Assembly (NCBI GenBank): GCA_902777335.1
Contig: CACYTF010000009.1
Coordinates: forward strand, 81,002-113,167
DNA length: 32,166 nucleotides
Origin: an uncultured Eubacteriales bacterium
GTDB taxonomy: Bacteria; Bacillota; Clostridia; Christensenellales; Aristaeellaceae
Reading direction: 5' to 3'
Below, piece by piece: positions 1 through 32,166 of this stretch. Position 1 is the first letter of the stretch. Each line of letters opens with the position of its first letter. Position numbers and translations under genes: made by a program. A model generated the notes under the pieces. The model worked only from the letters and a program-made list of their open reading frames with translations. It was not told the DNA's origin and ran no database searches.

Positions 1-64
1 AGAAGCGCCCTATCCCCCGCTTCGCGGGTACTTCCCCATCTGCGGATGGGGAAGCTCGGTTTGC
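1..64 (+). repeat. Two-hairpin dispersed repeat, copy A (may continue left of the window)
   Basis: The 64 bases are repeated exactly at 174-237. The core is CCCTATC (8-14), hairpin 1 CCCGC/GCGGG with loop TTC (16-28), then hairpin 2 CTTCCCCATC/GATGGGGAAG with a 4-nt loop (31-54). Related copies with different but still complementary stems lie at 97-139 (inverted) and 23135-23179. It encodes no protein. Bases 65-96 between copies A and B show nothing I recognise. Confidence 0.85.
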
Positions 65-96
65 TCTGCACAAATGCCGTTCTACGCCTTCCCTTG

Positions 97-139
97 CTTC
101 CCCGTCGCAACGGGGAAGTGGCCCGAAGGGCCGATAGGG
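97..139 (-). repeat. Two-hairpin dispersed repeat, copy B (inverted)
   Basis: Read on the minus strand this is CCCTATC, then hairpin GGCCC-TTC-GGGCC, then CTTCCCCGT/ACGGGGAAG. The order and spacing match copies A and C, but both stem sequences differ by compensating changes, so the fold rather than the sequence is conserved. It sits between the two direct copies; 140-173 holds no feature I can name. Confidence 0.8.
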
Positions 140-173
140 GACTTATCCGGACCGTTGTCCGTCTGCGCGATGC

Positions 174-237
174 AGAAGCGCCCTATCCCCCGCTTCGCGG
201 GTACTTCCCCATCTGCGGATGGGGAAGCTCGGTTTGC
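174..237 (+). repeat. Two-hairpin dispersed repeat, copy C
   Basis: Exact 64-nt duplicate of positions 1-64 (offset 173). With copy B inverted between them, 1-237 forms a direct-inverted-direct triplet downstream of the fatty-acid operon, which ends at 332 on the minus strand. Confidence 0.9.
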
Positions 238-260
238 CGGCATTCCGCCATTGAATCGAA

Positions 261-321
261 CAAATCCTGTCAGGGATTTGCACCGCAATTCCTCATTCCT
301 AATTCCTCATTCCTCATTCCC
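261..321. repeat. CAAATCC/GGATTTG hairpin plus heptamer array
   Basis: A 7-bp inverted repeat (261-267 / 274-280) is followed by CACC and then about five heptamers of the type ATTCCTC (288-321). The same module order recurs at 11533-11582 and, in degenerate form, near 30316-30378. On the minus strand the array is G-rich and starts about 10 nt after the fabZ stop codon. No U-run terminator for the fab operon is visible here. Confidence 0.75.
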
Positions 322-331
322 AACCCAAACA

Positions 332-760
332 TTACTTCGCAATCATAAACATAAACTCACCGGACGCGCACACCTGTCCGTCCACCTTGGCCTCGCCCTT
401 CACCACGTACAGCGCGCCCTTGCTGCGCACGAGCGCGCTGTGCACGGTGATGGTGTCGCCGGGGCGCACCGGGCGGCGGAAGCGCACGCTGTTGATGCCC
501 GCGTAGTAGGGCGTGCCGCCGGGGATGGCGTCCTTCATCAGCATGCAGGAGGCCTGGGCGATGATCTCGCACTGGATCACGCCGGGCACCACGGGGTTGC
601 CGGGGAAGTGGCCCCGCAGGAAGAACTCGTCGCCCCGCACGCGGTACACGCCCTCGGCCGTGCCGTCCTCCAGCAGCGCCGCCTCGTCCAGCAGCGCCAT
701 GTCGTCGCGATGCGGCAGTATCTGAGCAATCTGTTCTCGGTTGAGTCTCTCGTTGGCCAT
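332..760 (-). CDS. fabZ: 3-hydroxyacyl-[ACP] dehydratase FabZ
   Basis: 142 aa, normal length for FabZ, a single hot-dog-fold domain. It dehydrates (3R)-hydroxyacyl-ACP to trans-2-enoyl-ACP in type II fatty acid synthesis in the cytoplasm. The diagnostic stretch HFPGNPVVPGVIQCE is present, with catalytic His51 and Glu65 in the expected places, and the N-terminal ILPHRDDMALLDE fits the family. It is the last gene of the fab operon and begins 1 bp after the fabF stop, so translation is probably coupled. FabA is less likely because the length and N-terminus match FabZ. Nothing further of the pathway follows before the window start. Confidence 0.96.
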   Translation of the reverse strand: MANERLNREQIAQILPHRDDMALLDEAALLEDGTAEGVYRVRGDEFFLRGHFPGNPVVPGVIQCEIIAQASCMLMKDAIPGGTPYYAGINSVRFRRPVRPGDTITVHSALVRSKGALYVVKGEAKVDGQVCASGEFMFMIAK

Positions 761-761
761 A

Positions 762-2000
762 TTACAACACCTTCTTCATCGCCAGCACCGCGTTGTGACC
801 CCCGAACCCCAGCGACGAGGACAGGGCCATTTTTATGTCGGCCTTCACGGCCTCATTGGGCACGTAGTTGAGGTCGCACTCCGGGTCAGGCACGTTCAGG
901 TGCACCGTGGGCGGCACCACGCCGTGCTTCAGCGCCATGGCGCAGGCGATGGCCTCCACCGCGCCCGCCGCGCCCAGCATGTGGCCGGTCATGGACTTGG
1001 TGGAGCTGATCAGCGCCGCGCGGGCCGCGTCCTCCCCCAGCGCCTTCTTGATGGCCAGGGTCTCCACCTTGTCGTTCATCGACGTGCCGGTGCCGTGGGC
1101 GTTGATGTACAGCTTCTCGCCCTGCCAGCCGGCCTCCTGAAGCGCCAGCCGGAACGCGTTGGCCGCGCCGGTGGCCTCCGGGTGGGGGGCGGTGATGTGG
1201 TAGGCGTCGCAGGTGTTGCCGTAACCGCAGACCTCGGCGTAGATCTTCGCGCCGCGGGCCAGGGCGTGTTCGTAGGCCTCCAGCACCACGATGCCGGAGC
1301 CCTCGCCGATCACAAAGCCGCCGCGCCGGGCGTCGAAGGGCAGGGACGCCGCCGCCGGGTCCTCGCTCTCGCTGAGGGCCTTCATGTTGGCAAAGCCCGC
1401 CACGGCCAGCGGGATCACGGTGGCCTCCGCGCCGCCGGCGATGATGGCGTCGGCATAGCCGAAGCGTATGGCGCGGAACGCCTCGCCGATGGCGTGGCTG
1501 CTGGTGGCGCAGGCCGTCACCACGGGCAGGCAGGGCCCCTGGGCGTTGAAGCGTATGGCGATGTTGCCCGCCGCCATGTTGCCGATCATCATCGGCACGA
1601 AGAACGGCGACACCCGGCTTGGCCCGCGGTTCAGCAGCTTCTCCGTCTCCTGGACGAAGGTCTGCATGCCGCCGATGCCGCTGCCCACGTACACGCCGAA
1701 GCGCTCCGGGGCCACGCTGCCCTCGATGCCGCTGTCCGAAACGGCCTGCATGGCCGCCGCCATCGCGTACTGGGCGAACAGGTCGCTGCGCTTGGCCTGG
1801 GCCCGGTCGATGCCCGCCGCCTCGGGGTCGAAGTCCTTCACCTCGGCGGCCAGCTTGACCTTGTATTCGCGGGTATCAAAGCGCGTGATCGGCCCCACGC
1901 CGCACACGCCCTTGGTCAGATTGTCGAAGAACGTCTCCACCCCGATGCCCACCGGGGAAACGACGCCCGCGCCTGTAATAACTACACGTTGATTCATCAT
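762..2000 (-). CDS. fabF: 3-oxoacyl-[ACP] synthase II FabF (KAS II)
   Basis: 412 aa, normal KAS II length. It condenses malonyl-ACP with acyl-ACP during chain elongation. The Cys-His-His triad is visible: Cys164 in VTACATSSHA, His302 in NAHGTGTSMND, His340 in STKSMTGHMLG, with Lys335 nearby. The glycine-rich C-terminus SSSLGFGGHNAVL is typical. Two ATG codons stand in tandem; the first, at 2000, lies 6 nt behind a GAGG inside the end of fabG, the second also works. It starts 3 bp after the fabG stop, in a tightly packed operon. Confidence 0.97.
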   Translation of the reverse strand: MMNQRVVITGAGVVSPVGIGVETFFDNLTKGVCGVGPITRFDTREYKVKLAAEVKDFDPEAAGIDRAQAKRSDLFAQYAMAAAMQAVSDSGIEGSVAPERFGVYVGSGIGGMQTFVQETEKLLNRGPSRVSPFFVPMMIGNMAAGNIAIRFNAQGPCLPVVTACATSSHAIGEAFRAIRFGYADAIIAGGAEATVIPLAVAGFANMKALSESEDPAAASLPFDARRGGFVIGEGSGIVVLEAYEHALARGAKIYAEVCGYGNTCDAYHITAPHPEATGAANAFRLALQEAGWQGEKLYINAHGTGTSMNDKVETLAIKKALGEDAARAALISSTKSMTGHMLGAAGAVEAIACAMALKHGVVPPTVHLNVPDPECDLNYVPNEAVKADIKMALSSSLGFGGHNAVLAMKKVL

Positions 2001-2003
2001 TGA

Positions 2004-2747
2004 CTACCTCATAAAGAATCCGCCGTCCACATTGATGACGCTGCCGGTGATGTAGGCCGCGCCGTCGCCGGCCAGGAACGCCACCGCCTCGGCCACGTCC
2101 TCGGGCTTGCCCATGCGGCGCAGCGGTATGGCCTTGCAGGCCTCCTGCAGCGCGTCCTGGTTCATATTCGCGGTCATGGGCGTCTCGATGAAGCCCGGCG
2201 CCACGGCGTTGCAGGTCACGTTGCGGGCGGCCAGCTCCCGGGCGATGGTCTTGGTCAGGCCCACCACGCCCGCCTTGGAGGCGGAGTAGTTCGCCTGGCC
2301 GGCGTTGCCCATCAGCCCCGAGATGGAGGCGATGTTCACGATGCGCCCGGCGCGCTTCTTCATGAAGTCGGCGTACAGCGCCTTGATCATCAAAAAGGTG
2401 CCCTTCAGGTTCACCGACAGCACCGCGTCGAAGTCCTCCGGCGTCATGCGCAGGGCCAGCTTGTCGCGGGTGATGCCCGCGTTGTTCACCAGTATGTCCA
2501 CGCCGCCCAGCGCTTCCTTGACCTTGGCGACGGCCTCCGTCACCTGATCGAAATCGGTGATGTCGCACCGCGCCGCGAAGGCCTTCACGCCCAGCGCGCG
2601 CACCTCACCGGCGGTCGCCTCCGACAGCGCCGGATCGCCCGCGTCCAGTATCGCCACGTCCGCGCCCAGGCTCGCCAGCTTCAGCGCGATGGCCTTGCCG
2701 ATCCCCCGCGCCCCGCCGGTCACGAGGGCCACTTTTCCTTGCAACAT
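2004..2747 (-). CDS. fabG: 3-oxoacyl-[ACP] reductase FabG
   Basis: 247 aa short-chain dehydrogenase that reduces 3-oxoacyl-ACP with NADPH. Seen: the cofactor motif TGGARGIG near residue 10, NNAG at 88-91, and the catalytic Ser141-Tyr154-Lys158 set in IASISG...QANYSASKAG. The C-terminus ITGSVINVDGGFFM is typical of FabG. In most Firmicute fab operons fabD precedes fabG; here the preceding gene is fabK, with only 30 bp between them, so fabD is missing from the cluster. An AAAGG about 8 nt before the ATG serves as ribosome binding site. Confidence 0.96.
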   Translation of the reverse strand: MLQGKVALVTGGARGIGKAIALKLASLGADVAILDAGDPALSEATAGEVRALGVKAFAARCDITDFDQVTEAVAKVKEALGGVDILVNNAGITRDKLALRMTPEDFDAVLSVNLKGTFLMIKALYADFMKKRAGRIVNIASISGLMGNAGQANYSASKAGVVGLTKTIARELAARNVTCNAVAPGFIETPMTANMNQDALQEACKAIPLRRMGKPEDVAEAVAFLAGDGAAYITGSVINVDGGFFMR

Positions 2748-2773
2748 AATACTATCCTTTCAAGTTATGTTTT

Positions 2774-2802
2774 CCATTCAGCGGACCCTGTCCGCTGAAT
2801 GG
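2774..2802. repeat. 13-bp perfect hairpin across the fabK stop codon
   Basis: CCATTCAGCGGAC (2774-2786) and its exact complement (2790-2802) surround a 3-nt loop. The stem covers the last codons and the stop of fabK. No U-run follows on either strand, so it does not look like an intrinsic terminator. It could stabilise or mark processing of the mRNA between fabK and fabG, the position where fabD is usually found. Confidence 0.8.
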
Positions 2803-3725
2803 TTCAGCAGTGCTTCGCATTCGCCCATCATCTCTTCAACGATCTCCCTGGCGGGCTGCTCCTTCTTCACCAGCGCGGCGATCTGGCCGGCCAGGAAGCT
2901 GCCGTTCTGCACATCGCCCTCCACGGCGGCTTTGCGCACCGCGCCGGTGCCGAAGGCGGCGAGCTGCTCCTCGGTGACCGAGGGATCCCGCTCCATCTCG
3001 GCGAAGCGGTTCACAAAGGGATTGCGCAGGGCGCGCACCGGGTGGCCCAGCCGGCGGCCGGTCACCTGGGTGTCGATGTCCCTCGCGCCAATGACCTTCT
3101 GCTTGTAGTTCTCGTGGATGCCGCATTCGCAGGCCGACAGGAACCGGGTGCCGCACTGCACGCCCTCGGCGCCAAGCATGAACGCCGCGGCCATGCCGCG
3201 CCCGTCGGCGATGCCGCCGGCGGCCAGCACGGGAATCTGCACCGCGTCCGCCACCTGGGGCACCAGCGCCATGGTGGTCAGCTCGCCGATGTGGCCGCCG
3301 GACTCCGTGCCCTCGGCGATCACGGCCACCGCGCCTTCGCGCGCCACGCGGCGGGCGATGGCCACGGAGGGCACCACCGGCACCACCTTGATGCCGGCCT
3401 CGATCCAGGCGGGCATGTACTTGCCGGGCAGGCCCGCGCCGGTGGTGACCACCGGCACCTTCTCCTCGACCACCAGCTGCGCCACGGCGGCCACGTGGGG
3501 GCTCATCAGCATGATGTTCACGCCGAAGGGCGCGTCGGTCAGCTCCCGGCACAGGCGGATCTGGTCGCGCACGTAGTGCTCATCCGCGTTCATGGCCGAG
3601 ATGATGCCCAGCCCGCCCGCGTTCGACACCGCCGCCGCCAGCTTCGCGTCCGAGACCCAGGCCATGCCGCCCTGGAAGATCGGATAGCGTATGCCGATGG
3701 CGTCGCACACTCGTGAGCGCAGCAT
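2778..3725 (-). CDS. fabK: Enoyl-[ACP] reductase II FabK (FMN-dependent)
   Basis: 315 aa. It performs the last reduction of each elongation cycle and replaces FabI in many Firmicutes. TIM-barrel nitronate-monooxygenase-like fold: N-terminal YPIFQGGMAWVSD, the FMN/catalytic segment AEGTESGGHIGELTT with His145 (the counterpart of the pneumococcal catalytic His), and AAGGIADGRG. I chose the ATG at 3725, which overlaps the acpP stop by one base (TGATG); a longer reading frame running up to 3989 is an artefact crossing acpP. The C-terminus is encoded by one arm of the 2774-2802 hairpin. A 2-nitropropane dioxygenase paralog is the alternative, but the position next to acpP makes FabK the clear choice. 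Confidence 0.95.
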   Translation of the reverse strand: MLRSRVCDAIGIRYPIFQGGMAWVSDAKLAAAVSNAGGLGIISAMNADEHYVRDQIRLCRELTDAPFGVNIMLMSPHVAAVAQLVVEEKVPVVTTGAGLPGKYMPAWIEAGIKVVPVVPSVAIARRVAREGAVAVIAEGTESGGHIGELTTMALVPQVADAVQIPVLAAGGIADGRGMAAAFMLGAEGVQCGTRFLSACECGIHENYKQKVIGARDIDTQVTGRRLGHPVRALRNPFVNRFAEMERDPSVTEEQLAAFGTGAVRKAAVEGDVQNGSFLAGQIAALVKKEQPAREIVEEMMGECEALLNHSADRVR

Positions 3726-3952
3726 CAGCCCTTGATCCTCTCGATCAGGTTCACCAGGTCCTGCACGGTGGCCACGCCCTCCTCCAGCTCGATGGTGATG
3801 CCGAACTCGTCCTCGAGCGTCATGACCATCTCGGCGATGTCCAGGGAATCCACGTTCAGGTCCTTGAAGTTGCTCTCGGGGGTGATGGAAGCGGCGTCGA
3901 TGCCCTTGGCGTCCACGATGGTGTCCACGATCTTCTGGAATACTTCGTTCAT
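3725..3952 (-). CDS. acpP: Acyl carrier protein
   Basis: 75 aa, acidic, four-helix carrier protein. The phosphopantetheine attachment site is Ser36 in LNVDSLDIAEMVM. It carries growing acyl chains between the Fab enzymes encoded around it. A strong AGGAGG lies 8 nt before the ATG. It sits between fabH and fabK, the usual order in Firmicutes with FabK. Confidence 0.97.
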   Translation of the reverse strand: MNEVFQKIVDTIVDAKGIDAASITPESNFKDLNVDSLDIAEMVMTLEDEFGITIELEEGVATVQDLVNLIERIKG

Positions 3953-4002
3953 GATGATTTCCTCCTGAATAATAGTCTGTATGTGTCATGCCGCGGGCGC
4001 GA

Positions 4003-4950
4003 TCACCAGCGGATCAGCGCCGTACCCGTGCACAATCCCGCGCCGAAGGCGTTCAGGATCACGCGGCAGCCCGGTTTCAGTTTTCCCGCGCGGTTCAGCT
4101 CGTCCAGCAGCACCGGAACGGTGGCCGAGGACGTGTTGCCCGTGCGCTCGATGTTGTGGGGGAAGCGCGCCTCGTCCACCTTCAGGCGGCCGCGCACGCC
4201 CTCCAATATGCGCATGTTGGCCTGGTGCAGCACGTAGAAATCCACGTCCTCCGGGGCCAGTTCGTGCGCCTCAAGCATGGCGCGAATGTCCTTCAGCGAA
4301 TGGGACACCGCGAACTTGTAGACCTCCTGCCCCTGCATTTTCAAATAGCAGGCGGGCCTGGGGTCCACGGCGAAGGGGCTGTTGCCCGGCGGGGTGTCGG
4401 CGTACAGCACCTCGCGGCGGGGCTCGCTCTCAAAGCGGATGTCCAGAAGGCCCTCTCCCTCGCCCACCACCGCCGCGCCGGCGGCGTCGCCGAACAGCAC
4501 GCAGGTGCTCCGGTCGGTCCAGTCGGCAAAGCGGGAAAGCGCCTCGGCACTGATGACCAGCACCTTGCGGGCGCGCCCCGCCGCCATCAGGCCCTCCGCC
4601 ACCGACAGCGCGGCGATGAAGCCCGTGCACCCGGCGTTCAGGTCCATGCCCATGCACTTCAGCCCCAGCGCGGGCTGTATGTCGCAGGCCAGCGCCGGGC
4701 TCAGCGTCTCCGCCTGGACGGTGGAGACCAGCACGAAGTCGATCTCCTCCGGCGCGACGCCCGCGTCCTCAAGCGCCCGCTTGCCCGCCTGCTCCGCCAG
4801 CGACTGCAGCGTCTCCACCGTCAGCACCCGGCGCTCCCTGATGCCGGTGCGGGTGGAGATCCACTCGTCGTTGGTGTCCAAAAAAGCGGTCAGGTCGTCG
4901 TTTGAAACCACCTTCCCCGGCAGCGCGCTGCCGGTCCCCAATATTTTCAA
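4003..4950 (-). CDS. fabH: 3-oxoacyl-[ACP] synthase III FabH
   Basis: 315 aa. It starts fatty acid synthesis by condensing acyl-CoA with malonyl-ACP. The Cys-His-Asn triad is Cys108 (DLNAGCTGF), His242 (VLHQANMRI) and Asn272 (RTGNTSSA). The start is TTG at 4950, supported by a perfect AGGAGG 8 nt upstream; the N-terminal KILGTGSALP fits the family, so no longer start is needed. The heptamer array 4964-4998 sits directly before this ribosome binding site and its last unit grades into it. First biosynthetic gene of the operon, behind the regulator. Confidence 0.95.
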   Translation of the reverse strand: MKILGTGSALPGKVVSNDDLTAFLDTNDEWISTRTGIRERRVLTVETLQSLAEQAGKRALEDAGVAPEEIDFVLVSTVQAETLSPALACDIQPALGLKCMGMDLNAGCTGFIAALSVAEGLMAAGRARKVLVISAEALSRFADWTDRSTCVLFGDAAGAAVVGEGEGLLDIRFESEPRREVLYADTPPGNSPFAVDPRPACYLKMQGQEVYKFAVSHSLKDIRAMLEAHELAPEDVDFYVLHQANMRILEGVRGRLKVDEARFPHNIERTGNTSSATVPVLLDELNRAGKLKPGCRVILNAFGAGLCTGTALIRW

Positions 4951-4963
4951 GGTATATGCCTCC

Positions 4964-4998
4964 TGTTCCCTGTTCCCTGTTCCCTACTCCCTACTCCC
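4964..4998 (-). repeat. Five-unit heptamer array between marR and fabH
   Basis: Five heptamers, on the minus strand GGGAGTA x2 then GGGAACA x3, fill the gap between the marR stop codon (4998-5000) and the fabH ribosome binding site. The marR TAG overlaps the array edge and the AGGAGG of fabH continues the purine-rich pattern. See also 288-321, 11305-11333, 11361-11390, 16080-16128, 30050-30084 and 30344-30378. Confidence 0.9.
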
Positions 4999-5456
4999 TA
5001 TTTCAGCTCCTCCATCTTCTGGCTGAAGAAGCCGTTCAGGGCCTTCAGCGAGCGCAGCAGCACGGCCACGTCCTCGTCCTGCACGCTGACGCGCACGGCG
5101 TTGATCATCTTGCGCTGGGCGTACAGGTAGCCGATGTAGGCGTGCATGCCCGCGTCGGTGAGCTTCACGATCACCTGCCGGCCGTCCGCGGCCACGCGCT
5201 GTCGGGTCGCGTAGCCCTTCTGCTCCAGCCGCTTGACCATCGAGGTCACAGACGGCAGCGTGATGTCCAGCTCCTGGGAGATCTGGGTGACCGTCCGGCC
5301 CTTCAGCCGTCCGCCGCCCACGCACTCGATGGCCCGCATCTCCGACAGGCTCAGCTTGCCGTCCGACAGGTCCTCCAGCATGATCTGCTCGATCTTGCCC
5401 GCCGCCCGGTAGGTATCCACCAGCAGCCGGCTCAGTTCATTGCCCAGCGCGTCCAC
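4998..5456 (-). CDS. fabT: MarR-family regulator, FabT-like
   Basis: 152 aa winged-helix protein of the MarR family. Visible are the DNA-reading segment TVTQISQELDITLPSVTSMVKRLEQKGYATRQ (about residues 55-86) and the wing DGRQVIVKLTDAG. Start is GTG at 5456 with GGGAGGG 8 nt upstream; a further upstream start is not supported. As first gene of a fatty-acid operon containing fabK it corresponds in position to FabT, the acyl-ACP-responsive repressor of streptococci and relatives. An inverted repeat on its own promoter (5494-5516) suggests autorepression and control of all six fab genes. Family assignment is firm; FabT function is inferred from context. Confidence 0.88.
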   Translation of the reverse strand: MDALGNELSRLLVDTYRAAGKIEQIMLEDLSDGKLSLSEMRAIECVGGGRLKGRTVTQISQELDITLPSVTSMVKRLEQKGYATRQRVAADGRQVIVKLTDAGMHAYIGYLYAQRKMINAVRVSVQDEDVAVLLRSLKALNGFFSQKMEELK

Positions 5457-5493
5457 GGTACGACCCTCCCCGGTTCACGGAAGTCACGCTCGT

Positions 5494-5516
5494 TAATTAG
5501 TTAGACAAGCTAATTA
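5494..5516. promoter_or_regulatory. Probable MarR/FabT operator
   Basis: TAATTAG and CTAATTA form a 7-bp inverted repeat with a 9-nt spacer, the size and AT-rich character expected of a MarR-dimer site. It overlaps the -10 box and start region of the fab promoter, so a bound repressor would block RNA polymerase. It lies about 40 nt upstream of the marR GTG. Confidence 0.75.
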
Positions 5517-5540
5517 TATACGGCCCAGCCCGATTGTCAA
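5513..5540 (-). promoter_or_regulatory. Promoter of the fab operon
   Basis: On the minus strand: -35 TTGACA (5540-5535), 16-nt spacer, -10 TATAAT (5518-5513). Both boxes are consensus. It is the only strong promoter I see for the seven minus-strand fab genes. Confidence 0.85.
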
Positions 5541-5588
5541 GTAAATTGTCTGGGGCGATCCGGTAAAGGGACGGGGCGGAAGCCCTGA

Positions 5589-5617
5589 TTGACTTTTCCG
5601 GCAAAACGCGGTAGTAT
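5589..5617 (+). promoter_or_regulatory. Promoter of the glycosyltransferase gene
   Basis: TTGACT (5589-5594), 17-nt spacer, TAGTAT (5612-5617), ending 27 bp before the ATG at 5645. It is divergent from the fab promoter. Confidence 0.6.
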
Positions 5618-5644
5618 GGTTTCATACGAGGGATGTGAAGCGAT

Positions 5645-6760
5645 ATGAAGGTATTGATGGTCGACACCGTGCCGATGACCCGCGCCGGCATCACGATGGT
5701 GATGCTGAACTACACCGGCGGCATGGACCGCACGGGCATGCGCATCGACTTTGTGGCCATAAACGACGTGGAGCCGGCGCTGCGCGAGCGCATCAACAGC
5801 TTCGGCTCAAAGCTGTACGTCATCCCCGGCCGCAACCGCCGCCCGCTGCGCTACGTGTGGAAGCTGGCGCGGCTGATCCGCAAGAACGGCTATCAGGTGG
5901 TCCACGCCCACGGCAACAGCTGCACGCTGGCGGTGGAGCTGCTGGCGGCCTGGCTGGGCGGCGCGAAGGTGCGCTGCCCCCACAGCCACAACACCACCTG
6001 CACCGCCCCGCGGGCGAACCGGCTGCTGCGGCCGCTGTTTGAGCGCCTGTACACCCACGGCTTCGCCTGCGGCGAGGCCGCCGGGCGATGGCTGTTTCGC
6101 GACCGGCCCTTTGAGGTGCTGAAAAACGGCATTGACGCGGCGCAATACGCCTTTGACGCCGACACCCGCCGCGTCTACCGCGAAAAGCTGGGCCTCGACG
6201 GCTGCGTGGCCGTGGGCCACGTGGGCCTGTTCAACGAACAGAAGAACCACCGCTTCCTCATAGAAGCCTTCGCGAAGGCCCACGCCGTGAACCCCAGGCT
6301 GAGGCTCGTGCTGGCCGGCGACGGCCCGCTGCAGCCGGACGTGCGTGCGCAGGTGAAATCAAAGGGCCTTTCAGACGCCGTGCTGTTCCTGGGCGTCCGG
6401 CAGGACATCCCGCGGCTGCTTTCCGCGATGGACGCAATGGCGCTGCCCTCGCTGTACGAGGGGCTTCCCAACGTGCTGATCGAGTGGCAGGCCAACGGCC
6501 TGAACGCGCTGGTCTCGGACAAGGTGACCGATGAGGCCCAGCTGACCGGCCTGCTGCGCTACCTGCCGCTGGACGAGACCGCCTGGGCCGACGCGCTGGC
6601 CCGGGCCACGATCGCAGATGACCGCACCCAAGCCAGCGCAAGGGCCGCGAAAGCCATCGCCGAAGCCGGCTACGATATAAAAGCCGCCGCGGGGAGGCTG
6701 AGAAGGCTATACGAAACGTATGTCAATGACGCCTCCGATGCGAAACCTTCTGCCTTCTGA
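5645..6760 (+). CDS. Glycosyltransferase family 4 protein
   Basis: 371 aa GT-B fold glycosyltransferase, probably a retaining enzyme building a cell-surface glycan from a nucleotide sugar. N-terminal Rossmann half begins KVLMVDTVPMTRAGITMVMLNY and contains VVHAHGN near residue 87. The C-terminal donor half has HVGLFNEQKNHRFLIEAF, LVLAGDGPL, and the EX7E-type motif in LPSLYEGLPNVLIEWQANGL. No signal peptide or membrane segment is seen. The gene is solitary, with its own promoter, and its 3' end overlaps the convergent helicase gene by 38 bp. It resembles EpsF/capsule-type transferases, but acceptor and sugar cannot be told from sequence. Confidence 0.88.
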   Translation: MKVLMVDTVPMTRAGITMVMLNYTGGMDRTGMRIDFVAINDVEPALRERINSFGSKLYVIPGRNRRPLRYVWKLARLIRKNGYQVVHAHGNSCTLAVELLAAWLGGAKVRCPHSHNTTCTAPRANRLLRPLFERLYTHGFACGEAAGRWLFRDRPFEVLKNGIDAAQYAFDADTRRVYREKLGLDGCVAVGHVGLFNEQKNHRFLIEAFAKAHAVNPRLRLVLAGDGPLQPDVRAQVKSKGLSDAVLFLGVRQDIPRLLSAMDAMALPSLYEGLPNVLIEWQANGLNALVSDKVTDEAQLTGLLRYLPLDETAWADALARATIADDRTQASARAAKAIAEAGYDIKAAAGRLRRLYETYVNDASDAKPSAF

Positions 6761-9107
6761 AGCACCCGTCGCACATGCTGTAGGGCCAGTTCCAGGGGAG
6801 GGGCGCGCCGCAGACGCGGCAGGCGCGCTGCTGGAGCTTTTGGGTGGAGAGGATATGGATGATGCCCTCGGAGATCACGGACTTGCGCCGCTGGATCTCC
6901 TCCAGGACCGCGTCCGGCTGCTCCAGAAACAGCCGGGCGTAGTTGTAGTACAGGTCGCAGCGGCGATAGTCGGCCTCCAGGCCGTCCAGCATCTGTATGA
7001 CGCAGCTGTCCGGGTCCAGAAGCGTTGGGACCTCCGGCAGCACGTCGATGTGTTCATGGTTGCACTCCGCGTGGTACATGGCCCGCCAGCGCGCCAGCAG
7101 GTCCGGGTCGGTCTCGTCGAAGGGGATGCAAATGAACCGGTACAGCAGCCGCTTGTCGGTGTTCTTCGTCTCCAGCATCGCGGCCAGCGCGGCCATGCGC
7201 ACGGCGGAGGCCTTCGAGAAGCATCCCTTGTCCTTCATGGCCAGCCACTGGTTGATGATCTGCGTCAGCGGCAGCGGCAGGCCCAGCAGCGATTCCGGAA
7301 ACGCTATGACCGCCTCCGTCAGCGGGTACAGCGGCTTGTTCAGCGCCTGGGCCACCATGCCCTTGAAGCCGAAGGCGTTCACGTAGCCCACGTCGTACAG
7401 CCCATAGCGCCCGGCCCGGCCCGCGATCTGCTTGATCTCGGCGTCGGTCAGCGGGCGGGTAATGTCCCCGTCGTACTTCTCCGATTCCAGAAACACCACC
7501 CGCTCGATGGGCAGGTTCATGCCCATGGCGATGGCGTCGGTGGACACGGCCACGTCGGTGTCGCCCTCCAGAAAGCGGCTCGCCTGGTCCCGCCGCACGT
7601 CCGGCGGCAGCGCGCCGTAGATCAGCGACACCCGAAAGCCCTTGCGCTTCAGCTCGGCGGCCACCGCGTGCACCCGGGCCTTGGAGAACACGATCAGCGC
7701 GTCGCCGCGGCGCACCGAGGCGGGGAACTGAAAGCCCTCCTTCTCGGCCACCAGCGGCGTCATGCGCCTGTGGCGCACGATTTCCAGTTCGTCCCCGCAC
7801 TCCTGTATGATGCGCGTCAGCAGGCCCTCGGCGTCCGGCGACGCGCAGGCGTGGATCTCGTCCGCGCACAGGCCCAGTATCGCCGCGGTCCACGCGCCGC
7901 CCCGGTCCCGGTCGGCGATCATCTGGCACTCGTCGATCACCGCCACGTCGTAGTGGGTCTTCAGGTCCGCCATCTCCACCGTCGACGACTGCACCCGGCT
8001 GCCGGGCACGCGGATCTGCTCCTCGCCGGTCACCAGCGAGCAGGGCACGTCGTCCATGTTCAGCGTCTCGAACTGCTCCGCCGCCAGCAGCCGCAGCGGG
8101 CCCAAATAGATGCCGTTGCGCGCGCCGCGCAGCCGCTCGACGCCCTCGTAGGTCTTGCCGGAATTGGTGGGGCCCAGGTGCAGTATGAATTTTCGGCGCA
8201 GCTGCCGCGCCAGCGGGTACAGGTCGCGGTAGTGCTCGGGGACGGCGTCCAGCAGCGCCGCGCGCAGATTCTTCTCCAGGGCGCTCACCGCGTCCGCCTG
8301 CTTCTGCAGCTGTCTGAGGCCACCGTTCTGCGTAAGCAGCCGCCGCACGCGCTTGGCCGGAAAGCGGCCGCGCACGCTGTCGCACAGGCTGCCCTTTGCC
8401 TTGCGCAGCAACCGGTTCACCCGCTGGGATACCGCCTCCCCGTCCTTCGCGCGCACATTGCCGCAGGCCGCCAGCTCCGGGCACTCCCGGTACAGCGCCG
8501 AGCGCAGCGCGCCGCTTAAGGACCTGGGGTGAAAGGCCCGCTCCACCGCGCCGTCCGGCACGCCCTTTGAAAAGGTGGTTTGCGTCAGCCGGTCCACCAC
8601 CCGCCCCGGCCCGTCCGGCACGGCGCGGGTCAGGTCGCCCCTGCGCAGGTAGCGCTCCACCTTCTGTTCCGCCTCGTCCGCCAGGCGCTTCGCCGCGGCG
8701 TCCAGCACGCACTTTGGCACCGGCCCCTCCAGCAGCTTCAGCGCGGCCTGTGCCTTTTTCATCGGCACCCGGCTGCGCTCGACGCTGCGCATAAGGTCCA
8801 GGTCGATCTTTTCGCCCTGCTCCAGCGCCTCCGAGATCAGCGGTTCGAGCCGCTCGAACTCGGCCCGGTGGTAATCCATGGCCAGCTCGCCCTTCAGAAG
8901 CGCCTGATAGCATTCGTCCGCGCGGCGCACGTGGTACAGCGTGTTGGCGAAGGCCTTGCCCGCAAGGTATGCCTCCGCCTCCTCCGGCTTCATGCCGGAG
9001 AGTATCGCCCGCGCCTTGCCCAGGGCGCGCTGATACAGGGCGTCCTCCCGCTCGGGGAGTATCGCCCGGATGTACGCCTGAAGCGCCGCGGCCCTGTCCA
9101 CGTTCAT
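6723..9107 (-). CDS. SUV3-like ATP-dependent RNA helicase with C-terminal zinc ribbon
   Basis: 794 aa. The helicase core is of the SUV3/SUPV3L1 type: Walker A GPTNSGKT (312-319) continuing into a YLGPLRLLAAE segment, motif II DECQ (392-395) followed by RGGAWTAAILG, and motif VI QIAGRAGR (560-567). About 300 residues precede the core; the region beyond it resembles the SUV3 C-terminal domain and ends in Cys763-x2-Cys766...Cys779-x2-Cys782, a likely zinc ribbon. Family members unwind RNA, and the mitochondrial form works with an RNA-degrading partner; the bacterial role is not established. The gene stands alone, between a glycosyltransferase (38-bp convergent overlap) and the divergent aro operon, with its own promoter. 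Confidence 0.88.
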   Translation of the reverse strand: MNVDRAAALQAYIRAILPEREDALYQRALGKARAILSGMKPEEAEAYLAGKAFANTLYHVRRADECYQALLKGELAMDYHRAEFERLEPLISEALEQGEKIDLDLMRSVERSRVPMKKAQAALKLLEGPVPKCVLDAAAKRLADEAEQKVERYLRRGDLTRAVPDGPGRVVDRLTQTTFSKGVPDGAVERAFHPRSLSGALRSALYRECPELAACGNVRAKDGEAVSQRVNRLLRKAKGSLCDSVRGRFPAKRVRRLLTQNGGLRQLQKQADAVSALEKNLRAALLDAVPEHYRDLYPLARQLRRKFILHLGPTNSGKTYEGVERLRGARNGIYLGPLRLLAAEQFETLNMDDVPCSLVTGEEQIRVPGSRVQSSTVEMADLKTHYDVAVIDECQMIADRDRGGAWTAAILGLCADEIHACASPDAEGLLTRIIQECGDELEIVRHRRMTPLVAEKEGFQFPASVRRGDALIVFSKARVHAVAAELKRKGFRVSLIYGALPPDVRRDQASRFLEGDTDVAVSTDAIAMGMNLPIERVVFLESEKYDGDITRPLTDAEIKQIAGRAGRYGLYDVGYVNAFGFKGMVAQALNKPLYPLTEAVIAFPESLLGLPLPLTQIINQWLAMKDKGCFSKASAVRMAALAAMLETKNTDKRLLYRFICIPFDETDPDLLARWRAMYHAECNHEHIDVLPEVPTLLDPDSCVIQMLDGLEADYRRCDLYYNYARLFLEQPDAVLEEIQRRKSVISEGIIHILSTQKLQQRACRVCGAPLPWNWPYSMCDGCFRRQKVSHRRRH

Positions 9108-9130
9108 CGCCTCGCCTTCTCTGACTGTCT

Positions 9131-9159
9131 ATGATACCAGAAAACCGGCCGACGATCAA
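9131..9159 (-). promoter_or_regulatory. Promoter of the SUV3-like helicase gene
   Basis: On the minus strand: TTGATC (9159-9154), 17-nt spacer, TATCAT (9136-9131), about 24 bp before the ATG at 9107. It is back to back with the aro operon promoter. Confidence 0.6.
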
Positions 9160-9206
9160 GCGCCAAAAGCCGGGCGCGCGCTTGCGTTAAGAATTGACAA
9201 CCCCCA

Positions 9207-9235
9207 TTGACAAATCGCCGGCGGGGCCCTATAAT
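9207..9235 (+). promoter_or_regulatory. Consensus promoter of the aromatic amino acid operon
   Basis: TTGACA (9207-9212), exactly 17 nt, TATAAT (9230-9235): a perfect sigma-A-type promoter. A second TTGACA lies at 9194-9199 without a matching -10. The start would be near 9242, giving a leader of about 195 nt before aroF. Such an unregulated-looking promoter fits control by attenuation. Confidence 0.92.
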
Positions 9236-9273
9236 TTAGCCAATTAAAGCACTGACAGGGAGGACACGCCAAA

Positions 9274-9327
9274 GTGAATCGCAACGCGTACAGCTATTAC
9301 TATTACTTTATCGGCACCGGCAGATAA
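9274..9327 (+). CDS. Tyrosine-rich leader peptide of the aro operon
   Basis: A 17-codon frame starting GTG encodes [17 protein letters not shown] and ends with TAA. Five of its residues are Tyr and one is Phe, with four Tyr codons and the Phe codon consecutive (9295-9309). A GGGAGG lies upstream (9258-9263) with a 10-nt gap. It sits between a consensus promoter and an intrinsic terminator ahead of aroF. Its role is inferred to be that of a sensor: a ribosome stalls on the Tyr/Phe codons when charged tRNA is scarce. It is too short to be found by ordinary gene calling. Confidence 0.88.
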
Positions 9328-9409
9328 AGAGCTTTGCTGTACACCTGATTCAAGCGTCCCTTGTAAACGGCCTTGCAGTAAAACTCACTGCGGGGCCGCT
9401 TATTTTTCC
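9288..9409 (+). promoter_or_regulatory. Tyr/Phe attenuator with mutually exclusive hairpins
   Basis: Four segments can be read off. 1:2 pairs GTACAGC (9288-9294, at the first Tyr codon) with GCTGTAC (9336-9342), with an inner stem CTTTATC/GATAAAG (9306-9312 / 9323-9329). 2:3 is the antiterminator: 9329-9341 pairs with 9374-9386, 12 pairs and one mismatch. 3:4 is the terminator (9368-9398). A ribosome stalled on the Tyr codons would cover segment 1 and free segment 2 for the antiterminator; one reaching the stop codon would cover segment 2 and allow termination. This is the classic trp/phe attenuation logic; the pairings are seen, the mechanism is inferred. Confidence 0.85.
9368..9409 (+). terminator. 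Attenuator terminator before aroF
   Basis: A 12-bp stem (9368-9379 with 9387-9398, two G-U pairs) and a 7-nt loop are followed by CTTATTTTTCC. An overlapping GCGGGGC/GCCCCGC pair (9390-9396 / 9410-9416) lies next to the aroF ribosome binding site and may be an additional fold. Confidence 0.85.
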
Positions 9410-9436
9410 GCCCCGCCCCTGAAAGGAGACATCGAC

Positions 9437-10444
9437 ATGATCATACTGCTGAAGGACAAGGTCAACGAAAACCAGGTGAAGAACCTGACCAACTGGCTGG
9501 AGGGCATCGGCTTTGAGCTGCACATCTCCAAGGGCCAGCACCAGACCATCATCGGCCTGATCGGCGACACCAGCCGCGTGGATATGGACCTGATCGGTTC
9601 TCTGGAGATCGTCGAGAGCGTCAAGCGCATCCAGGAGCCCTTCAAGAGCGCCAACCGCAAGTTCCACGAGGACGATTCCGTCATCGACTGCGGCGGCGGG
9701 GTACAGATCGGCGGCGGGCACTTCCAGATCATCGCCGGGCCCTGCAGCGTGGAAAACCGCGAGCAGATCATCGAAGTGGCCCGGGCGGTGAAGGCCAGCG
9801 GCGCGGGCATGCTGCGGGGCGGCGCGTTCAAGCCCCGCACCTCGCCCTACGCCTTCCAGGGCCTGCACGAAAAGGGGCTGGAGCTGCTCAGCGAGGCCAA
9901 GCGGGCCACCGGGCTGCCCATCGTCACCGAGATCATGGAGGCGGCGCACCTGCCGATGTTCGAGGACGTGGACGTGATCCAGGTGGGCGCGCGGAACATG
10001 CAGAACTTCGAGCTTCTGAAGGAGCTGGGTCAGACCCGCAAGACCATCCTCCTGAAGCGGGGCCTGGCGAACACGCTGGAGGAGCTTTTGATGAGCGCCG
10101 AGTACATCATGGCCGGCGGCAACAACAACGTGATACTGTGCGAGCGGGGCATTCGCACGTTTGAGACCTACACCCGCAACACGCTGGACCTGTCCGCCGT
10201 GCCGGTGCTGCGGCGGCTGACCCACCTGCCCGTGGTGGTGGACCCCAGCCACGGCACCGGCCACGCCTACCTGGTGAAGAGCATGGCCATGGCGGCCACC
10301 GTGGCCGGGGCGGACGGCCTGATCATCGAGGTGCACAACGACCCGCCCCACGCGCTGTGCGACGGCAAGCAGTCGCTGACCCCGGAGCAGTTCGACGATC
10401 TGGCGCGGGACGTGCGGAATGTGCTGCCGTTTGCTGTGAGATAA
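9437..10444 (+). CDS. aroF: 3-deoxy-7-phosphoheptulonate (DAHP) synthase, type I beta
   Basis: 335 aa. It condenses phosphoenolpyruvate with erythrose 4-phosphate, the first shikimate step. Residues 1 to about 70 form the ferredoxin-like regulatory domain known from Thermotoga-type enzymes, which mediates Tyr/Phe feedback inhibition. The barrel follows: AGPCSVE with metal-binding Cys103, [31 protein letters not shown], and [17 protein letters not shown]. Start is ATG at 9437, 8 nt after GGAG. As first gene behind the Tyr-codon attenuator, it is controlled at both the transcript and, by family, the enzyme level. Confidence 0.96.
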
Positions 10445-10464
10445 GGGTACAGGGAGGTACAGTT

Positions 10465-11295
10465 ATGAAAATCGGGATCATTGGGTTGGGGTTGATCGGC
10501 GGGTCGATGGCCATGAGCATCCGGCGGCACACCGGGCACACGGTTTTTGGATATGACATCGACCGGCAGGTGGTGCTGCGGGCCAGGGCCGTGGAGGCCA
10601 TCCACGACGAGCTGACGGAGGACATGCTGCCCGGCTGCGACGTGGTGCTGGTGTGCCTGTTCCCCCAGCTGTGCGCCGACTGGATCGCGTCCCACGCGGA
10701 CGCCTTCGGCGACGGCGCGCTGGTGATCGACTGCGCCGGCGTGAAGCGCCACGTGATGAAGCAGGTGGCGCCGCTGGCCGCGGAGCGCCATTGGACCTAC
10801 ATCGGCGGCCACCCGATGGCGGGCCGCGAGTTCTCCGGCTTCACCGCCGCCCGGGCGGACCTGTTTGAGAACGCGTCGATGATCCTCTGCCCCCCGCCCG
10901 AGGCCCCCATCGAGGCCCGGGAGGCCGCCAAGGCCTTCTTCCTGGAGGCGGGCTTCAAGTCGGTGCGCTTCAGCACCCCCGAGGCCCACGACCAGATGAT
11001 CGCCTACACCAGCCAGCTGGCCCACGTGGTTTCCGGCGCGTATGTGAAGAACCCGCTGGCCCGGGACCATAAGGGCTTTTCGGCGGGCAGCTTCCTGGAC
11101 ATGACCCGCGTGGCCCGCATGAACGAGGTCATGTGGACCGAGCTGTTCCTGGAAAACGACGACCTGCTGCTGCCCGCCCTGGACGACCTGATCCTGCGGC
11201 TTCAGCAGTACCGCGACGCCCTGGCCACGGGCAGCCCGGAAAAGCTGATGCCGGTGCTGCGGGAAGGCAGGGTGTGCAAGGAGGCGCTGGATTAG
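10465..11295 (+). CDS. tyrA: Prephenate dehydrogenase
   Basis: 276 aa. It oxidatively decarboxylates prephenate to 4-hydroxyphenylpyruvate, the tyrosine branch. N-terminal nucleotide-binding domain with GLGLIGGS (7-14), then GGHPMAGREFSG and the all-helical domain containing TSQLAHVVSG. No fused ACT or chorismate mutase domain is present; chorismate mutase is on pheA. The ATG at 10465 follows AGGGAGGT; a longer frame back to 10357 overlaps aroF and is rejected. Specificity for prephenate rather than arogenate is assumed from the family. Confidence 0.95.
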   Translation: MKIGIIGLGLIGGSMAMSIRRHTGHTVFGYDIDRQVVLRARAVEAIHDELTEDMLPGCDVVLVCLFPQLCADWIASHADAFGDGALVIDCAGVKRHVMKQVAPLAAERHWTYIGGHPMAGREFSGFTAARADLFENASMILCPPPEAPIEAREAAKAFFLEAGFKSVRFSTPEAHDQMIAYTSQLAHVVSGAYVKNPLARDHKGFSAGSFLDMTRVARMNEVMWTELFLENDDLLLPALDDLILRLQQYRDALATGSPEKLMPVLREGRVCKEALD

Positions 11296-11304
11296 TTCGT
11301 ATAA

Positions 11305-11582
11305 GTGAGGAGTTAGGAGTGAGGAGTGAGGAGCATAAGTGTGCCGCCGTTCGCCTGAGAGGGAACAGGGTACAGGGAACAGGGTACAGGAATAGCCTCT
11401 GAACCACCGCGCATGTCATTGCGAGGAGCGGGCGACGCAGGAACCCGCGACGTGGCAATCCGGCCCCCCTGTTTTGGTACCCAAAACGAGTCAGAAGAAC
11501 CGTCCCCATGACTCACGTTCCCCTGAATCAAACAAATCCCGTCAGGGATTTGCACCAGAACTCCTCACTCCTAACTCCTCAC
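11305..11582. repeat. Composite repeat element inside the aro operon
   Basis: It fills most of the 318-bp tyrA-aroB gap. A perfect 22-bp inverted repeat made of heptamers bounds it (11305-11326 and 11561-11582). Inside are a second array GGGAACA/GGGTACA (11361-11390), the TGTCATTGCGAG...CGTGGCAATCCG repeat (11414-11462), a GTTTTGG/CCAAAAC hairpin, a GAACCGTCCCC module, and a CAAATCCC/GGGATTTG hairpin (11533-11552). The first heptamers begin 10 nt after the tyrA stop. No transposase and no convincing internal promoter are seen; whether transcription passes through is open. Confidence 0.8.
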
Positions 11583-11613
11583 TGCCCTCAACGCTCTCCC
11601 AAAGGAGGTCACT

Positions 11614-12678
11614 ATGCGCACCATTCACATCACCGCTTCCACGAATTACGATGTTCTGATCGGCACCGGCCTGATCGACAAATCCGGCGAGCTGACCGCG
11701 AAGGTCGTCAAGCCCTGCCGGTGCATGATCGTCGCCGACGACACGGTGGACGAGCTGTACGGCGACCGGGTGCAGATCAGCTTCAGCTACGCCGGCTTCG
11801 ACGCGCGGCGCTTCGCCTTCCCCGCCGGGGAGGCCAGCAAGAACCTGGACACGCTGGGCGACATACTCACCGCCATGGGCGAGGCGGGGCTCTCCCGCAG
11901 CGACCTGGTGGTGGCGCTGGGCGGCGGCGTGACCGGCGACATGGCGGGCTTCGCCGCGGCGATCTACGCCCGGGGCATACGTTTTGTGCAGGTCCCCACC
12001 ACGCTGCTGGCCGCGGTGGATTCCTCGGTGGGCGGCAAGACCGCCGTGGACATGCCCTTCGGCAAGAACATGGTGGGCGCGTTCCACCAGCCCAGCCTGG
12101 TGGTCACCGACACCGACGTGCTGCGGGACCTGCCCGCGGAGCAGCTGTCCAACGGCGCGGCGGAGGCCGTCAAGTGTGGCGTGCTCAACGACCCGGAGCT
12201 GTTCGCGCTGCTGGAGACGGGCGACTGGCAGGGGCGCGTCGACGAGGTGGTGGCCCGCTGCGTGACCTACAAGCGGGACGTGGTGGCCCGGGACGAGTTC
12301 GACACCGGCGAGCGGGCCCTTTTGAACCTGGGGCACACCTTCGGCCACGCCATCGAGGTCTGTTCAAACCTCACCGTGCTCCACGGCCAGGCCGTGGGCG
12401 CCGGCACGCTGATGGCCGCCGCCTACGCCGGGTGTCCCGAGGCCATGCTGCGCCGCGTCTCGGACTGCCTGAAGGCCAACGGCCTGCCCACCCGCTTCCC
12501 CTACCCCGCCCCGGCGCTGGCCCGGGCGGCGCTCAGCGACAAGAAGCGCGCGGGCGGGGTGATCACGCTGGTGCTGCCCCTTGAGATCGGCCGGTGCGAG
12601 CTTCAAAAGCTGCCCGTCGATCAATTGCCCGCCTGCTTTGAGAAGGCGCTGAACGTACTGGAGGCGCTGGACCTATGA
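11614..12678 (+). CDS. aroB: 3-dehydroquinate synthase
   Basis: 354 aa. It converts DAHP to 3-dehydroquinate using NAD and a divalent metal. Motifs in order: PAGEASKNL, LGGGVTGDMAGFAA, PTTLLAAVDSSVGGKTAVD, the metal-binding Glu in NGAAEAVKCG, NLGHTFGHAIE and LHGQAVGAG with the metal-binding His residues. A strong AAGGAGG precedes the ATG at 11614. It follows the repeat element and overlaps aroA by 4 bp (ATGA). Confidence 0.97.
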   Translation: MRTIHITASTNYDVLIGTGLIDKSGELTAKVVKPCRCMIVADDTVDELYGDRVQISFSYAGFDARRFAFPAGEASKNLDTLGDILTAMGEAGLSRSDLVVALGGGVTGDMAGFAAAIYARGIRFVQVPTTLLAAVDSSVGGKTAVDMPFGKNMVGAFHQPSLVVTDTDVLRDLPAEQLSNGAAEAVKCGVLNDPELFALLETGDWQGRVDEVVARCVTYKRDVVARDEFDTGERALLNLGHTFGHAIEVCSNLTVLHGQAVGAGTLMAAAYAGCPEAMLRRVSDCLKANGLPTRFPYPAPALARAALSDKKRAGGVITLVLPLEIGRCELQKLPVDQLPACFEKALNVLEALDL

Positions 12679-13892
12679 ACGTGGTCGTCTCGCCGTCGAA
12701 GCTGGCCGGGCGCGTGCGGGTGCCCGCGTCCAAGTCCGCCGCCCACCGGGCGCTGATCTGCGCCGCGCTGGCGGACGCGCCCACGCGCATCGGCATCCGT
12801 GCGCTGAACCGGGACATCGAGGCCACCGCGGCCTGCCTGCGGGCGCTGGGCGCGGGCGTCGAGGCCGCGCCGGAGGGCCTGGCCGTCTCCCCCATTCAGG
12901 CGCTGCCCGGGCAGGCGGCGCTGGACTGCGGCGAGAGCGGCTCCACGCTGCGCTTTCTGATCCCGGTGGCGGCGGCGCTGGGGGTACCGGCCCGCTTCAC
13001 CGGGCGCGGCAGGCTGCCCGAGCGCCCCAACGCGCTGCTGACAGACGCCCTGCGCGCACACGGCGCGGCCGTCGACGCGGACCTGTTGCCGATGAACGTC
13101 CGCGGCCCCGTGCGCGGCGGGCGGTGGGCGCTGCCGGGCAACGTGTCCAGCCAGTACGTGACCGGCCTGCTGTTCGCGCTGCCGCTGCTCACCGAGGACA
13201 GCGAAATCGCGCTGACCACGCGGCTGGAGTCGTCGGCCTACGTGGACATGACGCTCGGGGCCCTCGCCCGCTTCGGCATAGGCGTGGACGCCGTTGACGG
13301 CGGCTGGCGCGTGCCGGGCCGCCAGCGCTACCGCTCCCCCGGCGCGCTTGACATCGAGGGCGACTGGTCGGCGGCGGCCTTCTGGCTGGTGGCCAACGCC
13401 ATGGGCGCGCACGTCGACATCGAGGGCCTGCGGGACGACACCGCCCAGGGCGACCGGGCGGCGCTTGACCTGATGGGGCGGGACGTCATCGACGCCTCGA
13501 ACGTGCCGGACCTGGTGCCCGCCCTGGCCGTGGCGGCGGCGGCGCGGCCCGGGCGCACGGTCATCACCGGCGCGGCGCGGCTGCGGCTGAAGGAGAGCGA
13601 CCGGCTGGAAACCGTGGCGGCCCTGCTCCGGGCGCTGGGCCACGGGGTGGCGGTGACGCCGGACGGCCTGGTGATCGAGGGCGGCGCGCCCGCGCCCTGT
13701 GCGGAGAACATCCGCACGGTGGACGGCGCGAACGACCACCGCGTCGTGATGGCCGCCGCCGTGGCCGCGGCCTTCGCGGACGGGCCCGTGCGCGTCACGG
13801 GCGCGGAGGCGGTGGAAAAATCGTACCCGGACTTCTTCCGGGATTTTGAGGCGTTGGGAGGTCGGCTGCATGTCGAACGCGCTGGGGAATAA
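12675..13892 (+). CDS. aroA: 3-phosphoshikimate 1-carboxyvinyltransferase (EPSP synthase)
   Basis: 405 aa. It transfers enolpyruvyl from PEP to shikimate 3-phosphate. Visible: VPASKSAAHRALI near the N-terminus, CGESGSTLRFLIPVAA (a Firmicute-style variant of the PEP-site loop), GRLPERPN, SSQYVTGLLFALPLL, and LKESDRLE. The ATG overlaps the aroB stop as ATGA, indicating translational coupling. Its 3' end overlaps aroC by 23 bp. Length is slightly short of the usual 420-430 aa, without a missing core motif. Confidence 0.96.
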   Translation: MNVVVSPSKLAGRVRVPASKSAAHRALICAALADAPTRIGIRALNRDIEATAACLRALGAGVEAAPEGLAVSPIQALPGQAALDCGESGSTLRFLIPVAAALGVPARFTGRGRLPERPNALLTDALRAHGAAVDADLLPMNVRGPVRGGRWALPGNVSSQYVTGLLFALPLLTEDSEIALTTRLESSAYVDMTLGALARFGIGVDAVDGGWRVPGRQRYRSPGALDIEGDWSAAAFWLVANAMGAHVDIEGLRDDTAQGDRAALDLMGRDVIDASNVPDLVPALAVAAAARPGRTVITGAARLRLKESDRLETVAALLRALGHGVAVTPDGLVIEGGAPAPCAENIRTVDGANDHRVVMAAAVAAAFADGPVRVTGAEAVEKSYPDFFRDFEALGGRLHVERAGE

Positions 13893-14943
13893 ATACCGGG
13901 TCCAGATATTCGGGCAGAGCCACTCGCCGATGATCGGCGCGGTGATCGAGGGCGTGCCCGCCGGCGTCGTGCCGGACATGGACTTCATATCGGCCTTCAT
14001 GGCCCGCCGCGCGCCGGGCGGCGACGCGCTGTCCACCGCCCGCAGGGAGGCGGACAGCCCGCAAATCGTGTCCGGGCTCAACGAGCGGGGCGAGACCTGC
14101 GGCGCGCCGCTGTGCGCGCTCATCGCCAACACCGACGCCCGCAGCCGCGACTACGACGCCCTGCGGGACGTGCCCCGGCCAGGCCATGCCGACTACGCGG
14201 CCTTCGTGAAGTTCGGCGGGCACAACGACATCCGGGGCGGCGGGCAGTTCTCCGGCCGCCTGACCGCGCCGCTGTGCTTCGCCGGGGCGCTGGCCATGCA
14301 GCTGCTCCAAACGCGCGGCGTGCGCGTAAAAGCCCGGGTGCAGGCCATCGCCGGCATACGGGATATTGACGTGGACCTGGCCGCGCCGCCGCTGGACGCC
14401 ATCGCGGCGGAAGGCCTGCCCACCATAAGCCCCGACGCCGCGCGGCGGATGGCCGAGGCGATCCTCGCGGCCAAGTCGGCCGGCGATTCGGTGGGCGGCG
14501 TGGTGGAGTGCTTCGCCACGGGCCTGCCCGCGGGGCTGGGCGAGCCGATGTTTGACGGCGTGGAAAACCGGGTGGCCCGGGCGCTGTTCGGCATCCCCGC
14601 CGTGCGGGGCGTGGAGTTCGGGCTGGGCTTTGCCGCCGCCGAACTGCGGGGCAGCGCGCACAACGACGCCTTCCGCGTGTCCGAGGGCCGGGTGGTCACC
14701 GAAACCAACCGCTGCGGCGGCGTCCTCGGCGGCATCACCACGGGCATGCCGCTAATTGTGCGGGCCGCCTTCAAGCCCACGCCGTCCATCGCGCTTCCGC
14801 AGGCCTCCGTGTCGCTGAAGCGCAAGCAGGACGCGCCGCTGACCGTGCAGGGCCGCCACGACCCCTGCGTGGTGCCGCGGGCCGTGCCCTGCGTGGAAGC
14901 CGCCGTGGCCTGCGTACTTTTCGACCTGATGCTGGAGGGATGA
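13870..14943 (+). CDS. aroC: Chorismate synthase
   Basis: 357 aa. It makes chorismate from EPSP with reduced FMN. Signatures: FGQSHSPMIGAVIEGVPAG at the N-terminus, ARRAPGG, PRPGHADYAAFVKFGGHNDIRGGGQFSGRLTAP, VENRVARALFGIPAVRGVEFG and ETNRCGGVLGGITTGMPL. I chose the ATG at 13870 because GGGAGGT lies 7 nt before it; the in-frame start at 13846 would deepen the overlap with aroA and lacks such a site. The final codons overlap the next gene region (TGA at 14941-14943). Confidence 0.96.
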   Translation: MSNALGNKYRVQIFGQSHSPMIGAVIEGVPAGVVPDMDFISAFMARRAPGGDALSTARREADSPQIVSGLNERGETCGAPLCALIANTDARSRDYDALRDVPRPGHADYAAFVKFGGHNDIRGGGQFSGRLTAPLCFAGALAMQLLQTRGVRVKARVQAIAGIRDIDVDLAAPPLDAIAAEGLPTISPDAARRMAEAILAAKSAGDSVGGVVECFATGLPAGLGEPMFDGVENRVARALFGIPAVRGVEFGLGFAAAELRGSAHNDAFRVSEGRVVTETNRCGGVLGGITTGMPLIVRAAFKPTPSIALPQASVSLKRKQDAPLTVQGRHDPCVVPRAVPCVEAAVACVLFDLMLEG

Positions 14944-14945
14944 GC

Positions 14946-16088
14946 ATGGAGCTGAAGGACATTCGCGCGCGCATCGACGCCATCGACGACGAGCTGGTCC
15001 GCCTGTTCGTTCAGCGCATGGACTGCTCCGCCCAGGTCGCCCGGGCCAAGCAGACCACCGGCAGGCCCATACGGGACCCCGCCCGGGAGCGGGAGATCCT
15101 CAACCGCCTGACCGCCGCCGCCGGCGAGACCTGCGCGCCCTACGTGGACGCGCTGTACAGCCATATCCTCGACCTGAGCAGAAGCTACCAGGCCTCCCTG
15201 GGCGAATACCGCAGCCCGCTGGAGGCGCAGATCGCCGAAGCGCTGAAGAACACCGAGGGCAGCCGCCTGCCCGAGCGCGCGCTGGTGGCCTGCCAGGGCG
15301 CCGAGGGCGCCTATGCCCAGCAGGCCTGCGCGCGCCTGTTCCGCTACCCGGATATACTGTACTTTAACAGCTTCGAGGGCGTGTTCAACGCGGTGGAGAA
15401 GGGCATGTGCCGCTACGGCATACTGCCCGTCGAGAACAGCACCGCCGGCTCCGTCACCCAGGTGTACGACCTGATGGAGAAGCACCGCTTCCACATCGTC
15501 GGCGCGAAGAAGCTGCGCATCGACCACCGGCTGATGCGCAAGAACGGCAGCTCCGGCGCGCCCATCACCGAGGTGGTGTCCCACGAGCAGGCCCTGCGCC
15601 AGTGCAGCCGCTTCCTCGCCGCCCACCCCGAAATCAGGGCCACGGTGATGGAGAACACCGCGGTGGCCGCGAAGTTCGTCACCGACAGCGACCGGGACGA
15701 CCTGGCCGTCATCGCCTCCCGCGCCTGCGCCGACCTGTACGGGCTGGACATCGTCGAGGACGACATCAGCGACAGCCCCGCCAACTTCACCCGCTTCATC
15801 TGCATCTGCCGGAAGCTGGAGCTGTACCCCGGCGCGCGGAAGGTGTCGCTGATGCTGAACCTGGCCCACGAGCCCGGCGCGCTGAGCGCCATCGTGTCGC
15901 GGCTGGCCCTCGCCGGCGTGAACCTGCTGAAGCTGGAGAGCCGCCCGCTGCCCGGGCGAGAGTTTGAGTTCCGGTTCTTCTTCGACATGACCGCCTCGGT
16001 GTCCGACCCGGCGGTGGTGCGCCTGCTGTGCGAGCTGGAGGCCCACTGCGACCGGTTCACGTTCCTGGGCTGTTACGACGAGGAATGA
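14946..16088 (+). CDS. pheA: Bifunctional chorismate mutase / prephenate dehydratase (P-protein)
   Basis: 380 aa. Residues 1 to about 85 form an AroQ-type chorismate mutase (ARIDAIDDELVRLFVQRM...REREIL). The prephenate dehydratase domain follows, with VACQGAEGAYAQQA, ILPVENSTAGSV and the catalytic-site NFTRFICI. A C-terminal ACT domain (GALSAIVSRLALAGVNLLKLESRP) is the Phe-sensing feedback unit. Start at 14946 is preferred over the ATG at 14940, which overlaps the aroC stop but sits directly against the GGAGGG. It opens the Phe branch and also supplies prephenate for TyrA. Confidence 0.95.
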   Translation: MELKDIRARIDAIDDELVRLFVQRMDCSAQVARAKQTTGRPIRDPAREREILNRLTAAAGETCAPYVDALYSHILDLSRSYQASLGEYRSPLEAQIAEALKNTEGSRLPERALVACQGAEGAYAQQACARLFRYPDILYFNSFEGVFNAVEKGMCRYGILPVENSTAGSVTQVYDLMEKHRFHIVGAKKLRIDHRLMRKNGSSGAPITEVVSHEQALRQCSRFLAAHPEIRATVMENTAVAAKFVTDSDRDDLAVIASRACADLYGLDIVEDDISDSPANFTRFICICRKLELYPGARKVSLMLNLAHEPGALSAIVSRLALAGVNLLKLESRPLPGREFEFRFFFDMTASVSDPAVVRLLCELEAHCDRFTFLGCYDEE

Positions 16089-16128
16089 GGGATTGGGAAT
16101 TAGGAATGAGGAATGAGGAATTGGGAAT
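16080..16128 (+). repeat. Heptamer array at the pheA/aroE junction
   Basis: Seven consecutive heptamers of the form GAGGAAT / TGGGAAT / TAGGAAT run from the last codons of pheA to the aroE start. Several units contain both a GAGG ribosome binding core and, across the unit border, an ATG. The array therefore forms the intergenic region, ribosome binding site and start codon of aroE. Confidence 0.85.
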
Positions 16129-17389
16129 GAAGGGTGCGTCTGCGGGTATTGAATACGGCCTCGTCGGGGCGAAGCTGGGGCACAGCTGGTCGGTGCCCAT
16201 CCACAACCAACTGGGCGACTACGACTACCGGCTGTACGAGCGCGACGAGGCGGCGTTTACCGACCTTCTGAAGCGCCGGAGCTTCAGGGGGCTGAACGTC
16301 ACCATCCCCTACAAGAAGCTGGCCTACGGCCTGTGCGACGCGCTTTCCGACACCGCGCGGGAGGTGGGCTGCGTCAACACGCTGATCGTGCGGCCCGACG
16401 GCAGCCTGTACGGCCACAACACCGACATCGGCGGCTTCATCGCCATGGCGCGGCGCGCGGGCGTGGCGATCGACGGCAAAAAGGTCGCGGTGCTGGGCAG
16501 CGGCGGCACGTCGCTGACGGCCCGGGCCGCCTGCCGGCGCATGGGCGCGCGCGAAATCGTGGTGGTTTCCAGAAGCGGCCCGGTGGACTACGACGCCCTG
16601 TACCGCGACCACGCCGATGCCCAGGTGATCGTCAACACCACGCCGGTGGGCATGTACCCGAACAACGGCGTCCGCGCCGTCGACCTGGCGCGGCTGCCGA
16701 AGGTCGAAGGCGCGCTGGACGTGATCTACAACCCGGACAAGACCGCCCTGGTGCTGGACGCCGAGGCGCGGGGCCTGCCCGCCGCGGGCGGGCTGTACAT
16801 GCTGGTGGAGCAGGCGCGGTTGGCCGCCGAGCTGTTCACCGGTCGGGACATCCCGGAGGATGAGACCGCGCGCATCCACGCGCGGCTGCGCGGCGAGGCA
16901 CTGAACCTGATTTTGATCGGCATGCCCGGCTGCGGCAAGAGCCGCATCGGCCGGGCGCTGGCCGGGCGCATGGGCCGCCCCTTCGTGGACTGCGACGACG
17001 AGATCGAGCGCCGGGCGGGCAGGACCATCCCCCGGATCTTCGCCGAATCGGGCGAGGCCGCCTTCCGCGATCTGGAGCGCCGGGTGATCTCAGAGGTGTG
17101 CAAGGAAAAGGGGCAGGTCATCGCCACCGGCGGCGGCGCGATCCTGAGCGCGGAAAACGTGCGGGCCATGCGCCAGAACGGCAGGCTGATCCTGATCGAG
17201 CGGGACCTGGGCGCGCTGAGCACGGAGGGCCGTCCCCTGTCCAAATCGCCGGAGGCGCTGCGCCAGATGCAGCGCGCGCGGGGGCCGCTGTACCGAGCCG
17301 CCGCGGACGGCACCATACAGAACAACGCCGCGCCGGAGGAAGCCGTGGCGCGGGCACAGGAGGCGTTTTATGAAGCTGTTGATCGTTAA
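16127..17389 (+). CDS. aroEK: Shikimate dehydrogenase - shikimate kinase fusion
   Basis: 420 aa fusion. The N-terminal AroE domain (to about residue 255) reduces 3-dehydroshikimate: YGLVGAKLGHSWS, NVTIPYKK with the catalytic Lys63, GHNTD with Asp100, and NADP-binding GSGGTS (124-129). The C-terminal AroK domain phosphorylates shikimate: LILIGMPGCGKS (Walker A 265-272), VDCDDEIE, AFRDLE, and ATGGGAIL. So two consecutive steps share one chain. Start is uncertain: in-frame ATGs exist at 16085, 16106 and 16127, all inside the heptamer array. I chose 16127, which has GAGG at 8 nt and leaves the normal AroE N-terminus. It overlaps aroQ by 20 bp. Confidence 0.93.
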   Translation: MKGASAGIEYGLVGAKLGHSWSVPIHNQLGDYDYRLYERDEAAFTDLLKRRSFRGLNVTIPYKKLAYGLCDALSDTAREVGCVNTLIVRPDGSLYGHNTDIGGFIAMARRAGVAIDGKKVAVLGSGGTSLTARAACRRMGAREIVVVSRSGPVDYDALYRDHADAQVIVNTTPVGMYPNNGVRAVDLARLPKVEGALDVIYNPDKTALVLDAEARGLPAAGGLYMLVEQARLAAELFTGRDIPEDETARIHARLRGEALNLILIGMPGCGKSRIGRALAGRMGRPFVDCDDEIERRAGRTIPRIFAESGEAAFRDLERRVISEVCKEKGQVIATGGGAILSAENVRAMRQNGRLILIERDLGALSTEGRPLSKSPEALRQMQRARGPLYRAAADGTIQNNAAPEEAVARAQEAFYEAVDR

Positions 17390-17807
17390 CGGGCCCAACC
17401 TGAACCTGCTGGGCATACGGGAAAAGCACATCTACGGCGACCGGGACTACGACGCGCTGTGCGCCTGCATCCGCGCCGGAGCCGAAAAGCTGGGCTGCGA
17501 AGTCGAGCTGTTCCAGTCCAACCACGAGGGCGCCATCGTAGACCGCATCCAGCAGGCCTACTTCGACGGCACCGAGGGCATCGTCATCAACCCCGCCGCC
17601 TACACCCACACCAGCGTGGCGATCCTGGACGCGCTGAAGGCCGTGCAGCTGCCCGCCGCCGAGGTCCATCTGACCGACGTGACCCATCGCGAGCCCTTCC
17701 GCCAAATCTCCTACGCCGGCATGGCCTGCGAGGCGCACTTCATCGGGCTGGGGTTCGAGGGGTACGTGAAGGCGATGGAATGGCTGGTTGGCCATCATAA
17801 ATCCTAA
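17370..17807 (+). CDS. aroQ: 3-dehydroquinate dehydratase, type II
   Basis: 145 aa, normal for the dodecameric type II enzyme. It dehydrates 3-dehydroquinate to 3-dehydroshikimate. Motifs: NGPNLNLLG with the catalytic Tyr in the lid region (HIYGD), FQSNHEGAIVDRI, INPAAYTHTSVAILDAL and EVHLTDVTHREPFR. AGGAGG lies 6 nt before the ATG, inside the aroEK end. Last gene of the operon, which thereby contains all seven shikimate enzymes. Its stop overlaps the stop of a convergent small gene by 4 bp; no terminator is visible right after it. Confidence 0.96.
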   Translation: MKLLIVNGPNLNLLGIREKHIYGDRDYDALCACIRAGAEKLGCEVELFQSNHEGAIVDRIQQAYFDGTEGIVINPAAYTHTSVAILDALKAVQLPAAEVHLTDVTHREPFRQISYAGMACEAHFIGLGFEGYVKAMEWLVGHHKS

Positions 17808-18082
17808 ATAGCTGCGGCATGTTCAAATCCCCCATCTCTTGCCAATTCATAGATGGTATGTGCCAGGCTCTGAATGAGTTCCTGCAGCTGGGCGATCTCA
17901 TCCCGAGAAAAGCCTTCGATCTTTTCCCATGTATAATCGGGCAACCAGCAGGTCGCGGATTTAAAGCCGTAATCCACCGGCTTTTCAACGCAGACACGAA
18001 CCTTCTCCCGGCCGTCCTCCATGATGCTCTCGGAATGGACGATCTCTGTATCGTCCGGAAGTGTCATAAACGGATAAAGCAT
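17804..18082 (-). CDS. Small protein of unknown function
   Basis: 92 aa, not recognised. It begins MLYPFMTLPDDTEIVHSE, has a beta-rich middle with REKVRVCVEKPVDYGFKSATCWLPDY, and an alpha-helical C-terminus EIAQLQELIQSLAHTIYELARDGGF. No signal peptide or membrane segment. The start at 18082 is backed by GGAGGAGG 7 nt upstream; the frame stays open to 18370 only because it runs through hexamer repeats that would encode Lys-Thr repeats. It is monocistronic and convergent with aroQ. Size and isolation would fit an orphan antitoxin-like or stress protein, but nothing in the sequence proves this. Confidence 0.7.
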   Translation of the reverse strand: MLYPFMTLPDDTEIVHSESIMEDGREKVRVCVEKPVDYGFKSATCWLPDYTWEKIEGFSRDEIAQLQELIQSLAHTIYELARDGGFEHAAAI

Positions 18083-18203
18083 AGCCAGTCCTCCTCCGCG
18101 ATATCCTCTGCTCCACAGTCTATCACAAAACCACGCCAAAAACAACACCGTCCCGTACAGGTCTTGTTGCATTGTCAACCGCGGGCGCGCGAAAAAACCC
18201 GCC

Positions 18204-18269
18204 GTCTTCGCCTTCGTCTTCGTCTTTGTCTTTGTCTTGCTCTTTGTCTTTGTCTTAGTCTTTGTCTTG
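18204..18269. repeat. Hexamer tandem repeat (GTCTTY, about 11 units)
   Basis: Eleven near-identical hexamers (GTCTTC, GTCTTT, GTCTTG, GTCTTA and two variants) lie in the 370-bp gap (18083-18452) between the small gene and glnN. The strand asymmetry (pyrimidine-rich on plus) and lack of a start codon argue against coding. The rest of the gap holds the hairpin at 18287-18306 and the glnN promoter. Confidence 0.85.
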
Positions 18270-18286
18270 GCTTTTTTCGGTTTATC

Positions 18287-18306
18287 AAAAAACCGGTCGG
18301 TTTTTT
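18287..18306. terminator. Possible bidirectional terminator upstream of glnN
   Basis: AAAAAACC and GGTTTTTT pair around a GGTC loop, with extra T residues following on the plus strand. The A/T tracts would give a U-run on both strands. It could stop aro operon read-through that has passed antisense over the small gene. The stem is mostly A-U, so it is weak. Confidence 0.4.
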
Positions 18307-18384
18307 TTGTAACATTCAGGGCTGATATTGCGCTGCGCTGTTCCCCATGCCGTCCAGATTTTACATACATTACGCTTTCGCCGC

Positions 18385-18413
18385 TTGCAAACGCGGCGCT
18401 TGTACTTTACAAT
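18385..18413 (+). promoter_or_regulatory. Promoter of glnN
   Basis: TTGCAA (18385-18390), 17-nt spacer, TACAAT (18408-18413), 39 bp before the chosen ATG. No GlnR-type inverted repeat (TGTNA-N7-TNACA) is obvious. Confidence 0.6.
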
Positions 18414-18452
18414 ACCGTATAGAAGCCGCGATCTCAACGGGGAGTGACGACC

Positions 18453-20537
18453 ATGAACGACATCTCGAGCCGCTTTGCCGAAAAGGTGTTCAACCTGGAC
18501 ACCATGCGCCAGCGCCTTCCCAGGGACACGTACCGGGAGATGCTGCGCTGCATCGAGGACGGAAAGCGCCTGGACCTTACCGTGGCCAACATCGTGGCCA
18601 ACGCCATGAAGGACTGGGCCATCGAGCAGGGCGCGACCCACTTCACCCACTGGTTCCAACCGATGACCGGCATCACCGCCGAGAAGCACGACAGCTTCAT
18701 CAGCCCCAGCGGCGACGGGGTGATCATGGAGTTCTCCGGCAAGGAGCTGGTGCGCGGGGAATCCGACGCGTCCTCGTTCCCCTCCGGCGGCCTGCGCAGC
18801 ACCTTCGAGGCCCGGGGCTATACCGCCTGGGACCCCACCTCCTACGCCTTCATCAAGGACGGCGTGCTGTACATCCCCACCGCGTTCTGCAGCTTCGGCG
18901 GCGAGGCGCTGGACATGAAGACGCCGCTTCTGCGCAGCATGGAGGCCATCAACCGCCAGGCCCAGCGGGTGCTGAAGCTGTTCGGCCACGCGGGCGTGAA
19001 GCCGGTGACCACCGTGGGCAGCGAGCAGGAATACTTCCTGGTGGACCAGAGCGTGTTCAACGCCCGGGAGGACCTGTTGATGACCGGCCGCACGCTGCTG
19101 GGGGCGCGGCCCCCCAAGGGGCAGGAGCTGGATGACCACTACTACGGCGTCATCAAGCCCCGGGTGCAGGCCTTCATGCGCGAGCTGAACGACGAGCTGT
19201 GGCAGCTGGGCATCCTGGCCAAGACCGAGCACAACGAGGCCGCCCCCGCCCAGCACGAGCTGGCCCCCATATTCACCACCACGAACATCTCGGTGGACCA
19301 CAACCAGCTGACCATGGAGCTGATGCAGAAGGTGGCCCACCGCCACGGCATGGTGTGCCTGCTGCACGAGAAGCCCTTCGCGGGCGTGAACGGCAGCGGC
19401 AAGCACAACAACTGGTCCATCGGCACCAGCAACGGCGTCAACCTGCTGGACCCGGGCACCACGCCCTTTGAGAACGCCCAGTTCCTGCTGTTCCTGTGCG
19501 CGGTGATCCAGGCCGTGGACGACTATCAGGACCTGCTGCGCATCTCCGTGGCCACCGCGGGCAACGACCACCGCCTGGGGGCGAACGAGGCCCCGCCGGC
19601 GGTGATGTCGATGTTCCTGGGGGACGAATTGACCGAGGTGCTGGAGGCCATCGAAAACGAATCCGCCTACGGCGGGCGCGACCGGGAGCAGCTGAAGATC
19701 GGCGTGGACGTGCTGCCCCGCATTCCCAAGGACAGCACCGACCGCAACCGCACCTCCCCCTTCGCCTTCACCGGCAACAAGTTTGAGTTCCGCAGCCCCG
19801 GCGCCAGCCAGACCATCGCCAAGCCCAACATCGTGATCAACACCGCCGTGGCCGAGAGCCTCATGCAGTTCGCCGACGCGCTGGAGGGGGCCCAGGACTT
19901 CACCCAGGCGCTGCACGACCTGATCAAAGGCACCATCAAGGCCCACAAGCGCATACTGTTCAACGGCAACGGCTACGACAACCACTGGCCCGAGGAGGCC
20001 CAGCGGCGCGGCCTTCTGAACCTGCGCACCACGCCCGAGGCCCTGGCCCATCTGATGGACGAAAAGAACGTGGCGCTGTTTGAGCGTCACGGCGTGTTCA
20101 GCGCGGCGGAGCTGCGCTCGCGGTACGAGATACTGCTGCAGAACTACATCAAGGTGATCCACATCGAGGCCCAGACCATGATGGACATGGTCAGCCGCGA
20201 CATACTGCCCGCCGTGTCCACCTTCTCGGCCCGGCTGTGCAGGAACGCCGAGGTCAAGTCCAGCGTCGCCGGGGTGGCCTGCGGCTACGAAAAGGCCCGC
20301 TGCCGCGAGCTCTCGCGGCTGACCGACGAGATCTACGCCATCTGCAGCACGCTGGGCGAGGCCGTGCACCACGCCGACGCCGCCGAGGACACGCTGGAGC
20401 GCGCCATGCGCTACAAGGACGACGTGATCCGCGCCATGGACGCCCTGCGCGCCGCCTGCGACGCCTGCGAGGCCTCGATGCCCAAGGCCGACTGGCCGTA
20501 TCCGGGGTATACGGAGATATTGTTCAGTGTGAAATGA
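18453..20537 (+). CDS. glnN: Glutamine synthetase type III
   Basis: 694 aa, the size of GSIII, not of GSI (about 450). It makes glutamine from glutamate, ammonia and ATP. Signatures: [19 protein letters not shown] near residue 110, [12 protein letters not shown] with metal-binding Glu residues, [37 protein letters not shown] (ATP/Glu site) and [18 protein letters not shown] at 18453 is preferred: GGGGAG lies 8 nt upstream, while the GTG at 18444 overlaps that site. It is followed after 20 bp by a miaA-like gene. GSIII is common in Bacteroidota, cyanobacteria and Clostridia. Confidence 0.96.
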
Positions 20538-20557
20538 ATATTATCGGGAGACCTGAT

Positions 20558-21445
20558 ATGGACAAGGTGATCGTCGTTTGCGGGACGAACGCCTCCGGCA
20601 AGAGCGGGCTGGGGGTGGAATTGGCCGCGCGCTTCGGCGGGGAGATCGTGTCCGCCGATTCCCGGCAGGTGTTCCGGGGGCTGGACCTGGGCAGCGGCAA
20701 GATCACGCCCGAGGAGACGCGGGGCGTCCCCCACCACCTGATCGACGTGTGCGAGCCGGGCGAATTCTTCTCGATGCACGACTTCCAGCGCCTGGCCTAT
20801 GAAGCCATCGACGGCATACTCGCCCGGGGCCGGCTGCCGTTCCTGGTGGGCGGCACGGGGCTGTACGTGGCCTGTGTGACCGAGGGCTACGTGATGAGCG
20901 ACAACCCGCCGGACCTTCAGTACCGGGAATACCTGGAGACCTTCGAGACCCCGCGGCTGTACCAAATGCTCGTCGAGGCCGTGCCGGACACCGACGTGGA
21001 GCCGAAGAACCGCAACCGGGTGATGCGTCTCTTGGAAAAGCTGCACGCCGGAGACGACCACGTCCCCCACAGCATGCCCCGCTACGACTGCCTGAAGCTG
21101 GGCGTCACCTGGGACCGGGAGACGCTGAGAAAGCGCATCGACGAGCGCCTTCAGCGCCGCCTGGACGCGGGCATGATCGAGGAGGTCCAGGGCCTTCTCG
21201 ACCGGGGCGTCAGCACGCAGTTTCTGATGAAGCTGGGCCTGGAGTACAAGTTCATCACCCAGTACCTGACGGGCGAAATCCCCCGCCGGGAGGACATGGT
21301 CGAGCTCCTTGGCACCGCCATCAAGCAGTTCGCCAAGCGCCAGATGACCTGGTTCCGCCGGGACAAGGACATACTGTGGCTGGACATGACCGGCGATCCG
21401 ATGACCCAGGCTACGGAAGAGATCGAGCGGTTCCTGCGGTCATGA
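20558..21445 (+). CDS. miaA: tRNA dimethylallyltransferase (MiaA), divergent
   Basis: 295 aa. MiaA transfers a dimethylallyl group to A37 of tRNAs reading UNN codons, which include those for Phe, Tyr and Trp. Seen: P-loop GTNASGKS (9-16; usually GPTASGKT), VSADSRQVFRGLDLGSGK, GVPHHLIDV, LPFLVGGTGLYV and C-terminal QFAKRQMTWFRRD. Departures from consensus are the P-loop Asn, and NRNRVMRLLEKLHAG in place of the usual RRxxRALE segment. Start at 20558 has GGGAG 7 nt upstream. It could be a second, specialised paralog. Probably co-transcribed with glnN. Confidence 0.85.
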   Translation: MDKVIVVCGTNASGKSGLGVELAARFGGEIVSADSRQVFRGLDLGSGKITPEETRGVPHHLIDVCEPGEFFSMHDFQRLAYEAIDGILARGRLPFLVGGTGLYVACVTEGYVMSDNPPDLQYREYLETFETPRLYQMLVEAVPDTDVEPKNRNRVMRLLEKLHAGDDHVPHSMPRYDCLKLGVTWDRETLRKRIDERLQRRLDAGMIEEVQGLLDRGVSTQFLMKLGLEYKFITQYLTGEIPRREDMVELLGTAIKQFAKRQMTWFRRDKDILWLDMTGDPMTQATEEIERFLRS

Positions 21446-21457
21446 TGCGTCAGTCGC

Positions 21458-21886
21458 CTAAAAGCTGTGCATTAACTCAAATCTGGTTTTTCCATCATAC
21501 GTCTGACTGCTCAGTTCCATAATCTCATTCTGCTTAAGCATCAGTCCTGTTGGATTTCTGCCGATGATGATATATTGGTTCTGGCCGTCTGTCGCAATAT
21601 ACCAGCGCATGGCGTCGTCCAGGAGGATATCCGCGTTATCAATGATAATCAGTTTCCCCCTGGATTGTCTGATGGTATTCCTGTAATTCCGCTTCTGGTC
21701 CAGATAGTTGAGGCACCGTATTCTTTTGTCTTCTGCGGCCATTTCCTGCAGAAAGGAAAATACAGCCGACTTCCCGGTACCTGAATCCCCGACGATGAAT
21801 GTAATGTTGTTTTCGAGGATAAAATCGACCTCAAAGGAGGTGTGCCTTGTCTGAATGCGGTCGAGAACCACAGGTTTGATCTTCAT
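21458..21886 (-). CDS. Minimal P-loop ATPase of a three-gene cassette
   Basis: 142 aa. Walker A GDSGTGKS (33-40) and Walker B LIIIDNAD (79-86) are clear; the protein is little more than an ATPase core, with no ABC signature, no second domain and no membrane segment. A GRNPTGL segment after strand IIIG could be a sensor. ATG at 21886 overlaps the upstream gene's stop as ATGA; a GTG at 21898 is possible but lies against the AAGGAG. Last gene of the cassette, converging with miaA. Base composition is much more AT-rich than its neighbours. Exact function unknown; ATP binding or hydrolysis is the only safe call. Confidence 0.75.
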   Translation of the reverse strand: MKIKPVVLDRIQTRHTSFEVDFILENNITFIVGDSGTGKSAVFSFLQEMAAEDKRIRCLNYLDQKRNYRNTIRQSRGKLIIIDNADILLDDAMRWYIATDGQNQYIIIGRNPTGLMLKQNEIMELSSQTYDGKTRFELMHSF

Positions 21887-22317
21887 TGGGCCCACCACTC
21901 CTTCAGCGCTTCGTAGGATTCAACCTCTCGCACGCTTCTATCGTCCCGAACCATCACTTTGTCCATATCAAACGAAATCAGCGGATAATCACAATACACA
22001 TTCCCGCTGGGCAGAGCATAGATCACATCGAGGGCGTTGTCGCCACATTCCCGGATGTCGAAGACCTTGTCCGGATTATACAGGATGTTCAGCGCCGTCT
22101 TGCATCCGGTTGAGAGCTTGTCTATGTTCAGCTTCATGCCGTCAAACCGGGAGGCGATGGCATACGGACTCAGCATTTCAGACTGATCGATCTTTGCGAT
22201 AATCTCTTTGGCCCTGTCATCCATTCGGGTCGCAGTGGATTTGTTGAAGAATATATCGTTCAGCGTCACCAATTCAAGGTCATTGGGCGACGGTTTTTTC
22301 TTATACACGGTAATCAT
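21883..22317 (-). CDS. DUF4869-like protein
   Basis: 144 aa. I recognise a pattern like DUF4869: IDQSEML, then LSTGCKTALNILYNPDKVFDIRECGDNALDVI (about residues 68-100), then a basic/acidic C-terminus with SFDMDKVMVRDD. That family has no known function. It starts at the base next to the stop of the upstream TOPRIM-like gene and overlaps the ATPase gene by 4 bp, so the three are translationally coupled. No signal peptide or membrane helix. Family assignment is from memory of the motif and should be treated as moderate. Confidence 0.65.
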   Translation of the reverse strand: MITVYKKKPSPNDLELVTLNDIFFNKSTATRMDDRAKEIIAKIDQSEMLSPYAIASRFDGMKLNIDKLSTGCKTALNILYNPDKVFDIRECGDNALDVIYALPSGNVYCDYPLISFDMDKVMVRDDRSVREVESYEALKEWWAQ

Positions 22318-23007
22318 CTACATTTCCACCCTCTCAAACGCATCCTTCAACGCCGAACGTTCCACCAGTAGTCTTGCCTTCTCGTTGGCATCTATTCTAT
22401 GGGCATCAAGTCCGCAGACATCGTCAGATTGGCGGGCATCCCATTCACAGCAGCTGTTGACAAAGCACTCGCCCAATCTGGATTTATCTGTTTCAAAGCC
22501 GGTATTGCGCGTTATTTCAAACAGCAGCTTTGCTGCAATCTGCTCTGAATTCTTGCTCTCAAACCCATCAAACGCCGCTTTGAACGCAGCCAGTCCTGAT
22601 GCTTCCCCAGCGTCAGCGGACATCATATCGATAAAAAGAGCGCGCGCGTCCAAATAGGACTGTCGCTGTTCCTTCAGCGCGTCCGATTCAGCAAATACCC
22701 ATTGTTCCAGCAATTCAAAGGACAGTAGGGCATATTCAAAAGAATGCACGCTGATGACATGAACATTCCCTTTTTCTGCAACGTCAGCCGCTAAACGTCT
22801 GTTCTCTCTGAGTACGTCCGGATTATCTATGGCCGCGTCCATGATGATGTAATACTGGTCGGTGCCCGAAGCGATTCTTCTGACCGCTTTTCTCAGGCCT
22901 GAATTGCTGCCCTTGGACTCAACGCATATATCCGGGTACAGCGTTCGAATAACAGCAGACCAAAACAGATAGCCTGATTTGCTGTCCTCACACCATAAAT
23001 ATCTCAT
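22318..23007 (-). CDS. TOPRIM-like protein (DUF4435/OLD-nuclease resemblance), cassette first gene
   Basis: 229 aa. Near the N-terminus is LWCEDSKSGYLFW with acidic Glu7, and after a basic segment comes YYIIMDAAIDN with Asp57 and Asp61. The order acidic Glu - hydrophobic strand - paired Asp is that of TOPRIM folds, and VHVISVHSFEYALLSF recalls DUF4435-type proteins. The rest is helical, with Cys residues (CFVNSCCEWDARQSDDVC). Start at 23007 has AAGGAG about 11 nt upstream. First gene of the AT-rich cassette, just downstream of a large palindromic element. The nuclease assignment is a hypothesis; the Asp spacing (D-x3-D) is not the canonical DxD. Confidence 0.6.
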   Translation of the reverse strand: MRYLWCEDSKSGYLFWSAVIRTLYPDICVESKGSNSGLRKAVRRIASGTDQYYIIMDAAIDNPDVLRENRRLAADVAEKGNVHVISVHSFEYALLSFELLEQWVFAESDALKEQRQSYLDARALFIDMMSADAGEASGLAAFKAAFDGFESKNSEQIAAKLLFEITRNTGFETDKSRLGECFVNSCCEWDARQSDDVCGLDAHRIDANEKARLLVERSALKDAFERVEM

Positions 23008-23043
23008 GTGACGTGATTCTCCTTCTGTGCCTGGGCTACGATT

Positions 23044-23300
23044 CCTGTCACCGGGACGGTCCTGTTGACAACATAGGGTGCTGATGTTGTCAACAGGACC
23101 GTCCCCAATGGCATTAAGTTAAGCGGTTGGGGTGCCCTATCCCCCGCTTCGCGGGTACTTCCCCATTGACATGGGGAAGCTTTTGGGCGGCGTCCGCATT
23201 CTGTGCCTCCACACCGCAGTGGGGAGGGGGACCGCTTGCGGTGGAAGGGCACCCCGGGCTTCCTTAACTTAATGCCATTGAGGACCGTCCCGGTGACAGG
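23044..23300. repeat. 257-bp palindromic element with competing hairpins
   Basis: Outer arms 23044-23063 and 23281-23300 are 20 bp and perfect; further in, 23106-23122 pairs with 23264-23280 (17 bp) and 23129-23138 with 23246-23255 (10 bp). The left half also forms its own 22-bp perfect hairpin (23053-23074 / 23084-23105), which competes with the outer stem. Inside lies copy D of the two-hairpin repeat (23135-23179) and an ACCGC/GCGGT hairpin. TTTTT follows on the plus strand. It fills the 297-bp gap between the cassette and the histidine phosphatase gene and carries no gene. Confidence 0.9.
23135..23179 (+). repeat. Two-hairpin dispersed repeat, copy D
   Basis: CCCTATC, hairpin CCCGC-TTC-GCGGG, then CTTCCCCAT/ATGGGGAAG with loop TGAC. 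Same layout as copies at 8-54 and 181-227; loop and stem ends differ with pairing kept. It is nested inside the palindromic element. Confidence 0.85.
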
Positions 23301-23304
23301 TTTT

Positions 23305-24039
23305 TCATTCCTTCGCTCCCATGCCGTCGTCCACGCCGTAGTGCTCGCGGTAGCGGCCGTAGTGGGACAGGGGCTCGCCGGCGGCGTACAGGTGGGAGGT
23401 GTCGCCAAGGCCGGTGCAGCGGAACCAGACCTCGCCGGGCACGCGCTCCTCGGTCACCAGCGTGGTTATGGACGACGGGGCCATGATGAAGCCGTGCAGC
23501 AGCAGGTGGAAGGGGATGCTGACCAGGTGCGACAGCATCGCCATGCCCACGGCGAAGTGGCAGAACAGCACCACGGTGGCGTCGGAATTGGCCTCGGTGC
23601 GGTACATGCGGCCCTCGCGGGCGTAGCCGTATTCCGCCAGCAGCGCGTCCAGCCCCGCCACGGTCTCGTCGTAGATCGCGCCGGAGTTGCCGGTGGCCAC
23701 CAGCGCGTTGTCGCGCCAGGCACTCTCGTCCCAGAATTCCGGGCAGCGGGTCCAGTACTGGGGCGCGAAGTCCCAGGCGTAGCTGAAGCGCCCGGTCTTG
23801 GGGTCGATCACCCGGCCCCGGAATTCCTCCAGCCAGTCCAGCTGCCGGGCCTCGCGGTCCAGCCGCCGGAGGGTGGCCGAGGCGGTGTCCCGGGCGCGGC
23901 CCAGCGGCGAGACGTAGAACGCGTCCACGTCCAGCCGGCACAGCCGCTCCGCCAATAGCTCCGCCTCGCGCCAGCCCTTCTCGGTCAGCGAATCCACGGC
24001 GTAGTCCGGCTCGCCGTGGCGCACGATCAACAGCTTCAT
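23305..24039 (-). CDS. Histidine phosphatase family protein
   Basis: 244 aa of the phosphoglycerate-mutase-like superfamily. The phosphate pocket is visible: Arg7-His8-Gly9 in IVRHGEPDY (phospho-acceptor His8), Arg48 in SPLGRARDT, and His161 in LFCHFAVGM. The C-terminal part (about 180-244) contains SSITTLVTEE and an RCTGLGDTSHL segment typical of bacterial members that act on small phosphorylated metabolites. Substrate not predictable. Last gene of the minus-strand operon, 18 bp after the cytidylate-kinase-like gene. The SD is weak (GGGGTGA). Confidence 0.9.
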   Translation of the reverse strand: MKLLIVRHGEPDYAVDSLTEKGWREAELLAERLCRLDVDAFYVSPLGRARDTASATLRRLDREARQLDWLEEFRGRVIDPKTGRFSYAWDFAPQYWTRCPEFWDESAWRDNALVATGNSGAIYDETVAGLDALLAEYGYAREGRMYRTEANSDATVVLFCHFAVGMAMLSHLVSIPFHLLLHGFIMAPSSITTLVTEERVPGEVWFRCTGLGDTSHLYAAGEPLSHYGRYREHYGVDDGMGAKE

Positions 24040-24057
24040 GGATCGCTCACCCCGAAA

Positions 24058-24648
24058 TCACAGCGCGTTCGCCGCGTCGCAGATCAGCTTCACGCAGGCA
24101 TCGTAGCCCAGCAGACCGCTGTCCAGCATCAGGTTGTAGTTGCGATAGTCGCCCCAGTGGCGGCCGGTGAAGCGCTGGTAGTAGTTGCGCCGGGCGGCGT
24201 CGGTGCGCTTCATCAGCTTCTGGATGTCGTTGGGGTTCTTGCTGTCGATCAGCTGGCCGACGCGTATGGCGCGGTGCAGCTCGTCGGCGTAGATGAACAC
24301 GTTCAGGCAGTCCACGTTGGCCTCATTCAGTATCGCGTCGGCGCAGCGGCCCAGCAGCACGCAGGGGCCCTTGGCCGCCAGCATCAGTATCACCTTGCGC
24401 TCGATCTCGTGGATGACCTCCCGCCGGTCCACGTAGGCCGCCGGGGTGATCATGCGCAGGAAGTTGTCCGCCCGGGAGATCTCCTCCTCCTCGCGCTCGA
24501 TGACGCCGGTCTCCAGGCCGCTGTCCAGGGCGGTGTTGCGGATGATGTCGCGGTCGTAGATCTCGATGCCCAGCTCCTGGGCCACGCGGCGGGCGATGCT
24601 GTGGCCGCCCGCGCCGTACTCGCGGCTGATGGTGATAATCGTGCTCAT
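24058..24648 (-). CDS. Cytidylate-kinase-like family protein
   Basis: 196 aa. The start ITISREYGAGGHSIARRVAQELGIEIYDRDII is characteristic of the cytidylate-kinase-like family common in Clostridia, with glycine-rich loop GAGGHSIA (12-19) in place of a standard P-loop. CVLLGRCADAIL and a Arg/Lys-rich LID-like segment (KRTDAARRNYYQRFTGRHWGD) follow. The physiological substrate is not known and is probably not simple CMP, since the canonical Cmk sequence differs. GGAGG lies 7 nt before the ATG. Between PHP and histidine phosphatase genes with gaps of about 19 bp. Confidence 0.88.
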   Translation of the reverse strand: MSTIITISREYGAGGHSIARRVAQELGIEIYDRDIIRNTALDSGLETGVIEREEEEISRADNFLRMITPAAYVDRREVIHEIERKVILMLAAKGPCVLLGRCADAILNEANVDCLNVFIYADELHRAIRVGQLIDSKNPNDIQKLMKRTDAARRNYYQRFTGRHWGDYRNYNLMLDSGLLGYDACVKLICDAANAL

Positions 24649-24667
24649 GCTGTAGCCTCCAATTCGT

Positions 24668-25483
24668 TCATGTGGATTGCCGGTCGACCGGCAGCAGGAA
24701 GTCGATGCCCGTGGGAACGCGCCGCAGATCGCGCCGGTCCTCGTCGATCCAATAGCTGGGCGTGTGGGGCACGGCGTTGACGTCCACGTCCAGCCAGCCC
24801 CGGGGGATCACGGGGCGTATGGGGCCGCGGCTTCGGATCATGCGGGCGTAGTCAAAGGCGCTCTCCAGCCGCCGCGGCAGCTCCACGCCCATCAGTAGCG
24901 CCGGGTTCGCCGTGGCGCAGTTGTGGTTGTCCGAGCCCGCCGTGGTCAGAAGCCCGTAGGCCTCGGCATAGTGCTTCGCGCTGAGGTCAAAATCCGGCTT
25001 GTTGCCGGTGTTGGCCACCTCGATGCCGTCGCAGTATTTCAGCCCCAGCAAAATGTACCGGATGTAGTCCCGGTTGCGGAACGGGTGCGCCTGGATCACC
25101 GCGCCGCCGGCCTTGTGCACCTCCTCCAGCTGCCTTTGCCGGGTCCAATGCTCGATGTCCGGGTGGGCCAGCAGCCAGGCCTTGTCCGGGCCGTAGATCA
25201 GGTACTCGTCGCCGTCGTAGTTCTGCTCCCAGCCGAAGAACACGTCCAGGCCCAGCTTCTGACCCTCGGCCAGCGCTTCCTCGTAGCCGGCGCAGAACCG
25301 ATCGATGCGCTCCCGCCAGGGCAGGTCCTTCGGCACGGCGATATTGCCGCCGGTGAAGTGGTCGGTGATGATTATGCCCGCATACCCCATCTCGTGGTAG
25401 AACCGCGCCTGCTCCGCGCCGGTGGACCGACCGCAGGCGCTGCCCTGACAGGTGTGCATGTGGGTCTCGTACAGAAAGGACAT
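24668..25483 (-). CDS. PHP-domain metal-dependent phosphoesterase
   Basis: 271 aa. PHP metal ligands are visible in order: His8 and His10 in ETHMHT, Asp41-His42 in ITDHF, Glu86 in FGWEQNY, His133 in QAHPF, and Asp185/His187 in GSDNH. This fits a trinuclear-metal phosphoesterase such as those hydrolysing nucleotide or sugar phosphates. The start at 25483 has GGAGG 6 nt upstream. It follows the esterase gene by 36 bp within the operon. Substrate unknown; it could be a histidinol-phosphatase-like or nuclease-like enzyme. Confidence 0.88.
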   Translation of the reverse strand: MSFLYETHMHTCQGSACGRSTGAEQARFYHEMGYAGIIITDHFTGGNIAVPKDLPWRERIDRFCAGYEEALAEGQKLGLDVFFGWEQNYDGDEYLIYGPDKAWLLAHPDIEHWTRQRQLEEVHKAGGAVIQAHPFRNRDYIRYILLGLKYCDGIEVANTGNKPDFDLSAKHYAEAYGLLTTAGSDNHNCATANPALLMGVELPRRLESAFDYARMIRSRGPIRPVIPRGWLDVDVNAVPHTPSYWIDEDRRDLRRVPTGIDFLLPVDRQST

Positions 25484-25519
25484 GGCTTGCCTCCGAAATT
25501 ATCCGTGTGTCGCCGCGGT

Positions 25520-26545
25520 TCACAGGGTGCTCAGCGCCTCGGCGATCTGCCGCGCGGCCATCGCCTGGGCCGCTCGGCTGGGGTGGCCGCGGCTTCCGTT
25601 GTCGCCGGCGCAGTCATTAAGCGCCAGGTATTCCACCAGCTCGTCGCCCTCGGCGCGGCGGCGCGCCACGGCGCGGCGCAGCTGATTTTCCAGCGGGTTG
25701 CCGCACAGGCCGTAGGCCCACACGATTCGCGCGCCGGGGTTGTGCACTCTCACCTGCTCAAGCAGCCGGACGGCGCTCTCCTCAAAGGCATTTAGCCCTT
25801 CCTGGCGCTCGGCGCCCTCCAGGCGGCCCAGCGCCGAGCCGTCGTTGGTGCCCAGGTTGATCACCACCGCGTCCGCGGGGCGCTGGGCGGAAAAGTCGTA
25901 GGGCACGTCGCCGCCGGGCACAATGGCGCACAGCCGGTCGTAGATTTTGCCGATGGCGCGCTCCGGGTCGGCATTGTACGACAGGTACGCGCCCCAGCCG
26001 CCCAGCGCCACCACGCGCTTTTCCGCGTTCAGGGCCTCGGCGGCCAGCGACGGGAAGGCGAACTGGTTGGATATCCAGATCATACGCCACTCGTGGCCCG
26101 ACGCCGGGCCCACGGTGCCCTCCCCCACCGTCAGGCTGTCGCCGATGAACTCCACCAGGCGCGGCCTCGGCGCGGGGGCCTCGGGTTCGCCGTCGGTGTA
26201 TACGGCCGTCAGCGCCAGCGGGCCGGAATCGGCGTCGGTGGGCTGGGTGTCCCGCAGTATGGCGATCTCGTGAACAGCGCCCGTCTCCAGGCGGCCCAGC
26301 ACCGAATAGCGATGGGTGCCTGGACGCAGCGGGAACCGGGCCACCGGCGCGCCGCCCACCGTCACGGCCAGCCAGGGGATGTGCTCGTCGTCCCCGGCGC
26401 GGGCCTCCACCTCCAGCCGCGCGCAGGACAGGCGCGTGCGGACGCCGCTGCCGGACCACCACAGCGCGCAGCCCTCATCATCCGCGCCGCAGCGCCCCAT
26501 GCGCAAAAACGCGGGGCCGGGCAGTTCATAGCGCTTCATCATCAT
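25520..26545 (-). CDS. SGNH-hydrolase esterase, CE2-like (acetyl-polysaccharide esterase)
   Basis: 341 aa. The first 120 residues form a beta-rich domain with ALWWSGSGVRTRLSCARLEVEA and TVGGAPVARFPL, as in carbohydrate esterase family 2. The SGNH domain follows: FIGDSLTVGEG (Ser137), Gly in LGGWGAYLSY, GTND (232-235) and C-terminal GDNGSRGHPS (His321). No signal peptide, so it acts inside the cell on imported acetylated oligosaccharides. The ATG at 26545 overlaps the alpha-galactosidase stop by 4 bp (three ATGs stand in tandem). Context supports deacetylation of mannan-type sugars; a longer frame upstream is rejected. Confidence 0.85.
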   Translation of the reverse strand: MMMKRYELPGPAFLRMGRCGADDEGCALWWSGSGVRTRLSCARLEVEARAGDDEHIPWLAVTVGGAPVARFPLRPGTHRYSVLGRLETGAVHEIAILRDTQPTDADSGPLALTAVYTDGEPEAPAPRPRLVEFIGDSLTVGEGTVGPASGHEWRMIWISNQFAFPSLAAEALNAEKRVVALGGWGAYLSYNADPERAIGKIYDRLCAIVPGGDVPYDFSAQRPADAVVINLGTNDGSALGRLEGAERQEGLNAFEESAVRLLEQVRVHNPGARIVWAYGLCGNPLENQLRRAVARRRAEGDELVEYLALNDCAGDNGSRGHPSRAAQAMAARQIAEALSTL

Positions 26546-28716
26546 TCGTCCACCGCCTTCAGGGTGTACAGCACGCTGGCCGCGTCGCACTGCCCAAGGG
26601 GGCAGCACAGGCCGGAGCGCATCAGCTCGTCGCCGCCGTAGACCTCGCCGGTCTCAACGATCCGGTAGCGGCGCGCGGGGTCCAGGCCGTCCAGCCGCAC
26701 CAGCGGCGCGACGGGGTTCGGCTGGGACATGGCGCGCACCAGCGTGAAGATCGCCTCGCCCTTGTCCGGGGCCACCGAGATCCAGGCCGTCAGGTTCCCC
26801 TCGTAGGGCGAGCACAGCCGGTACAGGCTGCCGTACAGCCTCAAATCCTGGGTGCGGCCCGCGAACGCCACCTGGGCGCGCATGGCCTCCCGATCCGCGT
26901 CGGACAGCTTGCAGGGGTCCAGCTCGTAGCCGAAGCTGCCGCCCATCGCCACCGCGAAGCGGGTTTCCATCGGCGTGACGCGCCCGGTCTGGTGGTTCGG
27001 CACGGCGCTGACGTGGCTGCCCATGGTGCTGGCCGGGAACACCAGGCTGGTGCCGTACTGTATGCGGCAGCGCATCAAGGCGTCGGTGTCGTCGGAGCAC
27101 CAGAACTGGGGCACGTAGTACAGCATGCCCGCGTCAAAGCGCCCGCCGCCGGAGGAGCAGCCCTCAAACAGCACGTCCGGGAAGGCGTCGGTCAGCCGCT
27201 GCATAACCGAATACAGGCCCAGCATGTAGCGGTGCGGCAGCTCCTGCTGGCGCTCGGGGGGCAGCAGCGCCGAGCCGATGTTGGAGAAGTTGCGGTTCAT
27301 GTCCCACTTCAGGTAGGTCGCGCCGCTGTCCTTCAGCGTGGTGGAGACGGCCTCCACCACGAAGTCCTGCACGTCCTGCCGGCTCATGTCCAGCGTCAGC
27401 TGGTGCCGCGCGGTGATGGACTCTCGGCCCGGTATGTGGATGCACCAGTCGGGGTGCGCCCGGAACAGGTCGCTCTCCGGGGAGATCATCTCCGGCTCCA
27501 TCCAGATGCCGAACTGCAGGCCCAGCGCCCGCACGCGCTCGCCCAGCCGCCCGAGGCCGCCGGGCAGCTTGCGCGCGTCCACGCCCCAGTCGCCCAGCGA
27601 GGTGGTGTCGTCGTCGCGGTGGCCGAACCAGCCGTCGTCCATCACGAACAACTCCACGCCCGCCTTCGCCGCCGCCGCGGCCATGGCGACCAGCTTGTCC
27701 TCGTCAAAGTCGAAGTAGCAGCCCTCCCAGCTGTTCAGCAGCACCGGGCGGGCCTTGCCCACCCAGCGCCGGGGCAGCAGGTGGTTTTCCCACAGCCGGT
27801 GGAAGCCCCGGCTCATGCCGCCGATGCCCCTGTCGGAGTACACCAGCACGGCCTCCGGGGCCTGGAACGCCGCGCCGCTTTCAAGCCGCCAGGCGAAGTC
27901 CCGGTCGTTGATGCCCAGCAGGGCGCGGGCCGCCTCGTATTGGGTGCCCTCGACCTCGGCGATGAAGTTGCCGCTGTAGACGAGCGCCGCGCCGATGACC
28001 TCGCCGCGGGCCTCGTTGGCGTCGGGGCGGGCCAGGGCCATAAACGGCGACACCTGCAAACTGCTGGCCCCGCGCCGGGAGGACACGCCCTGGTGCCCCT
28101 GGGTGACGGGCCTGCGGTGGATCGCCCGCTCCCGCGCCCAGCTGCCGGACAGGGTGATCAGGTCCCAGCCGTCGTCCGGCAGGTCCAGGCACAGGCTCAG
28201 CGCCCGGGTGACCGTCAGCGCCGCCGCGCCGGTGTTGATCAATTTCGCGCTGCGCGCCACGGCGGGGCAGTCGTCGTAGATCGCGTAGTTCAACTCGACT
28301 TCAAGGCCGGTGTGTTCGTCCCGAAGGCGCAGCCTCAGCGCCGCGCAGCCCTCGCCGCGGGTGGCGGGCAGCCCCTCCAGGGCCGGCTTCTCCCCGGGCG
28401 TCTCGACGCCGACGAGCCGCAGGTCCACCGCGCAGTTGCCGTCCGGCGCCTGTGCCGTCAGTGCGCCCTCGCGCATGTCGCCCAGGCCGAAGGAGGGGTA
28501 CTCCTGGGGCAGGCGGTCCAGCGAGCACTCCTGCACGCTGTAGCTGCCGTCCGCGGCCACGCCGGCGCGGCGCAGCAGGTTTTTGGGGTCGAGCCGCTCC
28601 AGCCGCGGGCCGAAGTACAGGTGGGCCGGCACGCCGCCGGGCATTTCGCACATCACATAGCTGATCGCATCGTTTCTCAGGTGAATAACGCCATTTTCGC
28701 GCAGTATCTCCGCCAT
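26542..28716 (-). CDS. Alpha-galactosidase, GH36
   Basis: 724 aa, the length of intracellular tetrameric GH36 enzymes. N-terminal beta-sandwich with VPAHLYFGPRLE and ELNYAIYDDCPAVARSAKLIN; catalytic barrel with NSWEGCYFDFDE, FVMDDGWFGHRDDD, GIWMEPEM, nucleophile Asp472 in YLKWDMNRNFSN, FEGCSSGGGRFD and probable acid/base Asp542 in WCSDDTDA. It removes alpha-1,6-linked galactose from melibiose, raffinose-type sugars or galactomanno-oligosaccharides. No signal peptide. AAGGAGG lies 7 nt before the ATG. Sits between cellobiose 2-epimerase and a CE2-like esterase. Confidence 0.95.
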   Translation of the reverse strand: MAEILRENGVIHLRNDAISYVMCEMPGGVPAHLYFGPRLERLDPKNLLRRAGVAADGSYSVQECSLDRLPQEYPSFGLGDMREGALTAQAPDGNCAVDLRLVGVETPGEKPALEGLPATRGEGCAALRLRLRDEHTGLEVELNYAIYDDCPAVARSAKLINTGAAALTVTRALSLCLDLPDDGWDLITLSGSWARERAIHRRPVTQGHQGVSSRRGASSLQVSPFMALARPDANEARGEVIGAALVYSGNFIAEVEGTQYEAARALLGINDRDFAWRLESGAAFQAPEAVLVYSDRGIGGMSRGFHRLWENHLLPRRWVGKARPVLLNSWEGCYFDFDEDKLVAMAAAAAKAGVELFVMDDGWFGHRDDDTTSLGDWGVDARKLPGGLGRLGERVRALGLQFGIWMEPEMISPESDLFRAHPDWCIHIPGRESITARHQLTLDMSRQDVQDFVVEAVSTTLKDSGATYLKWDMNRNFSNIGSALLPPERQQELPHRYMLGLYSVMQRLTDAFPDVLFEGCSSGGGRFDAGMLYYVPQFWCSDDTDALMRCRIQYGTSLVFPASTMGSHVSAVPNHQTGRVTPMETRFAVAMGGSFGYELDPCKLSDADREAMRAQVAFAGRTQDLRLYGSLYRLCSPYEGNLTAWISVAPDKGEAIFTLVRAMSQPNPVAPLVRLDGLDPARRYRIVETGEVYGGDELMRSGLCCPLGQCDAASVLYTLKAVDE

Positions 28717-28753
28717 GATTCATCCTCCTTAATCTCGCCTGTGCGGCAGTCTC

Positions 28754-29929
28754 TCATACTTCGATTTCCGGCGCGCGGCGCAGCACCTCCAGCGCCATGC
28801 GGCCGTTGTGGTAGGGGCACTTCCAGGGCTCCACGATGGGCTCGTTGCCGGGGGTGCCGTCCGGCAGCACGTACCAGTACCACTCGGAGCCCTCCCGGGG
28901 GTCCCGCAGCACGTCGCGTATGAAGCGCCACTGGGCGGCGACGGCGTCGCGGTAGCGGACCTCGCCGGTGCGCTCCCAGGCGTTCAGAAAGCCCAGCAGG
29001 GCCTCCGCCTGCACCCACCAGACGCGCTTTACGTCCACCACGCCGCGGTCGCACTCGTTGGCAAAGCCGCGCTCGGAAAACGCGTCGTGCCAGGTGTGGT
29101 CGGCCATCGCAAGCAGCATGGGCCGGATGCGCGCGGTCAGCGCCGCGTCGTTCAGCACGTTCAGCGTGTGGTCGGCCAGCCAGCTGGTCTCGATGTCGTG
29201 GCCGTAACTGTACAGGTCGATCAGGCTGCGGTAGTCCATGTCGAAGAAGACCTCCTGGCGGCGCTTCTCCGGGTTCCAGATGTGCTTTTCCAGCACGTCC
29301 AATATGTAGTACAGACGCTCGCGCACCCGCGCGTCGCCGCAGGCCTCGTACAGGCCGGTGTAGCCCTCCAGCACGTGCAGCAGCGTGTTCATCGTGCGCC
29401 CCGCTTCCACGCCGTTCTCGCTGAGCTTGTCGTTGCCCGCGGGCCGCCAGTCGGCGGTGAAGGCCTCCAGATAGCCGCCCGCGTCCCGGCAGCGCGTCTC
29501 CACCACGTCGAAGAGATCGTTCGCCCGCTGAAGCGCCTCGCCGTCGCCGCAGGCGCGGTAGTAGGCCGACAGCGCGTAGATGGCGAAGGCCTGGTTGTAG
29601 GTGTGCTTCGTGCCGTCGGCGACGCTGCCGTCGGGCTTCAACGCCCAGTACACGCCGCCGTTCTCGGTGTCGGTCATGCGCTTCAGCATTTCATAGGCGT
29701 GCCGCGCCTCGTCCAGCAGCGCCGCGTCGCCCAGCGCCCGGTAGGCCTCGGAGAAGAACCACAGTATGCGGCTGTTGAGTATGCAGCCCCGTTCCGCCTC
29801 CGGTCGCCGGGTCAGGTCGAAATCCACCTGCCCGATGTAGCCGCCGTTGACGTCGTCCCGAAGGCCGCGCCAGAAGGGTATGATGCGGTCCGTCAATTCC
29901 TCTCGGACCTGGGTGACCAATTGCGCCAT
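28754..29929 (-). CDS. Cellobiose 2-epimerase (AGE family)
   Basis: 391 aa, (alpha/alpha)6 barrel of the N-acylglucosamine 2-epimerase superfamily. Residues match cellobiose 2-epimerases: NSRILWFFSEAYR (Arg54 region), THNQ-like KHTYNQAFAIYAL, SYGHDIETSWL with His244, and CPYHNGRMALEV with His374, close to the catalytic His pair of the Ruminococcus enzyme. It epimerises beta-1,4-linked disaccharides, in mannan users mannobiose to mannosylglucose. ATG at 29929 was chosen for AAGGAAG and the family N-terminus; the frame is open to 30004. First gene of the operon, with its own promoter. Confidence 0.9.
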   Translation of the reverse strand: MAQLVTQVREELTDRIIPFWRGLRDDVNGGYIGQVDFDLTRRPEAERGCILNSRILWFFSEAYRALGDAALLDEARHAYEMLKRMTDTENGGVYWALKPDGSVADGTKHTYNQAFAIYALSAYYRACGDGEALQRANDLFDVVETRCRDAGGYLEAFTADWRPAGNDKLSENGVEAGRTMNTLLHVLEGYTGLYEACGDARVRERLYYILDVLEKHIWNPEKRRQEVFFDMDYRSLIDLYSYGHDIETSWLADHTLNVLNDAALTARIRPMLLAMADHTWHDAFSERGFANECDRGVVDVKRVWWVQAEALLGFLNAWERTGEVRYRDAVAAQWRFIRDVLRDPREGSEWYWYVLPDGTPGNEPIVEPWKCPYHNGRMALEVLRRAPEIEV

Positions 29930-29975
29930 GAGCAGCTTCCTTTCCTCGTCGCTTGTGTATGAGTCGCCATTCCAT

Positions 29976-30004
29976 ATTGTACCGGATTGCGATGCATCAA
30001 TCAA
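29976..30004 (-). promoter_or_regulatory. Promoter of the epimerase/galactosidase operon
   Basis: On the minus strand: TTGATT (30004-29999), 17-nt spacer, TACAAT (29981-29976), about 47 bp before the ATG. No clear operator repeat is seen around it. Confidence 0.65.
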
Positions 30005-30049
30005 GGGATTTTGCCGAAAAAGCGAAAAAAAAGAAGACCCCGGGCTATT

Positions 30050-30378
30050 GAGAGTGGAGAGTGAAGAGTGGAGAGTGGAATGAGGGACGGTTCCTTATTC
30101 CATTTTTACGCAGCCAGGGGAACGGATTGCCACGTCGCCCGCTCCTCGCAATGACAGGGCAGAGAGGGCTGCCCCCGGCATGTCATTGCGAGGCGGCCGA
30201 ACGCAGTGAGGCCAACGTGGCAATCCGGTCCCCGTTGCTGTGACAATGCAAAAGGGGACACCGGGGACAGACACAGCAGAACCGTCCCCAATGTCCCCCC
30301 GGTCCCCATCATTCAGAGAAATCCGAAGGATTTCAACCACAATTTCTCATTCCTCATTCCTCACTCCTCATTCCTCAC
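30050..30378. repeat. Composite repeat region bounded by inverted heptamer arrays
   Basis: It fills the gap between the epimerase promoter and the CDF gene. Left edge: five heptamers of the GAGAGTG type (30050-30084). Right edge: five heptamers TCCTCAT/TCCTCAC (30344-30378), inverted relative to the left. Between them are two opposed copies of the TGTCATTGCGAG...CGTGGCAATCCG repeat (30123-30156 inverted, 30181-30227 forward), GGGACGGTTCC and GAACCGTCCCC modules, and an AAATCC/GGATTT hairpin near 30320-30333. The layout parallels 11305-11582. No gene or promoter is seen inside. Confidence 0.8.
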
Positions 30379-30383
30379 TGGCT

Positions 30384-31259
30384 TCAAGCCGCCGGATTCA
30401 CGTGGATCATGATGTGCTTCACGCTGGGGAACGCCTGCTCCACGTCGTCGTGGACCGCCTCGGCGATCTCGTGGGCGCGGCTGAGGGTCATGTCGCCGTC
30501 GAGGGCGATCTCAAGCTCGATGTACAGGCGGCTGCCGAACTCCCGGGAGCGCAGAAGGTCGATGTTCCGCACGGCTTCGTGACGCATCACGCAGGCGCGT
30601 ATGGCCTGCTCGGTCTCGGGGGCGCAGCTGTGGTCCACCATCTTGTCCACGGCCTCGCGGAAGATGTCGAAGGCGGCCTTGACGATGAAGGCGCAGATCA
30701 CCACGCTGGCCAGCGGATCCAGTATGGGCACGCCCATGCGCGCCCCGGCGATGCCGATCAGCGCGCCGATGGAACTGAGGGCGTCGGAGCGGTGGTGCCA
30801 GGCGTCCGCCATCAGCGCCTGGGAGCCCAGCCTGCGGGCGTGGAAGCGGGTGTACCAGAACATGGCCTCCTTCACGGCGATGGACACCGCCGCCGCCGCC
30901 AGGGCCAGCACCCCGGGCATGGGCAGCGCCTCCCCCTGGCCGGACAGTATCTGCAACACGCCGGCGCGGCCGATCAGAAGGCCCGTCAGCAGCAGCACCA
31001 CGGCCAGCACGATGGCCGCCACGCACTCCATGCGCTCGTGGCCGTATGGGTGCTCCCTGTCCGGCGCCTTGCCGGACAGCTTCAGGCCGATGATCACGAT
31101 GAACGTGCTGAACACGTCCGACGCGGAGTGAATGGCGTCGGAGATCATCGCGCCGGAATGGGCGATCAGACCTGCCGCGAGCTTGCCCGCGGACAGCGCC
31201 AGGTTGACGGCGATGCTGACCACCGAAACGCGAACCGCCTGTCTGGACGCATCTTCCAT
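30384..31259 (-). CDS. Cation diffusion facilitator family metal exporter
   Basis: 291 aa, six predicted membrane helices and a cytoplasmic C-terminal domain. Site-A ligands are the His44-Asp48 pair in DAIHSASDVFS (TM2) and His155-Asp159 in WHHRSDALSS (TM5), an HD-HD set as in Zn/Co-type exporters, unlike the DD-DD of Mn exporters. PDREHPYGHERME between TM2 and TM3 is typical. C-terminal dimerisation domain has HEAVRNIDLLRSREFGSRLYIELEI. ATG at 31259 has AAAGGGG 8 nt upstream; a TTG at 31289 lies inside the terminator T-run and is rejected. The upstream NiCo-like riboswitch suggests Co2+/Ni2+ export. Confidence 0.92.
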   Translation of the reverse strand: MEDASRQAVRVSVVSIAVNLALSAGKLAAGLIAHSGAMISDAIHSASDVFSTFIVIIGLKLSGKAPDREHPYGHERMECVAAIVLAVVLLLTGLLIGRAGVLQILSGQGEALPMPGVLALAAAAVSIAVKEAMFWYTRFHARRLGSQALMADAWHHRSDALSSIGALIGIAGARMGVPILDPLASVVICAFIVKAAFDIFREAVDKMVDHSCAPETEQAIRACVMRHEAVRNIDLLRSREFGSRLYIELEIALDGDMTLSRAHEIAEAVHDDVEQAFPSVKHIMIHVNPAA

Positions 31260-31287
31260 GCGCACATCCCCTTTCCTCTTCGCAAAC

Positions 31288-31325
31288 AAAAAACGCGGGA
31301 CACGTCATACTACGACTGTCCCGCG
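31288..31325 (-). terminator. Riboswitch expression-platform terminator
   Basis: On the minus strand CGCGGGACA (31325-31317) pairs perfectly with TGTCCCGCG (31302-31294) around a 14-nt loop, followed by six T residues (31293-31288). The 5' arm is the same GGGACA that the NiCo aptamer needs, so aptamer and terminator exclude each other. Confidence 0.9.
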
Positions 31326-31376
31326 GGCAATATACCCCGCTGTCACGCTCGTGACCCGGCAACCGAATGCCTGTTC
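31315..31376 (-). promoter_or_regulatory. NiCo (czcD-type) riboswitch aptamer, probable
   Basis: Minus-strand RNA shows the conserved blocks of the cobalt/nickel riboswitch in order: CAGGCA, a short hairpin, GCCGGG, hairpin GTCAC-GAGC-GTGAC, ACAG, hairpin GCGGG/CCCGC, then GGGACAG. These match my memory of the crystallised NiCo RNA. It stands between a promoter and a terminator in front of a CDF exporter, the usual gene for this class. Metal binding should favour read-through. The closing stem P1 is not convincing, which is the main weakness. Confidence 0.8.
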
Positions 31377-31382
31377 ACCAAT

Positions 31383-31411
31383 ATGATACCGATTCCCGGC
31401 GGATTAGTCAA
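31383..31411 (-). promoter_or_regulatory. Promoter of the CDF exporter
   Basis: On the minus strand: TTGACT (31411-31406), 17-nt spacer, TATCAT (31388-31383). The start would fall near 31376, just before the aptamer. From 31412 to 31575 I see no gene, only AT-richer sequence that may belong to the insertion element end. Confidence 0.7.
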
Positions 31412-31575
31412 GAGAAACCGCCAAAATCAGTCTGCGAATAAAAAGTCAATAGGGCGAGTGGGAAAATAACAGGCACTTAACGATCAAAAAGAGCTTGAAA
31501 CGAGTATAGAACAAATAAACCACCGAGAACACGCTGGTTGAGACAGTGGCTATAGAAGCAGTGGTTCCAAGCGAC

Positions 31576-31737
31576 GGTCTGAGCATTTATTCCACGGTTC
31601 CCCTTGACAAAGGGGCCTGCCGGCGGTGCTTACTGACCAACGGACCAACCGGTCGCTACGCTGGGTTGGTCAGGCAAAGAGCCTAACACCGCCGACCCCA
31701 TTGTCAAGGGGACTTTCGCGGCATAAACGCTCAGACC
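31576..31737 (-). ncRNA. Long structured RNA downstream of IS110 transposase (candidate bridge/seek RNA)
   Basis: Four nested stems: 31576-31596 with 31716-31737; CCCCTTGACAA (31600-31610) with 31701-31711; CGGCGGTG (31621-31628) with 31687-31694; TGACCAAC (31634-31641) with 31665-31672, separated by asymmetric internal loops. In the outermost stem, positions that mismatch as plus-strand RNA become G-U pairs on the minus strand, so the minus strand, same as the transposase, is the likely RNA. IS1111-group elements carry a targeting RNA 3' of the transposase; IS110-group elements carry it 5'. The fold is seen; the role is inferred. Confidence 0.6.
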
Positions 31738-31796
31738 TGCGTTGCTGTCCTGACAGGGGGTCGTACTCGACTATGCAGAATTGTGACAGTCCCTGA

Positions 31797-32166
31797 TCAG
31801 TCAGGATTGATTTCTTTGGATTCAGGCTCGGGCCACAAGCCTTTTTCCCTGAGGTAATCCCGGACCGTGCCATAGTAGATGCGGAGGAACTTGTTGGCTC
31901 CGGCAGTCATGTATACCAGATAAGGCTTGCCCTGCGATCGCTTTTTGTCCATAAAGGCAAAAACCGGGTTGTTCAATGGGGCTCGCTTCAGAATGCCGTC
32001 CATGACGCAAAAGAGTGTTTTCCTCAGATATGGAGAGCCTCTCTTGGAGGTGCGATTGCTCTTGCGATCATAGTCTCCGGACTGCTTGGCTCCAGGATCA
32101 ACGCCTGCGAAGGCAGTGAGCGCTTCTCTGTGCGTAAAGCGGGTGGGATCGCCGATTTCTGCTATG
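31797..32166 (-). CDS. IS110-family transposase, C-terminal part (runs off the window)
   Basis: The last 122 codons and stop are present; the N-terminal RuvC-like DEDD domain lies beyond the window. The visible part is the Transposase_20 region: FAGVDPGAKQSGDY with the Ser used as nucleophile in this family, then a basic SNRTSKRGSPYLRKTLF and the ending YGTVRDYLREKGLWPEPE. Reading continues without a stop to the window edge, so the gene may be intact. IS110 elements use a DEDD/serine transposase guided by an RNA. Its composition is less GC-rich than the core genes, consistent with a mobile element. Confidence 0.92.
   Translation of the reverse strand, partial: IAEIGDPTRFTHREALTAFAGVDPGAKQSGDYDRKSNRTSKRGSPYLRKTLFCVMDGILKRAPLNNPVFAFMDKKRSQGKPYLVYMTAGANKFLRIYYGTVRDYLREKGLWPEPESKEINPD

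Follow-up and report, generated by a model that had tools for sequence, protein, structure and literature searches.

A predicted Tyr/Phe leader-peptide attenuator before a clostridial shikimate operon and its recurrence in Clostridia

Results

A shikimate operon and its leader

Within the window (the whole stretch of 32,166 nucleotides analysed here), eight consecutive genes, aroF-tyrA-aroB-aroA-aroC-pheA-aroEK-aroQ, are preceded by a leader at 9207-9436 (Table 1). The first-pass annotation described this leader as a perfect promoter followed by a 17-residue peptide with five Tyr and one Phe and by three mutually exclusive pairings, and all of these were recovered at the same coordinates. The promoter elements are separated by 17 nt, the leader ORF has its own Shine-Dalgarno sequence, and the pairings comprise the 1:2 stem (GTACAGC with GCTGTAC, 7/7 pairs), the antiterminator (12/13 paired), and a terminator of 12 pairs, eight of them G-C and two G-U, followed by CTTATTTTT. 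The Tyr and Phe codons span 9289-9309, and the leader stop codon (9325-9327) sits in the 3' arm of an inner hairpin. This inner stem is part of the minimum-energy fold of the leader (-53.7 kcal/mol, z = -3.58), and none of 200 shuffles reached an equally low energy. A scan of the genome for the leader element gave a single full-length copy, the one described here, along with two terminator-only matches (contig C3) and a reverse-strand echo at its own locus.

Table 1. Features of the leader and of the genes behind it (positions in the window).
Feature	Position	Strand	Evidence
Sigma-70-type promoter TTGACA-17-TATAAT	9207..9235	+	Consensus matches 12/12
Shine-Dalgarno AGGGAGG of leader ORF	9257..9263	+	Sequence
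Leader peptide ORF, 17 codons, GTG start, TAA stop, 5 Tyr + 1 Phe	9274..9327	+	ORF translation; kept in 4 congeners
Strand 1 of 1:2 pre-emptor stem, pairs with 9336-9342	9288..9294	+	Fold; permutation support over 124 loci
Inner hairpin, leader ORF end (9306-9312/9323-9329)	9306..9329	+	Fold; 16-sequence alignment
Strand 2, antiterminator 5' arm (9329-9341) and 1:2 partner (9336-9342)	9329..9342	+	Fold, alignment, permutation
Strand 3, antiterminator 3' arm, overlaps terminator 5' arm and loop	9374..9386	+	Fold, alignment, permutation
Intrinsic terminator (9368-9379/9387-9398), U-tract 9399-9407	9368..9407	+	Scan; 36-sequence alignment
aroF, DAHP synthase (PRK08673/TIGR01361)	9437..10444	+	Profile match
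tyrA, prephenate dehydrogenase	10462..11295	+	Best family PRK08507, matches below curated cut-offs; start picked by eye
aroB, 3-dehydroquinate synthase	11614..12678	+	Profile match
aroA, EPSP synthase	12675..13892	+	Profile match
aroC, chorismate synthase	13870..14943	+	ORF 13846-14943; start codon picked by eye
pheA, chorismate mutase-prephenate dehydratase fusion	14940..16088	+	Matches just below curated cut-offs
aroE-aroK fusion ORF	16028..17389	+	Matches below curated cut-offs; start uncertain, probably downstream of 16088
aroQ, type II 3-dehydroquinate dehydratase	17370..17807	+	Profile match

The order of the genes suggests that one site may control all eight of them, and a terminator scan found no terminator in the repeat-bearing gap of 318 bp between tyrA and aroB (11296-11613). 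In this gap, an island with a ATTGCGAGG...GTGGCAATC palindrome is flanked by AGTGAGGAG units that form perfect inverted arms of 24 nt (11304-11327/11560-11583), and the unit occurs again at 30348-30377 on the minus strand. Judged by where the tblastn matches end, this gap spans 600-700 bp in two congeners (L099 and L100), and most other loci having both genes show one shorter than 50 bp.

Divergent from the aro promoter lies the gene of a 794-aa protein (6723-9107, minus strand) whose helicase domain is of the Suv3-type DEXQ family (PF22527, 203 bits), known chiefly from mitochondria. On the 3' side of the operon are an ORF on the opposite strand (17804-18370) and, on the plus strand, a gene for type III glutamine synthetase (18444-20537). 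Further along, a NiCo riboswitch (RF02683, 39.4 bits against a cut-off of 37; 31314-31387, minus strand) stands upstream of the ORF of a cation-efflux transporter (30384-31289, minus strand).

T-box, TRAP, and Rfam searches

Leader-peptide attenuation is usually associated with Gram-negative bacteria, and T-box or TRAP control with Firmicutes, with few reported exceptions. At this leader we found none of the regulators expected for Firmicutes. A covariance-model search of the window for the T-box (RF00230) gave no match, and the genome as a whole has 14 T-box matches, 2 of them above cut-off. The first ORFs 3' of these matches, as picked by script, were leuA, ileS, valS, leuS, metG, trpX, a trpB-like gene, asnB, alaS, thrS, and trpE, as well as two acyl-CoA ligases and a MocR-like protein, with no Tyr or Phe synthesis gene among them. 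TRAP (mtrB, PF02081) had no match in the assembly, which is 97.75% complete, and the Bacillus subtilis control was positive. None of the 4227 families of Rfam 15 matched the leader at gathering score; the sub-threshold matches at E ≤ 10, of which the best (E 0.14) lay on the other strand, included sodF_sRNA (22.4 bits, opposite strand), ncr982 (20.6), and the trpB motif (19.7), with cut-offs of 46, 50, and 59, respectively. Gathering-score matches were likewise absent from 20 aroF loci of relatives lacking a strict leader call (defined below) and from 20 aroF loci sampled across the class, many of them with a leader call. With no match at gathering score at the site and no TRAP match in the assembly, a T-box, TRAP, or a listed Rfam family was rejected as the identity of the leader. 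The contrast drawn by the first-pass annotation between this leader and T-box or TRAP control is real, because T-box matches, including that at trpE, lie elsewhere in the genome and TRAP gives no match.

Recurrence in relatives

We searched the regions upstream of aroF in relatives under two rules. The strict call required at least 4 aromatic residues in 8 consecutive codons together with a Shine-Dalgarno sequence and a terminator, and the relaxed call at least 5 aromatic residues in 8 codons, the Shine-Dalgarno sequence not being required; the strict thresholds were chosen after the family loci had been inspected, and the later class sample played no part in setting them. The strict call was made at 142/196 aroF upstreams: 69/90 in the family (90 of 103 aroF places, 13 weak or incomplete ones left out), 57/80 in the named GTDB set, which consists of best matches such that the sampling favours close aroF homologues, and 16/26 in other families of the order (26 of the 27 new loci among the matches listed, L198, whose start was not located, left out). 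The relaxed rule added 15, for a total of 157/196. The strict call was absent from 54 of the 196, three of which were shortened by contig ends, and neither rule gave a call in 39. A chance origin of the leader and terminator together is ruled out by the controls, in which the strict rule called 126/167 full-length aroF upstreams against 3/501 dinucleotide shuffles and 2/549 random segments from the same loci.

The class sample comprised 87 aroF upstreams, namely 27 of 29 new loci (L314 and L315, incomplete, were left out) and 60 places near rank order, all from among the matches listed. Of these, 43 had the strict call, three of them already met in the covariance-model scan described below, and 45 the relaxed one. 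Occurrence tracked the similarity rank of aroF, with leaders at 17/27 of the best loci and 26/60 of the lower ones. The element thus sampled appears to be common in Clostridia, where roughly one in two of the sampled aroF genes has it. The first-pass annotation had regarded an attenuator driving all of these genes as apparently unusual, which does not hold for its group given these counts. It had also stated that homologous leaders without the Tyr run or without alternative stems would speak against it, and most relatives keep the aromatic run and the terminator.

Among named organisms, carriers include Anaerotignum neopropionicum (L142), Angelakisella massiliensis (L126), an Emergencia sp. 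(L160), and, under the relaxed Shine-Dalgarno rule, Sporobacter termitidis (L139). The nearest named records are the uncultured Clostridiales MAGs RUG14601 and RUG311, which we take from their prefix to belong to a rumen series. In five genomes of one family (f31; G149, G171, G191, G209, and G239), two aroF genes point away from each other, their 5' ends lying about 0.55-0.57 kb apart; of the pair in G149, a Phe-rich leader precedes one copy and no strict leader call was made before the other.

Among the aligned runs, substitution rates by codon position were 0.18/0.27/0.27, with no clear third-position bias. A functional small protein would be compatible with the Shine-Dalgarno sequence and with in-frame conservation among congeners; however, across loci the peptides range from 16 to 43 residues and share little outside the aromatic run, and many leaders end inside or past the antiterminator arm, which makes a function of the peptide itself extremely unlikely.

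Support for the alternative pairings

Covarying stems in homologous 5' regions, to which the first-pass annotation had looked for support, were assessed by alignment and by permutation, and all three stems gained support from compensatory change or from matched arms. An alignment (A3) of 36 leaders, chosen from loci with a call, was made by sequence alone. In it, 82.5% of antiterminator cells were paired against 38%-54% for slid partners, and 8/13 pairs had changed on both sides (shuffled mean 5.2; 14/500 shuffles as high), with a covariation score not reached by any of 500 shuffles. The terminator had 96.1% of cells paired and 11/12 pairs compensated (0/500 shuffles). For the hairpin at the ORF end, aligned over 16 leaders, 93.8% of cells were paired and 3/8 pairs had changed on both sides (23/500 shuffles as high).

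Permutation of strands among loci (n = 124 non-redundant of 142) showed that each locus pairs better with its own strand than with those of others, for strand 2 with strand 3 (Z = -12.6; 0/10,000) as well as for strand 1 with strand 2 (Z = -8.5; 0/5,000). At single loci the signal is smaller: antiterminator energy was lower than in dinucleotide shuffles at p ≤ 0.05 in 53/137 cases (mean z = -1.45), the antiterminator of the window itself gave p = 0.155, and shuffling of strand 1 gave a weak result for the 1:2 stem (median z = -0.34; 32/124 below -1.64). In many leaders, an Ala-Ala pair stands just before the aromatic run, and its GCAGC-type codons may be able to pair with the GCUGC of strand 2.

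Conservation of the leader-end hairpin in near relatives and a conserved GCUG/GCAG core could also be taken as signs of a structured cis-acting RNA, such as an unlisted riboswitch or a protein-binding site, in which the aromatic ORF is incidental. However, Tyr/Phe-dense ORFs complete with Shine-Dalgarno sequence, start, and stop recur on highly varied RNA sequence, the strands co-vary as 1:2:3:4 around the leader stop (the antiterminator arm starts at a median of -17 nt from it), and Rfam gave sub-threshold matches only. We consider such an RNA element very unlikely.

Predicted switch

Taken together, the stretch at 9207-9436 is best read as a predicted ribosome-mediated transcription attenuator (probability roughly 0.9), likely allowing read-through into the aroF-to-aroQ operon when the supply of charged Tyr- or Phe-tRNA is low. 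With ample Tyr and Phe, the ribosome would reach the stop codon and mask the antiterminator arm of strand 2, strand 3 would go into the terminator, and transcription would end at about 9407. A ribosome stalled at the Tyr/Phe codons would instead mask strand 1, leaving strand 2 to pair with strand 3 before the 3' arm of the terminator exists, and the polymerase would read through. Where translation is absent, strands 1 and 2 would pair and the terminator would prevail.

We modelled these states by constrained folding of the transcript to 9388, at which point the 3' arm of the terminator has not yet been made, with an assumed ribosome footprint blocked. The free RNA gave a probability of 1.0 for the 1:2 stem and of 0.0 for the antiterminator. 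With the A site at codons 9289, 9295, 9298, 9301, 9304, and 9307, the modelled probability of the antiterminator was 0.73, 0.90, 0.75, 0.43, 0.39, and 0.65, respectively, and with the ribosome, in its assumed footprint, at the stop codon it was 0.0. In the model, ribosome positions shift the fold in the direction expected of an attenuator. At equilibrium, the full-length transcript forms the terminator in every modelled state (P = 0.97); because the completed terminator wins throughout, the switch must be kinetic, as in the classical cases.

Codon content and downstream genes

We compared codon content with operon type, taking gene order from tblastn with the proteins of the window and counting Tyr/(Tyr+Phe) in the densest 12 codons of each leader. 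The set comprised 116 loci with a leader call and downstream sequence, near-copies included, with 4 undecided loci left out. The mean Tyr share was 0.50 before aroF-tyrA (n = 88), 0.81 before lone aroF (n = 11), and 0.24 before operons without tyrA (n = 13), that is, with tyrA lacking in the stretch of downstream sequence read; codon content differed by operon type (Mann-Whitney p = 3.8e-6 and 2.3e-5). Three of the 13 leaders before operons without tyrA have no Tyr in the run.

Genomes with two aroF genes show the same tendency internally. In 10/10 compared, the Tyr share is lower in the leader of whichever copy stands first in the longer aro operon, with contrasts from 0.86 versus 0.00 down to 0.50 versus 0.40 and 0.40 versus 0.29; these ten are the genomes with operon sequence examined, they are related rather than ten independent events, and one leader (L080) is without a terminator call. 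In one such genome (G053), MIRSFSFAGFFTFTGFF... precedes aroF-aroB...pheA...aroQ and MLHFGRGYAYAYCYC... precedes aroF-tyrA. Restricted to phylogenetically independent pairs, the link between codon content and operon type is no longer significant: on the aroF tree (107 rows, distinct aroF), the independent contrasts number about 4, of which about 2.8 run in the expected direction and 0.1 in the opposite one, too few pairs for significance.

A covariance model built from 16 aroF leaders only matched 10 of 245 genomes of the class: the genome of the window itself, five with the match before aroF-tyrA, three with a Phe-containing, Tyr-free leader before pheA, and one (L241) rejected as spurious, being a terminator without leader. 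The model is narrow, and prevalence was taken from the strict-rule counts instead. In a survey of pheA, leaders with Phe and without Tyr were found at 4/29 loci, all from one genus and three of them the matches just given, and none of 29 tyrA loci had tyrA as first gene with a leader of its own. The pheA leaders of this genus (g188; L267, L269, L271, and L272) start 6 nt after TATAAT and have no Shine-Dalgarno sequence, and their peptides are probably translated from leaderless mRNA.

An attenuator that senses a general slowdown or uncoupling of translation, with the aromatic codons acting merely as slow codons, would sit well with leaders in which Tyr and Phe are mixed freely and with the few that also contain Trp. 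Nevertheless, the sensing run is mostly aromatic and tracks the genes behind it, being Tyr-rich before lone aroF and containing Phe but no Tyr before pheA, and we regard general slowdown as an improbable signal for the predicted Tyr/Phe attenuator. The Trp-containing leaders stand before aroF and mix Trp with Phe/Tyr and Arg (KRFWRRFTF in L065, LYWRRFNWCKF in L067, and YRFWRFTF in L068); a three-amino-acid sensor is possible in these loci. For the element, 'Tyr/Phe sensor' is the better name because many relatives mix Tyr with Phe.

Relatives appear to re-aim the element by codon change, Tyr versus Phe, to suit the operon, as judged from this correlation. In a broader reading, which we favour with moderate confidence, Clostridia would govern entry into aromatic synthesis largely via one re-aimable attenuator, with a shared 1-2-3-4 architecture before aroF operons, lone aroF, and pheA, and with specificity reset by Tyr/Phe codon swaps to fit the operon.

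Discussion

The genome analysed here has T-box matches before trpE and tRNA ligases and a putative Tyr/Phe leader peptide before the entry gene of the pathway. If the broader reading is true, a re-aimable attenuator would place DAHP-synthase isoenzymes under RNA-level control specific for Tyr or for Phe, with T-boxes retained for trp; the counterpart in E. coli is the aroF/aroG split, which is repressor-based. The leader design offers a testable model for how an RNA sensor changes its amino-acid specificity by codon swaps, and the leaders supply candidate Tyr- and Phe-responsive parts for work with anaerobes.

Classical ribosome-mediated attenuators are those of enteric bacteria, in the pheA and pheST leaders and also in trp and his. 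Like these, the element described here has a leader peptide in which the regulated amino acid is frequent, 1:2, 2:3, and 3:4 stems, and a terminator before the first gene. Unlike them, it has mainly Tyr (with Phe), occurs in Clostridia, and stands before the first shikimate enzyme and an operon for the whole pathway. The Tyr T-box, by comparison, binds tRNA directly, without a leader ORF. T-box control has been described for the tyrosine biosynthesis operon of the Bacillus cereus group (PMC2494555); the T-box is absent at the aroF leader here. Leader-peptide attenuation has itself been reported in Firmicutes, with a His leader before hisS/hisZ in bacilli (PMC2965389). For branched-chain amino acids, there are reports of a leucine-rich attenuator peptide in Staphylococcus aureus (PMC5794164) and of ribosome-mediated attenuation in Listeria (PMC5864092). 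These represent the same device where T-boxes are usual, but concern other amino acids and genes, and Bacilli rather than Clostridia.

Short upstream ORFs before shikimate genes have also been noted. The uORFC-13-1 motif before aroF, with 24 representatives from Acholeplasma and environmental sequences and at least one Phe residue (PMC8632094), resembles the present leader in having a uORF with Phe codon(s), a possible promoter, a ribosome-binding site, and an adjacent terminator. The passages on uORFC-13-1 compared here mention no Tyr run, antiterminator test, or operon-dependent codons, and the same paper presents an attenuator for E. coli aroF only as a hypothesis. The legend of Fig. 6 in PMC6429828 gives two candidate uORFs containing F and Y in association with shikimate genes, from a study that has Clostridium novyi among its five genomes; compared by this legend only, such a uORF may represent, in a relative, the element described here. 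The parts of PMC11109978 examined contain no aro uORF, and for Actinobacteria, PMC1262725 reports that the upstream regions of Phe and Tyr operons lack conserved RNA structures. Among the matches listed from the open-access literature (subscription papers and supplements lying outside it), no title or abstract opening dealt with a class-wide clostridial Tyr/Phe attenuator or with codon content tracking the operon. Attenuation of this kind is classical in principle, and uORFs with F/Y ahead of shikimate genes have already been listed in publications; what the present comparison of sequences adds is an element that appears to be common in Clostridia, is unlisted in Rfam, and has codons that seem to correlate with the genes it would control.
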